Both the position numbers and the translations under genes were made by a program. The notes under the pieces were generated by a model that was not told the DNA's origin, did not search any database, and saw only the letters and a list, made by a program, of their open reading frames with translations. A stretch of 64,000 nucleotides of DNA. It comes from Flammeovirgaceae bacterium 311. GTDB taxonomy: Bacteria > Bacteroidota > Bacteroidia > Cytophagales > Cyclobacteriaceae. Shown piece by piece: positions 1-64,000 of the stretch. The number at the start of each line of letters is the position of its first letter. The stretch's first letter is position 1. Location: the NCBI GenBank assembly GCA_000597885.1, contig CP004371.1, positions 5,336,001-5,400,000 on the forward strand, written 5' to 3'.

Positions 1-1
1 A

Positions 2-436
2 AACGCCTTCATCTCATTTATACGGTTATCGCTGATGTGGTTTGCGCTGATGGTTTCGATCTCCACAGCACATTCTGTACCACCCCTGGAAGCTAAACGG
101 GACCAGCTGATGGAAAAACGATTTAGCGATTCTCTGGCAGCCCTTCGGGAACAGGATGATGCCAAAACAATAGCGCTTCTGAAAGCCATGGCCCATGAAT
201 TTACGGAGGAAATGGAAAAGCTTAAACCCCAGTACCAGGAATGGTACCTCTCACTATCGGCAGCAGAAAAACGAAAGCTCTTATACGAGACAGATACTAA
301 AAACTGGCTGCAGCTGATGCAGGAAATACAGTTCGATGCCTGCATACAGCGCCGTTTCAGAGAGAATCAGAAGCTGAAACAGGAATATGAAAGTATTCAG
401 TTTTTATGCGACAAGGCCGCCGAGATAGCACAGTAG
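2..436 (+). CDS. Small secreted hypothetical protein, 5' end probably outside the window
   Basis: I do not recognise the family. The frame is open right back to the window edge. The first in-frame ATG is at 35, but the codons before it plus the first 20 residues read as one hydrophobic signal-like segment ending near Ala-His-Ser, so the true start is probably upstream of base 1. The mature part (about 115 residues) is charged and helical, rich in Glu, Lys and Gln, with two cysteines near its C-terminus. It may be a periplasmic helical protein. It ends at TAG 434-436, 140 bp before the next lipoprotein gene on the same strand. Function unknown. Confidence 0.55.
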   Translation, partial: NAFISFIRLSLMWFALMVSISTAHSVPPLEAKRDQLMEKRFSDSLAALREQDDAKTIALLKAMAHEFTEEMEKLKPQYQEWYLSLSAAEKRKLLYETDTKNWLQLMQEIQFDACIQRRFRENQKLKQEYESIQFLCDKAAEIAQ

Positions 437-577
437 CAGCAATACTAAAAAAGTCGGGTAGCTAACCATGGACTGGTGCTGCCGCTGTTCCAATCAGATC
501 CACCTATTCGCCGCCCCTGGGGAAGCAGTCAATCAAGCATAATTAATCAAACAAATAACCCTTAATTTTTTACAATC

Positions 578-1189
578 ATGAAAAAGTTTCTGTATCCAAT
601 TTACGCGCTTGCCATGCTGGCAATGGTTTCATGCACCGACGATGACGACAAGGTGCCAGCCCCGGAGCCTATGCCCACCAATGCTGTTTCCTACAATGGC
701 AAAAACTATGATATCGACAACGGCACCATCATCGACTGGGGTTTCTGGGAGAATCACTATAACTACGACATCTTCCTGACAGACGGTATCATGGATTTTG
801 AAAACGAAACAGCCCCAGGTGCCACTTTTGTAATCTATGCCGAGCTCTGGTCGCCAGGTACTGAAGACTTCTCTACCGGGACCTTTACCTTCGATGACAG
901 TGGTAATACTGCTGGAAAACGATTCTTTGAAAGCCTCACTGTGGTGATCGATAGCAACAACAGCGGAGAGTTAGATGAAGAAGATGACGAGCTAACCGCA
1001 AAGGCAGGAACCTTTAAGATTTCCGCATCAGGCACACGCTATTCTGTAGAAATGGATGTAATGCTTAGCAATAACAAAGCCCTGAAAGGCACTTACAGCG
1101 GCACTTTCGAGAAATTTGAAGGTACACTGGAAGAAATGCCGGGCGGCAGGCAAAGAACTAAAAAGCCAGCTAAACTAAGCTTTAAATAA
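578..1189 (+). CDS. Hypothetical lipoprotein with acidic surface-export-like N-terminus
   Basis: This is a 203-residue protein with a lipoprotein signal peptide: MKK, a hydrophobic core, then a lipobox ending MVSC at Cys 19. The cysteine is followed directly by TDDDD, an acidic run like the lipoprotein export signals that send Bacteroidota lipoproteins to the cell surface. The mature protein is probably beta-rich. An aspartate/glutamate-rich loop around residues 125-138 (DSNNSGELDEEDDE) looks like an EF-hand or dockerin-type calcium loop; that reading is inference. The ATG at 578 gives a complete signal peptide. I do not recognise a named family. It belongs to a run of four envelope-protein genes on this strand. 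Confidence 0.75.
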   Translation: MKKFLYPIYALAMLAMVSCTDDDDKVPAPEPMPTNAVSYNGKNYDIDNGTIIDWGFWENHYNYDIFLTDGIMDFENETAPGATFVIYAELWSPGTEDFSTGTFTFDDSGNTAGKRFFESLTVVIDSNNSGELDEEDDELTAKAGTFKISASGTRYSVEMDVMLSNNKALKGTYSGTFEKFEGTLEEMPGGRQRTKKPAKLSFK

Positions 1190-1284
1190 TTTATCTGAAC
1201 CTGATGCTTATAGTGAGCAGGATGTGAATCCAGTAATACTATCTATCAAAAACATCATTCTAAAAACAGGACTATCCTAAAATC

Positions 1285-1956
1285 ATGAAAAATTTATTGT
1301 TGCTTCTATTCACTGGTTGCTGTGTTGCATTTACCAGCTGCGAAAAATCTGAAGTATTATCAACCTCCGGCGAATTATCGGCTGAACAGCGAGCGAATGC
1401 CTCGGAAAATGCCGCCAGACAATCTTTTGCTTTGGATGCCGAAAACTCTGTGGTAGAGTGGTGGGGCAGTGGCCCCGCCGCCAGCCATCACGGCTCTTTT
1501 GCTGTGAGCGGAGAGCATATTGAAGTGGTAAACGGCAAAGTGAAAGAGGGAAACTTTTCTATTCCCATTGCCTCAATTAAAAACTTTGATCTGCCCGAGC
1601 ACATTAAGCCTATACTGCTGGACCACCTCAAGAGCGCCGATTTTTTTAACATGGCGCTGTATCCTGAAGCCAGCTTTAGCTTCCAGAAAATGATTCCGCT
1701 CACTAAAGCTGTTGAAGGTGCTGTTGAAGGTGCTAACTATATGGTAAGCGGTGATTTTACCATGCTGGGAAAAGCAATTGCCATTTCCTTTCCGGCCCGT
1801 GTGTTGGTGGTAAAGGAGCAGCTAACAGTAGAAGCTAAGCTGAAAATTGACAGAACCCGCTGGGGGATGAACTATGCCGCCGATCCTGCGCTGGGAGATC
1901 ATCAAATTTATCCGGAAGTTGATCTGCACCTGAAGCTGCAAGGGCATAAACAGTAA
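1285..1956 (+). CDS. YceI-family lipoprotein
   Basis: 223 residues. The N-terminal signal ends in a lipobox (FTSC, Cys 19). From about residue 47 the protein follows the YceI pattern: an opening beta strand with S-V-V-E-W, a His-His-Gly turn, a strand reading G-K-V-K-E-G-N-F-S-I, and the hallmark segment LLDHLKSADFFN before the P-E-A-S-F-S-F strand. YceI proteins are lipocalin-like barrels that bind isoprenoid or other amphipathic lipids in the periplasm; the ligand cannot be predicted here. The family assignment is firm, the role is not. A clear intrinsic terminator follows at 1967-2006. Confidence 0.85.
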   Translation: MKNLLLLLFTGCCVAFTSCEKSEVLSTSGELSAEQRANASENAARQSFALDAENSVVEWWGSGPAASHHGSFAVSGEHIEVVNGKVKEGNFSIPIASIKNFDLPEHIKPILLDHLKSADFFNMALYPEASFSFQKMIPLTKAVEGAVEGANYMVSGDFTMLGKAIAISFPARVLVVKEQLTVEAKLKIDRTRWGMNYAADPALGDHQIYPEVDLHLKLQGHKQ

Positions 1957-1966
1957 ACCTAAGAAA

Positions 1967-2006
1967 GCCTTGTGCGGGAGATAGCTCTTTGCACAAGGCC
2001 CTTTTT
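1967..2006 (+). terminator. Rho-independent terminator after the YceI lipoprotein gene
   Basis: A perfect 9-bp stem (GCCTTGTGC at 1967-1975 with GCACAAGGC at 1991-1999) closes a 15-nt loop and is followed by CCTTTTT. It starts 11 bp after the stop codon at 1956. Confidence 0.8.
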
Positions 2007-2249
2007 GTACCCAAAAGTTCAACGACGATAAAAGAGGGCGCATGAGCCTTCATTAAATCTGGCAGTTCTGCAAAGTCAGGTTTATTGATGCAGGATAAAA
2101 TCCCGTCAGGTTGCTATAATTACAAAGCCCTTTACCAGAGGGTATAACAACATACAAGTATATTTTTTTGGTGAGCAGCTTGCTGCTCCTTACGCTGGTA
2201 TAAAAGCATTACAGCTACAACCGTCAAATAAGCTAATACACAAATACCC

Positions 2250-3095
2250 ATGTTTACCTCACCCTTCAAATTTGTGCTGCTCCTGGCAGCGTACTGCTTT
2301 CTTTTTATCTCTTGTATTGATGATGATGCACATCACCATGATCATGGCACCACAGGGCCCGGGGCTCCCCACACTGTAACAGGCACAGTGGTAGATACAA
2401 AGGGAAATCCTATGGCGGGCGTAAAAGTAAGAGCAGATAATGTAGATCTGCTGGGCTCAGCCGAGGTAACTACAGATGCAAATGGCCGCTACACCCTGCC
2501 AAAGATGGAGATTGGTGGCTGGAAAGTGTATGCCTGGAAAGAAATGAGTTACAAGGGTAAAACCTACCACCTGCGCCTGGGCATGCCGTCAGCTGCTGAT
2601 TATGAAGCCTTCAGCCCGGGCAGAGAAGGAGCAGTAAAAAACTTTAACTGGCAGCTCTCAGGCCCTATACCAGACCGTCCCCGGAGCGAACGCTCTGGTT
2701 CAGGTTATTTCGGGGGTACTATTTTATTCAGGAACCTGGGACCGGATGCTGGCACCATGGCTGCCGGAACGGAGGTAACAATCACGTTAACGCCTGTTGC
2801 AGGTGCTACCCTCTTAGACGGAAGTGCCCCCCAGGTGATCAGGAAATCATTCACCATAGCAGAAGGAGAATATAACTACTGGATTCACGACATAGCCCAG
2901 TGCGAGTACCGCATCACGGCAGAGGCTAAATTGAATGGCGCTGTAAAACAGCTGCTGCTAAGCACTAACGCTTACAATGGACATGCCGCTGCCATAGAGA
3001 GCTTTTACTTTCCTCCAAGCCTGGGCAGTAGTGGCGACTTTGAGAACGGCCTGCTCTCCAGTAATGACAATCCCTTCTTTATGTATCAGCAATAA
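2250..3095 (+). CDS. Lipoprotein with carboxypeptidase-regulatory-like domain
   Basis: 281 residues. The signal peptide ends in a lipobox (FISC, Cys 22) followed by IDDDAHHHDHG, which joins an acidic surface-export-like stretch to a histidine-rich metal-binding-like tail. Residues about 42-110 form a carboxypeptidase-regulatory-like beta-sandwich (T-G-T-V-V-D, then G-N-P-M-A-G-V-K-V, then T-D-A-N-G-R-Y-T-L-P). The rest is beta-rich and unrecognised. The next gene, which encodes a larger protein of the same type, begins 13 bp downstream, so the two are probably co-transcribed and work together at the cell surface. The specific function is unknown. Confidence 0.8.
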   Translation: MFTSPFKFVLLLAAYCFLFISCIDDDAHHHDHGTTGPGAPHTVTGTVVDTKGNPMAGVKVRADNVDLLGSAEVTTDANGRYTLPKMEIGGWKVYAWKEMSYKGKTYHLRLGMPSAADYEAFSPGREGAVKNFNWQLSGPIPDRPRSERSGSGYFGGTILFRNLGPDAGTMAAGTEVTITLTPVAGATLLDGSAPQVIRKSFTIAEGEYNYWIHDIAQCEYRITAEAKLNGAVKQLLLSTNAYNGHAAAIESFYFPPSLGSSGDFENGLLSSNDNPFFMYQQ

Positions 3096-3108
3096 CACCT
3101 AAGGTTAC

Positions 3109-5292
3109 ATGTATACGATCTTGAAAAGAAACACATTCAGCAGGCTCCTTGCCTTTCTGTTTCTTCTGGCACTATATGCTCCCATTACCGGCTGTACCGA
3201 CGATGATGATGTTAATGTTACGGACCCTGTTGTGGTAGCGGATCCACTGAGCCCTGCGCCTCTGGTTACCACCACCCTGACCGGCACTGTGCTGGATGAA
3301 GAAGGGGAACCATTAGCCGGTGTTACTGTCAGGGTACATGGAGCAACTGCAACAACTTCTGCAGATGGTTTATTCAGGCTGCAGGATATCAGGGTGCCTG
3401 GCAACCGCTGTGTGATCAGCTGTGAGAAGCAAGGCTATTTTACCGGCGTACGTGCCGAGGCGCCTCTTAAAAACAGGGAAACATCTGTACGCATTCGTTT
3501 AATGAACAGTGCTCACACGCATACCATTGATGCAGGTGCCGGGGGTGCGGCGATCCTGGCCAATGGATCAAAAGTGGAAATTCCTGCTGGCGGTCTGGTA
3601 ACCGAATCTGGCAGTGTGTACGATGGGCAGGTAAACATGAGCGTGCGCTACATGGATCCTACCGCGACCAGCTTTGGGGCTTTTGTGGCAGGTGGAGACA
3701 TGCTGGCCCGCAGAACAGACAGAAGTACCAGTATCCTCTACTCTTATGGTATTCTGCGGGTGGAGCTTAGCGGCAGTAGCGGTGAGAAGCTGCAGCTGGC
3801 TGCAGGAAAGCTTTCTACCTTAACAGTGGCCATTCCTGTAGACCAGCTCGCTACAGCGCCCTCTACAATTCCCCTCTGGTATTTTGATGAAGAGGCCGGT
3901 ATCTGGGAGGAGGATGGTTTTGCCACCCGCCAGGGAGATAAGTATATTGGTACAGTAAGCCATTTTACCGATTGGAACTGCGATGATCCAAAAGAATTTG
4001 CTACCATTATCGGCAGGGTGGTGGACTGCAACGGCGGATACGTTGTTCAGGGAGAAGTTTTTGTAGGCCAGTCTACCAGCGATCTGAGCAATGGCGTTGT
4101 TCTGGACAACACAGGACCCAACGGTGGTACAGAATCAGGTTTCAGCATCAGGGTGCCTGCCGGAATGCCCCTGATGGTGGTGGTGCCCCCGCCACTGGTC
4201 CCTGTATTATCAACTACTGAAGCCACAGACTGGGTTTTAGTGCCGGTTCCACCACTTGAACCCGGGCAGGTGTATGATGTAGGCGATATTATGCCAAATC
4301 CATGCCCTTCCATTGCAGCGGGCAGCTTCAAATTAAAGCAGGGAGATAAAGTAGCTTCAGTTACCGTACATGCAATGGGTGCCGGAGGCAACAACCTGTA
4401 CAATGGTGTTATTCCTGTTCCAAATGTAGAAACCACCTTTTCACTTAATTTTTTGGCTGCCAATAGAGGCTACTCTATGCTTGTTGTGACTGAATCCGGA
4501 TTGGCGGTTTCAAAAGAGTTTCAGACATCAGGTGCCGGCGAAACTGCTGAATTAGGCATCATTGACCTCACCGGTCCCCAGCACATTCCTGTTGCAGGGC
4601 TGGTTCTGTGCCAGAATACACCTGTGGCAAATGCAGCTGTTGTTGTTGAGTGGGCAGGCGGTTCTGTGAGCACTACTACGGATAACCTTGGCTTATATGA
4701 GCTGTCAATGCCGGTTGGTACTGCGGCTACTGCCAGGATAAACCATGCAAATGGTACAGGAATCATGGAATTCCAGACACCTGCCAGCGATGGCTACAGG
4801 ATCAACACCATCAACATTTGCACACCCAATACGGCTACAGGGGAAAACAGTTTTACCATCAGCGGAGATGGATACGATAGCACCCCCAAAGCCATACAAC
4901 TGAGAGCTTATCCCAACAGTTATGGTTATTTTAACCGGGATGAAGGCCTTACCCAGTTAGTGATATCAGATGCATCAGAGATACTGGATGTAAACCTGAT
5001 CTTCCCGGGAAATTCGGGTGGAACGGCAGAAAAAAGTAGTAGAACAGGGGCAAGGATATGGATTAAGTCCGGAGACAAGACTATGAATTACTGGGCCGGC
5101 TTCGATATGGATGGAACAGATCTTGATTTAAACATTACCCGCTACAGCGCAGTGGATGGACTCATTGAGGGAACTTTCTCCGGCACTTTCAGAGGCGATA
5201 ATGGAAGCTTTATTACCATTACCAAAGGTAAATTTTCTGTAATCCGGTACTATGACTTTAGTGGTCCGGAGTGTAACGGATTTTGCATGTAA
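3109..5292 (+). CDS. Large carboxypeptidase-regulatory-like domain lipoprotein
   Basis: 727 residues. The signal peptide carries a lipobox (ITGC, Cys 29) followed by TDDDDV, an acidic surface-export-like run. A carboxypeptidase-regulatory-like domain lies at about residues 55-130 (L-T-G-T-V-L-D-E-E-G-E-P-L-A-G-V-T-V), and a second similar sandwich around 495-560 (P-V-A-N-A-A-V-V-V with T-T-D-N-L-G-L-Y). Between them is a segment with many beta strands (about 140-300) like those of large Bacteroidota surface proteins. No catalytic motif is visible. It lies 13 bp after a related smaller lipoprotein gene. It is likely an outer-surface adhesive or scaffold protein; this is inference from architecture. 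Confidence 0.75.
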   Translation: MYTILKRNTFSRLLAFLFLLALYAPITGCTDDDDVNVTDPVVVADPLSPAPLVTTTLTGTVLDEEGEPLAGVTVRVHGATATTSADGLFRLQDIRVPGNRCVISCEKQGYFTGVRAEAPLKNRETSVRIRLMNSAHTHTIDAGAGGAAILANGSKVEIPAGGLVTESGSVYDGQVNMSVRYMDPTATSFGAFVAGGDMLARRTDRSTSILYSYGILRVELSGSSGEKLQLAAGKLSTLTVAIPVDQLATAPSTIPLWYFDEEAGIWEEDGFATRQGDKYIGTVSHFTDWNCDDPKEFATIIGRVVDCNGGYVVQGEVFVGQSTSDLSNGVVLDNTGPNGGTESGFSIRVPAGMPLMVVVPPPLVPVLSTTEATDWVLVPVPPLEPGQVYDVGDIMPNPCPSIAAGSFKLKQGDKVASVTVHAMGAGGNNLYNGVIPVPNVETTFSLNFLAANRGYSMLVVTESGLAVSKEFQTSGAGETAELGIIDLTGPQHIPVAGLVLCQNTPVANAAVVVEWAGGSVSTTTDNLGLYELSMPVGTAATARINHANGTGIMEFQTPASDGYRINTINICTPNTATGENSFTISGDGYDSTPKAIQLRAYPNSYGYFNRDEGLTQLVISDASEILDVNLIFPGNSGGTAEKSSRTGARIWIKSGDKTMNYWAGFDMDGTDLDLNITRYSAVDGLIEGTFSGTFRGDNGSFITITKGKFSVIRYYDFSGPECNGFCM

Positions 5293-5307
5293 AACAGATG
5301 CCCTTCA

Positions 5308-5357
5308 GGCAGAACAGATCGTGATCAAAGCCATTTGATCCTGATCTGTTCCCTGCC
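5308..5357. repeat. Imperfect inverted repeat / hairpin
   Basis: Nested arms pair GGCAG with CTGCC, AACAGATC with GATCTGTT and GATCAAA with TTTGATC around a 4-nt loop, with small internal mismatches. It lies 15 bp after the + strand lipoprotein stop. No proper T-run follows on either strand, so it may be an RNA 3' end structure rather than a canonical terminator. Confidence 0.65.
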
Positions 5358-5497
5358 AAAAAGAGCGTCCTTTAAAAAGACAAAAGCAGATTTTTTGACC
5401 AGCAGGTGCTGCTGTGCCATAGAACTGGTGAATGGAGTACTTAGCCTGTTCAATGTGAACTATTCATTGAATTTCATTTACTGAGGCAGGTTAAACA

Positions 5498-5550
5498 TCA
5501 GCAGTCTATAGATGATGTGGCTTATCTCCTCATCTTCTATAGACTGCTGA
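5498..5550. repeat. 15-bp perfect inverted repeat, possible terminator
   Basis: TCAGCAGTCTATAGA at 5498-5512 pairs exactly with TCTATAGACTGCTGA at 5536-5550, and 4 more base pairs form inside after one mismatch. TTTGTTC follows on the + strand. It lies about 100 bp beyond the acs stop and could end transcription from either side. Confidence 0.65.
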
Positions 5551-5653
5551 TTTGTTCTTCCTCCAGGCCGGGTCCACCTGTGAAGTGTAAGTCACTTACA
5601 GAAACAGGGGGCATGTCAAAGGAAAACGGGACAGTATATTCCTTAGCTATTCT

Positions 5654-7570
5654 CTATTGTATTGCCGCACTTTCATCAATAATTTGCTGTACAATTTCAG
5701 GATCCTGAAGGGTGGAAATATCACCCAGGTTACTTGTATCCTTGCAGGCAATTTTTCTAAGAATCCTTCTCATGATTTTACCGGAACGTGTTTTTGGTAA
5801 GCCTGTTGTAAACTGTATGGTATCCAGTTTGGCAATTGGGCCAATATGTTCCGTAATAATCTGGTTGATTTCTTTGCGCAGGTTTGCCTGCACCCTGGAT
5901 TCTCCTGTTTCTTTCAGAGTAATAAAACCATACAGGGCATTTCCTTTTATATCATGCGGACAACCAACAATGGCAGATTCAGCCACAGCCGGATGTTCGT
6001 TGATGGCATCCTCGATAGGGGCCGTTCCCAGGTTATGTCCTGAAACAATGATAACATCATCTACCCTGCCTGTAATCCGGTAATATCCTACAGCATCTCT
6101 TCTGGCGCCGTCGCCTGTAAAATATTTGTTTTCATAAGTAGAGAAGTAGGTATCCTTAAAGCGCTGATGATTTCCCCAGATTGTTCTGGCAATAGCAGGC
6201 CATGGAAATGTAATACAAAGCCTCCCCTCCACCAGGTTTCCTGTAAGTTCTTCGCCCCCTTCACTCATCAGGGCAAGCTGTACTCCCGGCAGGGGCATGG
6301 TGGCAAAAGTAGGTATGGTAGGGGTAACGTATGGAATAGGGGAGATCATGATACCACCGGTTTCGGTTTGCCACCAGGTATCTACAATCGGGCTTTTGTG
6401 GTTGCCTACATTATCATTGTACCAGTGCCAGGCTTCTTCATTAATCGGTTCACCAACCGAGCCTAAAACCTTCAGGGAAGAAAGGTCGTGTTTTTCCAGG
6501 TAGCTAAGGCTTTCTTTGGCCAGTGAACGTATTGCCGTTGGTGCCGTATAGAACTGATTAACCTTGTGTTTTTCTATAATATTCCAGAACCGGCTAAAAT
6601 CCGGGTAGTTTGGAACTCCCTCAAACATTACCGTTGTAGCGCCATTGGCCAGCGGGCCATATACAATGTAACTGTGCCCGGTAATCCAGCCAATATCAGC
6701 AGTACACCAGTAAACATCTCCATTTCTGTACTGAAACACATTTTTAAAAGTATAGGCTGTGAATACCATATAACCGGCAGTACTATGCACCATTCCTTTT
6801 GGTTTGCCGGTAGATCCCGAAGTATATAAAATAAACAAAGGATCTTCGGCATCCATAATTTCAGGCTCACATGCAGCAGAGGCCTTATCCAGCAGAGGCT
6901 GCAGCCATTTGTCGCGGCCCTCTTTCATCTTCACTTCTGTATTGGTCCTTTTAGCAACCAGTACGGTCTCTATACCTGCACAATCTTTCAAAGCTTCATC
7001 CACAATTGCCTTAAGGTCAATAGTCTTAGCGCCGCGATAAGAGCCATCTGAGGTAATCACCATCTTACAATCGCTATCGTTAATCCTGGTTGCCAAAGCA
7101 GTAGAAGAGAATCCGGCAAATACTACAGAATGTATGGCGCCAATTCTGGCACAGGCAAGTATGGAAATGGCCAGCTCCGGTATCATGGGCAGGTACACAC
7201 ATACCCGGTCACCTTTTTTGATACCATGTTCTTTTAGAACGTTTGCGAACTGGTTTACACGTTTAAACAGCTCATTGTAGCTAATGTGCTGCGCTTCTTC
7301 ATCAGGATTATTAGGCTCGAATATGATAGCTGTTTGCTCGCCTTTTGAGAGCAGATGCCGGTCTATACAGTTTTCGGTAATGTTTAACTTTGCGCCCTCA
7401 AACCATTTAACCTCGGGTTTGCTAAAGTCCCATTCGAGTACTTTGTTCCAGCGTTTTCTCCAGGCGAAATGTTCCTCGGCTACTTCTTCCCAGAATAATT
7501 CAGGCTCTCGAACCGATTTCCGATAAATTTTGAAATACTCTTCTAAACTTTTGATGTGGTAGTTGCTCAT
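5654..7570 (-). CDS. acs: Acetyl-CoA synthetase (acetate-CoA ligase)
   Basis: 638 residues, the usual length for Acs. It activates acetate with ATP to acetyl-AMP and transfers the acetyl group to CoA in the cytoplasm. The N-terminal ACAS domain is present (about residues 8-65). The AMP-binding P-loop reads YTSGSTGKPKG at about 249-259, the substrate-pocket segment W-W-Q-T-E-T-G-G is present, and the C-terminal hinge ends in T-R-S-G-K-I-M-R-R with the catalytic lysine at about 598, the residue that is regulated by acetylation in characterised Acs. Start ATG at 7568-7570. A PAS-LuxR regulator gene lies 276 bp upstream on the same strand and may control it (inference). Confidence 0.95.
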   Translation of the reverse strand: MSNYHIKSLEEYFKIYRKSVREPELFWEEVAEEHFAWRKRWNKVLEWDFSKPEVKWFEGAKLNITENCIDRHLLSKGEQTAIIFEPNNPDEEAQHISYNELFKRVNQFANVLKEHGIKKGDRVCVYLPMIPELAISILACARIGAIHSVVFAGFSSTALATRINDSDCKMVITSDGSYRGAKTIDLKAIVDEALKDCAGIETVLVAKRTNTEVKMKEGRDKWLQPLLDKASAACEPEIMDAEDPLFILYTSGSTGKPKGMVHSTAGYMVFTAYTFKNVFQYRNGDVYWCTADIGWITGHSYIVYGPLANGATTVMFEGVPNYPDFSRFWNIIEKHKVNQFYTAPTAIRSLAKESLSYLEKHDLSSLKVLGSVGEPINEEAWHWYNDNVGNHKSPIVDTWWQTETGGIMISPIPYVTPTIPTFATMPLPGVQLALMSEGGEELTGNLVEGRLCITFPWPAIARTIWGNHQRFKDTYFSTYENKYFTGDGARRDAVGYYRITGRVDDVIIVSGHNLGTAPIEDAINEHPAVAESAIVGCPHDIKGNALYGFITLKETGESRVQANLRKEINQIITEHIGPIAKLDTIQFTTGLPKTRSGKIMRRILRKIACKDTSNLGDISTLQDPEIVQQIIDESAAIQ

Positions 7571-7846
7571 AATTTTTTATCGTAAAAAAATGCACCAGCG
7601 ATAGGGTAGTTCCTTCTCAATATAGGATTTTTTAGAATTAATGTAAGAAAGGAATCTCCAGGATTATTTCGCAGCAGCAGATCTTCACCCGATTCCCCCC
7701 TCATCATCACTTGTTTAACCCACTATGCCTGCTTCGGTTTATCATTAGACCAAACTTCTGCTGATGAGAGATAGGAGGCAGCATATCCGGGTAAAAGCAG
7801 GTTGCAGGGGAGTAGCAAGTATTTCTCTGTTATCACTTCCCGTAAT

Positions 7847-8536
7847 TCAGATCAGATCAAAAGCTCTGGCGTACTGGCAGAGTTCATAGAAAGAGTTGGT
7901 ATTTAGTTTTTGCTTGATGTTTTTTCTGTGCGTTTCCACAGTGGTGGTGGTGATAAATAATGCTGTAGCTGTTTCCGGAGAGCTTTTACCTAAAGCCAGC
8001 AGGCGCAGCACCTCACACTCGCGCTTGCTTAGTTTTTTAAAGTTGGCGTGGTGTGTTCTGATAAAGATGTTCTCCTCCAGCAAACGATCTACCTTAGTGG
8101 TAATATGATTTAAAGGATCTATCGGAAATGCAATGGTGATGGATAACAGGGGCTTTCCCTGTTCGTCCTGCATAAAGATTTTTACACTGCTGATATGCCA
8201 CACCCACTCCTGTACATGTGAGATGCGCACCTGCTGAAAGAAAGAAGTGCTTTCTTCCATATTGTTACGTTCCAGCAAAGCGGATATTTTCGGAACATAC
8301 TCTTTAGCATCTTCAGGATTGAAAAACTGGGCAACATACCCGGGACCAAGCTTTTTGATTGCCTCCAGGGATAAGCCCAGCTCAGCCTCCCCTCTGGGGG
8401 ATATATATTCTACAGAAAAGTCGCTGATGTAATGGATGATCACTACACCAGGCAAGTCTTTGGCAACAGCGGCAACCTGGGCAACTTTCTCTTTTATCTT
8501 CTGATGTAAAGCCTCGCTGATGGGGATGGTAGACAT
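7847..8536 (-). CDS. PAS domain LuxR-family transcriptional regulator
   Basis: 229 residues. The first 140 or so form a PAS-like sensing domain (V-E-Y-I-S-P-R-G-E near 48-56, then the PAS beta sheet around 85-135). Residues about 165-225 form a LuxR-type helix-turn-helix, with L-S-K-R-E-C-E-V-L-R-L-L and the recognition helix T-T-T-T-V-E-T-H-R-K-N-I-K-Q-K-L. There is no receiver domain, so it should sense a ligand or redox cue directly. It lies upstream of acs on the same strand, which makes control of acetate use a possibility without direct evidence. Confidence 0.85.
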   Translation of the reverse strand: MSTIPISEALHQKIKEKVAQVAAVAKDLPGVVIIHYISDFSVEYISPRGEAELGLSLEAIKKLGPGYVAQFFNPEDAKEYVPKISALLERNNMEESTSFFQQVRISHVQEWVWHISSVKIFMQDEQGKPLLSITIAFPIDPLNHITTKVDRLLEENIFIRTHHANFKKLSKRECEVLRLLALGKSSPETATALFITTTTVETHRKNIKQKLNTNSFYELCQYARAFDLI

Positions 8537-8836
8537 ATTTTTTACGAAAATCAGAAAAATTATTGATGTAACACTGATCTACGAAAATCTTGGCCTTTTA
8601 GGCTGAAAAATTGTATCATATCAAGCATTATACCTGGAAGTGGGTATTGACCGCAGATTCATTAAGGTCTATAATTGCGTGGTTATGAATGGTTTAAAAC
8701 TATTCCAAAAATCATCTTTTTAGTTAATTGTACAAGGTGCTTAAAGGGCTTCATGCAGTTTCTGTATGATGATCTTCGTTGTACCTGTAGCTATTATTTC
8801 ATCTTAACACCTAATATCAACCTCTAAAAACCTTCA

Positions 8837-9634
8837 ATGAAACACGTTCTACGTCCCTTGGTTTTTCTCTTGTTGCCCCTTATGTTTTCAGCCTGTGAGG
8901 GTGAAGATCCCGAACTTGATGATGAGGTAAATGAATGCCTGGAAATTAACCAGACCAGCAACACAGGCTATAGTTACGATAAAATTTACGATGGCCACAG
9001 GCTCATGGAGCAGCGTACGCTCTTTAACGGGGAACTTCTGAATTATCACATATTTGATTATGGCCCTGAGGATCATATCATAGAAAGCGAGCTTATCGAC
9101 CTAAGAAGTGGTGCTGATTATGCCCCCAGCCGGATAACTTATAATTCCAATGGCAAGTGGGTGGAAAACAGGGCGATTTACAGCACCGAAAACTGGGTTT
9201 CCGTGGCAGAATATGATAGTCAGAACCAAATAAAGGAGTACAGATTCATAACAGAGAAGGACGGCACGGAAACAGTTAATTATACAGTAACCTACGAGTG
9301 GGTGGGTGGCAATAACACTGTCAGAACCTTTACATCACCAACCCAGAGATCGGTTACACGTTATGAGTACGACCTGCAACGGGATAACCTGCGCAGGGAA
9401 GCATTGGAAAATATTTCATTTCTCACCAATGTAATTGCCCACAATAAGAATATGCGGAAGCGTACTGTGGCAGCTTCCACTGACCTGGCCAGCAACATTA
9501 CCACCGAGACCGTAACAGATTACGAGTATGAGTATAATGAAGCAGGCTACCCCACAAAAGTTACTGTTACAAACACCATGGGTACGGCTACACCTGCTGT
9601 TTCTGTTACTAATTTCAGTTATTCCTGCAATTGA
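8837..9634 (+). CDS. Hypothetical lipoprotein with YD-like strands
   Basis: 265 residues with a lipoprotein signal peptide (lipobox FSAC, Cys 20) followed by EGEDPELDDE, an acidic surface-export-like stretch. The mature part repeats short beta-hairpin units with Tyr-Asp, Tyr-Asn and Tyr-Glu (Y-N-S-N-G-K, Y-D-S-Q-N-Q-I-K-E-Y, Y-E-Y-N-E-A-G-Y-P-T-K-V), loosely like the YD repeats of RHS-type shells but too few to form one. I do not recognise a named family. A hairpin at 9661-9728 follows the stop and separates it from the convergent PAP2 gene. Confidence 0.75.
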   Translation: MKHVLRPLVFLLLPLMFSACEGEDPELDDEVNECLEINQTSNTGYSYDKIYDGHRLMEQRTLFNGELLNYHIFDYGPEDHIIESELIDLRSGADYAPSRITYNSNGKWVENRAIYSTENWVSVAEYDSQNQIKEYRFITEKDGTETVNYTVTYEWVGGNNTVRTFTSPTQRSVTRYEYDLQRDNLRREALENISFLTNVIAHNKNMRKRTVAASTDLASNITTETVTDYEYEYNEAGYPTKVTVTNTMGTATPAVSVTNFSYSCN

Positions 9635-9660
9635 GTTCCCGCCTTAATATTTCACTATAA

Positions 9661-9728
9661 CAAAGCAGCCCCTGTTTTCCTGAGCTTCTTTGTTTTCTGA
9701 CTATTCAGAAGTAAACAGAGCTGCTTTG
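9661..9728. terminator. Hairpin between convergent genes, likely bidirectional terminator
   Basis: CAAAGCAGC at 9661-9669 pairs with GCTGCTTTG at 9720-9728, and CTGTTT at 9672-9677 with AAACAG at 9713-9718. TTTG-rich sequence follows. It lies between the stop at 9634 (+) and the stop at 9757 (-). Confidence 0.55.
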
Positions 9729-9756
9729 TTTGCTGCAGACATGCATGACCGCAAAG

Positions 9757-10656
9757 CTAAAATGTTAATGTGGCACTAAATCCTGTATATTGAGGATACA
9801 TCGAAGGCAGGATCAGCAATGTTTTCTTTCGGGCTTTTAGTTGGTTGTTGGTTAGCGTATACAGATAGTTTACCCCTATGGTGCTCATGTATCCTACAAC
9901 CGCACCTGCCAGTACATCTGTGGCCCAGTGGGCGTTATGCTGAATTCTCGATAAGCCTACCAGTGTGGCAAGGCCATACGCAATGGGAGGAATGTATTTA
10001 TAATCACGATACACAAGGGCAAAAGAGCTTGCTACAGCAAAGGCGGTAGAGGTGTGATAGGATGGAAATGACCTGTTTCTGGTTGCTTGTAAGGGACCGT
10101 CAAACAGATCATTCTCGTCAGTTGCACTGGGCCTGTGCCGCTGAAAGGCTCTTTTTAAGGTGTGTGTTGCTACAGCATTCGTTAAAATGCTGCCGGTTGC
10201 CAGTAAACCTGCTTTCATGAGCTTGTTATCCTGGGCAGCTATTCCGCCAATAAAGACTAAACCGGCAAATGGTGCCAGGTATTTCTGCCGGCCCAGGGGT
10301 TCAAATATGTTTGCGGCATTAGTAGCAACAGATGAATTGTACCTTATACCTGCTTCCCGCATGGGCTCATCTACATGCTCATAGGCCACAGCCCACAGGC
10401 TGATACCTGCCACAGCAATAGCCGATGTTTTAATGAACTGTGGTGAAACGGGCAGGCTTAGCTGCAGTTTTAGTTCCGGCACTTTGGGCAGGCCAACTAT
10501 ACAGTAATACAGCGATGAATCCGGAAATCCAATGGATATAGGCGCCTGGGCAGACACAAACAGCGGTAACAGGAATAATGGAAGGGATACCATACGCCGT
10601 TTCAGGCCCCTGGTAGTTAGCAGGAAAAGGGCTGACTTAGCATCATTAGCGTTCAT
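9757..10656 (-). CDS. PAP2-family phosphatase, membrane or periplasmic
   Basis: 299 residues. All three PAP2 (phosphatidic acid phosphatase type 2) motifs are present: K-R-A-F-Q-R-H-R-P, then P-S-Y-H-T, then S-R-I-Q-H-N-A-H-W-A-T-D. Hydrophobic segments around them fit a membrane-embedded core. The N-terminus holds a secretion signal, best seen from the internal Met 22 (cleavage after V-S-A). The family removes phosphate from lipid phosphates, including undecaprenyl pyrophosphate. It is the last gene of a minus-strand set with a VTT/TVP38 membrane protein, a two-component pair and a PepSY/SdiA lipoprotein, so a role in envelope lipid turnover is plausible. The start could be 10656 or Met 22. 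Confidence 0.88.
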   Translation of the reverse strand: MNANDAKSALFLLTTRGLKRRMVSLPLFLLPLFVSAQAPISIGFPDSSLYYCIVGLPKVPELKLQLSLPVSPQFIKTSAIAVAGISLWAVAYEHVDEPMREAGIRYNSSVATNAANIFEPLGRQKYLAPFAGLVFIGGIAAQDNKLMKAGLLATGSILTNAVATHTLKRAFQRHRPSATDENDLFDGPLQATRNRSFPSYHTSTAFAVASSFALVYRDYKYIPPIAYGLATLVGLSRIQHNAHWATDVLAGAVVGYMSTIGVNYLYTLTNNQLKARKKTLLILPSMYPQYTGFSATLTF

Positions 10657-10674
10657 TTCTTAATCAGGAATCAG

Positions 10675-11952
10675 TTAAAAGCCGTTTGTGAACTGTAGAA
10701 TTACGCCATTTCCCTTCTTACTGCCTTCGCTGGAGATATAGAGATCCCCGCTATTGCTGAAAGTGAATCCCTCCGGCTGGCGAAGCTGATCTTTATCCAG
10801 CGATATTAGTTTCTGTATCTGACCCTGCTGGTCAATTGATAACAGCAGGAAATTTTCTGCATCCAGCAGGTACAGTTCTCCGGTTGCTTCATGGATCTCA
10901 AGTGATGAAGGCTGTAAAGCATCATATTTGCTTTTCTGCTTTTTACCTCCGGATTTTAGCTTTTCCTGCGCAAGTGGTATGGTGATCACTGGCTTTTGCT
11001 GCATTTTTTTATCGGCCAGTGAAAATGCATAGATGCCTTTGTTGTCGCCAAGCCTTTCATCGTAACCTTTGGGGGCAATCAGCAGCCGGTTATTTGCTTT
11101 ATCATAAGCCAGGCCTTCGGTATCCTGTGTTTTGGCCAGCACTGTTTTATACAATGAGGTTTTGGGCTGGCCATCCAGGAGAGGAGTAACCTCATAAAGT
11201 GCGCCATCGCTGCGCAGCACAAAGGCTGAATTTTCCACTACGGCAATGCCTTCATAATCACCACCTTCAGCAAATTCTATTTTACGCGTAACGGCTTTTT
11301 TATTCAGGTCGTACAGGTAAATAATCCCCTCCTCGTCCTGAACACATGCCAATATGTTATTTTCCAGCAGGGCAATGCCAGATACCTCACGCAGTTCAGC
11401 GGGCAGCTCCCATTTTGCTTCAGGCACCGGGAGGGAAGAAGGGCTTTGAGGAGCGTTTGTGTGGGTAGTAGGAGCAGCAGTCGCCGGAGCAAAGGAAGCC
11501 GCTTCAGTGATAAGGGACTGTTGTTCCTGCAGCAGACCTTTTTCATTGAACAGGAGCACTAGCTCATCATTCTCATTTTCGAGCTCTACTTTAAAGAATG
11601 TTTTTTGATTTTGCAGTACCCGGTGTACTTCATCTATGTTTTGGTTTGCATATTTCTCCTGCAGATATTCCAGTGCAGCAGCAGGTAAATATTGATCCTG
11701 AATTTCTTCACTGTATTTAATAAGGGTTCCATCAGCACTGAATACAGCGCTTCGTTCCCTTGTACTTATTTCAAAATCAACTTCATAAAAGCCCTGCACC
11801 ACATCCCACTCTACCCGCTCTGCTGTTGGATGCATATTTATAAAGCTTTTCTCTACAGCTTCCGGTACGTTTGTTTTGTACCAGTTACCGTCACACCCAC
11901 TCATACCGGCAATTCCTGCCAGCGTTAAGCTTAAAATCACCAGCTTCTTCAT
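10675..11952 (-). CDS. PepSY-like plus SdiA-regulated beta-propeller lipoprotein
   Basis: 425 residues with a lipobox (GMSGC, Cys 20). Residues about 28-145 are a PepSY-like (BLIP-like) repeat pair: A-E-R-V-E-W-D followed by F-Y-E-V-D-F, and a second unit with F-F-K-V-E-L. A Pro/Ala/Thr-rich linker leads to a C-terminal SdiA-regulated domain (about 178-425), a beta-propeller recognisable by repeated L-R-E-V-S-G-I-A, D-Y-E-G-I-A, D-T-E-G-L-A-Y-D and Q-P-E-G-F-T-F. The gene lies between the histidine kinase and the PAP2 gene (18 bp from the latter). Periplasmic PepSY-like proteins often occur next to two-component systems; an accessory sensing role is inference. Confidence 0.82.
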   Translation of the reverse strand: MKKLVILSLTLAGIAGMSGCDGNWYKTNVPEAVEKSFINMHPTAERVEWDVVQGFYEVDFEISTRERSAVFSADGTLIKYSEEIQDQYLPAAALEYLQEKYANQNIDEVHRVLQNQKTFFKVELENENDELVLLFNEKGLLQEQQSLITEAASFAPATAAPTTHTNAPQSPSSLPVPEAKWELPAELREVSGIALLENNILACVQDEEGIIYLYDLNKKAVTRKIEFAEGGDYEGIAVVENSAFVLRSDGALYEVTPLLDGQPKTSLYKTVLAKTQDTEGLAYDKANNRLLIAPKGYDERLGDNKGIYAFSLADKKMQQKPVITIPLAQEKLKSGGKKQKSKYDALQPSSLEIHEATGELYLLDAENFLLLSIDQQGQIQKLISLDKDQLRQPEGFTFSNSGDLYISSEGSKKGNGVILQFTNGF

Positions 11953-12019
11953 CTTCAGACTATTAAATTACTTAGCAAGAATACTCCCTGAATCTGAAGG
12001 AAATCTGGAGATTTAGGTG

Positions 12020-13294
12020 TTAGGGGTCAAAAACTGAAAAATGAATACAAAGAATATGTTCTCCTGCTGCATATTGATAGCTTGGCTTCAGGTTATACAG
12101 GTCGCATATTTTCTTAACCAGGGCAAGGCCTATGCCCAGGGACTCGGGAGTTCCGCCGCCGCTTTTGAAGCGTGTAAAGTACTGCTCTGTTGAGGCTGCT
12201 TTTTCTTCTCCTGTATTTTTAATGCAGAGTTTTTCCCCGCTAAGCGATACGGCAATGCTCCCTCCGGGGTAGTTGTGCCGTACGGCATTTACCAGCAGGT
12301 TGGAAACCAGTATTTCTGCCAGGCCCCGGTTAATATTAATGTGAACGGGCGCCAGTGTTGCCGGTAACAAATTGATTTCTTTCATACTGATCATCTCCTG
12401 CAACTGATCCAGCTGTTCTGCAACCAGTTTGTGGAAAGGCAGGTCTTCCTGCTCTCTAAATTCCTGGTTTTCAATGCGTGTTAGTAAAATAAGCGTTTTG
12501 TTCAGGCGGCCCAGCCGGTTGATGGGTGCCCATATTTCTTCCAGCATTTGGGCCTGTTGCTGGTTCAGGGTATCAGATTGCATGAACAGCTCCAGCTTAT
12601 TGTTTACAATGGCAAGGGGTGTTTGTATTTCGTGTGATGCATTTTCAGTGAATTCTTTCAGGTTCAGGTAATCCCGGTACATTTTGTCTGTCATGGCCAG
12701 CAGTACCTCGTTAAGCTCCTGAAATTCCTTCGTACTGGTGTGTTTAAGCTGCAGTGGCGTGTATTTCGACAGGCTGTAGCGCTTAATTTTGTTTAATGTG
12801 TCGTAAAAGTGGCGCCAGATAAATTTATTTATATAATAGTTGATCAAGACCAGGCCTATCAGCAGCAGTAAAAAAATCCAGCCCATGGCCAGCATGGTGC
12901 TTTCGAAAAGGTCCTCGAAATCGGTCAGTGACTTTAATATAGTATATTCATAAGGCTTGCCATTCTGGTAGGTGGTAAAGCTTAGGCGTCTGAAATAAAC
13001 AAATTCTTAGTCGTAGCTGCTGTATATAAGCGTGTCGGCCAGTTCTTCGATCATGGGCTGTACACGTGCTGCTTCCTTTACAATAATCGCTTCAGAAATA
13101 CCAGAAGTAACATTTGGCAGGCGGTTGTGCTGGCGGATAAAGGTGATAATATTTTCTTTATCCGTAAACAGCTGGTCATCTACCTCATCGTAAATCTCCT
13201 GCTGCATGATCAAGTAAAAGCTGATGCCCCCTACCAGGAACACCACGATGGCTACCAGTAAATAATAAATGCTTGTTTTGGTTAAGACCCGCAT
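12020..13294 (-). pseudogene. Sensor histidine kinase interrupted by an in-frame TAA
   Basis: Read through, this is a normal kinase of about 423 residues. Residues 1-95 (13294-13010) give a membrane helix and the start of a periplasmic domain. A single TAA at 13007-13009 follows. The same frame then continues open for 37 codons with periplasmic-domain character (F-V-Y-F-R-R-L-S-F, then P-Y-E-Y-T-I-L-K-S-L) into a second membrane helix, an H-box (N-A-S-H-E-I-Q-T-P), an N-box (N-L-L-V-N-A-V-R-H-N) and a G-box (G-I-G-L-A-L-V). No frameshift is needed. The downstream ORF could restart at Met 12895 and yield a one-helix kinase. The start ATG overlaps the regulator's TGA by one base. It may be a true nonsense mutation or a base error. 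Confidence 0.85.
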
Positions 13295-13968
13295 CAGCAG
13301 ATAAATTTATAACCCAGGCCATACACAGTCTGAATGTAGTCTTCGCCCCCGGCATCAAGTAATTTGCGGCGCAGGTTTTTAATGTGCGTATATACAAAAT
13401 CGAGTGAGTCCAGAAACTCTGTATGATCTCCCCAGAGATGTTCGGCAATAGAATCTTTGGTGAGCACCCTGTTTTTGTTGGAAATAAAGTATAGCAGCAG
13501 GTCGTACTCCTTTTTTGTGAGGGTAAGCTTTTTGTCTCCCACAGTTACTTCTGCAGCGTCGGGATAAACCTTCAGGGAATTTACTTCGATTATTTTCATT
13601 CCCTGGAAGCTCCGCCGCCTGATGACCGATTTTAAGCGTGCATTCAGCTCCGAAAGATGAAAAGGTTTAGTCAGGTAATCATCTGCACCAATATTAAGCC
13701 CGCTTACTTTATCGTCTAATGCATCCCTGGCCGATATGATAATGATTCCTGTATCAGGACTATTGTCTTTTAAGATACGCACCAGGTCAAGACCATTTCC
13801 CCCGGGTAAATTAAGATCGGCCAGCACGCAGGCATATTCATAGAGGGCTATCTTCATTTTGGCTTCGTTGTAATCTTCGGCATATTCACACAAATAGCCT
13901 CCATCCTGTAAATAAGCTACTATGGATTCGCGCAGGGCCTGTTCGTCTTCAATTAATAAGATTTTCAT
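13294..13968 (-). CDS. OmpR/PhoB-family response regulator
   Basis: 224 residues. The receiver domain (1-120) has the acidic pair D-E at 8-9, the phosphoacceptor Asp 51 in L-A-D-L-N-L-P-G, the conserved Ser in S-A-R-D and the Lys in L-T-K-P-F. A winged-helix output domain follows (about 128-222), with K-K-E-Y-D-L-L-L-Y-F and the ending V-Y-G-L-G-Y-K-F. It pairs with the histidine kinase that starts on its stop codon. Because that kinase carries a stop codon, the regulator may now lack its normal partner. The likely targets are the flanking envelope genes of the same operon (inference). Confidence 0.92.
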   Translation of the reverse strand: MKILLIEDEQALRESIVAYLQDGGYLCEYAEDYNEAKMKIALYEYACVLADLNLPGGNGLDLVRILKDNSPDTGIIIISARDALDDKVSGLNIGADDYLTKPFHLSELNARLKSVIRRRSFQGMKIIEVNSLKVYPDAAEVTVGDKKLTLTKKEYDLLLYFISNKNRVLTKDSIAEHLWGDHTEFLDSLDFVYTHIKNLRRKLLDAGGEDYIQTVYGLGYKFIC

Positions 13969-13996
13969 GTTCCATCAGTGACTGCTGAGCACTTGA

Positions 13997-14752
13997 TCAG
14001 GTGCTGCTTTTTTTAAAATACTTGCTATAGAGAATGTAAGCAATCAGGGCGGCTATGCTAATGGCTGATAACCAGATCAATCCGTTTTTTAGCCGCTCAT
14101 TATTTTCTCCCAGCCAGGCCAGCAATACTGTTAAAGGAATAATGCCAGCCAGTGTTGCCCCTATAAATTTAAGGTAACCCATTCTTGCAAGCCCGGCAAC
14201 AAAACTAACGGCATCGTTAGAGAGAAAAGGAGAGAGGCGGGCAATAATTATAGTCCAGACTCCATACTGCTCCATAAAACCATAGACCTTCTTTTCTGCT
14301 TTTTTTCCGATCAGCCTGATAACACCGGCTTCACCAAGACTTCTGCCAATGATGTAGCCAATGCTGGAGGCAACCAAAACAGCTGTAATGGCTAACAGCG
14401 AGCCCCAGAGAGGGCCATACGCAATAATAGCCACCAGCATTAAAGCCACCACATTAATTACCAGCAAAAACATTTGCGCAACCATTGCCAGGATTACAAA
14501 AACTGGCCCCCAAAAACCAAACTGGCCCACCCATTCTGAAATCTGCTCTTCATTGCCACTGGTTAACACCTGCCAACCCTCATCAATAGTATTTTGAAAC
14601 GCAGGAAATATAAAGTAGGAGGCAATAAGCCCTCCAATCAGGATAATGGTAAACAGGAGTGGCCACTTGCTTTGTTTTGTGTCCTGGTTATGTGCTTCCC
14701 GTGTATTGGTTTTTTCGGCTTGGCTGCGCCTGGTTTTTTGTGTATCAGTCAT
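13997..14752 (-). CDS. TVP38/TMEM64 (VTT domain) membrane protein
   Basis: 251 residues. A charged N-terminal tail of about 28 residues is followed by a membrane helix (30-50), a soluble stretch, and the VTT/SNARE-associated core (about 75-225) with F-G-F-W-G-P-V-F, the re-entrant G-x-x-x-G-x-x-x-G-x type segment S-S-I-G-Y-I-I-G-R-S-L-G, and R-L-S-P-F-L-S-N-D-A-V-S-F-V-A-G. This superfamily includes DedA flippases for undecaprenyl phosphate and eukaryotic TMEM41/VMP1 scramblases; the substrate here is unknown. It is the first gene of the operon that ends with a PAP2 phosphatase, which favours a lipid-carrier role. The start ATG at 14752 gives the whole domain. Confidence 0.85.
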   Translation of the reverse strand: MTDTQKTRRSQAEKTNTREAHNQDTKQSKWPLLFTIILIGGLIASYFIFPAFQNTIDEGWQVLTSGNEEQISEWVGQFGFWGPVFVILAMVAQMFLLVINVVALMLVAIIAYGPLWGSLLAITAVLVASSIGYIIGRSLGEAGVIRLIGKKAEKKVYGFMEQYGVWTIIIARLSPFLSNDAVSFVAGLARMGYLKFIGATLAGIIPLTVLLAWLGENNERLKNGLIWLSAISIAALIAYILYSKYFKKSST

Positions 14753-15117
14753 AATGGCTAACCATCAGTAAATATGAAAATGATTTGCAATTGGCCCTGG
14801 TTGAGGGAGCAGGGATACCTATTGAGTAAATAATGCGACAGGCAGAAAAAACACATCAGCCAACAGAAAAGATTTTTCCTGCTCAGTAAGCAGCCTGACT
14901 GGATTTATCAGCCATGTAAAATTAGTTTAGCCACTACCGCTCAACCTACGGCCAAAATCTGTTCTAAATCTGAAGTTAGCGCAGGCTTTCCGGAAACAGA
15001 GATTTTAAGGCACTGGCAACTGTGCCACAGCAACAGTACTTTTGATGTTCAAATCAATTATCTCCTTTTCAAAAAAATACCCGATATTACATGCCTTTGA
15101 ATTAATTAGCTATCAGC
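14753..15117. other. Divergent intergenic region
   Basis: These 365 bp separate the divergent VTT-protein (-) and DUF885 (+) genes and must hold both promoters. A TGCCTTTG sequence at 15092-15099, one base from the TAnnTTTG -7 box of Bacteroidota, lies 19 bp before the DUF885 start with TTTTC about 22 bp further up. No gene or strong hairpin was seen. Confidence 0.4.
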
Positions 15118-16974
15118 ATGCAAAAAACTAAACTACACCTACTACTGATACTGCTTTTGCTCGGTGGTGCCTGCTCCTCACCGCAAAGTGCGCAGACAGA
15201 AAGCACCACAACCGGCGCTCCGGGCTATAGTGCCGAACAAATAGCAGCAGAGTCTCAAAAAGCCAACGACTTCTTTGAGCGCACCTACAACGAAGCGCTG
15301 GATCGCAGCCCCATGCAGCAAACCCAGTTAGGAATCAAGAAAGACCAGGACAAGTGGAATGATATTTCGGATGCCTTTGCCATTCGGGAGCATGAAATAC
15401 TGCAGGCAAACCTTCAGTACCTGCGCGATTCCATAAACGAAGCGGCACTGGATGCATCTACCAGGCTAAGTTATAAGATATGGGAAGAACAGGCTACCAA
15501 GAACATTAATGCCTTCCAGTACAGGCATTACAGTTACCCGGTAAACCAGATGTTTGGCTGGCAATCCATCATTCCGGCTTTTCTCATCAACTTTCACCAG
15601 ATCACCAACGAGGCCGATGCACGGGCTTACATTGCCCGCCTGTCTAAATTAAATGGGCTGATGGATGAGGTAATCGAAAATGTGAAACAGAATGAAGAGC
15701 ATGGAGCTGTTCTTCCTAAATTCCTGTTCCCCCTGGTACTGAGCGACAGCCGTAATGTGATCAGTGGTGCACCTTTCGATAACTCCAATACCCCAAGTCC
15801 GCTGCTGGAAGATTTTCAGAAAAAGGTAAATGCAGTGCAGGAGCTGAACGACAGCCAGAAAAAAGCACTGGTACAGGAAGCTACCCAGGCGCTGAACAAT
15901 TCCGTAAGGCCCGCTTATGAAAAACTTATCTCCTTCCTGACTGAGCAGGAAAAAAGGGCCCCCATGGAAGAGGGTGTTTGGCGCTTTGAGCAAGGCGCCG
16001 ACTATTTCAACACAGCCCTGAAAGCCACCACCACCACCAACCTGACTGCCGACGAAATTCATGAAATTGGTCTTCGTGAGGTAGCCCGGATTGAGGGCGA
16101 AATGAAACAGATCATGCAGCAGGTAGGCTTCACGGGCACCCTGCAGGAGTTCTTTACCTATACCAAGGAAGATCCCCGCTTTTATTATCCCGATACTCAG
16201 GAGGGTCGCCAGCAGTACCTGGATTCTGCCACTGTTATCATCAACAACATGCGTGATCAGCTGGATGAATTATTCCTTACCAAGCCGAAAGCTGATATGA
16301 TCGTAAAGGCAGTAGAGCCTTTTCGCGAGAAATCGGCCGGTAAAGCCTTTTATTCTTCCCCGGCTCCCGATGGTTCAAGACCCGGCATTTACTATGCTAA
16401 CCTTTACAACATCAAAGCCATGCCCAAATGGGAAATGGAAGCACTGGCCTATCATGAGGGAATTCCCGGACATCACATGCAGCTGGCCATTGCCCAGGAG
16501 CTGGAGGGCATTCCCAAGTTCAGGCGTTTTGGTGGCTTTACTGCTTATTCCGAAGGCTGGGGGCTTTATTGCGAGTTATTACCCAAGGAAATTGGTGCAT
16601 ACCAGGATCCATACTCCGATTTTGGCCGTCTGAACATGGAGATGTGGCGTGCCTGCCGGCTGGTGGTTGATACAGGGATTCACAGTAAAAAGTGGAGCCG
16701 ACAGCAGGGACTCGATTACTACCGTGCCCATGCCTCGGCACCGGAATCTGAAATTGCCAGCATGGTAGACCGCCACATCGTGATGCCTTCGCAGGCAACC
16801 GCCTATAAAATTGGCATGATGAAAATACTGGAATTGCGCGAATCGGCTAAACAGGAGCTTGGCAGCCGCTTCGATATCCGGGAGTTTCATGATGTAGTGC
16901 TCACCAATGGTGCTGTGCCCTTAAGTCTGCTGGAGGAAATGGTAGATCAGTGGGTGGCCCGGAAAAAGAGCTGA
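15118..16974 (+). CDS. DUF885 family peptidase-like lipoprotein
   Basis: 618 residues. A short signal peptide ends at a lipobox (GGAC, Cys 19) followed by Ser-Ser. The body matches DUF885, a family with an M3-like helical fold: the zinc-binding motif H-E-G-I-P-G-H-H lies at about 446-453, preceded by the G-I-Y-Y-A-N-L-Y segment, and the third-ligand region Y-S-E-G-W-G-L-Y is at about 473-480. The C-terminal A-Y-K-I-G-M-M-K-I-L-E-L-R element is also typical. It should be a zinc metallopeptidase-like protein on the envelope; no substrate is known. It appears complete and monocistronic. Confidence 0.9.
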   Translation: MQKTKLHLLLILLLLGGACSSPQSAQTESTTTGAPGYSAEQIAAESQKANDFFERTYNEALDRSPMQQTQLGIKKDQDKWNDISDAFAIREHEILQANLQYLRDSINEAALDASTRLSYKIWEEQATKNINAFQYRHYSYPVNQMFGWQSIIPAFLINFHQITNEADARAYIARLSKLNGLMDEVIENVKQNEEHGAVLPKFLFPLVLSDSRNVISGAPFDNSNTPSPLLEDFQKKVNAVQELNDSQKKALVQEATQALNNSVRPAYEKLISFLTEQEKRAPMEEGVWRFEQGADYFNTALKATTTTNLTADEIHEIGLREVARIEGEMKQIMQQVGFTGTLQEFFTYTKEDPRFYYPDTQEGRQQYLDSATVIINNMRDQLDELFLTKPKADMIVKAVEPFREKSAGKAFYSSPAPDGSRPGIYYANLYNIKAMPKWEMEALAYHEGIPGHHMQLAIAQELEGIPKFRRFGGFTAYSEGWGLYCELLPKEIGAYQDPYSDFGRLNMEMWRACRLVVDTGIHSKKWSRQQGLDYYRAHASAPESEIASMVDRHIVMPSQATAYKIGMMKILELRESAKQELGSRFDIREFHDVVLTNGAVPLSLLEEMVDQWVARKKS

Positions 16975-17149
16975 TCTGGCCCCTGCTAATCCGGATAGAG
17001 CCGCTGCTTAATGCTAATCACTATTGCAGCATCCATATTACACAATCATGCATTAGCCCGGACTTCAGGGACTGAACATAAAGTATACCTCCTGTTTTGG
17101 GGATGAAGAATTATTTTTTCACCTTAAGACAGGAGGTATTATTCTTATC
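16975..17149. other. Non-coding stretch with 11-bp inverted repeat
   Basis: No gene is seen. ATACCTCCTGT at 17085-17095 and ACAGGAGGTAT at 17129-17139 form a perfect 11-bp inverted repeat with a 33-bp spacer, immediately before the RND pump relic. It could mark an old insertion or deletion boundary or be chance. Confidence 0.4.
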
Positions 17150-17383
17150 AATGCGGTACCCGCTATTACAATTAACCAGGTACAGGTGCTTACAAGCTAT
17201 CCATCACTCTCTGCCCAAGAGGCAGAGCGTTCTATTCCCTACCCGGTACAAATTTCCATGGCCAATATTCCCGGACTGGTGGAGCTGCTTTCCATTTCCT
17301 GCTATGGCTTATCAATGGATATGGTAGTTCTCGAAGACGGTTTTCCCATGACCGAGGACCCGCATCTGGTTGTCAGGCATTAG
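17150..17383 (+). pseudogene. Relic of a CzcA/CusA-type RND heavy-metal efflux pump
   Basis: In this frame the translation reads N-A-V-P-A-I-T-I-N-Q-V-Q-V-L-T, then P-S-L-S-A-Q-E-A-E-R, then Y-P-V-Q-I-S-M-A-N-I-P-G-L-V-E-L-L-S-I-S, then Y-G-L-S and V-V-L-E-D-G. This is the well-known order of residues about 35-105 of CzcA/CusA proteins (D-A-V-P-D-I-T-N-N-Q-V-Q, A-M-A-N-I-P-G, S-R-F-G-L-S, V-V-F-E-D). Those pumps have over 1,000 residues. Here there is no proper start, no first membrane helix and a TAG at 17381-17383, overlapping the 3' end of the convergent ctaA gene by 11 bp. It is a decayed remnant of about 78 codons. Confidence 0.7.
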
Positions 17384-18443
17384 TCATTTGCGGCTGTACA
17401 GGCCCGTTTGTTGAATGCTGTTTTACAAGCAGCCTTGCCTGGTAAAGTGCCCGAACTGTTAAGGCAAATAAAAGAACAGCTACCAGCTGATGGACGACTC
17501 CCAGTACCAGGGGTACCCGAAGCATCAGTGTGGCAATGCCCACTATTACCTGGCAAAGAAGTACCAGCAGCAACCCCTTGCCTGTTTTCTTTAATGCTGT
17601 TTGCCTTTTCAGCTGGCTGGATGCATAAACAAAATAACAGGCAGTGGCCAGCACAATAAAGCCAAACCAGCGATGCATAAACTGAACAGCAGGTCCGTTA
17701 CTTAGCAGCTCTCCGGCAGAGGAATAAGCGTTATGTGGAAAGAAACTATTACCCATGAGTGGGAAGCTGTTATAGGAAAAGCCTGCTTTAAGCCCGGCCA
17801 CAAACGCACCCAGCATTATCTGGCTAAATACCAGCAGCAGCAGGAGTTGTGCCAGCCGGTAGGCCTGCATAGGGGAGGGGGTAACAGTCTGCTGCTGTGG
17901 TGTATCCAGGTCTTTAAGGGTCCATAACAGTACGCCAATGAGCAGGAGCGCCAGGCTTAAGTGAGCGGCCAGCCGGTAGGGGCTTACATGCGGAATATCC
18001 TGTAAGCCGCTTTTCACCATTACCCAGCCCATTAAACCCTGTAGGGCCCCAAGGCAAAATATAAGCAGCAGGCGCTTCAGCAGCCAACCCGGGAGTTGCT
18101 TTTTGATCAGGAAAAAGAGGAACGGCAGCAGAAAGGCAAGGCCTGTAAACCTGCCCAGCAGCCGATGTACATATTCCCACCAGAAAATTCCCTTAAATTC
18201 CTGCAACTCTAAAGTAAAATTGATCTTCTGGTATTCGGGAAACTGCTTATAAGCATCGAAGGCCTCCTGCCACTGCTGCTCATCTAAAGGTGGTAAAATG
18301 CCTGTAACAGGTTTCCATTCCACCATCGATAAACCCGATCCGGTCAGGCGGGTAATTCCTCCAATGAGCACCATCATGGAGACCAAAATAATTCCCAGCC
18401 ATAGCCAGGCCCTTATCAGACGGATGTGTGTTGGCTTTTGCAT
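17373..18443 (-). CDS. ctaA: Heme A synthase (COX15/CtaA family)
   Basis: 356 residues with eight hydrophobic segments, the usual fold and length. It oxidises the C8 methyl of heme O to the formyl group of heme A for aa3-type oxidases, in the cytoplasmic membrane. Diagnostic features are the first-helix segment G-G-I-T-R-L-T-G-S-G-L-S-M-V-E-W-K-P, the loop E-F-K-G-I-F-W-W-E-Y-V-H-R-L-L-G-R, H-L-S-L-A-L-L in the fourth helix, F-M-H-R-W-F-G and the final V-V-H-Q-L; the conserved histidines bind the hemes. The 3' end touches the RND pump relic on the other strand. It stands alone, without ctaB or oxidase subunit genes nearby. Confidence 0.93.
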   Translation of the reverse strand: MQKPTHIRLIRAWLWLGIILVSMMVLIGGITRLTGSGLSMVEWKPVTGILPPLDEQQWQEAFDAYKQFPEYQKINFTLELQEFKGIFWWEYVHRLLGRFTGLAFLLPFLFFLIKKQLPGWLLKRLLLIFCLGALQGLMGWVMVKSGLQDIPHVSPYRLAAHLSLALLLIGVLLWTLKDLDTPQQQTVTPSPMQAYRLAQLLLLLVFSQIMLGAFVAGLKAGFSYNSFPLMGNSFFPHNAYSSAGELLSNGPAVQFMHRWFGFIVLATACYFVYASSQLKRQTALKKTGKGLLLVLLCQVIVGIATLMLRVPLVLGVVHQLVAVLLFALTVRALYQARLLVKQHSTNGPVQPQMTNA

Positions 18444-18668
18444 TTATTGATCCACAAAGAGATAAAAAATCTTTGGGCTAAAGCAGAAGAGAAGTCATTT
18501 CAGAAGATGACTTTTCTCAATGTTTTGCCTGTGGGAGTGCAAAATGATTGTCCTGAAAGCCAGACGAGGGGGGTGGTTGATAAATTTAGGGAGTGTTTAG
18601 ATATTTATGTAGTGTGATCTGAATTGCCTGAATTTGAGAGCCTTCCGGAAAAGGATCATGATCTAAAC

Positions 18669-18711
18669 TGATAAATATCATAATTTCCGGGTCTTATCAG
18701 CTTTACTTTTG
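18669..18711 (+). promoter_or_regulatory. Candidate promoter with short inverted repeat
   Basis: TACTTTTG at 18704-18711 matches the Bacteroidota -7 consensus TAnnTTTG and lies 24 bp before the start of the small membrane protein. An inverted repeat TGATA-N2-TATCA at 18669-18680 sits in the -33 area or just above it and could be an operator. No binding protein can be named. Confidence 0.45.
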
Positions 18712-18734
18712 TACCAGAACAAAATAAGACTATC

Positions 18735-19022
18735 ATGGATAATATAATGAACTGGTACACCCGTCAGCTGCAGGATGCAAATTACAATCGCCTTGGATTA
18801 ATGGCTTTTATACTGTTGGTTCACACCTGCATTATTGTTCCTGCCACTTTACTGGTGATTGTACAAAACGGGAATAGTCTTATTGAATTCACCATTATGG
18901 GTGTACTCTCCTTTAGTGTGCTGGCAGCCTTACTGGGCGATGTTTCCGCAAAGGTAACTGTACCACTGTTTGTGGTAAGTGCCCTGATACATCTGTTAAT
19001 TATCATGACTTACGCTTTTTGA
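18735..19022 (+). CDS. Small hypothetical membrane protein (three helices)
   Basis: 95 residues with three hydrophobic helices at about 19-41, 47-68 and 72-94 and a short hydrophilic N-terminus (N-W-Y-T-R-Q-L). The C-terminus lies inside the last helix and ends Y-A-F. The start could be Met 1 or Met 5. I do not recognise a named family. It is convergent with the truncated-hemoglobin gene and next to the nitrosative-stress region. A good -7 box at 18704-18711 supports it as a real gene. Confidence 0.65.
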   Translation: MDNIMNWYTRQLQDANYNRLGLMAFILLVHTCIIVPATLLVIVQNGNSLIEFTIMGVLSFSVLAALLGDVSAKVTVPLFVVSALIHLLIIMTYAF

Positions 19023-19247
19023 CACTAAAAGCGCTGCTGGCCATACAAGATAATTGTCCCGGGTACAGGGATTTATAGATTCCCTGTATATCAAAAAGAG
19101 AGCTGCTGCCGTTTGGCTTGTGGCGTCTTTTTAAGCCACAATGAATATTCAGATCCATATGATACAGCAAAAGCCCTGTTGTTAAACGGGGCTTTCCTTT
19201 TTTGGGACTACTGCTTTTAGCGTTGATAGTCTCAGGGCGGAGAGGTA

Positions 19248-19638
19248 TCAGGAGGAGTCTCTGCTCTCGTAGATCTTCAGGAACAGGTGGGTTGACATTT
19301 TCCTGGCGCGATTTTTTTGTCTTTTCTGCATTAAGTCCCTTAAAATGTTTATCGATGGTGCTAAACCACAGCTGTAGCCAGCGGCCAAAATGCTCCATGC
19401 TGATGCTGTTGTCTATCTGCCGGTCTGCCTCGCTGTGTGCCTGAATGGGATTGCCCTTGTAGTTGCGGGTAAAGAGCAGGTTTGTTTCCCAAAAATCAGT
19501 GAGCTTCTCAAGGTGCTCCGGCCAGTGCTGAATGATAGTATTGAAAACAGGACCCAGCAACTCATCCTGCCGCACCCTGCTGTAAAAGGTGCTGATCAGG
19601 AAGTATATATCTTCCCGGGTATCAAGGGTTCTTTTCAT
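19248..19638 (-). pseudogene. Group 3 truncated hemoglobin, frameshifted at an A7 tract
   Basis: Residues 1-109 from the ATG at 19638 match group 3 truncated globins: F-Y-S-R-V-R-Q-D-E-L-L-G-P-V-F, W-P-E-H-L, F-W-E-T, then a probable proximal His near 68 (Q-A-H-S) and E-H-F-G-R-W-L-Q-L-W. At a run of seven A on the coding strand (19312-19318) the frame leaves the family. Removing one A gives N-R-A-R-K-M-S-T-H-L-F-L-K-I-Y-E-S-R, the expected helix H, and a TGA at 19248-19250, for about 129 residues. As it stands the frame runs on to 19003 with an unrelated tail. An AGGA lies 7 bp before the ATG; a further in-frame ATG lies at 19671. Globins of this group act in NO or oxygen chemistry. Confidence 0.8.
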
Positions 19639-19678
19639 TGTATTATCCTGAATTTCCCAACCGATTCGCATTCAGTAT

Positions 19679-20068
19679 TTATTTTGTTTCGCCTGGTGTC
19701 TGCTGGGCTATTGTGAGCAAAAAACTGGTTTCTTCTATTGCTTCTACACTATGGCGGATGTGTTCCTGCAGGGTGAGCATTTCGCTTTTCTCAAGCCTGA
19801 CAACCTGATCTTCTGTACGGAAAATTATTTGTCCCTCAAGTACATGTACACTGATAGGGCCATTCGCCTGGTGAGGTTTTATTTCAGTACCCGCTTTCAT
19901 GCAATTGAGTACCAGCCGCATTTGGTTAGTCTTAGAGAGTGTTTTTGCACTACGGCCAGTTTTCTCCCAGCTCTCTTCCTGCTTCATCTGTTCAGTCAGC
20001 TTTATAAGCTGATAGCTGGTAAGCGGAGTATCCGGAGTTAAAGGATTATTTTTGTTTTGATTTTCCAT
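19679..20068 (-). CDS. Cupin-domain protein
   Basis: 129 residues. The C-terminal 75 or so form a single small cupin barrel: the first motif region reads G-T-E-I-K-P-H-Q-A-N-G-P-I-S-V-H-V-L-E-G and the second L-T-L-Q-E-H-I-R-H-S-V-E-A, with histidines placed to bind a metal. The N-terminal 45 residues are helical. Small cupins of this kind are often found with Rrf2 and hemerythrin genes in Bacteroidota, but the reaction or ligand is unknown. It lies between the Rrf2 gene and the truncated hemoglobin on the same strand, probably in one operon with the RIC gene upstream. Confidence 0.8.
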   Translation of the reverse strand: MENQNKNNPLTPDTPLTSYQLIKLTEQMKQEESWEKTGRSAKTLSKTNQMRLVLNCMKAGTEIKPHQANGPISVHVLEGQIIFRTEDQVVRLEKSEMLTLQEHIRHSVEAIEETSFLLTIAQQTPGETK

Positions 20069-20129
20069 GTTTGTAGTTTTAAGTTGCTTTGTTAGGAGTT
20101 ATGCATTGCCATCAGCAGGCGTTATGCCT

Positions 20130-20564
20130 TTATGCATTATTGATATAGAAAGATCCTTCGTTCAGGTTGGCTGCCAGGCTGGCAATGGTAGTTTGCTGAA
20201 AAGTGTTTTTAAGCTGATCGCGTGTTTTTGCATATTCAAAATGCAGGGGGCAGGGGTGGAGGTCGGAGCACTGATGCAGCCCCATGCCGCATTCCCTAAA
20301 GACAGACAAGCCGTCGATAGCATTTACAATGCTGATAATGGGCAGGTCAAGCTGTGATTTTTCGCTGTAAAAGCCACCATAGGGGCCTTTCAGGGAGGTA
20401 ACGATCCGGTGCTTATTGAGTGCCTGCAGGAGTTTGGCGGTAAATGCCTCCGGGGCATCTATTTCTCTGGCAATATCTTTTATGCTTAGCTTTACCCCTT
20501 CACTGGCCCTGGAAGCAATGAAAATAGTTGCCCTTAGTGCATACTTACACGATTTTGAAATCAT
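20130..20564 (-). CDS. Rrf2-family regulator with Fe-S cysteine triad (NsrR/IscR-like)
   Basis: 144 residues. The N-terminal winged helix-turn-helix is typical of Rrf2 (I-S-K-S-C-K-Y-A-L-R-A, D-I-A-R-E-I-D-A-P, L-L-Q-A-L-N-K, G-P-Y-G-G-F). Cysteines 92, 99 and 105 (E-C-G-M-G-L-H-Q-C-S-D-L-H-P-C) form the C-x6-C-x5-C triad that holds a [2Fe-2S] or [4Fe-4S] cluster in NsrR, IscR and RsrR. Given its neighbours (RIC protein, cupin, truncated hemoglobin), sensing of NO or Fe-S status is likely. The other Rrf2 gene of this window (26221-26652) has its triad at the same positions. Confidence 0.9.
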   Translation of the reverse strand: MISKSCKYALRATIFIASRASEGVKLSIKDIAREIDAPEAFTAKLLQALNKHRIVTSLKGPYGGFYSEKSQLDLPIISIVNAIDGLSVFRECGMGLHQCSDLHPCPLHFEYAKTRDQLKNTFQQTTIASLAANLNEGSFYINNA

Positions 20565-20632
20565 AGTTACAGCCTGTTTTTACTGGTCTTCAGATAATTT
20601 TTTTGGCACTCCTATCACTAGTTGGGTGCTTA

Positions 20633-21622
20633 TTACCTGAAAGGGGTGCTGTTGCTCAGTTCATTTTCTGCCGCTATTACCTTTGGGAATAATATATTAT
20701 TTTCAAGATGGATGTGCTGGATCAGGTCATTTTCAAATGCCTGTAACCGGTTATAAAATGTTTCGCATTTGTTACAGCTTTGGGCGGGAATGGCATACTC
20801 CCGTGTAAGCGCTCTGAAGCGCTTTAGCTCTTCTCCCAGCAGCGCATGTTCCTCCTCCAAGGCTTTCACCCTGTTTTTAACCGGAGGAACGATGGGTACC
20901 ACCATTCTTCTTTTTCGTTTACCGGCGGCCATCAGGGTGCTGATCAGAGGGTATAGCTCTTGTTCTTCCCTTTGTAAATGATCTTTCAGATAAGCAAAAA
21001 AATGTTTTAACCGGACTGCCAGCGCCTGATAGGCTGCCTGATGCGGACCTTCCTGCTCTGTTAGCTCAAGGGCCTGCCCATACAGGCTGCTGGTGTTCTC
21101 TTTTACATAGCTGTGGTAGGTGTTAAGAATATAGTTGGCCAGGAAGCCTGCTTTCCATTTCCTGAAATCGTGGGCCTCTTCCCCTGCTTCTTTTGCTGCG
21201 TTCTGGTAATGCTCCCAAATCTTTTGCGGCTCAACACCAGCCTGCAGGCAGGATTCTTCCACAGTTTTTTTTCCGTTGCAGCAGTAATCAATGCCCAACT
21301 GCTGAAAAACCCGGGCCATACGGAAATCACGGGCGGCCAGGTCGCCAACGGTTGGCTCGGGGGTATAAGGGGATATTCTGGTAATTTTTACCCGCCAGTG
21401 GTCCTGCCCCTTTTCCAGGTATTCCCAGTCAAAGGTGTTACCCCTGTCGGCTAGTAGCTGGTAATACAGTAAAATAGGGTTATGCTCATTTACAATAACC
21501 ATGCTTTCGCCAGCTTTCAGGCTATCGAATTTCTTAAGGATTGCCGGCTTCTGTGGTAAAACTATTTTTGAAAGGGTGTGTGCTATTTCTTCTTTCATGT
21601 CCTTAAGGGTTTGGTGATACAA
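20633..21622 (-). CDS. RIC-family iron-sulfur cluster repair di-iron protein with DUF2249 fusion
   Basis: 329 residues. Domains in order: a DUF2249 domain (about 25-80; F-D-S-L-K-A-G-E-S, N-E-H-N-P, L-L-Y-Y-Q-L), an ScdA_N domain (about 90-140) with Y-C-C-N-G-K-K-T-V-E-E-S-C, and a hemerythrin-like di-iron domain (about 155-318) with His and Glu in N-T-Y-H-S-Y, R-E-E-Q-E-L-Y-P-L, E-E-H-A-L-L and H-L-E-N-N-I-L-F-P. Proteins of this family (ScdA, YtfE, NorA) repair Fe-S clusters damaged by NO or oxidants. It is the first gene of a minus-strand operon with Rrf2, cupin and truncated hemoglobin genes. A paralog lies at 29575-30537. Confidence 0.92.
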   Translation of the reverse strand: MYHQTLKDMKEEIAHTLSKIVLPQKPAILKKFDSLKAGESMVIVNEHNPILLYYQLLADRGNTFDWEYLEKGQDHWRVKITRISPYTPEPTVGDLAARDFRMARVFQQLGIDYCCNGKKTVEESCLQAGVEPQKIWEHYQNAAKEAGEEAHDFRKWKAGFLANYILNTYHSYVKENTSSLYGQALELTEQEGPHQAAYQALAVRLKHFFAYLKDHLQREEQELYPLISTLMAAGKRKRRMVVPIVPPVKNRVKALEEEHALLGEELKRFRALTREYAIPAQSCNKCETFYNRLQAFENDLIQHIHLENNILFPKVIAAENELSNSTPFR

Positions 21623-21650
21623 CCGAATATAGCATAAAAACTATAAAGGA

Positions 21651-21672
21651 CAAAAATATCTTTTATGATATT
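21651..21672 (-). promoter_or_regulatory. Promoter/operator of the first RIC gene
   Basis: On the minus strand an inverted repeat AATATC-N6-GATATT (21655-21672) runs into a -7 box TATTTTTG (21651-21658) that fits TAnnTTTG. The sequence goes on GTCCTTTATAG. The overlap of a palindrome with the -7 box is what a repressor site would look like. It resembles the region upstream of the second RIC gene (30567-30574). Confidence 0.5.
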
Positions 21673-21726
21673 GTAAAATTTTTCCCCTATTGAACCCTTT
21701 TGGCAAAGACAGCAAATTAGCTATAC

Positions 21727-21758
21727 AGAAAAAGCCGCAGGCAGTACAGCTGCGGCTT
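21727..21758 (-). terminator. Rho-independent terminator after the cytochrome c gene
   Basis: On the minus strand AAGCCGCAG (21750-21758) pairs with CTGCGGCTT (21732-21740) over a 9-nt loop, followed by TTTC. It starts 13 bp after the stop codon of the cytochrome c gene. Confidence 0.7.
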
Positions 21759-21770
21759 ATGGATGAATAT

Positions 21771-22301
21771 TTAGGATTGGTGGTTCAGGCTGTCTACCTC
21801 GCTTAGGGTACGGAAATACTCCAGGATTTGCCTTGCCTGTTCCTCCGTCAGGTTCTGGTTAGCCATGGGTGCCAGGTACTCTTTTAGCAATGCCTTGCCA
21901 ATAGGGTCTTCCTTAATCATTACTTCGGGGTTCAGAATCATGTTCATGATCCACTCGGGGCTTCTGCGGGTGGTCACTTCTTTTAGCGCAGGGCCTACAT
22001 AGCGTTCTTCTATTTTATGGCAGGCGGTACACATTTGCTCAAATATCTGCTGGCCTTCTTTAGCCATCTGCTGATCTACAGCTGCCTCCAGGGTCAGCTG
22101 CTGAATGGGTCCAACTCCTTTTACCTGCATAGGGTCTGCAAGAGCCTCTTCTTCGGTTAATTCTGTGCTTTCACTACTCTCCTGATTGGCTGTGGTCTGC
22201 TCCTCGCGTGCAGATTCTCCTCCATTGCAGGAGTTGAACAGGAGGGGAGACAGACCAAGCAGCAGCATGTATATTCCCTTTTTAAATATTAGATGGTGCA
22301 T
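21771..22301 (-). CDS. Monoheme cytochrome c lipoprotein
   Basis: 176 residues from the ATG at 22301; the frame is open further up, but this start gives a proper lipoprotein signal (lipobox F-N-S-C, Cys 25). A Glu/Ser/Thr-rich linker (about 30-57) leads to a class I cytochrome c domain with the heme site C-T-A-C-H at 91-95 and a likely axial Met in L-A-P-M-A-N near 146. It should be anchored in a membrane and carry electrons in the periplasm. It follows the sugar dehydrogenase gene with about 107 bp between, on the same strand, and ends in a terminator, so it may be part of that transcript or of the nearby NO-response set. Confidence 0.88.
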   Translation of the reverse strand: MHHLIFKKGIYMLLLGLSPLLFNSCNGGESAREEQTTANQESSESTELTEEEALADPMQVKGVGPIQQLTLEAAVDQQMAKEGQQIFEQMCTACHKIEERYVGPALKEVTTRRSPEWIMNMILNPEVMIKEDPIGKALLKEYLAPMANQNLTEEQARQILEYFRTLSEVDSLNHQS

Positions 22302-22408
22302 GAAGACTAAGTTTTCTACCCACATTTTAAAAATCACTACTGTAACTAACAGGTGCTTTTGTGTTTTGTTCTGAGGGCTCGTAGCATTACAGGCAGTTTC
22401 CGGCCTGC

Positions 22409-23512
22409 CTATTTAGCCCATTCCAACACTGTTTTGATATCATTCTCAGACCTTAAATCCAGTGCTTCTCTGAACTGATGATAGGGTAATCGACTGGTAA
22501 TGATCTCATCCACCAGACCTCCCCATTTGGCTCTGGCCTTTTCCAGATCCTGAATTGCGTGGGCATAATGGGTGGTGCTGGCATTTACCGTGCCCAGTAT
22601 AATCTGATTCATCAGCACCAACTGCTTCATCATCTCGGCTCCTGTAATGCAAACGGGCCTTTCGCCATGGGGTATGCCCGTCATTACATAAATGCCGTTT
22701 ACACCTAGTGCATCGATCAGCTGAAAGCCAAGCTCGGCCACCCCGGTAGCTTCTAATATAAAATCTACCTGGCCCAGGTGATCGTCCAGAAGGGATGTTT
22801 TTATTTTACGGCCATCAATGTAGGTTCCACCTAATTTACGCAGTATCTCCGGCCGCTTGCTCCCCTCATCTACAATATCCAGGCCTATTACTTCGGCACC
22901 CCGAAGACGTAGGGCCATAGCCGCAAGAAGTCCTATAGGACCCAGACCGGCCACCAGTGTTCGTTTGCCGATGAGCCAGGTAGCAGCCTTTACCTGTGGC
23001 AGACGTGCTGCCTGTATGGCTTCGGCTTCGTCAATGGCTTTTTCAATAACAGAGAGCGGTTCTGTAAGCACGCCTACAGTCCGCAGTGCTGCGGGAACCT
23101 TTACCGTATACTGCTCCTCATCTACCACATATTCTGTTTCGAAGCCGTGCTGGCCCTTGATGCCTCGTTCGGTAAAATGGCCGGTATAACACATATCGCT
23201 ACGGTTGCTCTTGCAGGAAACACACTGGCCGCAGCCTCTTCTTACTGTAAGTACGGCATAGTCGCCTACGGAAAAAGCTTTTACATCAGTGCCTGTTTCA
23301 ATAACCTCACCAAACATTTCATGCCCGATCACCAGGCTATTCATTCCTTTTGGCACATCGCCATAACCAGCTTCTACTTGTTCTCTGTCGGTACCGCAAA
23401 TGCCTACCTCCAGAATCTTTATCTTAAGCTGGTCTGGCCGGGTTATGGTGGGTTCCGGCATATCCACCAGCTTTACCTGCCGGGTGTCATTCAATAGAGA
23501 TATTGATTTCAT
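22409..23512 (-). CDS. Zinc-dependent sugar (glucose) dehydrogenase
   Basis: 367 residues of the medium-chain dehydrogenase fold. The N-terminal GroES-like domain has the catalytic zinc region V-G-I-C-G-T-D (about 37-43), G-H-E-M-F-G-E-V, and the structural zinc loop R-R-G-C-G-Q-C-V-S-C-K-S-N-R-S-D-M-C. The nucleotide-binding segment reads T-L-V-A-G-L-G-P-I-G-L-L-A-A (about 190-203), and the C-terminal part resembles archaeal-type glucose dehydrogenases. Glucose oxidation to gluconolactone with NAD(P)+ is the best guess. The start overlaps the stop of the GH15 gene by 4 bp (ATGA), so the two are translationally coupled; glucose freed by GH15 could be its substrate. Confidence 0.82.
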   Translation of the reverse strand: MKSISLLNDTRQVKLVDMPEPTITRPDQLKIKILEVGICGTDREQVEAGYGDVPKGMNSLVIGHEMFGEVIETGTDVKAFSVGDYAVLTVRRGCGQCVSCKSNRSDMCYTGHFTERGIKGQHGFETEYVVDEEQYTVKVPAALRTVGVLTEPLSVIEKAIDEAEAIQAARLPQVKAATWLIGKRTLVAGLGPIGLLAAMALRLRGAEVIGLDIVDEGSKRPEILRKLGGTYIDGRKIKTSLLDDHLGQVDFILEATGVAELGFQLIDALGVNGIYVMTGIPHGERPVCITGAEMMKQLVLMNQIILGTVNASTTHYAHAIQDLEKARAKWGGLVDEIITSRLPYHQFREALDLRSENDIKTVLEWAK

Positions 23513-25341
23513 GATATCGTTGGTTTATCAGTGCTTTTGTTCAATTCTTTGTTTAGGCTAAGGGCGGCACTGATTAGGCCAAGATGTGTAAAGGCTTGTG
23601 GGAAATTGCCCAGATGCTCGCCCTTTACCCCCAATTGTTCGGCATAAAGGCCAACATGATTTGCAAACCCCAGCATTTTCTCAAAAAAGAGGGTGGCTTT
23701 ATTCAGCTGCCCTGCCCGGGCCAGGCACTCCACATACCAGAAGGTGCACATAGAAAAGGTGCCTTCGCCACCAGTGAGTCCTTCTACCTCTTCGTCAGGA
23801 CGGTAGCGGTAGACCATTGAATCGGACACCAGCTCCTCTTCGATGCGCTTAAGGGTAGAGAGCCATTTAGGATCTGTGGGGCTGATAAAACGAATAATAG
23901 GCATGAACAGGGTGGCAGCATCTACCGTTTTGGCTCCTTTAAACTGGACAAATGCCTGCAGCTCTTTATCCCAAAACTCGTGGTGAATGCTGTGAAAGAT
24001 TAAATCGCGCTCTTCCCGCCAGCGTGGCGGCAGGGGGTATGAATGATTCTCTGCAATACGCATGCCTCTGTCAATAGCTACCCAGCAAAGCAGCCTGGAG
24101 TAGAGGAACTGGCGTTTGCCACCGCGTACCTCCCAGATGCCTTCATCTTCTCTTTGCCAGTTGTTGCATACCCATTCTACCTGCCTGGAGAGGTTTAGCC
24201 AAAAGTCGTAGGAGATGGGCTCAACATATTTGTCGTACAGGTAGACCGAATCCAGCAGCTCACCGTAAATATCCAGCTGTATCTGGTCGTAGGCGCCATT
24301 GCCAATACGCACAGGCCTGGATTGTTTATAGCCTTCCAGGTGGTTTAACTCTACCTCCTGCAGGTCCAGCTCTCCATCCAGTGTGTACATCAGGCGCAGG
24401 TAACCACCGTCACCAATTTTCTCACATTGCCTTTCCACCCAGCCCATAAAGGCGGTTGCTTCTTTTTTATAGCCCAGGTTAATGAGCGCATAAATGGTGA
24501 AGGAGGCGTCGCGGATCCAGGTATAGCGATAGTCCCAGTTACGCTCCCCTCCCAAATCTTCAGGCAAGGAAAAGGTAGGCGCCGCTACAATGGATCCCCA
24601 GCGGTAGGAGGTCATCAACTTTAATACCAGGGCCGAGCGTTGCACAATCTCCATCCAGCGGCCGCGATAATTACATTTTGCGGTCCAGTTTTTCCAGTAA
24701 TCGATATTATCGAAAAGACTTTTTTCAACGAAAGCCCTTAATTCTTCGAGTTGAACAGGATTTTCCGCCACCTCTTCCAGCATAAAATCAGCCAGATCGC
24801 CTGCTCCAAGGGTGAATTCAGCATAAACGTCTCCCTGCTGATGATAAAGAGGAACACTACTGATAAGCCGCAGCACCAGTCGGCGACTGCCCTGGTTGGT
24901 GAAGATCACTTCATGCTCGTTGATCTGGGTGATGGTATGCTGAGCCCGTGCATAATCAAAGCGGGGGCAGCACTCCAGCTTAAAGCGCATTTCTCCTTTA
25001 ATGCAGGCCACCCTCCGAATGATTTCTTTACCACCATAGGCTTCTTCCTCGGGCATAAAGTCAGAGACCTCTGCTACACCCTCATCTGATAGGAAACGGG
25101 TGAGCAGGATGTTTGTCTCGGGCAGGTAGAGCTGCTTGTGGTTAATATCTTCCAGTAAAGGATGGATGTTAAAATAGCCACCCTTCTCTTTATCCAGCAT
25201 CGCAGCAAATATGCTGGGAGAATCAAAATCGGGGAAACACATAAAGTCTATGGATCCCCGTTTACTAACCAGGGCCACAGTATTCAGGTCTCCAATAATG
25301 CCGTAATCCTCTATTGGCTGATATTGATTCCTTTTATTCAT
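23509..25341 (-). CDS. Glycoside hydrolase family 15 (glucoamylase/trehalase-like)
   Basis: 610 residues. The N-terminal beta-sandwich opens with the typical P-I-E-D-Y-G-I-I-G-D-L-N-T-V-A-L-V, then G-S-I-D-F-M-C-F-P-D-F-D-S-P-S. The (alpha/alpha)6 barrel (about 220-600) has R-N-W-D-Y-R-Y-T-W-I-R-D-A-S-F, then R-Q-C-E-K and W-E-V-R-G-G-K-R-Q-F-L-Y-S, then G-E-G-T-F-S-M-C-T-F-W and A-E-Q-L-G-V-K-G-E-H-L-G-N-F-P-Q-A-F-T-H, the region that carries the catalytic Glu pair in this family. No signal peptide, so it is cytoplasmic. GH15 members of this type act on maltooligosaccharides or trehalose; the substrate is not settled. It is coupled to the sugar dehydrogenase gene. Confidence 0.9.
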   Translation of the reverse strand: MNKRNQYQPIEDYGIIGDLNTVALVSKRGSIDFMCFPDFDSPSIFAAMLDKEKGGYFNIHPLLEDINHKQLYLPETNILLTRFLSDEGVAEVSDFMPEEEAYGGKEIIRRVACIKGEMRFKLECCPRFDYARAQHTITQINEHEVIFTNQGSRRLVLRLISSVPLYHQQGDVYAEFTLGAGDLADFMLEEVAENPVQLEELRAFVEKSLFDNIDYWKNWTAKCNYRGRWMEIVQRSALVLKLMTSYRWGSIVAAPTFSLPEDLGGERNWDYRYTWIRDASFTIYALINLGYKKEATAFMGWVERQCEKIGDGGYLRLMYTLDGELDLQEVELNHLEGYKQSRPVRIGNGAYDQIQLDIYGELLDSVYLYDKYVEPISYDFWLNLSRQVEWVCNNWQREDEGIWEVRGGKRQFLYSRLLCWVAIDRGMRIAENHSYPLPPRWREERDLIFHSIHHEFWDKELQAFVQFKGAKTVDAATLFMPIIRFISPTDPKWLSTLKRIEEELVSDSMVYRYRPDEEVEGLTGGEGTFSMCTFWYVECLARAGQLNKATLFFEKMLGFANHVGLYAEQLGVKGEHLGNFPQAFTHLGLISAALSLNKELNKSTDKPTIS

Positions 25342-25517
25342 ATAATTGCCAACCCCTTTAAAGAAGTATTGTTTCCACAGCTGCAGCTTGCTTTTTTAAT
25401 ATACTTGTGGATCAGACAATTTGTAGTAACAGCTGCAAAAGGTTGCACTTAAACAGGCTATGAGGGAAAACTATTTTGGGGCAACATTTGAAGCTTAACA
25501 GGAAGGAGGGATTTCAT

Positions 25518-25550
25518 GAAAAAAGGTTGTCCCAAGCTGGAGCAACCTCT
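25518..25550 (-). terminator. Probable terminator after the membrane-bound cytochrome c gene
   Basis: On the minus strand AGGTTG (25543-25548) pairs with CAACCT (25524-25529), followed by a T6 run. It is about 65 bp past the stop codon and would end the large RIC operon. Confidence 0.55.
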
Positions 25551-25615
25551 GTTAAAAACTGTATAACAGCCTTATTTTCTCTAATTCTTATTATTCAGGA
25601 GAGTAGCAGCTGATA

Positions 25616-26140
25616 TTAGCTTTTTAATACGCGGAATAAATGAAATGCAGTGATGGATAACAATATAACAGCTACACCCAGGCTACCCAGGATCAGCATG
25701 ATCCAAACGCTGGGACTACTATCAGATTCTGCCAGGGCTACATTCCCTGAATCAGTTGTTTCAGCCGGTGCTGCTGCCTGCTCAGCGGGGGCGCTTGCTT
25801 CCTGTCCGGCTTCGTCAAGGTAGCTGATCAGGTTATTCAGCTCTTCATCTTTAAAATTATGCGGAGGCATTGGAATTTTGTTGTACTCATTGAAAACCTT
25901 CACAGCCTGTTCATCTCCCGCGGCTACCATCTTTTGCGAATTGGTAATAAAATTCTTGATCCAGTCCGTATCTCTCCTTTCTGTAACGCCTGCCAGGTCG
26001 GGACCCAGCACATCGCCTTTGCCAATGGAGTGGCAGGTCTGACAGTTTGCAGAGAAAATTTCTTTGCCTGAGCGGCTCTGGGCATACACCCCAGACCCTA
26101 GCAGCATCAGCATAAATACAGAGAATACTATTTTTTTCAT
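25616..26140 (-). CDS. Membrane-anchored cytochrome c
   Basis: 174 residues. A signal peptide (cleavage after V-Y-A, about residue 20) is followed by a class I cytochrome c domain with heme site C-Q-T-C-H at 33-37, the G-P-D-L-A-G-V loop and a likely axial Met in K-I-P-M-P-P-H near 92. An Ala/Glu/Pro-rich linker (about 112-140) leads to a C-terminal membrane helix (about 146-168) that holds it in the membrane, facing the periplasm. Such cytochromes are common in Bacteroidota near denitrification or NO-stress genes. It is the last gene of the minus-strand cluster, 80 bp after an Rrf2 gene. The partner reductase or oxidase is not in the window. Confidence 0.88.
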   Translation of the reverse strand: MKKIVFSVFMLMLLGSGVYAQSRSGKEIFSANCQTCHSIGKGDVLGPDLAGVTERRDTDWIKNFITNSQKMVAAGDEQAVKVFNEYNKIPMPPHNFKDEELNNLISYLDEAGQEASAPAEQAAAPAETTDSGNVALAESDSSPSVWIMLILGSLGVAVILLSITAFHLFRVLKS

Positions 26141-26220
26141 AATGCGCGGTTATTTAGTTCATTGTATGCGTTCTAAATGTTTGCCAGGCAGGCCTGAGGC
26201 AGCAGCCCGGAATGCTTATT

Positions 26221-26652
26221 CTACCCGATCAGATAGGCCATGCCACTGTTTACCGGCTGGCAGAGGTCCAGCACCCTATTTTCCCTGAACAGCTTTTCAA
26301 TCAGCTCGCGGGGTTTTTTATACTGATCATGGATGGGGCAGGGGTGGGTTTCTGAACATTTGCTTAGGCCAAGGCCGCATTCTTTAAAAAGGCTCATGCC
26401 ATCGATGGCCTCTACAATGTAGATGATGGGCTGCAACTTCTGCTCTTCACTGATGTAAAAGCCTCCGGAAGGTCCCTTGGTGCTGTTAATTACCCCTCTT
26501 TTTACAAGGGTTTGCAGCATTTTGCTAACGGTATGGCCGCTGGCATCAATATGGTCTGCAATGTCCTTGATGGATTTCTTCTCGCCCCTTTCTGTTCCGG
26601 AGGCCAAGTAAATAACAGCTTTGATGGCCGTTTTACAGGTATAGCTTAGCAT
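26221..26652 (-). CDS. Second Rrf2-family regulator with Fe-S cysteine triad
   Basis: 143 residues. The N-terminal helix-turn-helix reads L-S-Y-T-C-K-T-A-I-K-A, D-I-A-D-H-I-D-A-S, M-L-Q-T-L-V-K-R-G and G-P-S-G-G-F. Cysteines 92, 99 and 105 (E-C-G-L-G-L-S-K-C-S-E-T-H-P-C) form a C-x6-C-x5-C Fe-S site identical in position to that of the other Rrf2 protein at 20130-20564, so the two are paralogs. It starts 3 bp after the DUF59 gene and lies within the second RIC operon, which it probably controls (inference from linkage). Confidence 0.9.
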   Translation of the reverse strand: MLSYTCKTAIKAVIYLASGTERGEKKSIKDIADHIDASGHTVSKMLQTLVKRGVINSTKGPSGGFYISEEQKLQPIIYIVEAIDGMSLFKECGLGLSKCSETHPCPIHDQYKKPRELIEKLFRENRVLDLCQPVNSGMAYLIG

Positions 26653-26655
26653 GCA

Positions 26656-26979
26656 TTAACTGTTTAAGAACATATTACCCTCTTCGGTAATGAGATGATG
26701 GCCCCACCGAGGTTCAAAAACCAAATTGATTTCTGTTGTATAGTCTCCAAAGGTTTCCTGCAAACTTTCACGGGCACTGTTTGTAATGGCCTCGCCCATG
26801 GGACAAAATTGGGTGGTAAGGGTCATTTCTAGTACTATTTGCCTTTCTTCCTCCAGGAAGTCTATTCGGTATACAAGTCCCAGGTCTACTATATTGAGAC
26901 CTATCTCCGGATCGATTACTTGTTTGAGTGCCTCTGTGGCAATGGCACCCATATCAGGGTTATTGGTGCTAATATTCAT
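26656..26979 (-). CDS. DUF59 (MIP18/SufT-like) metal-sulfur cluster assembly protein
   Basis: 107 residues, the full length of the domain. It shows A-L-K-Q-V-I-D-P-E-I-G-L-N-I-V-D-L-G-L-V-Y, then L-E-M-T-L-T-T-Q-F-C-P-M-G-E-A-I, with the single conserved cysteine in the F-C-P-M-G turn, and the W-G-H-H ending. Proteins of this family help in Fe-S cluster maturation (SufT, PaaD, CIA2/MIP18). The start overlaps the stop of the membrane-protein gene upstream by 4 bp and the Rrf2 gene follows after 3 bp, so it is firmly inside the operon. It fits with the cluster-repair RIC protein encoded at the operon head. Confidence 0.9.
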   Translation of the reverse strand: MNISTNNPDMGAIATEALKQVIDPEIGLNIVDLGLVYRIDFLEEERQIVLEMTLTTQFCPMGEAITNSARESLQETFGDYTTEINLVFEPRWGHHLITEEGNMFLNS

Positions 26980-28262
26980 ATAGAGGCTGGTTTGTGCCAG
27001 ATTATTTTCAAGATATTTAAATTATACAGAAATGCCGCAGCAATCAGCAGGACCGCTCCGGCTTTCAGCAGCTGACCTTCCTGCAAAAACAGGCCAAAGG
27101 CAAAGCAGGAAAAACCAGTCACATAGCTGATGGACATCCAGTTAAACTGCCTGTTGCTGAAAAGATCTTTGGGACTGGGTGTTTTGCCTTTGCCGGCACG
27201 CTGGTGGTACACTTTGTTCCAGACAATGAAGGGCAGTGTTTTAAAGGTCATGCCCAGTATGATGGCGGTTAGCCAGCCAAAGAATATGCAGAAACCGTAG
27301 AGCAGTACCAGCCGGTTGTGATCGCCTGTGTAAGACATCAGCACCACCAGGATAAGCAAAAACAGCAGTGGCAGGACCATCATGGCTACCGATAGCAGCG
27401 AAACCTTCATGGGATTGTCTCCCTGCTTGCGGATGCGCTGTTCATAGGCTTTGCGGCAGTAATAGCCGAACAAAGAGATGCCGGCGGTAACCAGCAGCGG
27501 CGGGATGATCCGCAGAAGCACCGGATGCCCGCAGAGAGAAAAAGCGATGAAGGTAATGAGCCCCAGGTTCAGGCAGCCAAAGACCGTCCACAGCAGCTTT
27601 TCATTGGTGTACTTGGAGATCAGGAACATGGGAATGAGCCGGGCACCCACACCAAAAACCAGCATTAAAAACCAGCCTGCAATTCCCATATGAGCATGCA
27701 GGGGCAGATAGGTGAGCGAGTTGCTGCTTAGCAGCTCATAGGTAAAATTAAATACCAGCAGTGCGCCCAGCCCGGTAGTAAGCAGCAGCCAGCAGATGGC
27801 AGCCAGGATAAAGGCAGCGTACACACTTCTGGTGCTGCTTTTGGCCATGCTCATGCCCAGGTTCAGCAGGTACGCTACAATGCCCAGGTTCAGTACAATG
27901 GCTCCCCACTGTGCCGGCCACCCCATATTGAAGGTGTAAAAACCCCATACCAGCAGCGGAATGCCCAGACCAGCCAGTACAAAGGAGAGCAGGGCCAGCC
28001 TGTTGCTGTACAGTTTTCCTTCAATAAGCACCGGCACCAGCTGATGGCTGGCACCCAGGATCATCATGGTGCCCCAGCCAAGCGCCATCAGGTGTGTAAT
28101 GGCCAGTGTGTGGGGGTTAAAGTAATGCAGCTGGAAGGCATCGCTGAAGATAAACAACAGCAGGCAGGAAAGCAGGAAAGCCACCGCTGCATAGAGGTAA
28201 AAGGGCAGCACTACCTTGTAGTGAGTAGTTTTTTGTAAAGTGGTATTTCCTGTAATGATCAT
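26976..28262 (-). CDS. Polytopic membrane protein, heme-copper oxidase subunit I-like or NnrS-like
   Basis: 428 residues from the ATG at 28262, which starts 1 bp after the stop of the DUF2249 gene; the frame is open 150 bp further up but only over that gene. About 12 hydrophobic helices. Conserved-looking histidines lie in helices: A-I-T-H-L-M-A-L-G-W-G-T-M-M-I-L-G-A-S-H-Q-L and L-P-L-H-A-H-M-G-I-A-G-W-F-L-M-L-V-F-G, which could bind heme or metal. I am not certain of the family; relatives in similar NO-stress clusters tend to be called cytochrome oxidase subunit I-like, and NnrS is the other candidate. The classical oxidase metal-site motifs (H-P-E-V-Y, H-F-H-Y) are absent. It may take part in NO or respiratory chemistry. 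Confidence 0.7.
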   Translation of the reverse strand: MIITGNTTLQKTTHYKVVLPFYLYAAVAFLLSCLLLFIFSDAFQLHYFNPHTLAITHLMALGWGTMMILGASHQLVPVLIEGKLYSNRLALLSFVLAGLGIPLLVWGFYTFNMGWPAQWGAIVLNLGIVAYLLNLGMSMAKSSTRSVYAAFILAAICWLLLTTGLGALLVFNFTYELLSSNSLTYLPLHAHMGIAGWFLMLVFGVGARLIPMFLISKYTNEKLLWTVFGCLNLGLITFIAFSLCGHPVLLRIIPPLLVTAGISLFGYYCRKAYEQRIRKQGDNPMKVSLLSVAMMVLPLLFLLILVVLMSYTGDHNRLVLLYGFCIFFGWLTAIILGMTFKTLPFIVWNKVYHQRAGKGKTPSPKDLFSNRQFNWMSISYVTGFSCFAFGLFLQEGQLLKAGAVLLIAAAFLYNLNILKIIWHKPASI

Positions 28263-28263
28263 G

Positions 28264-29073
28264 TTAATTTCTGAAAATGATGAGGTGGACTTCATCTTCC
28301 GATAATTCCCTGCTTCGGTAATCGAAGTTTCGCTGAGCAAGCTCCGGCAGTAAAAAAACAGGTATTCGCTTATGCACCACATACAGTGCATGCTTTTCCG
28401 GTAGTGACTCAAGTGATTCCAGGATCAGGATCATGGGCTGGGGCATTTCCAGCGCCCTTACGTCTATTTCAGTAAGGCGATCAGCATAACGCGCTCTTAC
28501 GCTTTGCCAATCCTCTTTGGAAGCAGATACAAGTGCAGTAAGATCAGCTACCTGTTCTTCCGTTTCCCTGTAAAACCAGGTTTCTATGTACTGGTGGTGA
28601 ATGGTATGCGTCCAGTGCTTAAATCCTTTTCGCTGCAGCATCACGATGAGGGGGGTGGGCTCAAAGGTGTTGATGATCTTAAGCACCTCTCCCTGTTTCA
28701 GAGCTTTTACTGTTGCCAGGATCTCTTTCAGCGGATCATTTCCATCTTCGAGCACCGGCCTTACATTCAGGCTTACCACCTGCTCCTTTTCTATTGATTG
28801 CAGAACATGAGGCATCTGCTTTTTAGGGTTTCCACTTTCCTGTTTTTTGTGTGCTGTTTCAAAGCCCAGCGGCCGCAATACCCTGAAGAAATCATCTTCC
28901 GCACAACCTGCAATGCTGGCAGCCATACCAATACTGGTTCTTCCGGCCATTAGTCTGCGCAGGAGGGGATTCCTTAACTTCTCAAACCTGGGGTTCAGGG
29001 AAACAATTGTCTCCAGCGCCTGCGGATGGTGCTCTAGCAATACAGCTATTTTGGTATGTTGGTTAACCAGCAT
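28264..29073 (-). CDS. DUF1858/DUF2249-domain protein
   Basis: 269 residues. The N-terminal 70 resemble DUF1858 (N-P-R-F-E-K-L-R-N-P-L-L-R-R, then G-M-A-A-S-I-A-G). Two DUF2249 domains follow, at about 98-172 (L-N-V-R-P-V-L-E-D-G-N-D-P-L-K-E-I, then L-K-I-I-N-T-F-E-P-T-P-L) and 200-268 (I-D-V-R-A-L-E-M-P-Q-P-M, then V-V-H-K-R-I-P). DUF2249 is also fused to the front of both RIC proteins here. It is a TusA-like fold; a role in sulfur or NO-damage handling is suspected but unproven. Cytoplasmic. It overlaps the hemerythrin gene upstream by 11 bp and is followed after 1 bp by the membrane-protein gene. Confidence 0.82.
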   Translation of the reverse strand: MLVNQHTKIAVLLEHHPQALETIVSLNPRFEKLRNPLLRRLMAGRTSIGMAASIAGCAEDDFFRVLRPLGFETAHKKQESGNPKKQMPHVLQSIEKEQVVSLNVRPVLEDGNDPLKEILATVKALKQGEVLKIINTFEPTPLIVMLQRKGFKHWTHTIHHQYIETWFYRETEEQVADLTALVSASKEDWQSVRARYADRLTEIDVRALEMPQPMILILESLESLPEKHALYVVHKRIPVFLLPELAQRNFDYRSRELSEDEVHLIIFRN

Positions 29074-29578
29074 GGCTCATCTGCTTCTGTTCTTTTCGTA
29101 CCCAGAAGATATCATTCCAGGCTCCATCATCCAGATGGGGGCGTGCCGGTACATTTTTTAAAAGTTTCAGCAGCTCTTCCTTGCTCATGGATGCCTGCAG
29201 CTGGTTGAACAGCTCTCTTTCTTCAAAGCGAATATGTGCATCCAGCAAATTGGCAAAGGCCGTTAGTTTTACTTCGTCATCCGGCTTTTGCTTGATATCA
29301 GCCACAAGCGACCTGATCTTTGTATGATCCTGCTCTGCCCGCAACCGCTGAGGATCTGATGGGGCAAGATGTGGGAAGAGGTAAAGTTCTTCATCAGCAA
29401 AATGATGGGCTAGGTCTGCTACGTAACAGCAGCTTACGTACCTGCTGATGCGAACAGGCGCAATGCCTGTTTGCAGTCCCTGCCGGATTTTCCAGACAAG
29501 CAGGAGGCCAAAGTGGTGATCTTTCGAAAACTCTACCAGGGCCGGATTTCGTTTGATGGGTTTGGGTGAATTACTCAT
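29063..29578 (-). CDS. Hemerythrin-domain protein
   Basis: 171 residues forming one hemerythrin-like four-helix bundle. Likely di-iron ligands lie in F-S-K-D-H-H-F-G-L-L (about 18-27), H-H-F-A-D-E-E-L-Y-L-F-P (about 57-68), D-A-H-I-R-F-E-E-R-E-L-F (about 113-124) and E-Q-D-H. The protein is cytoplasmic. Such proteins bind oxygen or NO, or serve as iron donors. The start overlaps the stop of the RIC gene by 4 bp (ATGA), so the two are translationally coupled. Confidence 0.88.
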   Translation of the reverse strand: MSNSPKPIKRNPALVEFSKDHHFGLLLVWKIRQGLQTGIAPVRISRYVSCCYVADLAHHFADEELYLFPHLAPSDPQRLRAEQDHTKIRSLVADIKQKPDDEVKLTAFANLLDAHIRFEERELFNQLQASMSKEELLKLLKNVPARPHLDDGAWNDIFWVRKEQKQMSHAG

Positions 29579-30537
29579 GACCGCAGCTGTTTTTCAATCT
29601 CCAGTGCTTTGGGGAAGAGAATATTGTTCTCCAGGTGGATGTGGATATGCAGGTCACTCTCAAACTCTTCCAGCATTTTAAAGAGCAGCCTGTAACTGCC
29701 GCAGGCATCTTCGGGCAGGCTGTAGTTGTTGCTTAGCTCCCTGATCTTTTCCAGGGCATGTCCGGCATTTTCGTGCTCCATCTCCATCATTTTCACCGGG
29801 TTTTCTACGGTACCAAAGTGGGGTTTTTCCAGGGGCTGGTTGCTGTTTTTAGCCTGTACCAGCTTTTTAATATAAGGGAATAGTATGTTTTCTTCTTTAG
29901 GCAGGTGCCCCTCCAGTTCCTGCTTGATGCTTTCTACCAGTCCGTTGATCTGGATAAGCTCCGGATGATGGCCACCATGTACCCGGGCTACCTTTAGCGC
30001 ATAGGCACTGATGTCGGGAAGCATCTGGCGTACATAGGTGTGGTGTGTATTTACAATGTAATCTGCCAGGAAAGCTGGGTCCCACTCATTGTAGGGCAGA
30101 GGACGGGCTGCCACTACGTTACGATCTGTCTGCTTCAGTTCCTGTTCAATCTTCGTTACATCGAGACCTTTTTCGGCACAAGCCTCCTTAACTGTTTTCT
30201 TGCCGCCGCAGCAGAAGTCCAGGCCGTATTTGCGAAAGATCTGGGCTTTGCGGATATCCTTTGCGGCAATTTCACCCAGGGTTTCGTCATTTTCTTCGGC
30301 GCCGCGTTTGGTCAGCACTACCTTCCACCACTCAGGCCCCTGCTCGGTATATTCCCAGCTAAATACATTGCCCAGCTCTCCAAGCATCTGGTAGTAGAGT
30401 GGTTTGGGATCGTGGTCGTTGTGGATGGTCAGACTTTCACCAGGCTTTAGCTCTTCAAACCTTTTGAAGATAGTAGGGTGCTTTTCTCTTGGTATTAAGG
30501 TGGTTACGTCCAGGATATTTTCTGCTTGTGCGATCAT
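29575..30537 (-). CDS. Second RIC-family iron-sulfur repair protein with DUF2249 fusion
   Basis: 320 residues from the ATG at 30537; a longer frame to 30582 adds only a hydrophobic stretch that overlaps the promoter box and is unlikely. Domains in order: DUF2249 (about 15-75; F-E-E-L-K-P-G-E-S, H-N-D-H-D-P-K-P-L-Y-Y-Q-M), ScdA_N (about 85-135) with F-C-C-G-G-K-K-T-V-K-E-A-C, and a hemerythrin-like di-iron domain (about 150-312) with N-T-H-H-T-Y, K-E-E-N-I-L-F-P-Y, M-E-H-E-N-A-G and H-L-E-N-N-I-L-F-P. It is a paralog of the protein at 20633-21622. It heads an operon of seven genes (RIC, hemerythrin, DUF2249, membrane protein, DUF59, Rrf2, cytochrome c). Confidence 0.92.
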   Translation of the reverse strand: MIAQAENILDVTTLIPREKHPTIFKRFEELKPGESLTIHNDHDPKPLYYQMLGELGNVFSWEYTEQGPEWWKVVLTKRGAEENDETLGEIAAKDIRKAQIFRKYGLDFCCGGKKTVKEACAEKGLDVTKIEQELKQTDRNVVAARPLPYNEWDPAFLADYIVNTHHTYVRQMLPDISAYALKVARVHGGHHPELIQINGLVESIKQELEGHLPKEENILFPYIKKLVQAKNSNQPLEKPHFGTVENPVKMMEMEHENAGHALEKIRELSNNYSLPEDACGSYRLLFKMLEEFESDLHIHIHLENNILFPKALEIEKQLRS

Positions 30538-30857
30538 GATGAATAAATTTTTAATTCCTAATAGGACAAATATAACAAGCATAGTTTAAATAAAGTATAA
30601 AAGTACTTAAATACTTTTATTATTTTCATCTATGTATTCTCCGCTTCTATTACGCTGCTGTTATTAATCAGCCCTGCATTGCAGCTGCTGTTTTATTTCT
30701 GAATCGGTTTTCTTACCAACTTTACCCCGCTCTTATGGGTATTTAATTTTAAAGGTGCCGGCATGACCGGTATAAACCCTGAATGCTTTTATTTGCCCCG
30801 CTTTGCTATAGGCGGACAGAGTTGATAACTTGCATTTTTTTTAACCCGCTCCGGAGC
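30538..30857. other. Divergent intergenic region
   Basis: 320 bp between the second RIC gene (-) and the antiporter gene (+). It holds the RIC promoter and the inverted repeat listed separately. Nothing else definite was seen on the antiporter side. Confidence 0.45.
30567..30618 (-). promoter_or_regulatory. Promoter and inverted repeat of the second RIC operon
   Basis: On the minus strand a -7 box TATATTTG (30567-30574) fits TAnnTTTG and continues GTCCTATTAG, close to the TATTTTTGTCCTTTATAG of the first RIC gene. An inverted repeat AAAAGTA-N6-TACTTTT lies at 30599-30618, just upstream of the -33 area. One or both may be operators for the Rrf2 proteins. Confidence 0.5.
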
Positions 30858-32324
30858 ATGAATTTAACCATAGAGAACATCCTGCTGATAGGATCCATTC
30901 TCCTTTTTGTGAGTATAATGGCAGGCAAAACCTCATACCGTTTTGGGGTGCCTACGCTTATTTTCTTCCTGATTGTAGGCATGCTTGCCGGATCGGAGGG
31001 CTTGGGCAAGATAAATTTTGATAATCCTGCCACTGCCCAGTTTGTGGGGGTGCTGGCTCTGAATTTCATCCTTTTCTCCGGTGGTCTGGATACCAAATGG
31101 GACTATATAAAACCTGTGCTTAGCAAGGGTGTACTGCTCTCTACGGTGGGTGTGTTGATTACTACGGTTAGCGTGGGGGCTTTTATCTGGCAAGTCACTA
31201 ACTTTAGTTTACTGGAGGGGCTTTTGCTGGGAGCCATTGTTTCTTCTACCGATGCTGCGGCAGTATTCTCCATTTTAAGAGCCAAGAGCGTGGGTTTAAA
31301 AAAGAACCTGCGGCCAACGCTGGAGCTGGAAAGTGGGAGTAACGATCCGATGGCTTACTTCCTGACCATTACCCTTACCTCCCTGGTGGTAAACCAGGAC
31401 CAGAGCCTGGTATCGGTCATTCCTGTCTTTATCAAACAGATACTCTTTGGCGTAGCGGTTGGCCTGGGAATGGGCAAGCTCAGTGTTATGATCATTAACA
31501 GGATCAGGCTTGATTTTGAAGGCCTCTACCCCGTGCTGGTGATTGCCCTGATGGGATTTATTTTTTCCTTTACCGACTTTATTGGCGGCAACGGTTTTCT
31601 CGCCATTTATCTCTCGTCCGTTTACATAGGCAACCACGATATTATCCACAAGAAAACCATCATGCGCTTTTTTGACGGATTTGCCTGGCTGATGCAGATT
31701 GTACTTTTTCTTACCCTGGGTCTGCTGGTATTTCCCTCACACATCTATCCTATTATAGGCATTGGGATACTCATTTCGCTGTTCATGATCCTGGTGGCCC
31801 GCCCCATAAGTGTGTATGTCTGCCTGGCATTTTTTAAGATGAAGAACAGGGAAAAGCTATTTATTTCCTGGGTGGGACTTCGGGGAGCTGTGCCTATTGT
31901 ATTTGCTACCTATCCCCTGATTGCCGGGGTTGATAAGGCTGGGATGATCTTCAATATTGTATTTTTTATTTCCGTTAGTTCTGTACTGCTGCAGGGCACT
32001 ACCCTGCCCCTGGTGGCTAAGTGGCTGGGGGTGTCGGTGCCTGAGAAAGCAAAAAGAAGAACGCCGCTGGATATTGAACTATCAGATCATGTAAAGACAG
32101 AGCTGAATGAAATTGTTGTTCCCAGGGATACAGCCATAGTAGGAAAGAAGATTGTAGAGCTGGGCTTTCCGAAAACTGCCATCATTGCCATGATCAAAAG
32201 AGACGGCAAATACATTACCCCCAATGGCTCTACAGAATTACAGGCACTGGATTTACTGATGGTGCTGGCCGAAGACGAGGAAGGCATGGATGCTGTTTAT
32301 GAAAGCCTGCAAATCTCGGAATAA
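30858..32324 (+). CDS. K+/H+ antiporter of the NhaP2/CvrA type
   Basis: 488 residues from the ATG at 30858; the frame is open 75 bp upstream but that part lacks membrane-protein character. About 12-13 hydrophobic helices form a CPA1 Na+/H+ exchanger domain, with F-F-L-I-V-G-M-L-A-G-S-E-G-L-G, the ion-site region S-S-T-D-A-A-A-V-F and E-S-G-S-N-D-P-M-A-Y, and G-L-R-G-A-V-P-I-V. The last 80 residues are a cytoplasmic TrkA_C domain (V-P-R-D-T-A-I-V-G-K-K-I-V-E-L-G-F-P), as in NhaP2, which exchanges K+ for H+. This suggests control of pH or osmotic balance. Monocistronic. Confidence 0.9.
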   Translation: MNLTIENILLIGSILLFVSIMAGKTSYRFGVPTLIFFLIVGMLAGSEGLGKINFDNPATAQFVGVLALNFILFSGGLDTKWDYIKPVLSKGVLLSTVGVLITTVSVGAFIWQVTNFSLLEGLLLGAIVSSTDAAAVFSILRAKSVGLKKNLRPTLELESGSNDPMAYFLTITLTSLVVNQDQSLVSVIPVFIKQILFGVAVGLGMGKLSVMIINRIRLDFEGLYPVLVIALMGFIFSFTDFIGGNGFLAIYLSSVYIGNHDIIHKKTIMRFFDGFAWLMQIVLFLTLGLLVFPSHIYPIIGIGILISLFMILVARPISVYVCLAFFKMKNREKLFISWVGLRGAVPIVFATYPLIAGVDKAGMIFNIVFFISVSSVLLQGTTLPLVAKWLGVSVPEKAKRRTPLDIELSDHVKTELNEIVVPRDTAIVGKKIVELGFPKTAIIAMIKRDGKYITPNGSTELQALDLLMVLAEDEEGMDAVYESLQISE

Positions 32325-32425
32325 AGCAAGTCGAACAGCACGCTGCTGAAAGCTGTTTTAAAGGCACCGTCTCATCCATAGCTTTTCCTGGCTGCGGAGC
32401 AGGCCCGGCTTCCTGATGGTAGCAA

Positions 32426-33478
32426 TCAGTCTTTCTTCGCTTCTTTGCCTGCCGTATGTTTTTTTACCTCCGGTGCCACCTGAGTGCCTAGCAGTTCTAT
32501 AGAGCGCATGGCTTGTTTATGTGGCAGGGCACCTATGCTCATTTGCGCCAGGAAGCGCGTGTTGCCAAACAGTTCGTATTCATATAAGATCTTATCGACC
32601 ACCTGCTGCGGGCTGCCAACGAGCAAAGCACCCTGCTTGGTGGTGGAGGCATCGAATTGCTGGCGGTTCATGCCAGACCAGCCTCTTTCCCTACCTATTC
32701 GTGCCATGACATCGGCATAGGGTGGGTAAAATTCATCATGGGCCTGCTGGGAGGTGTCGGCAATGTAAGTGTGCGAGTTCACGCAAAACTGCAGCTGGCT
32801 TAGATCATGCCCCGCTTTTTCATATACCTCCCGGTATAGCTGGGCAAAGGGAGCAAAACGTGCAGGCATACCGCCAATAATGGCAAGCGTCATAGGCAGG
32901 CCATACTCGGCTGCACGTACTACTGATTCCGGTGTGCCGCCTACCGCCACCCAGATGGGTAGCTTTTCCTGGTGCGGACGCGGGTATACGCCCCGATTGT
33001 TGATGGATTGTGTATGCGTGCCTTCCCAGCTGATTTTTTCACTTTCATTGAGCTGCACCAGCATCTTCAGCTTTTCTGAAAACAGGGTGTCGTAATCTTT
33101 CAGGTCCTGGCCAAAGAGCGGAAATGATTCAATGAACGATCCGCGCCCCGCCATAATTTCTGCCCGGCCACCCGACAGCAGATCTACCGTAGCAAATTGC
33201 TGGAATACCCGTACCGGATCATCAGAACTTAAGACCGTTACACCACTGGATAATTTGATGTTTTTAGTACGTACTGCGGCGGCCGCCAATATGGTGGCCG
33301 GTGAGGAGACGGCATAATCCGGCCGGTGGTGTTCCCCAACCGCAAATACATCCAGGCCCAGCTGATCGGCAAGCTCGATCTCTTCCATGAGGTTGCGCAG
33401 CCGCTGGTAAGGAGCGATGGTTTCTTTGGTTACCGGATGGGTACCTACATCGGCAAAGGTGCAAATGCCTATTTCCAT
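32426..33478 (-). CDS. LLM-class flavin-dependent oxidoreductase
   Basis: 350 residues with the luciferase-like TIM barrel. The N-terminus reads M-E-I-G-I-C-T-F-A-D-V-G, then E-L-A-D-Q-L-G-L-D-V-F-A-V-G-E-H-H-R-P-D-Y-A, the typical strand and loop. Further on come V-R-V-F-Q-Q-F-A-T-V-D-L-L-S-G-G-R-A-E-I-M-A-G-R-G-S-F and P-I-W-V-A-V-G-G-T-P-E-S-V. FMNH2-dependent oxidation of some small molecule in the cytoplasm is expected; the substrate cannot be told. The C-terminal 15 residues are lysine-rich. It stands alone and ends 100 bp from the convergent antiporter gene. Confidence 0.9.
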   Translation of the reverse strand: MEIGICTFADVGTHPVTKETIAPYQRLRNLMEEIELADQLGLDVFAVGEHHRPDYAVSSPATILAAAAVRTKNIKLSSGVTVLSSDDPVRVFQQFATVDLLSGGRAEIMAGRGSFIESFPLFGQDLKDYDTLFSEKLKMLVQLNESEKISWEGTHTQSINNRGVYPRPHQEKLPIWVAVGGTPESVVRAAEYGLPMTLAIIGGMPARFAPFAQLYREVYEKAGHDLSQLQFCVNSHTYIADTSQQAHDEFYPPYADVMARIGRERGWSGMNRQQFDASTTKQGALLVGSPQQVVDKILYEYELFGNTRFLAQMSIGALPHKQAMRSIELLGTQVAPEVKKHTAGKEAKKD

Positions 33479-33905
33479 AACTGGTGCTTGATATGTTCTC
33501 CTTATATAAAATTTACCTCTGCTATTTGTTGCTCCATTTAGCGTATAGCCTGAAGATTTATAGAAGAACAGCCGTCAAATATAAGTTGTTTTAACTGTAG
33601 TATCTGATAGTGGCCTTTACAGGGTTTCCGCTGCATAGCTTCACTAGTCTCTTGGAAAGTATGTGCCGGGTGAGTGATGAACAGCGCTTTTTTCGGAACC
33701 ATGGTACATTCCCTTTCACTGAGCCAGAATTGCTAAAGCTTCATATTAAGGTGTTTTGCTCCGGAAAACCATGCAGGTGCGATACTGTTATACAGTTACC
33801 ACCAACAATAGCAATCGCATAACAATAGTGAGACTTGTGCCTGATTTTCACAAAGTAAGCTTTAGGTGGGGTAAATTTTTTTTTCACATAAAACCTTTAA
33901 CTTTT
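33479..33905. other. Divergent intergenic region, no gene seen
   Basis: 427 bp between the LLM oxidoreductase (-) and the disordered-protein gene (+). Open frames here are short and show no protein-like pattern. The last 30 bp before the + start are T/A-rich (a T9 run at about 33877-33885). Confidence 0.4.
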
Positions 33906-35999
33906 ATGGCTACTAAAGACAAGAAAGGATCACAATCCGATGATGATCAAAACAAAAAAACCGGTACAAAAAAATCGGGAGAGAGCAAAAAATCAGGTGG
34001 GGTAAGCGCAAAATCATCAACTGATGTTTCAGGCTCATCTACAGCCGGCACATCAGATAAAGCCAATCAGAAAAAGGCCAATACTGCCAGTTCAGGAAAT
34101 ATTAGCTCAACAGACAGCACTTCTGGAAATATGGGAGGGTCATCTACAGATTCGGGGGATAGCAGCTCGGCTATGAAAACAAGATCAGACTCACAAAAAG
34201 GGAGCGGTTATGATGGTACTCCCGGAGACCAACTAAGTAAAAATAAAGACGCTGACTCAGGCAGTAGCCAGGGCTACAACAATCAGTCTGGTAGTTGGCA
34301 GCAGGACGACCGGAATCAGAGCGGTTCCTTTGGCTCGGGCAGAAATGAAAATCAATTTAGTGACCAGGGCAGCTATGGAGCAACCTGGGATAGCAGAAAT
34401 GGAGTAGGTGGAGATTCCTATGGCATGGGTAGTGACTATAGCCGCAGCACCATTCCTTATGAGCAGGGCGCGGGGGCGAACTGGGGTGAAAACAGAAATT
34501 GGGAACAGAATTATGGCCAGTCGGGTGGCAGTAATCAGGGATTCCAGAACTCTGGTGGATATCCGCCAATGGAGGGCAACTCCAATCAGATGCGGGGCAG
34601 CTATCATCAGGGCGAACGTTCTTACCCTGGCAATGAGGAAAACAGATCTGGTAACCCGGCTATGCAGGGTGGCAACAATTATGGCCGGTTCCCAACAGGG
34701 AATCAGGGTTCCGGAATGGGTTGGCCAAATCAGCACCAGGATAGTGGGCAGTGGGACAGGAGCTACGATAGCCAGAAGCGCCATGGTATGCAGGGAAACA
34801 GGAATAAGCCAGACCTGGAGAATTCTGCCTGGAACGGGGGCGGATACTCCGGCAGCCAGGGAAACAGCAATCGAGGCCTGGCTTCTGAAAGAAACCAAAA
34901 TGCTGTCTGGGCAAACCAAGGCCCGGATATACAGGGGGAGCAGGGCTATTCACAAAACGGAGGCGTATATCATGCAGGCGATAACTACAACCAGGGCAAC
35001 AGGGGCAGCCAGGAGCACTATGGCGGCTATGGACAGGGTGCCGGCAATGAGGGGTATTCCCGTTACGGCACGCAACAGAACAGAGAAAACCAGGGCTACG
35101 GCGGCAGGCATGAATGGGGTGCCGGTAGTTATGCTGGCGAAATAAGCCGCGACTGGGGCGGATCTCCCTATAATACAGGTAATGCCGGAACGAGCAGCTA
35201 CGACAGCTACCGCGACATGGGCGGCTACGACCGTGACCATAGCCGGGTGAGTGACAGAGACCGTGGCCGCAACTACGATAGTGGCAATTATGGTGGCCGC
35301 AGCAGGGGAGGCAGGTTTGACAATGACAGGAATTATAGTGCTGGTTCCTACGCTGACTACAACGAAGGAGGCAGCCGCTACCAGGGCGGTGGCTACAACC
35401 GTGATCAGTATACCGGCAGTGGCGGCATGAGCAACAGAGGTGGCGACTATGGCCGTGACAGGTACCAGGGCCAGGGCAGCCAAAATTATGGAGGCTATGA
35501 CGGTGACAGATACCAAAGCAGACAAGGATATGGGGGCTATGATCGTGATAGCAACCGGGGTGGAGGCTACGGCAACCAGGGCAGAGGCTCCTCCGGCTAT
35601 GGCAGCTCTAACCAGGGCCGAAACCCTGGTAATACTGACTACGAACAGCAGGCTTATGGTGCAACTGGCAGAGACGAATCAGGCAGGGGCCAGGATTACT
35701 ACCGCAATGCCTACTGGCAGATGAGAAATCAGTATGGAACAGAAGACAGAGGGGGCTACCGCGGCAGCTGGGGCAGTGGCTATGGTGCCAGTACTAGTAA
35801 CTATTCCGGTTCGGGAAGCCATGGCATTGGCAATAGTAACTACAGAGGCGAACGCGGCAGCTACGATTACAACAGCAACAGAGATTACGACCAGAACCGC
35901 CACAGAAACAGGGACGAAGACCGTGGTTTTCTGGAAAAAGCAGAAGAGCGTGTACGCTCCTGGTTTGGCGGCGGCAACCATGATGATGACCGCCGCTAA
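33906..35999 (+). CDS. Large disordered G/S/N/Y/R-rich low-complexity protein
   Basis: 697 residues from the ATG at 33906 (the frame is open 150 bp upstream, but the M-A-T-K-D-K-K start fits better). There is no signal peptide or membrane helix. Three zones can be seen: residues 1-100, rich in Lys, Ser, Thr and Gly; about 100-400, rich in Gly, Asn, Gln, Ser and Trp; and about 400-660, packed with Y-G, R-G-G, D-R and Y-D-R units such as G-G-Y-D-R-D, much like RGG/YG regions of RNA-binding condensate proteins. The C-terminal 23 residues form a short helix and tail, F-L-E-K-A-E-E-R-V-R-S-W-F-G-G-G. Function unknown; a stress or nucleic-acid condensate role is a guess. A strong terminator follows. 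Confidence 0.8.
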   Translation: MATKDKKGSQSDDDQNKKTGTKKSGESKKSGGVSAKSSTDVSGSSTAGTSDKANQKKANTASSGNISSTDSTSGNMGGSSTDSGDSSSAMKTRSDSQKGSGYDGTPGDQLSKNKDADSGSSQGYNNQSGSWQQDDRNQSGSFGSGRNENQFSDQGSYGATWDSRNGVGGDSYGMGSDYSRSTIPYEQGAGANWGENRNWEQNYGQSGGSNQGFQNSGGYPPMEGNSNQMRGSYHQGERSYPGNEENRSGNPAMQGGNNYGRFPTGNQGSGMGWPNQHQDSGQWDRSYDSQKRHGMQGNRNKPDLENSAWNGGGYSGSQGNSNRGLASERNQNAVWANQGPDIQGEQGYSQNGGVYHAGDNYNQGNRGSQEHYGGYGQGAGNEGYSRYGTQQNRENQGYGGRHEWGAGSYAGEISRDWGGSPYNTGNAGTSSYDSYRDMGGYDRDHSRVSDRDRGRNYDSGNYGGRSRGGRFDNDRNYSAGSYADYNEGGSRYQGGGYNRDQYTGSGGMSNRGGDYGRDRYQGQGSQNYGGYDGDRYQSRQGYGGYDRDSNRGGGYGNQGRGSSGYGSSNQGRNPGNTDYEQQAYGATGRDESGRGQDYYRNAYWQMRNQYGTEDRGGYRGSWGSGYGASTSNYSGSGSHGIGNSNYRGERGSYDYNSNRDYDQNRHRNRDEDRGFLEKAEERVRSWFGGGNHDDDRR

Positions 36000-36365
36000 C
36001 AAAAATGATCTGCCCTGAATCTCCCTGAATTTTTTACAGGAGGTTAATATAAAAGAACAGCCCTGAAATTGGTTCAGGGCTGTTCTTTTTATATAGTAAT
36101 CCCGAATGTGTAAGATCAGAAAAGGCATATATCGTCCCCAGCTCTTTCAAATAACCTGCCAGGTGCTTTTTGGCAGAGCAAATCAGTGTGCTTTATAAGA
36201 AATCAACAAACCTTCAGCGGGCTTCCTGGTTCAAATCCTAAATCCGGTTAAGCGTTTGCCCTGAATCAAATCAAACTACCTGTGCCTTCCTGGCTACCAG
36301 TTTATTTCCAGATTTCCGGATCAACTGCTTAATCATCTGTGAGAATTCCATTTTTAATTGATCCT
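36000..36365. other. Intergenic region before the molybdenum enzyme operon
   Basis: 366 bp. The first part holds a strong terminator (36051-36092). The rest must carry the promoter of the paoABC-like operon, but I see no clear box and no other gene. Confidence 0.45.
36051..36092 (+). terminator. Strong rho-independent terminator
   Basis: A perfect 17-bp stem (36051-36067 with 36073-36089) and a 5-nt loop ATTGG, ending in a T5 run. It lies about 50 bp after the stop of the low-complexity protein gene. Confidence 0.88.
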
Positions 36366-36866
36366 ATGGAAAAAAGTACAATAGCGCCTGTTCCGAAAGA
36401 AAAAATCAGCCTCAGCATTAACGGATCTGAACAGCAACTGGAAGTAGAGGTCTGGACCACCCTGCTGGACCTGTTGCGGGAACACCTGCATTTAACGGGA
36501 ACCAAGAAAGGCTGCGACCAGGGCCAGTGCGGTGCCTGCACCATTCTGCTGGATGGCAAACGCATTAACTCCTGCCTTTCACTGGCCGTGATGCACGATG
36601 GCTCTGAGATTACCACCATCGAGGGGCTGGCGCAGGAGGGTGAACTGCACCCGGTGCAGCAGGCCTTTATCGATCACGATGCTTTCCAGTGCGGTTATTG
36701 CACGCCCGGGCAAATCTGCTCCACCATTGGCCTGATCAGGGAGGGGAAAGCCAAAACTCCAGATGATATACGGGACCTGATGAGCGGCAACATCTGCCGC
36801 TGTGGTGCTTATAGCAATATTGTAAAAGTGGTGCAGGAAGCGCTGGAAAGGAGCCAGCAGGCATGA
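36366..36866 (+). CDS. paoA: [2Fe-2S] subunit of a molybdenum aldehyde/xanthine dehydrogenase
   Basis: 166 residues from the ATG at 36366. The first half is a plant-type ferredoxin domain with cysteines in K-G-C-D-Q-G-Q-C-G-A-C-T and a fourth in N-S-C-L-S. The second half is the four-helix [2Fe-2S] domain with Q-C-G-Y-C-T-P-G-Q and N-I-C-R-C-G-A-Y. This is the usual small subunit (PaoA, CoxS type) that passes electrons from the molybdenum centre to FAD. Unlike E. coli PaoA, no twin-arginine signal is present, so the enzyme should be cytoplasmic. Its stop overlaps the next start by 4 bp. The symbol is by similarity of the three-gene set. Confidence 0.9.
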   Translation: MEKSTIAPVPKEKISLSINGSEQQLEVEVWTTLLDLLREHLHLTGTKKGCDQGQCGACTILLDGKRINSCLSLAVMHDGSEITTIEGLAQEGELHPVQQAFIDHDAFQCGYCTPGQICSTIGLIREGKAKTPDDIRDLMSGNICRCGAYSNIVKVVQEALERSQQA

Positions 36867-37852
36867 GACCTTTTACCTATACCCGCGCCAGGGACGTTTC
36901 AGGCGCGGTAAGCGCTGTAAGCGGAAACGAGCAGGCAAAATTTATTGCAGGCGGTACCAACCTGCTCGACCTGATGAAGATAGATGTGATGAAGCCCCGG
37001 CACCTGGTGGATATTACACGCCTGGCACTGAATACAGTAGAAGAAACAGCGGAAGGAGGCCTGCGGCTGGGAGCACTGGCCACCAATGCCGATACCGCAT
37101 ATCATCCGCTGATTGAAAAGCGCTACCCGCTGCTTTCGCATGCTATCCTGGCAGGGGCAACGGCTCAGCTCCGGAACAAGGCCACCAATGGAGGCAACCT
37201 GCTGCAACGCACCCGCTGCTACTATTTTTACGATACCAGCACCGCCTGTAACAAACGGGAGCCCGGTACGGGCTGCTCGGCCATCTCGGGTTACAACCGC
37301 ATCCATGCCATTTTAGGCCACAGCGAACACTGTATTGCCACCCACCCTTCCGATATGGCAGTGGCTCTTGCTGCACTGGATGCCAGGATTATGGTTACAG
37401 GTCCTCGGGGAGAACGCAGCATTCCCATCCTGGAATTTCACCGGCTGCCGGGCGATACGCCTGAAAAAGACACGAACCTGGGCGAGGATGAAATTATTAC
37501 CGCCATAGAACTGCCTTCCAAAGGTTTTGCCCAACACTACACCTACCTGAAGAACCGCGACCGTGCCTCCTATGCCTTTGCGCTGGTTTCTGTTGCTGCA
37601 GGCCTGGAAATGGAGGGCGGCACCATTCAGGAAGCACGTATTGCATTGGGCGGAGTGGCACACAAACCCTGGCGTAATCCGGAAGCAGAAGCACTGCTTA
37701 AAGGATTAAAAGCGAGCAGGGATAACTTTGAGCCTGTTGCTGATGCTTATGTACAGGGTGCTAAAGGCTTTGAACACAATAGTTTTAAAATTGAATTGGC
37801 CCGGCGCTCCATTGTTCGTGCGCTCCTGCAGGCTGCTAAAACAGAGGAGTAA
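36863..37852 (+). CDS. paoB: FAD subunit of a molybdenum aldehyde/xanthine dehydrogenase, with 4Fe-4S segment
   Basis: 329 residues. The FAD-binding domain begins M-R-P-F-T-Y-T-R-A and has the F-I-A-G-G-T-N-L-L-D-L-M loop and the A-T-N-G-G-N-L-L-Q-R-T-R segment. Cysteines after that segment (R-C-Y-Y-F-Y-D, A-C-N-K-R, G-C-S-A-I, H-C-I-A-T-H-P-S-D) match the extra [4Fe-4S]-binding loop of PaoB and 4-hydroxybenzoyl-CoA reductase beta subunits. The C-terminal CO-dehydrogenase flavoprotein domain has the G-G-V-A-H-K-P-W-R signature. It overlaps the gene before by 4 bp and is followed after 1 bp by the molybdenum subunit gene. Confidence 0.92.
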   Translation: MRPFTYTRARDVSGAVSAVSGNEQAKFIAGGTNLLDLMKIDVMKPRHLVDITRLALNTVEETAEGGLRLGALATNADTAYHPLIEKRYPLLSHAILAGATAQLRNKATNGGNLLQRTRCYYFYDTSTACNKREPGTGCSAISGYNRIHAILGHSEHCIATHPSDMAVALAALDARIMVTGPRGERSIPILEFHRLPGDTPEKDTNLGEDEIITAIELPSKGFAQHYTYLKNRDRASYAFALVSVAAGLEMEGGTIQEARIALGGVAHKPWRNPEAEALLKGLKASRDNFEPVADAYVQGAKGFEHNSFKIELARRSIVRALLQAAKTEE

Positions 37853-37853
37853 A

Positions 37854-40073
37854 ATGGCAACAGATGTAATTGGAAAACCAAAGAACCGCGTTGACGGGCG
37901 CAAAAAAGTAACCGGCCAGGCGCGGTATGCAGCAGAATTCAGCGTACCTGACCTTTGCTATGGCGTGGTGATCAACAGTACCATAGCCAAAGGAACCATC
38001 AAGTCCATTGACACCAGCGATGCGCTCCGGCATGAAGGCGTGCTGCAGGTGTTTTCGCACGAGAACAGAACAAAGCTGGCTTCTTATGATAAGAGCTACC
38101 AGGACATGGATGCGCCACCGGGTTCGCCCTTTCGGCCATTTTACGACAACAAAATACAGTTTAACATGCAGCCCATTGCCCTGGTAGTGGCAGAAACCTA
38201 TGAACTGGCCCTGTATGCGGCTACCCTGGTAAAGGTGACCTACGAGCAGGAGGCACACGAAACCAACTTTGAGGCACAACGGGCAAACGCCTATGAACCG
38301 GAAGAGTACAAATCAACTCCTCCGCCAGATCCCTGGGGTGCGCCGGAAGAGGCCCTGAATAAAGCCCCTTTTAAGATAACAGAAGAATACGCCCACCCCA
38401 GCCAGCACCACAATCCTATAGAGATGCATGCCACCACCGTGCAATGGGAGGGCGACGGACGCATCACCGTCTACGACAAGATACAGGGTGCCATTAACAG
38501 CCAGAAGTATGTGATGGGTGTGTTTGGGCTGAAGAAAGAAGAGGTGCGGGTGCTTTCGCCCTTTGTAGGAGGCGCTTTTGGTTCTGGACTGCGACCGCAG
38601 TACCAGCTGTTTATGGCGGTACTGGCCAGCCTGGAATTAAAGCGATCGGTACGGGTGGTGCTAACGCGTCCGCAGATGTTCTCCTTTGGCCACCGGCCTA
38701 AAACCGTGCAGCGCCTCTCGCTGGGTGCCTCTGCCGATGGAAAGCTGCAGGCAGTGATACATGAAGCCTTTGGTGAAACCTCCCGCTTTGAAGATTACAG
38801 TGAAGATGTGATCATCTGGCCGGGAGTGCTTTATTATTGCGCAAATGTAAAGCTTAGCCACAAGCTGGTAGGGCTGGATGTATACACCCCACTTGATATG
38901 CGTGCGCCCGGCGGAACCACCGGCATCTTTGCCCTGGAATGTGCCATGGACGAGCTCTCCTACAAAGTAGGCATGGATCCCATGGAGTTCCGCCTGAAAA
39001 ACTATGCTGAAAAAGACCAGATTGAAGGCCTGCCTTTTTCGAGCAAAGAGCTGCGGGAATGTTACCGGCAGGGAGCAGAAAAATTTGGCTGGAAAAACCG
39101 AAAGTCCGTACCCCGCTCCATGCGCGAGGGTCATCAGCTAATTGGCTGGGGTGTGGCCAACGGAGCCTGGGAGGCAACCCAAAAAGAAGCAAGTGCCAAA
39201 GCCATTTTATCTGCAGATGGAAAACTAACCGTTAGCAGCGCCACCGGCGATATTGGTACTGGTACCTACACCATCATGAGCCAGATTGCAGCAGAGACCC
39301 TGGGTGTGTCACTGGATCAGGTGGAGTTTAAGCTTGGAGATTCTTCTCTGCCAAAAGCGCCACTGGAAGGCGGCTCCTGGACTGCATCATCCGTAGGGTC
39401 GGCAGTAAAAAAAGTATGTGATAAGCTGGGAGTGAAACTCCTGGAGCTGGCCCAAGAAATAGATGGCTCTCCCTTCAAGAAGGCAAAACCGGAAGAGGTT
39501 TCCTTTGCCGATGGGCAGATGTACCTGAAAAGCGACACCTCAAAAACTATTGCACTCACCGACATCCTGCACCGGAACCAAACAGACAGCCTGCAGGCAG
39601 AAGCCGATTCGGAGCCCTCAGAAGAGCAGGAGAAATACTCCCGCTATGCCCATTCGGCTGTGTTTGTAGAGGTGAAAGTGGATGAAGATCTGGGTACTGT
39701 AAAAGTAACGCGGGTGGTAAGTGCTATAGCCGGCGGGCGCATCCTAAACCCCAAAACTGCACGTAGCCAAATCCTTGGCGGGGTTGTTTGGGGTATAGGC
39801 ATGGCCATGGAAGAATACTCCTTTATGGATAAGCAGTACGGCCGCTTTATCAATCATGACCTGGCAGAATACCATGTGCCTGTAAATGCCGATCTGCATG
39901 ATGTGGAGGTGATCTTTGTGGAGGAGAAGGATGAAATTGTGAACCCGATTGGTGCCAAAGGGCTGGGAGAAATAGGCATCGTTAGTGTTGCCCCGGCTAT
40001 TGCCAATGCTATTTACCATGCCACCGGAAAAAGAATAAGAGAGTTGCCCATTACACTCGACAAGCTGTTGTGA
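37854..40073 (+). CDS. paoC: Molybdenum-binding subunit of an aldehyde/xanthine dehydrogenase
   Basis: 739 residues from the ATG at 37854; the longer open frame overlaps the FAD gene. The N-terminal a/b hammerhead domain opens G-K-P-K-N-R-V-D-G-R-K-K-V-T-G-Q-A-R-Y. Molybdopterin-binding features include F-V-G-G-A-F-G-S-G, R-A-P-G-G-T-T-G and the C-terminal G-A-K-G-L-G-E-I-G, which carries the catalytic glutamate of the family. The protein oxidises aldehydes or related compounds with water; the exact substrate is unknown. No chaperone gene (PaoD/XdhC-like) for loading the cofactor was seen nearby, so it must be elsewhere. A hairpin at 40121-40174 follows. Confidence 0.92.
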   Translation: MATDVIGKPKNRVDGRKKVTGQARYAAEFSVPDLCYGVVINSTIAKGTIKSIDTSDALRHEGVLQVFSHENRTKLASYDKSYQDMDAPPGSPFRPFYDNKIQFNMQPIALVVAETYELALYAATLVKVTYEQEAHETNFEAQRANAYEPEEYKSTPPPDPWGAPEEALNKAPFKITEEYAHPSQHHNPIEMHATTVQWEGDGRITVYDKIQGAINSQKYVMGVFGLKKEEVRVLSPFVGGAFGSGLRPQYQLFMAVLASLELKRSVRVVLTRPQMFSFGHRPKTVQRLSLGASADGKLQAVIHEAFGETSRFEDYSEDVIIWPGVLYYCANVKLSHKLVGLDVYTPLDMRAPGGTTGIFALECAMDELSYKVGMDPMEFRLKNYAEKDQIEGLPFSSKELRECYRQGAEKFGWKNRKSVPRSMREGHQLIGWGVANGAWEATQKEASAKAILSADGKLTVSSATGDIGTGTYTIMSQIAAETLGVSLDQVEFKLGDSSLPKAPLEGGSWTASSVGSAVKKVCDKLGVKLLELAQEIDGSPFKKAKPEEVSFADGQMYLKSDTSKTIALTDILHRNQTDSLQAEADSEPSEEQEKYSRYAHSAVFVEVKVDEDLGTVKVTRVVSAIAGGRILNPKTARSQILGGVVWGIGMAMEEYSFMDKQYGRFINHDLAEYHVPVNADLHDVEVIFVEEKDEIVNPIGAKGLGEIGIVSVAPAIANAIYHATGKRIRELPITLDKLL

Positions 40074-40120
40074 CAGCCTGCCAGGAGCAACTTTCCTGTT
40101 TTTACTGCCTTTGCAATTTA

Positions 40121-40174
40121 AAGGCCATGCTACTTTTACCGCCGAATAGGTGAGAGGGCATGGCCTTCTTATTT
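40121..40174 (+). terminator. Probable terminator after the molybdenum enzyme operon
   Basis: AAGGCCATGC (40121-40130) pairs with GCATGGCCTT (40158-40167) over a 27-nt loop, followed by CTTATTT. Confidence 0.6.
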
Positions 40175-40342
40175 AGCAAGCTAGATATGCAGGCGGCATA
40201 CCTTTTATACATTTCAGAATAAATTACAGAAGCTCCCGGTTAATTGGGTTAAGATCAAGATTACGTGTTTTTGTTATTGAATTGGCAATAAGTTAAATGG
40301 GGCTGTTTCAAATTCATAAAAAAATAATCTTTTTGTTAACAG

Positions 40343-40373
40343 TTGTGCAAGTAGAGGGAGTGTATTATATTCG
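40343..40373 (+). promoter_or_regulatory. Candidate asnB promoter
   Basis: TTG at 40343-40345 and TATATTCG at 40366-40373 are spaced about 20 bp apart, near the TTTG-N19-TAnnTTTG pattern of Bacteroidota. The -7 box has one mismatch (C for T). It implies a 5' leader of about 120 nt. Confidence 0.3.
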
Positions 40374-40501
40374 TGGAATGTAAAGAGGGCTGCTGCTATT
40401 TTGCGCTCCGCTCTTTGCTTTTATTTAGTGGTTTTGCATCCTGCATATTTACGGCTGCTGATCCATTTTAATCTTCATATAGATCCCAAATACATCTAAT
40501 C

Positions 40502-42169
40502 ATGTGTGGAATTGTTGGTATATTCGATCTGAAGCATAAATCAGATGAATTAAGAGAGCAGGCGCTTCAAATATCGCGCAAACAGCGGCACCGCGGCCCC
40601 GACTGGTCAGGAATATTCCTGAGCGAAAACGCCATTATGGTGCATGAGCGGCTTGCTATTGTAGATCCCACCTCGGGCAAACAACCGCTTTACAGCAAGG
40701 ATGGAAACCTTGTGCTGGCCGTAAATGGCGAAATCTACAACCACCAGGAGCTGCGTAAAGAGCTTGATGATTACGAGTTTTTAACCCAGTCTGACTGCGA
40801 GGTAATTCTGGCGCTTTACCGCAAGAAAGGTGTTGATTTTCTGGAAGATCTGAACGGCATATTTGCATTTGCTTTATACGATAAGGAGAAGGATGTATAC
40901 CTGATTGGCCGCGACCATATGGGCATCATCCCGCTTTACATGGGCTGGGATGAGTGGGGGAACTTCTATGTTTCCTCAGAGCTGAAATGCATATCAGGAC
41001 TTTGCAAGCGCATCAAAGAGTTTGCCCCCGGCCATTATTTATACAGCAAAGATGGCGAGCTGAAAAAATGGTACCAGCGCGAATGGACAAGCTACGAAGT
41101 GGTAAAGGATAACGAGAGCAGTATAACTGAGCTGAAAAAAGCACTGGAAGACGCCGTACACCGACAGCTGATGTCTGATGTGCCTTATGGCGTACTCCTT
41201 TCAGGCGGACTTGATTCCTCCATCGTATCGGCTGTTGCCAAGAAGTTTTCTGCCCGCCGCGTTGAAAGCGGCGATATCAAAGAGGCCTGGTGGCCGCAGC
41301 TGCACTCTTTTGCCGTGGGGCTGGAGGGCTCCCCCGACCTGGCTGCCGCACGCAAGGTAGCAGACCACATCGGTACCGTACACCACGAGGTGAATTTCAC
41401 GATCGAAGAAGGCCTCGATGCACTCCGGGATGTGATCTACCACATAGAAACCTACGATGTAACCACCATCCGTGCTTCTACGCCCATGTACCTGCTGGCG
41501 CGCGTAATTAAATCAATGGGTGTAAAAATGGTGTTAAGCGGCGAGGGTGCCGATGAACTCTTCGGTGGCTATCTGTACTTTCATAAAGCACCTAACCCAA
41601 AAGAGTTTCATGAAGAAACCGTGCGTAAGCTAGGCAAGCTGCACCTCTACGATTGCCTGCGTGCCAACAAATCGCTGGCTGCCTGGGGAGTGGAAGGCCG
41701 GGTGCCCTTCCTGGACAAAGAATTTATGGATGTGGCCATGCGCTTGAATCCGGCTGATAAAATGGCAGGCGGCGGTAAAATTGAAAAGCACATCCTGCGC
41801 AAAGCCTTTGAAGATTACCTGCCCAAAGAAGTGGCCTGGCGCCAGAAAGAGCAGTTTTCGGATGGCGTAGGCTACGGCTGGATCGATACCCTGAAAAAGA
41901 TCACTGCGGAAAGAGTGAGTGATGACCAGCTGAAAAATGCAGTGCATCGCTTCCCGATAAACACCCCTACCACCAAAGAAGAGTACTATTACCGCAGCAT
42001 TTTCAGCGAGCTTTTTGAGGGAGATGAAGCGGCTCGCTGTGTGCCCTTCGAGAAATCTGTTGCCTGCAGTACCGCCATTGCCCTGGAGTGGGATGAGGCC
42101 TTTAAAAAAATGCAGGATCCTTCCGGCCGTGCAGTGAAAAACGTGCACGACCAGGCTTATCAAGACTAA
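40502..42169 (+). CDS. asnB: Asparagine synthetase B, glutamine-hydrolysing
   Basis: 555 residues, the usual length. It makes asparagine from aspartate, ATP and glutamine. The N-terminal Cys 2 (M-C-G-I-V-G-I-F) is the glutaminase nucleophile, and R-H-R-G-P-D and V-N-G-E-I-Y-N-H follow. The synthetase domain has the ATP pyrophosphatase loop L-L-S-G-G-L-D-S-S at about 232-240, S-G-E-G-A-D-E-L-F-G-G-Y and E-G-R-V-P-F-L-D. Monocistronic, with a terminator at 42235-42281. Confidence 0.96.
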   Translation: MCGIVGIFDLKHKSDELREQALQISRKQRHRGPDWSGIFLSENAIMVHERLAIVDPTSGKQPLYSKDGNLVLAVNGEIYNHQELRKELDDYEFLTQSDCEVILALYRKKGVDFLEDLNGIFAFALYDKEKDVYLIGRDHMGIIPLYMGWDEWGNFYVSSELKCISGLCKRIKEFAPGHYLYSKDGELKKWYQREWTSYEVVKDNESSITELKKALEDAVHRQLMSDVPYGVLLSGGLDSSIVSAVAKKFSARRVESGDIKEAWWPQLHSFAVGLEGSPDLAAARKVADHIGTVHHEVNFTIEEGLDALRDVIYHIETYDVTTIRASTPMYLLARVIKSMGVKMVLSGEGADELFGGYLYFHKAPNPKEFHEETVRKLGKLHLYDCLRANKSLAAWGVEGRVPFLDKEFMDVAMRLNPADKMAGGGKIEKHILRKAFEDYLPKEVAWRQKEQFSDGVGYGWIDTLKKITAERVSDDQLKNAVHRFPINTPTTKEEYYYRSIFSELFEGDEAARCVPFEKSVACSTAIALEWDEAFKKMQDPSGRAVKNVHDQAYQD

Positions 42170-42234
42170 AACTTGATTTTGTAGATGGCAGGCTTCTCAA
42201 AGCTTGTTTATTTATGGTACTTTCATCATCATCA

Positions 42235-42281
42235 TGGCTCCATGCTTAGCAATAACACGCTATGCATGGAGCCAATTTTTT
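42235..42281 (+). terminator. Rho-independent terminator of asnB
   Basis: TGGCTCCATGC (42235-42245) pairs perfectly with GCATGGAGCCA (42264-42274) and is followed by ATTTTTTAT. Confidence 0.85.
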
Positions 42282-42385
42282 ATAAGCAATGATGGCACTT
42301 GTGCAAAAGCAGGGGGCAGGGCTGTCTGCTGATTTGTGGAGGATTTAACCCCTGTAGTACCAGATTTATGCAGCAGCTTGTCATC

Positions 42386-42420
42386 CGTCACATCTTTCCT
42401 GCTGTTCATCACATTTATTT
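42386..42420 (+). promoter_or_regulatory. LytTR-type direct-repeat operator upstream of the LytS-type kinase gene
   Basis: Two TCACAT half-sites start at 42388 and 42409, exactly 21 bp apart (two helical turns), as expected for a LytTR-domain dimer. The 35-bp element matches that at 46032-46066 in 31 of 35 positions. A second shared block, AACTAGC then CATAAT, begins 34 bp after the second half-site (42443 and 42454) in both places and probably includes the core promoter. This suggests autoregulation of the kinase-regulator pair. Confidence 0.65.
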
Positions 42421-42634
42421 TATACACTGCCAAACCCTGGTTAACTAGCCCCTCATAATCCGGTGGGGTTCATAAGATGCAAGTGGAAGTATAGCCCTGT
42501 TGCGTCAATAGGTACAGCCTGCTGTAGCAGCACCTAATAAACTACCCCAATTTAAAGTCGGTTAACCCGCGCTTTGAAACAGATTACCATCTTATTGTAT
42601 AAATTGGTTCTGTTAGTTATACCTGTACAACAGC

Positions 42635-44164
42635 ATGAATGGTTTGGTAAATAAATATGCAGATTTCAGCAAAGTAGAATTTTGGGCAACCATTACGCTC
42701 TTTGTTTTTATGGTGTTTTTCTATATCACCGATAGTGTTGACAGTGCATCCTATATAAAGGCTCCCAACAAAAGATTTTTTGATGAAGCCAATATCAATT
42801 TCGATTATTACAGCAACTACTTTTTTCCGCAGCTGCTGCGCTCTACTTTTTTATTCCTGGCCTTCCTGCTGCTGAATTTTGTAGTGGTTCCCAGGCTGAT
42901 CAGAAAGCAGGCCCTGGCCCGCAATGTAATGCTGGTTTTACTGACACTTGCAGCTGCAGGTCTGGTATTGGGGGTAACCGATACTTACTTAAAGAATTAC
43001 CTTTTTGATAGATACGAAAGCGAGCAGGAAGCTTATAACAGCATCTTTAAAAACAGTTACCTGTATGCTTTCTGGCTCTTACTGATGCTCGGCCTTTACA
43101 CTGCCATCAAATACCTGGGGGTGTATCTGTTATCCAATACTAAGACTATCCAGAGCCGCTACAGCTTTATCACCTCCTACAGCATTGCCGCTTTTGTTTT
43201 ATGGATGATTGGTATTTTTTTGCTCCTGATTGCTGGCGCAGATGGGGAGGTGGTCCTCGGCCTTGGCTTAATAACGCTGTTTGGTATTATGCTCTATTCC
43301 TATTCTTTCTATAGCCTGATACCCGCTGCCTTTAGAAAGAAAAAAGCTTTCTTAAATTATATAGGCAGAGTTGCGTTGGTCATGCTCATATCCTTTTTTC
43401 CTGTGGCCTTATTCTTGATGTTGTTTATTGCCCACGAGGAAGTTGCACTTAGTGTTGGTTTGTTCAATACAGCATTTCAGCTACTGATCACAGCGCCGCT
43501 TTCGTGGGTGCTGTACAAACGGCAGCTAAAGGGGAACGAAGAAATTTTTGTACTGAAAACAGCACTGGGACAGTCAAACGCCAACTTCGATTTTCTTCGC
43601 TCACAGATCAATCCCCATTTTCTGTTTAATGCCCTCAATACCATATACGGCACAGCCATTCAGGAAAAAGCAGAACGCACCAGCGAGGGCGTAGAACGAC
43701 TGGGCGATATGATGCGCTTTATGTTGCAGGAAAACATGCAGGACAAGATACCGCTGGCCCGCGAGATTGAATACCTGAACAATTACATGAGCTTACAGAA
43801 ATTACGTACCGATCCCAACCCATGTGTGAAGATTATGGCCGAGATAGAAGAACCACTGGCCCAGGTACAAATTGCACCTATGCTGTTGATCCCATTTGTA
43901 GAGAATGCTTTTAAGCATGGCATTAGCTTCAGGGAACCCTCTCATATAAAAGTAAACCTGGAGGTGCGCGAGCACAAGCTTTATTTTGATGTGTATAACA
44001 GCAAGCACCAAAAGCAGGAAAACGATCCGGAGAAGAGCAAGAGTGGCATTGGCCTGTTGAATGTAAAACAGCGACTCCAACTCCTGTACCCGGCTAGACA
44101 CGAGCTGATTATACGCGAAACCGGGAAAGAATTTTTTGTTCACCTCACGATTCAGTTACATTAG
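42635..44164 (+). CDS. LytS/YehU-type sensor histidine kinase
   Basis: 509 residues. The N-terminal half has about eight hydrophobic segments, with no recognised ligand domain. The His_kinase domain follows, with the phosphoacceptor in S-Q-I-N-P-H-F-L-F-N-A-L-N-T-I at about 324-338, then an ATPase domain with P-M-L-L-I-P-F-V-E-N-A-F-K-H-G and S-G-I-G-L-L-N-V-K-Q-R-L. This is the standard partner for LytTR regulators, and the LytTR gene starts 28 bp after. A repeat element with LytTR-type spacing lies upstream. The signal is not known. It appears complete. Confidence 0.92.
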   Translation: MNGLVNKYADFSKVEFWATITLFVFMVFFYITDSVDSASYIKAPNKRFFDEANINFDYYSNYFFPQLLRSTFLFLAFLLLNFVVVPRLIRKQALARNVMLVLLTLAAAGLVLGVTDTYLKNYLFDRYESEQEAYNSIFKNSYLYAFWLLLMLGLYTAIKYLGVYLLSNTKTIQSRYSFITSYSIAAFVLWMIGIFLLLIAGADGEVVLGLGLITLFGIMLYSYSFYSLIPAAFRKKKAFLNYIGRVALVMLISFFPVALFLMLFIAHEEVALSVGLFNTAFQLLITAPLSWVLYKRQLKGNEEIFVLKTALGQSNANFDFLRSQINPHFLFNALNTIYGTAIQEKAERTSEGVERLGDMMRFMLQENMQDKIPLAREIEYLNNYMSLQKLRTDPNPCVKIMAEIEEPLAQVQIAPMLLIPFVENAFKHGISFREPSHIKVNLEVREHKLYFDVYNSKHQKQENDPEKSKSGIGLLNVKQRLQLLYPARHELIIRETGKEFFVHLTIQLH

Positions 44165-44192
44165 CAGTGCAACCTCATAATATAGTATTTTC

Positions 44193-44873
44193 ATGAGAGC
44201 AATTGCCATAGATGATGAACCCATCGCTTTAGAGATTGTAAAATCACATGCCTCTAAAGTGCCTTTTCTGGAGCTGAAGGCAGAGTTTACAGATGCCTTC
44301 AAAGCCCTGGAATATTTGCAGAAAGAACCCATAGATCTGATATTTCTGGACATTAAGATGCCTGATATTTCAGGCATTGATTTTTTTAACAGCCTAAGCA
44401 AAAAGCCCTTGCTTATTTTTACAACCGCCTATACCGAGCATGCTGTTACTAGCTTTGAAATGGATGCGGTAGATTACCTGCTAAAACCATTTTCGTTGCC
44501 GCGCTTTATCAAAGCCTGTAACAAAGCTTTTGAGCTCTACAATTTCAGAAACACCACCGAAAGCACAGACTATATTTTCATCAAAACCGGCTATGAGCAG
44601 CTAAAGGTTTTGTTTGATGATATCCTTTACCTGGAGGCGGCAGGGAACTATGTTACTTTTGTGCTGAAAGATAAAAAAGTGCTTTCCCGCAGTACCTTCA
44701 ATGAAATTGTAAACCTGCTCCCTGCAGATAAATTTGTAAGGGTACACCGCTCCTATATTGTATCGGTTGCCAGGATCGATAGGGTAGAAAGGCACCAGGT
44801 AAGCATTGCCAGTCTTACGGTTCCGGTAAGCGAAGCCTACCGGCATGAGCTTATTGCTGCACTTAATTCCTGA
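44193..44873 (+). CDS. LytTR-family response regulator
   Basis: 226 residues. The receiver domain (1-118) has D-D-E-P at 7-10, phosphoacceptor Asp 53 in L-I-F-L-D-I-K-M-P-D, and Lys in L-L-K-P-F. The LytTR DNA-binding domain (about 125-222) has Y-I-F-I-K-T-G-Y-E, I-L-Y-L-E-A-A-G-N-Y-V and F-V-R-V-H-R-S-Y-I-V. LytTR proteins bind pairs of direct repeats about two turns apart. Two matching elements lie at 42386-42420 and 46032-46066, so the targets are likely its own operon and the TonB-type receptor gene. Confidence 0.93.
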   Translation: MRAIAIDDEPIALEIVKSHASKVPFLELKAEFTDAFKALEYLQKEPIDLIFLDIKMPDISGIDFFNSLSKKPLLIFTTAYTEHAVTSFEMDAVDYLLKPFSLPRFIKACNKAFELYNFRNTTESTDYIFIKTGYEQLKVLFDDILYLEAAGNYVTFVLKDKKVLSRSTFNEIVNLLPADKFVRVHRSYIVSVARIDRVERHQVSIASLTVPVSEAYRHELIAALNS

Positions 44874-45274
44874 TTGTGGCTATCTATACCTTGTCTGCCA
44901 GCAGTTATTTAGATATTGCTCATGCCCCGGAAATTTGGGTAGTGCTGGTTTTTTAGATTCGGGCATTTAAATATCCAGGAAAAGCAGGTATACCGGCTGG
45001 TGTAGTGCCGGAAAAGCAGTTACAGGGATCTGAAAGCTCTCTTTCACGGGCTTAATTTACTTAAAAAAGTAATGAGTTGCAGCCGGTTTCGACCAATGGT
45101 GGCGGCAGAATGATGAACAACTCCTAATTATCTATCAATACCATACAACCCGCTTACAATGCTGTAGGTCTGGCCCCGGAAGTGCTCTGTCGAAAAGGCT
45201 TCTCTGTTTGTTTTCTTCTGCTTAAATTCAGGTAAACGCTACTTCTTCTTTTATCTAATTAACCATCAACCACT
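44874..45274. other. Intergenic region, no clear signal
   Basis: 401 bp between the LytTR regulator and the dioxygenase-like gene, both +. I see no gene, terminator or copy of the TCACAT element. Confidence 0.4.
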
Positions 45275-45925
45275 ATGAAAAAGGGATTCTTCATGCTCAT
45301 GAAATTCTTCATGCTCATGACTATCTGCCTCATGACAACATGCCAGGCGCAGGATCAGCAGGAAAAACAGAAAGCTACAGCACGCATTGGTGGTCCCTGT
45401 GAAGGATGCGAGGCTATTTATGAGTGGGGCGACCGGAAATTATCGCCCCTGGACACACTGCCTGATTTTGGGGAGCAGGGGCCTAAGCTAAAGTTAACGG
45501 GTACAATTTATAAGCAGGATGGAAAAACCCCGGCCAGTGATGTGATCCTGTATATTTACCACACCGATCAGCAGGGGCGGTATCCCACCAGGGGCAACGA
45601 ACAGGGATGGGACAAACGCCATGGATACCTCAGGGGATGGATCAAAACCGGCGCCGATGGTAAATACATTTTTTATACCCAAAAGCCAGGGGCCTATCCC
45701 GAACGTAACAGTCCAGCTCATATTCATGCCACAGTCAAGGAGCCTGCTAAGGGCGAGTACTACATCGATGACTATGTTTTTGAGGATGATCCACTGCTGG
45801 ACCTGGCCGATCATGGATCCTCTCCCAGGGGAGGTTCCGGAATAATTTCGCTTCGAAAGGAGGGAGATATCTGGGTGGCAGAACGGGATATCATTTTAGG
45901 CTTAAACATTCCCGCTTATGATTAA
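45275..45925 (+). CDS. Intradiol ring-cleavage dioxygenase-like secreted protein
   Basis: 216 residues. A signal peptide (about 1-23, ending T-C-Q-A-Q; a lipobox at M-T-T-C is possible) precedes a beta-sandwich like that of intradiol dioxygenases (about 70-205): L-K-L-T-G-T-I-Y, L-Y-I-Y-H-T-D-Q-Q-G-R-Y-P, R-G-W-I-K-T-G-A-D-G-K-Y-I-F-Y-T and P-A-H-I-H-A-T-V, with the two His ligands in the last. Secreted members are common in Bacteroidota, but their substrates are mostly unknown. The signal sequence contains an exact 18-bp tandem duplication (45286-45302 and 45304-45320), coding F-F-M-L-M-K twice. It lies between the LytTR pair and the TonB-type receptor. Confidence 0.85.
   Translation: MKKGFFMLMKFFMLMTICLMTTCQAQDQQEKQKATARIGGPCEGCEAIYEWGDRKLSPLDTLPDFGEQGPKLKLTGTIYKQDGKTPASDVILYIYHTDQQGRYPTRGNEQGWDKRHGYLRGWIKTGADGKYIFYTQKPGAYPERNSPAHIHATVKEPAKGEYYIDDYVFEDDPLLDLADHGSSPRGGSGIISLRKEGDIWVAERDIILGLNIPAYD
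45286..45320 (+). repeat. Tandem 18-bp repeat in the signal peptide coding region
   Basis: The 17-bp sequence ATTCTTCATGCTCATGA occurs at 45286-45302 and again at 45304-45320 (period 18 bp), duplicating six codons in frame. Confidence 0.9.
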
Positions 45926-46031
45926 GAGATGGTAGCTGGCTGGAGAAAAGAGTAGTAGATCCTGATTTTGAGCTACAGATAAAGATTGTAGCAGCACCAT
46001 AAGTACACAGCCTGTCTCTCGGCAGCGCTTT

Positions 46032-46066
46032 CGTCACATCTTTTCCCCTGTTCATCACATTTAGTT
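46032..46066 (+). promoter_or_regulatory. LytTR-type direct-repeat operator upstream of the TonB-type receptor gene
   Basis: TCACAT half-sites start at 46034 and 46055, 21 bp apart, within a 35-bp element that matches 42386-42420 in 31 of 35 positions. AACTAGC follows at 46089 and CATAAT at 46097, at the same or nearly the same distance as in the kinase promoter. The receptor ATG is at 46138, 41 bp after the start of CATAAT. Confidence 0.65.
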
Positions 46067-46137
46067 GATGCCCTGATCAAAGCAGACTAACTAGCTCATA
46101 ATAAGCCCGGTACTAGAATCCTTTAACCAACATTATT

Positions 46138-48606
46138 ATGAGTAATCCTATTCTTTTTAGCGGCAGTGTTGTAGCATGGCTGGTCACCGATCCCTTCAAG
46201 CTTATTTTTATCCTGCTCTCTGCCGCAAGCTTTACAACTTATGCCCAATCTACCCTCAATGGTAAAGTTGTTGATGAACAAAACAAGCCACTCGCCTATG
46301 CTACTGTAACCCTGCTGAACGCTGCAGATTCTGCCCTTGTAAAAGGGGCCATATGCGATGCTGCAGGTGCATATTCACTGCAGGGGGTTGTTGGCGGACA
46401 ATACCTGCTTACTGCCGGCATACTGGGCTATCAAAAGGGCTGGAGTGCTCCCATAACGTTAGCGGCTGCCGAAACCCGGAGTTTGCCACCCCTGCAGCTG
46501 CGGGAAATGGTGGAGCAAATGAAGGCAGTAACGGTGGTAGGGCAACGGCCCATGATAGAACAGCAGGCCGACCGCATGGTGGTGAATGTAGCAGGAACCA
46601 TACTGGCCACCGGCAATACTGCACTGGAGGTGCTGGAGAAGTCACCCGGAGTGGTGGTAGACCAGGATGGCAACATCAGCCTGAACGGCAAACAGGGGGT
46701 ATCCATTATGCTGGACGGCAAGCGCACCTACCTCTCCGGAGCTGATGTTGCCAATATGCTGCGGAACATGACCAGCGATGCCCTGGATCAGGTAGAAATT
46801 ATCACCAATCCTTCTGCCAAACACGATGCTGCAGGCAATTCGGGTATTATCAACATAAAAACTAAAAAGGAGAAGAACAGGGGTACCAACGGCAGCCTAA
46901 CCCTTGGCACCGGATATGGTCGTTTTGAGAAGTTAAACAGCGGCCTTAGCCTTAACCACCGCCAGAACAGCGTTAACTTCTTTGCCAATTATAATTATGG
47001 ATTAAGCCGCAGCTTTCAGAATCTCGACATTGAGCGGAATGCTTTTATCGGGGGCGAGGTAAACCTCTTCGATCACCAAAATTACATGCTCCGCAACTGG
47101 CAGGGGCACAACTACAAAGCAGGGGTCGATTTTTTCCTGAATAAGAAAAATACCCTGGGCCTGATGGTGAACGGCAGCATTGGTGACTGGGGCTCCAACA
47201 ACACCAACAAAGCCTTACACAGCATTGCGGGCATGGGGCGAGAACGCACCATTACCACCCTTGGGGATATTGATAACGGCTACCAAAACACAACCATTAA
47301 CCTGAACTACGGGAGAACTTTTGAACAGAAAGGCCGGGAGCTGACCTTTGATTTAGATTATTCAAACTATAGGGGCAGCAAAAACAGCTTTTTTAACAAC
47401 AGCTTTCAATATTTCGATAGCAGAACAGACAGCCTTTTTCTGCTCCGCAGTGCATCTCCTTCGGATATCAATATATGGGTAGCAAAGCTCGACTATACAG
47501 TACCTGTAGGTAAAACAAAACTGGAGATGGGGGCAAAGTCGAGCTACGTCCATTCTGATAACAACGCACGCATAGAAAAGCAGGGAAATGAAGCAAATTG
47601 GGAGGTATGGGATAAATTTACAAATGATTTTCAGTACCGTGAGAACATTAATGCAGCCTATGTCAACTGGAGCGGCTCCCTGGGAAAAACTACTGTTGTG
47701 GCAGGCCTGCGGGCAGAGCAAACCTGGTACCAGGGGGTGTCTGTAAAGCACGATAGTACAGCTAAGAATCAGTACCTTTCCCTTTTTCCGAGCCTGTTTT
47801 TAAAGCGTCCGCTCAACGAAAAAAGTGCCCTTGGCTTATCGTACAGCCGACGGGTAGACCGCCCTTCTTACCAGGACCTGAATCCTTTCTTTTCACTGCT
47901 GGATGTAACCACCTACAGCAGGGGAAATCCGCTCCTGCAGCCACAGTTTACCCACCAGCTGCAGTTAAGCCACACCTATAACAAATCTCTGGTAACCAAC
48001 CTAACCTACAGCATTACAGAAGGGCCCATGACGGAGGTAATTGAAACAGAAGGGCTGGATGCTTTCCAGACTAACAGAAACCTTGGTACCCTCACAAACT
48101 GGAACCTGACTGTTTCATTACCGGTACCCATTGCCAAATGGTGGAGCATGCAAAATAACATAAGCGCCTACCACCGGAAGTACACTGGCACTTACCTGGA
48201 GCAGAAGCTCGATGTGGAACAGCTTTCCACCAACGTATACATCATGAACACCTTTAAGTTGCCCCATAATTTTTCAGCAGAGCTGTCGGGCATGTATCGC
48301 TCTCCTACCATATGGGGAACCATGAGAATCAACAGCATTTACAGTGTGAATGCGGGTGTGCAGTATAGCTTCTGGGATCGCAATGCAAGCCTTAAATTAA
48401 GTGCCAACGATATTTTCTGGACCCAGGTATTCAGTGGTCAATCCATCGTTGGCGAGAACAGCATCAGGTTAGAAAGTCGCCGGGAAAGCCGTAGGGTTAA
48501 TCTAAGCTTTCAATACCGTTTCGGAAATAAAGAAATTAGACCTGTCGGCCGTAGGCGGGGAGCTTCCACAGACGAGCAGAACCGCATAAAAGGCGATGAC
48601 AATTAA
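46138..48606 (+). CDS. TonB-dependent receptor-like outer membrane protein
   Basis: 822 residues. A long signal peptide (cleavage after Y-A-Q, about residue 37) is followed by a carboxypeptidase-like domain (about 40-120; L-N-G-K-V-V-D-E-Q-N-K-P-L-A-Y-A-T-V). A plug domain comes next (about 140-240; L-E-V-L-E-K-S-P-G-V-V-V-D-Q-D-G-N-I-S-L and V-E-I-I-T-N-P-S-A-K-H-D-A-A-G), then a beta-barrel (about 250-800) of the outer-membrane barrel family 3 type with R-V-D-R-P-S-Y-Q-D-L-N-P-F. Such proteins import siderophores, metals or small organics using TonB energy, or act in secretion; no ligand can be named. A LytTR-type operator lies upstream and a terminator follows. Confidence 0.9.
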   Translation: MSNPILFSGSVVAWLVTDPFKLIFILLSAASFTTYAQSTLNGKVVDEQNKPLAYATVTLLNAADSALVKGAICDAAGAYSLQGVVGGQYLLTAGILGYQKGWSAPITLAAAETRSLPPLQLREMVEQMKAVTVVGQRPMIEQQADRMVVNVAGTILATGNTALEVLEKSPGVVVDQDGNISLNGKQGVSIMLDGKRTYLSGADVANMLRNMTSDALDQVEIITNPSAKHDAAGNSGIINIKTKKEKNRGTNGSLTLGTGYGRFEKLNSGLSLNHRQNSVNFFANYNYGLSRSFQNLDIERNAFIGGEVNLFDHQNYMLRNWQGHNYKAGVDFFLNKKNTLGLMVNGSIGDWGSNNTNKALHSIAGMGRERTITTLGDIDNGYQNTTINLNYGRTFEQKGRELTFDLDYSNYRGSKNSFFNNSFQYFDSRTDSLFLLRSASPSDINIWVAKLDYTVPVGKTKLEMGAKSSYVHSDNNARIEKQGNEANWEVWDKFTNDFQYRENINAAYVNWSGSLGKTTVVAGLRAEQTWYQGVSVKHDSTAKNQYLSLFPSLFLKRPLNEKSALGLSYSRRVDRPSYQDLNPFFSLLDVTTYSRGNPLLQPQFTHQLQLSHTYNKSLVTNLTYSITEGPMTEVIETEGLDAFQTNRNLGTLTNWNLTVSLPVPIAKWWSMQNNISAYHRKYTGTYLEQKLDVEQLSTNVYIMNTFKLPHNFSAELSGMYRSPTIWGTMRINSIYSVNAGVQYSFWDRNASLKLSANDIFWTQVFSGQSIVGENSIRLESRRESRRVNLSFQYRFGNKEIRPVGRRRGASTDEQNRIKGDDN

Positions 48607-48632
48607 AAACTTTTGATTAGTGTTAGAAAAGC

Positions 48633-48666
48633 AAAAAGGGTCTGCCGGCTGGCAGGCCTTTTTTTG
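48633..48666. terminator. Bidirectional terminator between convergent genes
   Basis: AAAAAGGGTCTGCC pairs with GGCAGGCC plus TTTTTTT over a GGCT loop, with one G-T pair. It lies between the receptor stop (48606, +) and the sensor stop (48692, -); A and T runs on the two sides let it work both ways. Confidence 0.75.
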
Positions 48667-48691
48667 AATTTAACATTGCATTATTAACCGG

Positions 48692-50968
48692 CTATGAGGC
48701 TAATTCACTTGTTTTTTTGTGCATCAGGAGCATGATAAACTGGATTGTTCCTTTATCATTCTGCACCGGGGCCAGTTTAAAGCTGGTAGCCGATCCTGTA
48801 CTGGTGGAGTTGTCGGAGTTAAAGTTAAGCTTATTGCCGGCAAACGCCTGTGCACATCTTTCCTGCCAGGAATCTTTATCTTCTGCAAGCATTTGCAGAA
48901 AATTAGCCTCCAGCCTAAGGGTGCTGTTGATGCCCGAAAACCCGCGTTTCATCTCATCATTCAGGGCTACAATGGTGTAGTTGGTATCCAGCACCAGCAC
49001 GCCATCTTCAGTGCCTTCCATAATGGCTTTCAGGATAGCTTCATTTTGCAGGCTGCTGGCATGAATGCGGTGCATCGCTTCCTGGGTAGCTTCCAGCTCT
49101 TCGATGTTCTGCCGCATTTCTTCTTCGGCAGCCTTAAGTTCTTCTGTGTTTTTCTGTGTTTCTTCCAGCAGTCTTTTGGTCCGGGAGGTGATGTTAAAAC
49201 TGAAGATAAAGGAAGCAATGCTTTCGCCTACTTTTTCTACAAATTCAATTTCGTGTTTCCTGAACTTGTTAAATGATGCAAGCTCTACCACACCTAACAC
49301 TTCATTGTTTAATTTTAAGGGTACAATCAGCACAGAGGTAGGTGGCGCGTCGCCTAATCCGGAAGTAATGCGGATATAGTTTTCTGGAATATCCTCCAGG
49401 TAAATAGTGTCTGCTTCCAGCACACACTGGCCTATGATACCCTCCCCAATCGCCAGTTTTTTCTCAATGAACTTTTTCCTCTCAAACGCATAGGTGCCCA
49501 TCAACTCCAGGTAGCTTTCTCCATTTTCGGCCTGCTTCAAAACAAAGAATCCCCCCTGATTTGCCTTTAAGTAATTCACGAGGTTTTTGATGATCGTAAA
49601 GTAGAGCTCATCTGTGTCGTCGTCCCTGTAGCGCAGAATTTCAGAGAATTCTGCTACGCCTTTGGTGAACCAGTTCCTGAGCTCGTTTTGCTCATTATTT
49701 AGCTTCAGGCTGTTGCGCATGCTTAGGAGTGCCATGCCAAGTTTGTCCTCCTGTTCTATTTCACCAATTTCAGTATCCAGCTTATTGGCGCCAATGCTTA
49801 CGGCAAAAGCAATTTTTTGCTCCAGTGAGTCTACCAAAAAGTTAAGCGAGTCTGCCATTTCCCTAAGCTCATCCTCGGTGTTGATAACAAGTTTACGTTT
49901 GCTGTCAACATTTCCTCTGGATAGTTCTTTTAGCAGCTTGCTGGTATGTATAACCGGCTCAATGATCTTACCTGAAATAAACCCGATCAGAAGTATCAGG
50001 ATCAACAGTCCGGCAATGCTGATAGCAATGGAGTAGGTAAAGATACGGTCAGTTTCCGTGGTCATATCATCCAGGCGCACAATGGTGCCCAATGCCCAGG
50101 GATGAATAGAGCTGCCAAACTGAATGGGTGCAAAACTAACGTATACTTCTTCCTTATTTAAGGTGGTTTGAAAAGAGAAAAATTCTCCTTTACTGATGCT
50201 GCCTGCAAGTGATTGCTCTGTATTGCCCAGGGCTTCGGTAACATTTTTACCAATCAACGCTTTATCCGCATGTGCTACAATGGTTCCATTGTTTGCCAGC
50301 AGAAAAGTAGTGGAATGCTCATAGGGTTTTATTTGTGTGATGAAATCAAAATTGTTGAGTGCAATGTCCATCCCCACAAGACCAGCAAATTCGCCCCTTA
50401 TCAGGATGGGCACACATACAGAAGTGCCAAATACATCGTCTTTATTGGTGCTGGAATACTCGCTAAAGGAATAAGGATCGGTAATCTCCTCATTTTTAGA
50501 AAGCTTTAAATCGTGGTAGAGGCTACCAACTTTATCGCCATCCAGGTTAAGTGAATCAACAACAGAATCTTTGCTTCTGTAAACAGTGTATCTTTTTCTC
50601 CCAAATTTTTTCCCCCAGGCCGGATCAAGTGCATTCAGCTCCAGGCTTGCCCAGGTGCTGTGGTAGCGGTCGTCCTGCTGAACAATCCCAAGCAGCACTT
50701 TTAAAATGGCCATGCTCCTAAGGCTGTCACTTTCCTGAAAATATTGCTCAATATTAGCAGCCATGGCGCCGGCTACTCCTAAATCGTGTGATAATAAGGC
50801 TTTGGAATCATTTGCATTTCGAAGCGCATACTGATTAGCAATGTTCGTAGCGTCCTCTATGGCTTTGTGCTGGGTATTTACAATGATGAACCCGACAATG
50901 AACACATAGGTGAAAAGAAAAACAGCCGCAATGGAGAGGGTGAGCTTTGCACGCAGTTTTAGCTTCAT
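48692..50968 (-). CDS. Cache-HAMP-GAF-PAS sensor protein without a visible output domain
   Basis: 758 residues. A membrane helix (about 10-32) and a periplasmic double-Cache sensing domain (about 40-300; Y-S-T-W-like segment, then F-A-G-L-V-G-M-D-I-A-L) lead to a second helix (about 309-333) and HAMP (about 335-390). A GAF domain lies at about 430-590 (G-E-G-I-I-G-Q-C-V-L-E, V-L-I-V-P-L-K-L-N-N-E-V-L-G-V-V-E), a coiled coil at about 605-650 and a PAS-like domain at about 655-755. No kinase, cyclase or HTH domain follows. It may work through protein partners or be a scaffold, as in some gliding Bacteroidota sensors. Confidence 0.82.
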   Translation of the reverse strand: MKLKLRAKLTLSIAAVFLFTYVFIVGFIIVNTQHKAIEDATNIANQYALRNANDSKALLSHDLGVAGAMAANIEQYFQESDSLRSMAILKVLLGIVQQDDRYHSTWASLELNALDPAWGKKFGRKRYTVYRSKDSVVDSLNLDGDKVGSLYHDLKLSKNEEITDPYSFSEYSSTNKDDVFGTSVCVPILIRGEFAGLVGMDIALNNFDFITQIKPYEHSTTFLLANNGTIVAHADKALIGKNVTEALGNTEQSLAGSISKGEFFSFQTTLNKEEVYVSFAPIQFGSSIHPWALGTIVRLDDMTTETDRIFTYSIAISIAGLLILILLIGFISGKIIEPVIHTSKLLKELSRGNVDSKRKLVINTEDELREMADSLNFLVDSLEQKIAFAVSIGANKLDTEIGEIEQEDKLGMALLSMRNSLKLNNEQNELRNWFTKGVAEFSEILRYRDDDTDELYFTIIKNLVNYLKANQGGFFVLKQAENGESYLELMGTYAFERKKFIEKKLAIGEGIIGQCVLEADTIYLEDIPENYIRITSGLGDAPPTSVLIVPLKLNNEVLGVVELASFNKFRKHEIEFVEKVGESIASFIFSFNITSRTKRLLEETQKNTEELKAAEEEMRQNIEELEATQEAMHRIHASSLQNEAILKAIMEGTEDGVLVLDTNYTIVALNDEMKRGFSGINSTLRLEANFLQMLAEDKDSWQERCAQAFAGNKLNFNSDNSTSTGSATSFKLAPVQNDKGTIQFIMLLMHKKTSELAS

Positions 50969-51600
50969 GGCAGAATCTTATGTTTGAACTTTAAAATTAA
51001 AGAGCTTCTGCAAGTAATTAGCGGATATCTGGCAGTGGATATTACACAAATGGTGTTTAGGAATATTTTCTCTTTAGGCCCATCTACACCAGCCATGATA
51101 TTTTGTTATACGGTAGCAATTATTCCCTCCATTATACTACCAAACCGTGGTTATTAGTAGCGTTCATCACCAGCAGGCCTGCTGCTGCATAAAATACTAT
51201 GGTATCAGGTGCCAGCCCCAGTTCTTATACCGACCCGGGTTTGTTGCCAGGATTCCGCCTGTAGGGCTTTGTATCAATAAAATTTAGAAGGTGTTCAAAT
51301 AATCCTTTATATATCAGGTATTTAAAGTGATAATTGACTTCAGGTTAAATTTACTGGCATGTTTTCCGCACTACTTTACTCCTGAATACGTTTATCTGTA
51401 TGCTAACCCGGAGCGGGAGCTTAAACAGCCATTGCTTTACTGCTCCATTTTTTTGAAGGAAATTTATGGGCAGTTTATGCCTATATAGAGTGTTCCCAAT
51501 TTTATTTTTCTGATTTGTGTTGTTGCAGTGACTGAGGCCCTGGAATTACTAAATCTAAAAAAGGTTATTCCAGTATTTATTTGCCTCTGTACACAGCATT
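50969..51600. other. Long intergenic region between divergent genes
   Basis: 632 bp between the sensor (-) and the desaturase (+), A/T-rich. I looked for short genes, hairpins and tRNA-like folds and found nothing convincing. Confidence 0.4.
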
Positions 51601-52716
51601 ATGTCACAAAAAGTAAAATTCATTAATATAAATCAGTCATCTTTCTTTGCCACAGTACGCAAAAGAGTAGATGCCTACTTCAAAGAAAATGGTATATCTA
51701 AAAATGGTAACAGCCTTTTGTGGACCAAGACCGTTATCTATCTGCTGGGTTTTGTTTCCCTCTACCTGCTGATTATTTCGGGCTGGTTTGGCGCCTGGGC
51801 TATGCTCGGCATGGCTGTTATGCTGGGCGTGTTTTCAGCATTTATCGGCTTTAATATTTGCCACGATGCTATACATGGCTCATTCTCCGGAAATCAAAAG
51901 GTAAACAGAGGCCTTAGTTACCTGTTTCACCTGATTGGGGCCAATCCCTACCTTTGGGATATTACGCATAACATCGTACACCACACGTATACCAACATAC
52001 CCGGCCATGACGAAGACATTGAGATAGCCCCGGGACTTATTCGTCTGGATGAAAATGAAAAAATAAACAAGGTGCAGCGCTATCAGCATTTTTATGCCTT
52101 TTTTTTATATGGGCTGGCGTCTCTCTCCTGGGTTCTGCGCAAAGATTATATCAAGTTTTTTCAGAAACAGATTGGGCAGCACACTGCAAAACATCCTAAA
52201 ATAGAGTACTTCAACTTATTCTTCTTTAAAATACTTTATTATTTTCTCTTTATCGGAATGCCGCTGCTGCTGCTTGATATAAGCTGGTGGCAGTTAGCAA
52301 TCGGTTTTCTGATGATGCACCTGGCAGAAGGTTTTGTCATGGGGCTGGTCTTTCAGCTGGCTCACGTGGTAGAGGGTACTGATTTTCCGCTTCCCAATGA
52401 GCAGGGAAATGTAGAAGAGGCCTGGGCTGTGCACCAAATGCGGACTACTGCCAATTTCGCTCCAAAAAGCAAAATAGCCAGTTTTCTTTTAGGTGGGCTA
52501 AACAGGCAGATTGAACATCACCTTTTTCCCAGGGTTAGCCATGTACATTACCCTTCTATCTCTGTTATTATCAGGCAAACAGCCAAAGAGTTTAACCTGC
52601 CCTATATAGAAAGCTCTTCTATCTATACTGCCTTACGCTCACACTACAGGATTCTAAGAAAACTGGGTAAAGAGGCTTATTTAGAGCAGCATGGTAGTAT
52701 GCGTGCTTTGAAATAG
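51601..52716 (+). CDS. Membrane fatty acid desaturase (acyl-lipid/CoA type)
   Basis: 371 residues with four or more hydrophobic helices. The three histidine boxes are H-D-A-I-H (88-92), H-N-I-V-H-H (123-128) and Q-I-E-H-H (about 302-306), the last in the form Q-x-x-H-H found in front-end (delta-5/delta-6-like) and linoleoyl-CoA desaturases. These bind the di-iron centre that inserts a double bond. No cytochrome b5 domain is fused at the front, so it takes electrons from a separate carrier. It likely adjusts membrane fluidity. Monocistronic; the start at 51601 gives the complete N-terminus. Confidence 0.92.
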   Translation: MSQKVKFININQSSFFATVRKRVDAYFKENGISKNGNSLLWTKTVIYLLGFVSLYLLIISGWFGAWAMLGMAVMLGVFSAFIGFNICHDAIHGSFSGNQKVNRGLSYLFHLIGANPYLWDITHNIVHHTYTNIPGHDEDIEIAPGLIRLDENEKINKVQRYQHFYAFFLYGLASLSWVLRKDYIKFFQKQIGQHTAKHPKIEYFNLFFFKILYYFLFIGMPLLLLDISWWQLAIGFLMMHLAEGFVMGLVFQLAHVVEGTDFPLPNEQGNVEEAWAVHQMRTTANFAPKSKIASFLLGGLNRQIEHHLFPRVSHVHYPSISVIIRQTAKEFNLPYIESSSIYTALRSHYRILRKLGKEAYLEQHGSMRALK

Positions 52717-52948
52717 CAACCCCCTCGGCGATATTTTTTTAGGCAACATATTTTATTTGTACTTCAGGCAGGGATGATGTTTCAGGGATAGCATCATAAT
52801 CTGTTCATGTACAAACTGATATGTCAATATCTGATTTTTGTCATTGATTTCTAGAATTGGAATGATTACATTTATTATTACCAGAGGGCAAGTATTCAAA
52901 AAGCCTGGCGGGTATAGAATATCTGTTTTGTCATCTTAATTTTAGCTG

Positions 52949-53758
52949 ATGATCTATAAAAAGTATCTCCCCTCCATTGCATTACAGCCCTTTGTGATGT
53001 GCTATTACATATGGGAACACCAGGAGCAGCTGGCAGAGGCAATACAGGTGCAGTCGCCTCCCAATGGGTTGGGCGGCATAGTATTCAATTACGGCGATCC
53101 TTACCATGTTTTAAATGATAGAAAGGAGTGGGAGCGGGTGCCTTATTGTTTTGTAGCCGGGCAATTCACCAAAAACTACTCCCTGCGCCTGAGCGGAAAG
53201 ATTGGCATCGTCGGGATAGTTTTCTGGCCGGCCGGACTCTCTCATTTGCTGGGCACGCCTATGTCGGCCTTTACCGATCAGCGTTTTGATTTAAATCTGG
53301 TTTTAGGAAAAGAGGCTGCCCTGCTGGAGCACCAGTTCCTGGAAAGTAGCACGCCCCATCAAAGAATAGCAGTGATAGAACAGTTTCTGCAACAAAAGCT
53401 GGGCAGGGCAAGCATTAAATTAGATGTGGTAGATCACGCAATTAGTGCTATTGCGAAAAATAAAGGTATTTTGTCTATCAACCAGCTATCAGACGACCTT
53501 TGTATCAGCCCCAGGCAATTCCGCAGGCGTTTTACAGAAAAGGTGGGCGTGAGCCCCAAGCTGTTATCGCGCATAAAAAGATTTAATTACATCTCACAGC
53601 TTTCCGCTGAAGCTACGGCTAAATGGACGGATATCGTGCATGAGGGCGGGTATTACGATCAGGCTCACTTTATCCGTGATTTCTGTATTTTCTCCGGCAA
53701 AAAACCATCCGATTTTGTCAATTACAGCCGCTCACTGGCCCGATTGGTGGGTGCTTAA
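52949..53758 (+). CDS. AraC-family transcriptional regulator
   Basis: 269 residues. The N-terminal 150 form a ligand-type domain seen in many Bacteroidota AraC regulators (Y-L-P-S-I-A-L-Q-P-F-V-M-C-Y-Y-I-W-E, then G-I-V-F-N-Y-G-D-P-Y, and G-I-V-F-W-P-A-G-L-S-H-L-L-G). The AraC double helix-turn-helix is at about 165-262, with I-N-Q-L-S-D-D-L-C-I-S-P-R-Q-F-R-R-R-F and G-Y-Y-D-Q-A-H-F-I-R-D-F. It probably controls the SnoaL-like gene that starts 99 bp downstream on the same strand. Confidence 0.9.
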   Translation: MIYKKYLPSIALQPFVMCYYIWEHQEQLAEAIQVQSPPNGLGGIVFNYGDPYHVLNDRKEWERVPYCFVAGQFTKNYSLRLSGKIGIVGIVFWPAGLSHLLGTPMSAFTDQRFDLNLVLGKEAALLEHQFLESSTPHQRIAVIEQFLQQKLGRASIKLDVVDHAISAIAKNKGILSINQLSDDLCISPRQFRRRFTEKVGVSPKLLSRIKRFNYISQLSAEATAKWTDIVHEGGYYDQAHFIRDFCIFSGKKPSDFVNYSRSLARLVGA

Positions 53759-53856
53759 GAATGACCGTTTTTTACAATACTTAGATCTGCTTCAGGACTA
53801 ATTTAGTGTATCAAATATTTCATTTTAACAACTCAAACAATAAGGAGATTTTAGCC

Positions 53857-54246
53857 ATGATGACTACAGAACAAAGCCGTAAGCTGATTCAGGAGTATGC
53901 AGAAGCGATCAGTAAGGATAAGTCCGATGCTATTCTTGATAAGTATATGAATGATGATGAACTGAAAGGGCATATCATCATTTTTGAAACAGGCCTGCCC
54001 AATTACCAGCTTGTTGCCAAAGATATTGTTGCAGAAGGCAATAAAGTGGTAGTACGGGGTACAGTAGAAGGCGAACATAAAGGCGATCTTTTTGGCGTGC
54101 CGCCAACCGGCAAAAAAGTAAAGGTAGATGGCCTTATCATGTATGAATTGGCTGACAATAAAATTGTAAATCACTGGATGCAGTTTGACACTGTAGCATT
54201 AATGCAGCAGATTGGTGCCATGCCGGTGCCGGCTAATGAGCATTAA
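53857..54246 (+). CDS. SnoaL-like (NTF2-fold) protein
   Basis: 129 residues from the ATG at 53857; AAGGAG lies about 10 bp upstream of it, a rare good ribosome-binding site here, which favours this start over the open frame from 53806. The sequence follows the SnoaL/ester-cyclase pattern: a helix at the front, Y-Q-L-V-A-K-D-I-V-A-E-G-N-K-V-V-V-R-G-T-V-E-G, F-G-V-P-P-T-G-K-K-V-K-V-D-G-L-I-M-Y-E-L-A-D-N-K-I-V-N-H-W. NTF2-fold proteins of this kind include polyketide cyclases and dehydratases; the activity is unknown. It probably forms a unit with the AraC gene upstream. A terminator follows at 54347-54390. Confidence 0.85.
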   Translation: MMTTEQSRKLIQEYAEAISKDKSDAILDKYMNDDELKGHIIIFETGLPNYQLVAKDIVAEGNKVVVRGTVEGEHKGDLFGVPPTGKKVKVDGLIMYELADNKIVNHWMQFDTVALMQQIGAMPVPANEH

Positions 54247-54759
54247 CTTTTAGCATACAGCTGTCTATAACATTTATCCATTCGATCAGTCAGAAAAAGT
54301 CCCCAATATCTGAACGGAGGGAAAAGCAATTTGTAAAGTATTTGTCAAGCCGGCGTTTGCAGCAAAAACGCCGGCTTATTTATTTGATTTCCAGTGTTGA
54401 TGAGAGAACACTGCTCGCATTCCAGTTACAGCATCCTGACATACAGGTTCTTACTGCATGCATTGCCTGATCAGCGTTTACAATCTGCCACAAAAAAAAT
54501 TGGTTTTAATCTGTTTCATCCAGTAGTTCATCATCTATTAAATAAGCAGCTGTTCACCCTCAATAACCTCTCACCGTTGAGGGGATATAAATAGTGCCTG
54601 CTTAGCATCTTCTCATTGTGGTACAGCTTATTACTGAATGCGTCCACTGATTCATAATAAATTAATATAGATAGAATCATAACAATCCCTGTGTTAGCTT
54701 GTATAAATAGGAGGGATATTATAGAATATTTTTATGTTATAATCTAAATTTTTAAACCT
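54247..54759. other. Intergenic region before the curlin gene
   Basis: 513 bp. It contains the terminator of the SnoaL-like gene and then A/T-rich sequence that must carry the curlin gene promoter; I see no exact TAnnTTTG box. No gene was accepted here. Confidence 0.5.
54347..54390 (+). terminator. Rho-independent terminator after the SnoaL-like gene
   Basis: AAGCCGGCGTTT (54347-54358) pairs perfectly with AAACGCCGGCTT (54366-54377) over the loop GCAGCAA, followed by ATTTATTTG. Confidence 0.82.
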
Positions 54760-55545
54760 ATGAAAAAACTTAACCTAATTTTAGCCATTATGGTAGCACC
54801 ATGTTTAGCCATGGCGCAGAATGAGCTGACCATTGAGCAGGTTGGTAGTGAACTTGTTACAGAAATTGAACAAACAGGAAACAATAACCTACTCGATGTT
54901 TCACAGCGGGGTACCACACAAATGGTACAGGTAATGCAATCCGGTAATGGCAACTGGGCCTACCAGGACCAGGAGGGTAATTCAAATGGTATTAACCTGG
55001 TGCAATCGGGTAGCGGCAACTACACCATGCAGTTTCAGGGAGGTGAGTTTAACACTGCCAACATTGATCAGGTAGGAAGCAATGGATATGTATATATAGA
55101 GCAATTTGGGACCTCCAACATTGCAGAAGCTAATCAGCTTGAAGGTACTATGAGCGGATCTCTTGAACAGTTTCAATGGGGAGATCTCAACATAGCTTCC
55201 GTAGAACAGGTAGAAGGTATGGATAATGTAGCGTGGCAAGGCCAGTATGGCGACCAAAACTGGGCTGAAGCATTTCAGATGGGCAACAGGCTGTGGGCAG
55301 TTCAATACCAGGAAGGTATTCTGAATACGTCTGCCATAGCACAGTATGGCAGCGACCAATGGGGTGAAATTGAGCAGTACGGCAACAACAACATAGGTGC
55401 CATTGGTCAGGTAGGCACCAATCACTTAGGCTATATTGGTCAGTGGGGCAATGGCAACACTGCAGCCATATTACAGACTGGTAGTGGAAAAACTGCCATT
55501 GTTACCCAGGTAGGTAATAACAACATAATTGGTATTGTTCAGTAA
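54760..55545 (+). CDS. Curlin-repeat amyloid subunit (CsgA/CsgB-like)
   Basis: 261 residues. A signal peptide (cleavage after M-A-Q, about residue 20) is followed by about 11 repeats of roughly 22 residues built on the curlin pattern, with Asn and two Gln-x-Gly steps per repeat (G-N-N-N-L-L-D-V-S-Q-R-G; N-N-N-I-G-A-I-G-Q-V-G). This is the beta-solenoid that forms extracellular amyloid. E. coli CsgA has five repeats, so this one is about twice as long. It is the only curlin gene in the window; the export genes csgG, csgF and csgE lie downstream on the other strand. CsgA or CsgB role cannot be told. Confidence 0.92.
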   Translation: MKKLNLILAIMVAPCLAMAQNELTIEQVGSELVTEIEQTGNNNLLDVSQRGTTQMVQVMQSGNGNWAYQDQEGNSNGINLVQSGSGNYTMQFQGGEFNTANIDQVGSNGYVYIEQFGTSNIAEANQLEGTMSGSLEQFQWGDLNIASVEQVEGMDNVAWQGQYGDQNWAEAFQMGNRLWAVQYQEGILNTSAIAQYGSDQWGEIEQYGNNNIGAIGQVGTNHLGYIGQWGNGNTAAILQTGSGKTAIVTQVGNNNIIGIVQ

Positions 55546-55560
55546 TTTAGTATTCCTGTA

Positions 55561-55613
55561 CACCCACAAAAAAAGAGGCTGTCTGCATGAGACAGCCTCT
55601 TTTTTTGTGGGTG
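55561..55613. terminator. Long bidirectional terminator (24-bp perfect stem)
   Basis: Positions 55561-55584 pair perfectly with 55590-55613 around the loop GCATG. The stem holds AGAGGCTGTCT flanked by A7 and T7 tracts, so it can stop transcription from the curlin gene (+) and from the propeller lipoprotein gene (-). Confidence 0.92.
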
Positions 55614-55619
55614 TTTTGC

Positions 55620-57119
55620 TTATTTCCAATCGGGCATGGTGGCATTTGAGAAAAGCTTTACCCGCTCACTGCCATCAGATGCATTCATCATCCAGACATC
55701 AGTGGTACCAATGCCATCATTCGGGGTGTTCACAAATATGACTTTAGCACCATCAGGAGAGTATTGGGGGTAAAGGTCGTTGGTGCCATCAGGCTTATTA
55801 CGGGAAAGATCCACACGGCCGGAGCCATTTGCCGCTATGCTGAAAATATGTGCATCCAGCTGCCTTCCCTCCAGGTTTTCGAAACCAGATACATCGTGGG
55901 TATATAAAATACTGTTGCCATCGATGGAGAAGGTCGGGCTTTCGACACGGCCGGGAAGGTTGTTTACCAGCTGCTGCATGCCGGAGCCATTGGCATTCAT
56001 GATGTAAATTTCAGAATCGTTAATATCAGTACCAATGGTCTGGGCTACTATTTTATCGCCGTTTTCGGCCCAGTCTACCATCCTGAAATGACGGTTTGCC
56101 GGCGCAGTGGCTACCAGGCTAAGGCCGGAGCCATCGCGTGCAATGCGGTACAGTTTGTCGTAATTGGCGTAGAGCAGCTGCCCTCCATCCGGCGACCAGG
56201 CAAAGCCAATGCCCTGGTTGTGGTAACCGGTAACCGGTACCCGGGTAATTTGCCGTTTACTGGAGCCATCCCTGTTCATTGTATATATCTGCGGCTCCAC
56301 GCCAACATTGGAAGAATAGGCAATCACATCGCGCTGAGGATTTAGGCGGGGCCACCATTCCCGGCTAAAATCGTGAGTTAAGCGAAATGTATTGGCTTCA
56401 GTACCATCTGAGCTGTAAATGTCGTAATTACCATCTGTTGCGCGGGCAAACAGGTAGCGGGCCTCTGGCAAAGAAAGGGTTGTAAAGCTCCAGACCTCTC
56501 CATTGGAGGTACTCCCACTCTGGTCTCTTACAACCACCTGCCAGAAATATGTGGTGCCATACATCAGGTTACCGGCCACCACACTAGTATCTGAAACTTC
56601 GCTGGCAATTCTGGTTCTTTCAGCAGTGCCCGACTGGTAGAGATACACATCATAGGTTAAGGAATCTGCGTTGTCAGTGTCGGGAGCCTCCCAGCTCAGG
56701 GTAACATCGATAGGCTGTCCGCTTGCACTTGCTGCAGGAGAGGGGCTGCCTGGCTGCCCGGGTGTATTACCTGCATCTGTCCGCTCCAGCACCAGGGTTA
56801 CATCGCTCTGCCCTGTATTTTGTACTGCTACCGTTACAGTTTTGGTTTTATAACCCTTTTTCTGAGCTGATATACTATAATCGCCCCTGGATATATTGTT
56901 GATGGTGAAGATACCTTCCTCATTGGTAACAGGGGCTGAAGTTGCTGGATTTGTAGTGATGCTGGCTGTTTGTATAGGATTATTCGTTTCAGCATCGATC
57001 ACCACACCCCTGATAGAGCCACTGCCGGTTGGCGCTATGGTATCTTCGTTACACGCCACAATGCCCCCTGCCAGCAGGAGAAAGCATATTAACTGAAGGG
57101 TTATATATTTTTTAAACAT
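55620..57119 (-). CDS. Lipoprotein with carboxypeptidase-like, fibronectin-III-like and TolB-type propeller domains
   Basis: 499 residues from the ATG at 57119 (the open frame upstream is not signal-like). Lipobox A-C at about residue 23 followed by N-E-D-T. Domains in order: carboxypeptidase-regulatory-like (about 35-115; G-S-I-R-G-V-V-I-D-A-E-T-N-N-P-I, G-D-Y-S-I-S-A-Q-K-K-G-Y), fibronectin-III-like (about 120-220; D-V-T-L-S-W-E-A-P-D-T-D), and a TolB/PD40-like propeller (about 225-495) with repeats such as F-A-W-S-P-D-G-G-Q-L-L, P-Q-Y-S-P-D-G-A-K-V-I-F-V. It sits within the curli locus between the subunit gene and csgG, so a link to curli at the cell surface is possible but not shown. Confidence 0.85.
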   Translation of the reverse strand: MFKKYITLQLICFLLLAGGIVACNEDTIAPTGSGSIRGVVIDAETNNPIQTASITTNPATSAPVTNEEGIFTINNISRGDYSISAQKKGYKTKTVTVAVQNTGQSDVTLVLERTDAGNTPGQPGSPSPAASASGQPIDVTLSWEAPDTDNADSLTYDVYLYQSGTAERTRIASEVSDTSVVAGNLMYGTTYFWQVVVRDQSGSTSNGEVWSFTTLSLPEARYLFARATDGNYDIYSSDGTEANTFRLTHDFSREWWPRLNPQRDVIAYSSNVGVEPQIYTMNRDGSSKRQITRVPVTGYHNQGIGFAWSPDGGQLLYANYDKLYRIARDGSGLSLVATAPANRHFRMVDWAENGDKIVAQTIGTDINDSEIYIMNANGSGMQQLVNNLPGRVESPTFSIDGNSILYTHDVSGFENLEGRQLDAHIFSIAANGSGRVDLSRNKPDGTNDLYPQYSPDGAKVIFVNTPNDGIGTTDVWMMNASDGSERVKLFSNATMPDWK

Positions 57120-57351
57120 GTACACTTTAATAGACAATGAGACTACAGTAATGGAATGGTCACGCTTCAGGTGACAGAGGATACTGTCTGGCATCCTCAG
57201 CCCCGTACAAGTACTGAACGGATGAATGTTTATTTATTTTTAAAAAAGGCTATAAATTATGTATCCGTGGCTAAGCCGTAGTAAATTATAAATTTCTGTA
57301 AGTCAGTGTGTTGATGTTTGTCAGGTACTGATAATTTATTCATAGTACTGC

Positions 57352-58740
57352 TTATCTGTTCATTCCAAAATAAAAGTTAATACCTACTTTCCCGCTCCAG
57401 AAATAGTCGTTGAACCGGCCCTGCTCCACTTCATCGAAGCTGTCGTTCAGCATATAGGAGCTGGAAGCGTTAAAATCCAGCCCAATCCGGTCTGTTAGGA
57501 GGTATTCCATTCCAAGTCCGGCTTTTACGTAGGGGTGCAGGCCTGCAGCGCCAAAATCACTGAAAATATTATCCCTCACCAAAGTGCCTCCACCCAGCTG
57601 CAGGTAGGGCGTATGCCGCAGTTTAGGAAACAGGTTATAGTTCAGATCTATTTCTGCCCAGTTTACACTAAGATTAAAGATCTCCCGCGTTGCCAGCGTT
57701 CCTCTGCCAAGCTTCAGGTCGAAGGCCAGGCCATTTCGTCTGTTGATTCTCAAACCTATCTCTCCCAGGGGCCTCACCACAGGATCTGCATAATCTCCCC
57801 TGTATAAGATTCCCCCTGCTGCTATGCTTGCACCTATCGGGCTCCGCCGCTCATGCTGTAGTTGCCCGTGAATGTTGGCGGTTTGTATGGCTTCTTTTTC
57901 CTGCAGGTATTCTTGTACAACGCCTGATTTCATGGCATCAGTACTCTCCGCTTTCCAGTAGCCAGCCAGCATTCCCTCTATAATCAGGCTTTGTACGGCT
58001 TTGTTGATGGCTTCTTTTACTGCTATCTCGGTGGGCTCGTTGTAGGTAAAACCTGTTTCAGCCTCCAGCAGGCGTTTGAATTTCACATATCGGAAAAGGC
58101 CAAAATCGACCGACTGCGACAGGATAGTTTTAGAGGTGTACACAGTCTTGAGAATTTCCCCGGTACTCGAGGAAACAGCTCTCAAATAAACAGTAATCTT
58201 ATCTTCCCGGTACTGACCCGATGCGCCGGCGCCAAAATACCTGAGACCGGCACCGCCCGTTACCACATTGGCATCATAGGAAATAATACCACCTTCCAGG
58301 ATAACGCCCGCAAACAGCAGAGCGGGTAAAGCAGGCTGCTCTTTACCGGTAATTGCCTGGGCTTCGGCCCGGGTAGAGCGTATAATTTTGCGCTCATTGA
58401 GCAGGTTGCCTAAATTCTCCCGCTCAATGGGAGTAAACCAGCCTGACTCGTTCAGGGAATTTATCAGGATAGAGGTTGCTCCCTGCGTTACTGCTGTAGA
58501 CCAGTTAGTGCCGGTAACCGATGGTTTATACTGCCCCGTCTGGTCTCTGAATTTATAAACGGCAGCAACTACTTTTTGCTGTGGTACCGGCAGGTTCATC
58601 ATATCCCCGGAACCAGGGGCCGGAACCCCCAGCATAGCACCAGATGTATGCAGTGGCTGATTGAAATAAGGGCTGCAGGCAGCAAACAGAAACAGGATCA
58701 GCAGCAAGGTACTTAAGCCCCGGAAAAAGGTATATGGCAT
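57352..58740 (-). CDS. csgG: CsgG-like curli secretion channel with C-terminal beta-barrel
   Basis: 462 residues from the ATG at 58740, which gives a lipoprotein signal (lipobox F-A-A-C, Cys 22); the open frame reaches 58881 but overlaps csgF. The CsgG domain (about 40-270) shows V-V-A-A-V-Y-K-F-R-D-Q-T-G-Q-Y, G-W-F-T-P-I-E-R-E-N-L-G-N-L-L-N-E-R-K, A-G-V-I-L-E-G-G-I-I-S-Y and V-D-F-G-L-F-R-Y-V-K. CsgG forms the outer-membrane pore for curli subunits. The C-terminal 165 residues are an added outer-membrane beta-barrel-like region (G-L-A-F-D-L-K-L-G-R-G, ending F-Y-F-G-M-N-R), absent in the 277-residue E. coli protein. It follows csgF by 88 bp. Confidence 0.9.
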   Translation of the reverse strand: MPYTFFRGLSTLLLILFLFAACSPYFNQPLHTSGAMLGVPAPGSGDMMNLPVPQQKVVAAVYKFRDQTGQYKPSVTGTNWSTAVTQGATSILINSLNESGWFTPIERENLGNLLNERKIIRSTRAEAQAITGKEQPALPALLFAGVILEGGIISYDANVVTGGAGLRYFGAGASGQYREDKITVYLRAVSSSTGEILKTVYTSKTILSQSVDFGLFRYVKFKRLLEAETGFTYNEPTEIAVKEAINKAVQSLIIEGMLAGYWKAESTDAMKSGVVQEYLQEKEAIQTANIHGQLQHERRSPIGASIAAGGILYRGDYADPVVRPLGEIGLRINRRNGLAFDLKLGRGTLATREIFNLSVNWAEIDLNYNLFPKLRHTPYLQLGGGTLVRDNIFSDFGAAGLHPYVKAGLGMEYLLTDRIGLDFNASSSYMLNDSFDEVEQGRFNDYFWSGKVGINFYFGMNR

Positions 58741-58828
58741 TATAAATGGTGGCCTATGCATAAGCGTAAATGGTGGCAAAGCAGGGTGGAAAGGCGGTGG
58801 CAGGCACCGCCTTAAATAGTACTTTCTG

Positions 58829-59245
58829 CTAGAAATAAGGGATGGTAACGGTGGTCCGGTCTCCTGTGCCGGAGTCAACAATAATTATTTCAATGCCACT
58901 GCTTCCTTCCGATACATCTATCTGAAAGTTGCCGATTGTGTAACTGCCTGGTTCCAGACCTTCTTCGCCAAACTGAGAGCTTACCAGCTGCCTGGATAGC
59001 TGGTTCAGAATCTGCCGGTTTAAGTTTTCCTGAAAATTGTCCAGCGGGCTCCTGTTCAGCAGGCTGTTTGTCTGCGCATTTGGGTCTGCTATCTTATCCT
59101 GTGCCTGTGCGGAACTCAGTAACCACTGATAATTAAAAGTATCTCCTCCAAAAGCTGGGTTCTTGGGCTGGTATACCAGGTCCTGTGCCTGCAGGCTGGC
59201 CGCTCCAAATAAACAGAAAATCAAAACCGAAAAAATTTTCTTCAT
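58829..59245 (-). CDS. csgF: Curli assembly factor CsgF
   Basis: 138 residues. A signal peptide (cleavage after L-Q-A, about residue 20) precedes the CsgF pattern: Q-D-L-V-Y-Q-P-K-N-P-A-F-G-G, N-Y-Q-W-L-L-S-S-A-Q-A-Q-D, then L-N-R-Q-I-L-N-Q-L-S-R-Q-L and F-G-E-E-G-L-E-P-G-S-Y-T-I-G-N-F-Q-I-D-V. CsgF plugs into CsgG and helps anchor the nucleator at the cell surface. It lies between csgE (34 bp) and csgG on the minus strand. Confidence 0.93.
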   Translation of the reverse strand: MKKIFSVLIFCLFGAASLQAQDLVYQPKNPAFGGDTFNYQWLLSSAQAQDKIADPNAQTNSLLNRSPLDNFQENLNRQILNQLSRQLVSSQFGEEGLEPGSYTIGNFQIDVSEGSSGIEIIIVDSGTGDRTTVTIPYF

Positions 59246-59279
59246 GACAGATTAAAAATTTATAGTCTAAACAGAGTAC

Positions 59280-59837
59280 TTAGAATACTTCACGAGCCTT
59301 TTTGCCTTCTGCTTCCAGCTGCTTGTTAAGCCGATCGTTTGCCAGGTATTCATAAACAACCCCCACCATATAAGTAGCCACTTCCTCTATGGTATCGTAC
59401 CTAGGCTGCAGGGGTTGCTCAAACAGTTTATCTTCATTTACAGATAGGGATACAATTGAAATATTGCCGGGGCTTGGTAGTTCTTCTATCAAAATCGTAA
59501 AATTCCTGGCCCCGGCAGGAGCTTCCCACTGCCGTTGAAACACGTCGTAAAAGTCACGTCCTGTTTTTGTAATGGTTTTGTCTATGATGAGTCCATCGAT
59601 CTCCAGATCAGCAGAGTTTATGATTTGCTGCTCGTACTGCCTGGGCTGCTCCGAAGGCAGTGGCTCTAGTGCACCGCCGTTCAGCTGCAGGGTGTCCTGT
59701 TTTACAGAGTCCTGTAATACCGGCCGGGGGGGCTTTACCTGGCCCTGCTGGGCATAGCTATTTCTGGCTCCTGCCATCAGCAGAAACAGGAGTAACAGGT
59801 AAACGTACCCTGGCATATGGAGCACTTTGGTTTTCAC
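59280..59837 (-). CDS. csgE: Curli secretion specificity factor CsgE
   Basis: 185 residues. The signal peptide ends at S-Y-A-Q (about residue 30). The first codon of the longest reading, at 59835-59837, is GTG; the next in-frame ATG (59816) would leave a signal without positive charges, so I keep the GTG. After a Pro/Gln-rich linker the CsgE domain begins near residue 77: L-E-I-D-G-L-I-I-D-K-T-I-T-K-T-G-R-D-F-Y-D-V-F, then F-T-I-L-I-E-E-L-P-S-P-G and S-V-N-E-D-K-L-F-E-Q-P-L-Q-P-R. CsgE caps CsgG and guides subunits. It is the first gene of csgEFG. No csgD or csgC is near. Confidence 0.92.
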   Translation of the reverse strand: MKTKVLHMPGYVYLLLLFLLMAGARNSYAQQGQVKPPRPVLQDSVKQDTLQLNGGALEPLPSEQPRQYEQQIINSADLEIDGLIIDKTITKTGRDFYDVFQRQWEAPAGARNFTILIEELPSPGNISIVSLSVNEDKLFEQPLQPRYDTIEEVATYMVGVVYEYLANDRLNKQLEAEGKKAREVF

Positions 59838-60226
59838 GCAAAATTTGAGAAGATAGAGCAGATAATGTTATTTTGATTTAACCCAACCAGCTGTATGATT
59901 GTTCTGCAAAGAGTACTCAAAATCATCCGGCATTTTTATGTCAGGCCAATCTCAACATAAAGTAATAAGGTTTCCAGGTACTCAACAGAGATTGGTAGTG
60001 CCTGCTATTTAGCATTTTACAGAAGGGCATCGTCAGGCAATTGTAGCTGATTTTAAATCTCCGCAAAATAATATCTCTTTGGTCTGCACCAATAAATATT
60101 AACCCCGACAGGCTTCGCCCGTTGTACTTGGTGTGTTTAGAACGATTTACTGCCTGATCAACAATGATCTACTTTTATTAAGGGCATACTGCCATCATAA
60201 AGCAGAAGTGGGGGCATTTTTTACAG
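59838..60226. other. Divergent intergenic region between csgE and an MFS gene
   Basis: 389 bp carrying the csgEFG promoter and the MFS gene promoter. No clear box, hairpin or gene could be supported. Confidence 0.4.
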
Positions 60227-61426
60227 ATGACAAAACAAGGTTTATCGAAATTCCAGATAGCGGTAATGGCTGTGGCCGCAGGGGTTTGCGTTGCAAATAT
60301 TTATTACAACCAGCCTATTCTGAAGGAAATTGCCCTCTCGCTGCACGCAACCGAGGGCGAAATTGGCCTCACCTCTGTACTGGCGCAGGCAGGTTATGGG
60401 CTGGGGCTATTCTTTATTACACCACTCGGTGATAAAACGAACCGGAAGAGACTGATCCTGATGTTACATGCGGCACTGGTAATAGCCTTATTAGGCATTG
60501 CCCTGATCAAAGATGTTACAGGGATTTATGTTATTAGTTTCCTGATAGGTTTGCTGGCTGTTGCCGCCCAGGTGATTCTGCCCATGGCGGCCAGTCTGGA
60601 CCGGGAAAACAGGGGAAAAACAGTAGGGATTATTTTTACCGGTATTCTGATTGGTATTTTGGCAGCCAGGGTGTACAGTGGTTATATCGCTGCATTTTTT
60701 GGCTGGCGTTATGTCTATGGCCTGTCAGCAGCAATGGTAGCTTTTATGGCCCTGCTCATCCAATATTCGCTGCCTGATGTACCTGCCCGGTTCCATGGTA
60801 ACTACCTGCAGTTGCTTAAATCTACCTTTGCCCAGGTACAGCGTTTTGCCTTGTTGCGCCGTACTGCCCTGCTGGGGGCCCTGATTTTCGGAGCTTTTTG
60901 TTCTTTCTGGACAAACCTGACCTTTCATCTCAGCGGAGAGCCTTTTAATTATGGTGCTGATGCAATCGGATTTTTTGGCGTACTGGCCATAGGCGGCGCT
61001 TTGCTGGCGCCTTATTTTGGTAAAATGGCAGATAAGGGGAATGCCGCCCGCACACAGCTCATTACTGTTTCGCTGATCATTGCAGGTGTTGTCGCCATTA
61101 TACTCTTTCCCTATCATGTATGGTCGTTTGTGGTAGCAGTTTTACTGCTGGATGTTGGTGTGCAGGCAACACAGGTAACCAATATTGCCATGATTTATAC
61201 ATTGGACGAAAAGGCGCACAGCCGCATCAATACAATTTATATGACTACTTATTTTGTGGGCGGTGCTCTGGGTACTTTTGTTGGAGTACAATGCTGGCGT
61301 CTGGGCGGGTGGCAGGCTGTCGGCTGGCAATTACTGGCCTGGAGCATTCTGGCTTTTATCGTAGCTGCCTTAGGCTATAGAAAGCAGGTATTTACTAAAC
61401 AGAAAGCAACAGAAGAGATCGTATAG
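60227..61426 (+). CDS. MFS transporter
   Basis: 399 residues with 12 hydrophobic helices in two halves. The first half shows the N-Y-Y-N-Q-P-I-L type helix 1 and the loop 2-3 signature G-D-K-T-N-R-K-R-L-I (about 66-75). The pattern is near that of sugar-efflux or drug-efflux members (YdeA/AraJ-like), but no substrate can be given. The start at 60227 puts the first helix near residue 10. The aldo/keto reductase gene starts 57 bp after its stop on the same strand, so they are likely co-transcribed. Confidence 0.88.
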   Translation: MTKQGLSKFQIAVMAVAAGVCVANIYYNQPILKEIALSLHATEGEIGLTSVLAQAGYGLGLFFITPLGDKTNRKRLILMLHAALVIALLGIALIKDVTGIYVISFLIGLLAVAAQVILPMAASLDRENRGKTVGIIFTGILIGILAARVYSGYIAAFFGWRYVYGLSAAMVAFMALLIQYSLPDVPARFHGNYLQLLKSTFAQVQRFALLRRTALLGALIFGAFCSFWTNLTFHLSGEPFNYGADAIGFFGVLAIGGALLAPYFGKMADKGNAARTQLITVSLIIAGVVAIILFPYHVWSFVVAVLLLDVGVQATQVTNIAMIYTLDEKAHSRINTIYMTTYFVGGALGTFVGVQCWRLGGWQAVGWQLLAWSILAFIVAALGYRKQVFTKQKATEEIV

Positions 61427-61483
61427 AGTTACAAAGTGCGTAAACAGACTCAATTTTAAATCAGCAACAAAAGAATATTACCA

Positions 61484-62521
61484 ATGGAATACAGACAACT
61501 AGGAGCCTCGGGACTGCAGGTGCCGGTGCTAAGTTTTGGAACAGCCACCTTTGGCGGAGGTAATGAATTTTTTAAAGCATGGGGCAGCACCCAGGTAGAA
61601 GAAGCAATCCGTATGGTTAATCTTTGTATGGATGCCGGGGTTAATTTTTTCGATACGGCAGATGTTTACTCTCAGGGGCTTTCTGAGGAAATACTGGGCA
61701 AAGCCATACAGGAGCACCCCCGGGATCAGGTGCTGATATCCACTAAAGGAACCTTTCCGTTTGGAGAAGGACCTAATAACCAGGGCTCTTCCCGTTTTCA
61801 CCTGACTAGACAGGTGGAAGGCAGCCTCAGGAGATTGAAAACGGATTACATCGATATTTACCACATGCATGGCTTTGATGGCAATACGCCTGTAGAAGAA
61901 ACCCTGCATACGCTAAATGGGCTGGTGGAGAGTGGCAAAGTCCGCTACCTGGCTGCATCCAATTTTTCCGGCTGGCACCTGATGAAATCTTTAGCCATTT
62001 CGGAAAAGAGGGGATGGAGCCGTTATGTGGGCCACCAGGTGTACTACTCGCTGGCGAACCGGGAGTACGAATGGGAGCTGATGCCGCTGGGCATTGATCA
62101 AAAAGTGGGCGGTATTATCTGGTCACCCCTGTCTGCCGGCAGGCTGGGGGGGAAATACCGTCGCAATAAGCCTTTACCTGCAGAAAGCCGCGTGGCGCAG
62201 GGCGGCAGCCCGGTGCCCGAAGCGGTGATCAATGAGGAGGTTTTTTACAATACCATAGATGCCATGGATGAGGTTGCTGCAGAAACAGGTAAAACCTTAG
62301 CCCAAATAGCCATCAACTGGCTGCTGCAACGCCCAACAGTATCCAGCATTATCATAGGTGCCCGTAACGAAGATCAGTTAAAGCAAAATCTGGATGCCGT
62401 TGGCTGGAACCTTAGCACCGAACAGGTGAAGAAGCTGGATGCTGCCAGTGAAATACCCACCATTTACCCTTACTGGCATCAAAGACAGAATAAAAGGCTG
62501 AACCCACTGCCTGAATTCTAA
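61484..62521 (+). CDS. Aldo/keto reductase
   Basis: 345 residues with the aldo/keto reductase TIM barrel. Typical elements are the start M-E-Y-R-Q-L-G-A-S-G-L-Q-V-P-V-L-S-F-G, G-V-N-F-F-D-T-A-D-V-Y-S-Q-G with the catalytic Asp and Tyr, I-S-T-K-G with the catalytic Lys, Y-I-D-I-Y-H-M-H with the catalytic His, and the NADP site S-S-I-I-I-G-A-R-N. It belongs to the YajO/YghZ-like branch. It reduces aldehydes or ketones with NADPH in the cytoplasm; the substrate is not known. A strong terminator follows. Confidence 0.93.
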   Translation: MEYRQLGASGLQVPVLSFGTATFGGGNEFFKAWGSTQVEEAIRMVNLCMDAGVNFFDTADVYSQGLSEEILGKAIQEHPRDQVLISTKGTFPFGEGPNNQGSSRFHLTRQVEGSLRRLKTDYIDIYHMHGFDGNTPVEETLHTLNGLVESGKVRYLAASNFSGWHLMKSLAISEKRGWSRYVGHQVYYSLANREYEWELMPLGIDQKVGGIIWSPLSAGRLGGKYRRNKPLPAESRVAQGGSPVPEAVINEEVFYNTIDAMDEVAAETGKTLAQIAINWLLQRPTVSSIIIGARNEDQLKQNLDAVGWNLSTEQVKKLDAASEIPTIYPYWHQRQNKRLNPLPEF

Positions 62522-62545
62522 AAATAAATAAAATTCCTGTTTCAG

Positions 62546-62598
62546 GCTTTTTCAGTGCAGTTCCTCCTTTCGCTGGCTTGCACTGAAAAAGCTTTTAT
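62546..62598 (+). terminator. Rho-independent terminator after the aldo/keto reductase gene
   Basis: GCTTTTTCAGTGCA (62546-62559) pairs perfectly with TGCACTGAAAAAGC (62579-62592), followed by TTTTAT. Confidence 0.87.
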
Positions 62599-62801
62599 AC
62601 CCTTATCAGTCTTTTGGAGTCTGTCTCTGCTTAAGACTGGAATTAATGCTGAAACCAGAAGCTTCTAAACTACTGCAGCCCGTGGAAAAACAGCTGTAGC
62701 CTTAGGGGAAAATTCCGGGGGAGAAGAACATGTTTAACCATAACTAATCAGGTGCACTTACGTTGGAAAACCTGTATTAGCAGGCGCAGCAAACCTATTA
62801 G

Positions 62802-64000
62802 ATGGCATCAGAGGAAAGAATCAGCAGATTAAGCGGCATGTTCAGGGCCCTGCAGTATCGCAACTACAGGCTCTTTTTTACAGGGCAGGGTATTTCTTTA
62901 ATTGGTACCTGGATGCAGCAGATTGCCCTTAGCTGGCTGGTGTACCGCCTTACGGATTCTGTATTTCTGCTTGGTGCCGTTACCTTCTGCAGCCAGGTGC
63001 CATCGTTTTTGCTGAGTCCGTTTGCAGGGGTTGTTGCCGATAGGTTTGAGCGCCGCAAAGTGCTGCTGGTTACACAGATGCTCTCCATGATACAGGCATC
63101 CACTCTTACCGTGCTGGTGCTCACAGATTCCATTCAGATTTGGCATATATTGACTTTGAGTGCTGTGCTAGGCATTATTAATGCTTATGATATTGCTACC
63201 CGGCAGGCATTTGTAGTGGAGATGGTAGATAAAAGAGAGGATGTAAGCAATGCCATTGCGCTGAATTCTTCCATGTTTAACATGGCACGGCTGGTAGGCC
63301 CTTCTGTAGCAGGTATTCTGATAGCAGCAGTAGGAGAGGGCATGTGCTTTCTGATCAATGCAGTGAGCTATATAGCCGTGCTGGCCTCCCTGCTGATGAT
63401 GCGCCTGAACCCTTATGAGCCCGTAGTACATAAGCGCAGGGTGTGGCAATCGCTGATAGAAGGCTTTGGCTATGCATTTGGTTTTGCTCCTATCCGTGCA
63501 CTTATATTGATTGTGGCACTGCTAAGCTTGTTTGGTATGCCTTTTAGCGTGCTGATGCCTGTATTTGCCCGTGATATTTTGCATGGTGGAGCCAATACCC
63601 TGGGCTACCTTATGGGGGCTTCCGGTGTTGGTGCACTTGCCGGTGCCTTGTTCCTGGCGCAACGTAAATCTGTGGTGGGCCTGGGGAAGATCATGATATT
63701 TACGATGCTAATTTTTAGTGTAGGACTTATCGCTTTCTCCTTTTCGGAAGTATTGCTTATCTCGCTGCTTTGTATGCTGGTGAGCGGTTTCGGCATGATC
63801 GTGACCATGGCCTCCTGCAATACCCTGCTGCAGACAATTGTGGAAGATGATAAAAGGGGACGGGTGATGAGCCTCTATAGCATGGCTTTTATGGGCATGG
63901 CTCCTTTTGGCAGCATGCTTGCCGGTGCGGTGGCAGAATATATTGGTGTAAACTTTACCCTGGCCGCCTGCGGACTATTATGTGCCATCAGCATTATTCC
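62802..64000 (+). CDS. MFS transporter, enterobactin-exporter (EntS)-like, cut by the window end
   Basis: At least 399 residues; the frame is open at base 64000. From the ATG at 62802 the protein opens with a charged tail, then F-R-A-L-Q-Y-R-N-Y-R-L-F-F-T-G-Q-G-I-S-L-I-G-T-W-M-Q-Q-I-A-L-S-W-L-V-Y, the signature first helix of the EntS/MFS_3 group, and V-A-D-R-F-E-R-R-K in loop 2-3. About eleven helices are inside the window. Members export siderophores or drugs or have unknown cargo; neighbours give no hint. Confidence 0.88.
   Translation, partial: MASEERISRLSGMFRALQYRNYRLFFTGQGISLIGTWMQQIALSWLVYRLTDSVFLLGAVTFCSQVPSFLLSPFAGVVADRFERRKVLLVTQMLSMIQASTLTVLVLTDSIQIWHILTLSAVLGIINAYDIATRQAFVVEMVDKREDVSNAIALNSSMFNMARLVGPSVAGILIAAVGEGMCFLINAVSYIAVLASLLMMRLNPYEPVVHKRRVWQSLIEGFGYAFGFAPIRALILIVALLSLFGMPFSVLMPVFARDILHGGANTLGYLMGASGVGALAGALFLAQRKSVVGLGKIMIFTMLIFSVGLIAFSFSEVLLISLLCMLVSGFGMIVTMASCNTLLQTIVEDDKRGRVMSLYSMAFMGMAPFGSMLAGAVAEYIGVNFTLAACGLLCAISII

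Follow-up and report, generated by a model that had tools for sequence, protein, structure and literature searches.

In the 64,000-nucleotide window analyzed here (contig CP004371.1 of Flammeovirgaceae bacterium 311, hereafter the host genome; coordinates are positions in this window), two similar DNA elements flank a response regulator gene, one element preceding a histidine kinase gene and the other an outer-membrane receptor gene. This arrangement raises the question of which protein reads the two elements and what it does to transcription. An earlier note, made from the sequence alone, had proposed that they are operators of the LytTR regulator encoded between them. The gene calls of the window (kinase, regulator, PF00775-like gene, and receptor) hold, and the gene between the two elements does encode a receiver domain joined to a LytTR domain (Table 1).

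Table 1. Features of the kinase-regulator-receptor locus in the window
Feature	Positions	Strand	Remarks
Operator 1	42384..42416	+	Half-sites 42384-42395 and 42405-42416, 21 bp apart; upstream of kinase gene; score 42.4
Predicted -7 box TAACTAGC	42442..42449	+	58 bp after operator 1 start; offset as for TAnnnTTG boxes of orthologous sites
Membrane histidine kinase, PF06580	42635..44164	+	7 candidate membrane helices (hydropathy); H-box NPHFLFN at residue 326
Response regulator, receiver + LytTR DNA-binding domain	44193..44873	+	Proposed operator binder
Intradiol-dioxygenase-like gene	45275..45925	+	PF00775, 36.5 bits; inside the interval
Operator 2	46030..46062	+	Half-sites 46030-46041 and 46051-46062; upstream of receptor gene; score 43.6
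Predicted -7 box TAACTAGC	46088..46095	+	Downstream of operator 2
TonB-dependent-transporter-like outer-membrane barrel, CarboxypepD_reg + OMP_b-brl_3	46138..48606	+	Proposed target

On recount, the 31 identical positions out of 35 claimed between 42386-42420 and 46032-46066 were exact, as was the 21-bp distance, start to start, between the TCACAT half-sites of each element (42388 and 42409; 46034 and 46055). The similarity of the 35-bp elements thus stands, but their limits do not, as the conserved element extends beyond them and spans 33 bp; likewise, a 6-bp half-site is too short, the conserved half-site being about 12 bp. The resulting architecture is a direct repeat, TTCRTCACATTT-N9-TTCRTCACATTT. 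TCACAT-N15-TCACAT occurs twice in the window versus a mean of 0.01 in shuffles, and operator scoring found no site at a score of at least 18 in 1.24 Mb of reversed control. As for the second shared block that had been described, AACTAGC does begin 34 bp after the second TCACAT start at both sites (42443 and 46089), while the distance to CATAAT (42454 and 46097) differs by 3 bp. AACTAGC is no second operator; it belongs to the -7 promoter box in its Cesiribacter form.

Flavobacterial sigma-A promoters carry TAnnTTTG at -12 to -5, according to PMC9723704, and the -7 boxes of the window were placed at -12 to -5 after that source; transcription is predicted to start near 42454 at the kinase promoter and near 46100 at the receptor promoter. 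The conserved TA and TTG are shared with those promoters, here at a fixed offset downstream of the operator, whereas the window differs in that its operator reaches up to the start of the -33 side and in its Cesiribacter box. At 33 of 34 additional kinase loci, the start of a Bacteroidota -7 box (TAnnnTTG or TAnnTTTG) is precisely 58 bp downstream of the best site's first base. Between the operators, which stop short of position -33 on its upstream side, and the -7 box there is a rigid gap of 25 bp. Given this fixed box offset, and with the start itself predicted, the repeats lie just upstream of the -35/-33 region, as in LytTR regulons. By eye, in an unscored reading of the orthologous sites, there is no clear TTTG at -33, an absence that would be typical of an activator-dependent promoter.

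The earlier note had named a lack of conservation at orthologous loci as evidence against its proposal, and the opposite was found: the kinase gene is preceded by the element at 40 of 48 orthologous kinase-LytTR loci, and a further 5 have it at the front of a gene cluster that ends in the kinase; a site above threshold is absent in the remaining three (L107, where it is weak, L118, and L142). With leave-one-locus-out scoring, 41 of the 48 regions upstream of kinases outscored 20 shuffles and 40 scored at least 20; some of the shuffles reached 18.4-18.5. The element was also present at 28 of the 34 further kinase loci versus 0 of 34 in the reversed control. Six of these loci have no site above threshold, and in a seventh exception (L221), the site is 1 kb upstream and without a -7 box. 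Half-site pairs show a sharp peak at 21 bp (53 pairs in 41 of 49 loci; 1 in the reversed control), versus 0-7 pairs at each other spacing from 12 to 60 bp, as expected of LytTR direct repeats with a period of about 21 bp. The kinase orthologues preceded by the element belong to genera of several orders, and most of the flanking sequence differs. At all 47 of 47 loci, a homologue of the regulator is encoded after the kinase; at one of them a gap of 1.1 kb lies in between, and two are truncated by the end of the contig. The window regulator, with its receiver and LytTR domains, stands beside a His_kinase-family kinase, as in LytTR regulons.

At the genome level, 40 genomes holding a kinase locus contain 44 sites with at most 2 mismatches versus 2 in the reversed control, 15 of the 40 having none, and the motif occurred in 7 of the 9 genomes that have a close orthologue of the kinase versus 21 of the 232 that do not (Fisher p = 4e-6); these locus and genome counts are not independent because the sampled genomes are related by descent. 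A class-wide search of 395 genomes for the operator plus a consensus -7 box gave 29 sites in 24 genomes versus 7 in the control, and it misses the host genome, whose boxes deviate from the consensus. In the loci examined from one family, the kinase or known target genes follow these matches; outside that family, only G552 was followed. The half-site variant TCATCCC, considered as co-varying with Mucilaginibacter regulators, was set aside, as many residues differ and the comparison is too entangled with descent.

The proposed autoregulation and control of the receptor fit the comparative data, a receptor-type gene following the operator in 15 places (one gene cut by a contig), while two receptor-type genes in the kinase neighborhood (L101 and L133) have no operator. 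Some sites (L096 10521 and L097 12695) have no evident target gene. The dioxygenase-like gene, which had been suggested as a possible regulon member, has no operator (best upstream score, -11), lacks a homologue at the 46 other loci, and is, on present evidence, outside the regulon. All 50 PDB fold matches listed for the window receptor read as TonB-dependent transporters, with plug and large barrel; Pfam gave no Plug domain match in the receptor protein itself. The description of the kinase as LytS-type is apt for its His_kinase domain (PF06580) only, as Pfam detects no 5TM-Lyt sensor domain. Its structure model (pLDDT 77.9, pTM 0.51) matched solved structures mainly via the kinase core (GanS 6swk, target TM 0.69), and no sensor fold was identified among the 50 structure matches listed. 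Solved structures found by sequence were mostly of receiver domains. No Rfam family reached its gathering threshold as a leader RNA in 40000-49000.

Elsewhere in the 6.67-Mb host genome, TCACAT-N15-TCACAT occurs six times in all (control pattern, 1): the two window sites, two intergenic sites (588.6 and 589.1 kb), and two within open frames, which look like chance matches. The longer operator pattern with at most 3 mismatches gives exactly four sites (control, 0), the two extra ones, distant on the chromosome, preceding a second kinase and a divergent ABC-transporter/peptidase operon. The second kinase is 54.8% identical to the first in its sensor and 90% identical in its phosphotransfer region, and no LytTR gene or remnant was detected beside it at E 1e-8. 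When E values up to 10 were allowed, the sole LytTR match at that locus was a stretch of 32 residues inside the neighboring ABC gene. As there are two further host sites, one of them before a kinase without a LytTR gene, the regulon probably consists of four promoters, with a single regulator and two sensors serving them.

Very probably, the LytTR regulator encoded between the operators lands on them, because the same switch, at a fixed promoter distance, precedes related kinase genes in many Bacteroidota. The computed results are the sites themselves, how they are conserved and spaced, their register with the promoter, and their restriction to four places in the host genome; from these, we infer that the regulator binds and activates and that the two kinases both transfer phosphate to it. 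Once phosphorylated, the regulator would occupy both half-sites, which are separated by two turns of the helix and share one DNA face, and sit at about -70 to -38, adjoining the -33 region of a sigma-A promoter, where, with the -7 box at a fixed distance, it would bring in RNA polymerase. Its own kinase-regulator operon and the receptor gene would be activated in this way, as would, in trans, the second kinase and the ABC-transporter/M1-peptidase-like operon (promoters near 588.6 and 589.1 kb), and both kinases would pass phosphate to the regulator. Taken as a whole, binding to both operators and activation of four promoters appear likely to us, with the deviation of TAACTAGC from the consensus among the points against them.

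In LytTR operons known to activate themselves, 9-bp repeats, mostly separated by 12-bp spacers, lie immediately upstream of the -35 box (PMC6193735). HdrRM and BrsRM of Streptococcus mutans, from the same source, share with the window direct repeats of 21-bp period that are present both at the operon of the regulator itself and at targets, whereas their half-site is ACCTCTTAG-like rather than TTCRTCACATTT, their promoter type differs, and the regulator's partner is a membrane inhibitor instead of a kinase. The window pair does not belong to the LytTR Regulatory Systems (LRS), its partner being a PF06580 kinase and its regulator having a receiver domain. Escherichia coli YpdAB likewise has a LytTR response regulator and a direct repeat, GGCATTTCAT, with a 21-bp period as read from the probe in Table 1 of PMC4847170, but its half-site and target are unlike those of the window. 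BtsR (NF008677) is the best NCBIfam match of the window regulator, which is no member of the BtsR/YehT equivalog because its 103.2 bits are under the cut-off of 246. RcoM/CoxC (PMC11347149) also use LytTR repeats, spaced by about two turns of the helix and close to the core promoter; there, the repeats are three, sensor and LytTR domain are in one protein, and CoxC represses. The spacing of the window operators and their place are classical for LytTR activators.

Position alone does not settle the direction of control, since CoxC, a LytTR protein with an operator overlapping the -35 box, acts as a repressor (PMC11347149). The window regulator could thus block polymerase at the same operators until a signal removes it, and the second half-site, ending about 5 bp before -33 in the predicted register, would suit this; still, we regard it as unlikely, given that the sites end upstream of -33 with the rigid 25-bp gap, that the layout resembles the autoactivated operons of PMC6193735, and that the unscored reading found no clear TTTG at -33.

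The sites might also be read by another factor. TCACA is half of the CRP palindrome, and a CRP site is an inverted repeat, TGTGA-N6-TCACA; the repeats here are direct, with no inverted-pair peak across loci, and do not qualify as a CRP-type site. A paralogous LytTR regulator is conceivable in a genome with 21 LytTR matches (20 besides the window regulator), yet the nearest paralogues are 34-38% identical to the window regulator, nine compared paralogues deviate at eight domain positions that are conserved across 46 orthologues, and the sites track the kinase-LytTR pair across genomes, leaving any such other reader quite improbable. Recent duplication or chance likeness without function, which the mere two copies in the window could suggest, is hardly credible against the 0.01 expected in a shuffled window, the recurrence of the element before kinase orthologues of several orders with mostly different flanks, and the conservation at orthologous loci that was to refute it.

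Within the partial coverage of our literature search, a weak negative, we found no match to the half-site, promoter register, and targets of the element, and, among titles and abstract starts (also weak), no operator or regulon for a Bacteroidota LytTR regulator. Returning to the activating LytTR regulator, a tentative and rather doubtful extension would be a widespread Bacteroidota regulon in which one such regulator, sometimes with more than one sensor, drives a rigidly spaced promoter module before genes directed at peptides and the envelope (TonB-like receptors, ABC transporters, an ABC permease similar to M1 peptidases, and secreted serine hydrolases and esterases), perhaps answering peptide antibiotics or peptide signals. 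Among the curated models nearest to the ABC transporters are those for lantibiotic protection and immunity. Bacteroidota can have many LytTR regulators, as the 21 matches in the host genome illustrate, and the element offers a concrete, testable candidate binding sequence whose register with the promoter is conserved to the base pair, which allows candidate target genes to be listed in genomes with the kinase-LytTR pair. It also provides a natural example of two kinases possibly sharing a single regulator.

The two elements that an earlier note had placed upstream of the kinase and receptor genes are indeed there, matching at 31 of 35 bases; the window holds two copies of TCACAT-N15-TCACAT, where 0.01 would be expected. 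The predicted model of the barrel protein (pLDDT 76.5, pTM 0.68) appears to resemble TonB-dependent transporters among the best 50 matches listed, as judged from their titles.

Predicted operators and genes of the two host loci (window coordinates unless marked otherwise)
Feature	Position	Strand	Remark
Operator, kinase	42384-42416		two half-sites 21 bp apart
Kinase	42635-44164		His_kinase PF06580
Regulator	44193-44873		receiver plus LytTR
PF00775-like gene	45275-45925
Operator, receptor	46030-46062		two half-sites 21 bp apart
Receptor	46138-48606		OMP_b-brl_3 barrel protein
Operator site	genome 588,639-588,672	minus	longer-pattern genome search
Operator site	genome 589,136-589,169	plus	longer-pattern genome search
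Second kinase	L032 (genome 586.8-593.8 kb) 6775-8352		preceded by operator
Divergent ABC-transporter/M1-peptidase-like operon	L032 (genome 586.8-593.8 kb) 9231-13774		own operator

A kinase search yielded 47 loci from genera including Rufibacter, Rhodocytophaga, Segetibacter, Pedobacter, and Mucilaginibacter, with a homologue of the regulator after the kinase in every one of them (at a gap of 1.1 kb in one, and cut by contig ends in two). When the window and the 588-kb locus were added (49 loci), the spacing of half-site pairs had a sharp maximum at 21 bp, represented by 53 pairs from 41 loci, with 0 to 7 pairs at each other spacing from 12 to 60 bp and, in the reversed control, 33 pairs at all spacings together and 1 at 21 bp. 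The conserved element is TTCRTCACATTT-N9-TTCRTCACATTT, of which C6, C8, C27, and C29 are invariant among the 59 sites used. The search at orthologous loci proposed in the earlier note recovered this element: in leave-one-locus-out matrix scoring of the 400 bp upstream of the kinase (48 regions, 20 shuffles each), 40/48 regions scored ≥20, and in five more (L102, L114, L117, L127, and L133) the site heads a co-directional cluster whose last gene is the kinase. Forty-one of the 48 exceeded their own 20 shuffles, two shuffle sets reaching 18.4 and 18.5; the L107 site is weak, and no site was found upstream of the kinase or heading a cluster in L118 and L142. These scores are inflated, since the matrix sites were initially picked for likeness to the window consensus, and the sequences are related by descent, so that the counts overstate independence. 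Because of this circularity, a further test scored the 1.5 kb preceding each of 34 kinase matches outside the 47 loci, using a matrix of 55 sites (L088-L095 excluded). Here, 28/34 scored ≥18 (reversed control, 0). Among the 34, L219 shares its site base for base with a training locus, probably of the same species; among the 28, the L221 site stands 1 kb before the kinase and lacks a -7 box.

In 33 of these 34 loci, including the six below threshold, the best site is followed exactly 58 bp after its first base by the Bacteroidota -7 promoter element, TAnnnTTG or TAnnTTTG; among the 59 training sites, 43 boxes start 57-59 bp from the first base, 37 at exactly 58 bp. The Cesiribacter box, TAACTAGC, keeps this offset in L096 and L117 as well as in the window; at 588 kb, the corresponding sequences are TATACTTG (offset 59) and TAACTTAC (offset about 58 to 59). 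Of the second shared block described in the earlier note, AACTAGC is this Cesiribacter box; CATAAT, near the predicted start, is not at a fixed distance. The Flavobacterium psychrophilum sigma-A box TAnnTTTG is reported to occupy -12 to -5 (PMC9723704), and under that register the predicted half-site positions are about -70 to -59 for the first and -49 to -38 for the second, with transcription predicted to start near 42454 and 46100. The predicted kinase leader (42454-42634) is ~180 nt, and no Rfam families were found in its region; in many orthologues, ~15 nt separate the predicted start from the start codon, which lies 52-53 bp beyond the operator.

Activation is the more likely direction of control, because autoactivated LytTR operons elsewhere show comparable repeat placement: in most, 9-bp repeats are reported to be separated by 12-bp spacers, often 10 bp before the -35 (PMC6193735). 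The architecture and location match those of LytTR activators already described. The LytTR and promoter literature, surveyed by titles and abstract starts, yielded no mention of the half-site, the base-exact -7-box register, or the proposed regulon.

Of the 241 genomes searched in the order, 28 contain the motif at ≤2 mismatches (39 sites; reversed control, 14 hits): 7/9 of those encoding a close kinase (≥500 bits) versus 21/232 others (Fisher p = 4e-6). Among these 21, three with distant kinases only (G088, G104, and G135) have sites that precede the matched kinase stretch by 0.1 to 0.6 kb, and the remainder is near the control rate.

The target search covered the genomes of 40/47 loci and gave, at ≤2 mismatches, 44 sites in 25 genomes (reversed control, 2) and none in 15. 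Sixteen of these sites, distant from the kinase, were inspected; those of L174 and L187 lie within genes and look like chance. In a catalogue of 88 sites scoring ≥18, which includes loci chosen for having a site, the neighbouring downstream genes are, among others, the kinase itself, ABC transporters, and, in 15 places, TonB-like receptors identified by tblastn or Pfam (window, L104, L107 [truncated], L108, L110, L112, L117, L121, L123, L127, L131, L173, L175, L176, and L183; the mechanical open frame of the L123 receptor extends across its site). Others are alpha/beta hydrolases in six Pedobacter loci (Pfam on L177, others alike by eye), an esterase in two loci (Pfam on one, L185), PF00144 serine hydrolases (L099 by Pfam; L102, L103, and L114 with similar beginnings by eye), and a DUF4932 protein (L180). 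Counting against this pattern, the receptor-type genes of L101 and L133 have no operator in this catalogue, and no target gene is evident for the second site of either L096 or L097. For the L117 ABC ATPase, the nearest model is a lantibiotic-protection one (236.9 bits, under the 309.75-bit cut-off), and its permease weakly matches lantibiotic-immunity permeases. In two Pedobacter genomes, the receptor operators (L121 9771-9803 and L123 9768-9800) have TTCAGCACATTT in both half-sites, and the kinase operator of each of these genomes retains TTCATCACATTT/TTTATCACATTT. Pedobacter ginsengisoli (the L126 genome) has a second kinase-LytTR pair behind an operator (L181 3211-5348), its regulator 52% identical to the window regulator. 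A genome of another family (G552; L249, L270, L273, and L274) shows four sites that resemble the operator and have a -7-like box; at least three of them immediately precede proteins whose first residues look like a signal peptide.

Within the 6.67-Mb host genome, there are six exact TCACAT-N15-TCACAT copies (control pattern, 1) and four sites of the longer pattern at ≤3 mismatches (control, 0). Apart from the two window sites, two lie between the second kinase gene and the divergent operon, ~4.8 Mb from the window along the contig (less if circular); the other two exact matches are within open frames. Identity between the second kinase and the window kinase is 54.8% in the sensor part and 90% in the phosphotransfer region. 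The operon encodes an ABC ATPase and a protein of 1201 residues whose resemblance to ABC2 and M1-peptidase families stays under the Pfam cut-offs. Its Nafulsella counterpart (L133; 74%/42% identical) likewise follows an operator and is itself immediately followed by a complete kinase-LytTR pair. In G028, an IS3-type-transposase-like open frame separates an operator from an ABC/M1-peptidase-like operon with 52%/29% identity to the operon of the host genome (L089 7609-9532).

No LytTR gene was found beside the 588-kb kinase in the locus searched. Binding of the operators by paralogous regulators is argued against at the sequence level, because the nearest LytTR paralogues in the host are 34-38% identical to the window regulator and the nine compared depart from 46 orthologues at eight LytTR-domain positions where the latter are ≥90% conserved. 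The second kinase and divergent operon, each with an operator, are likely a trans part of the regulon, and the simplest account would be that a regulator gene was lost or never present at 588 kb and that the window regulator serves both loci.
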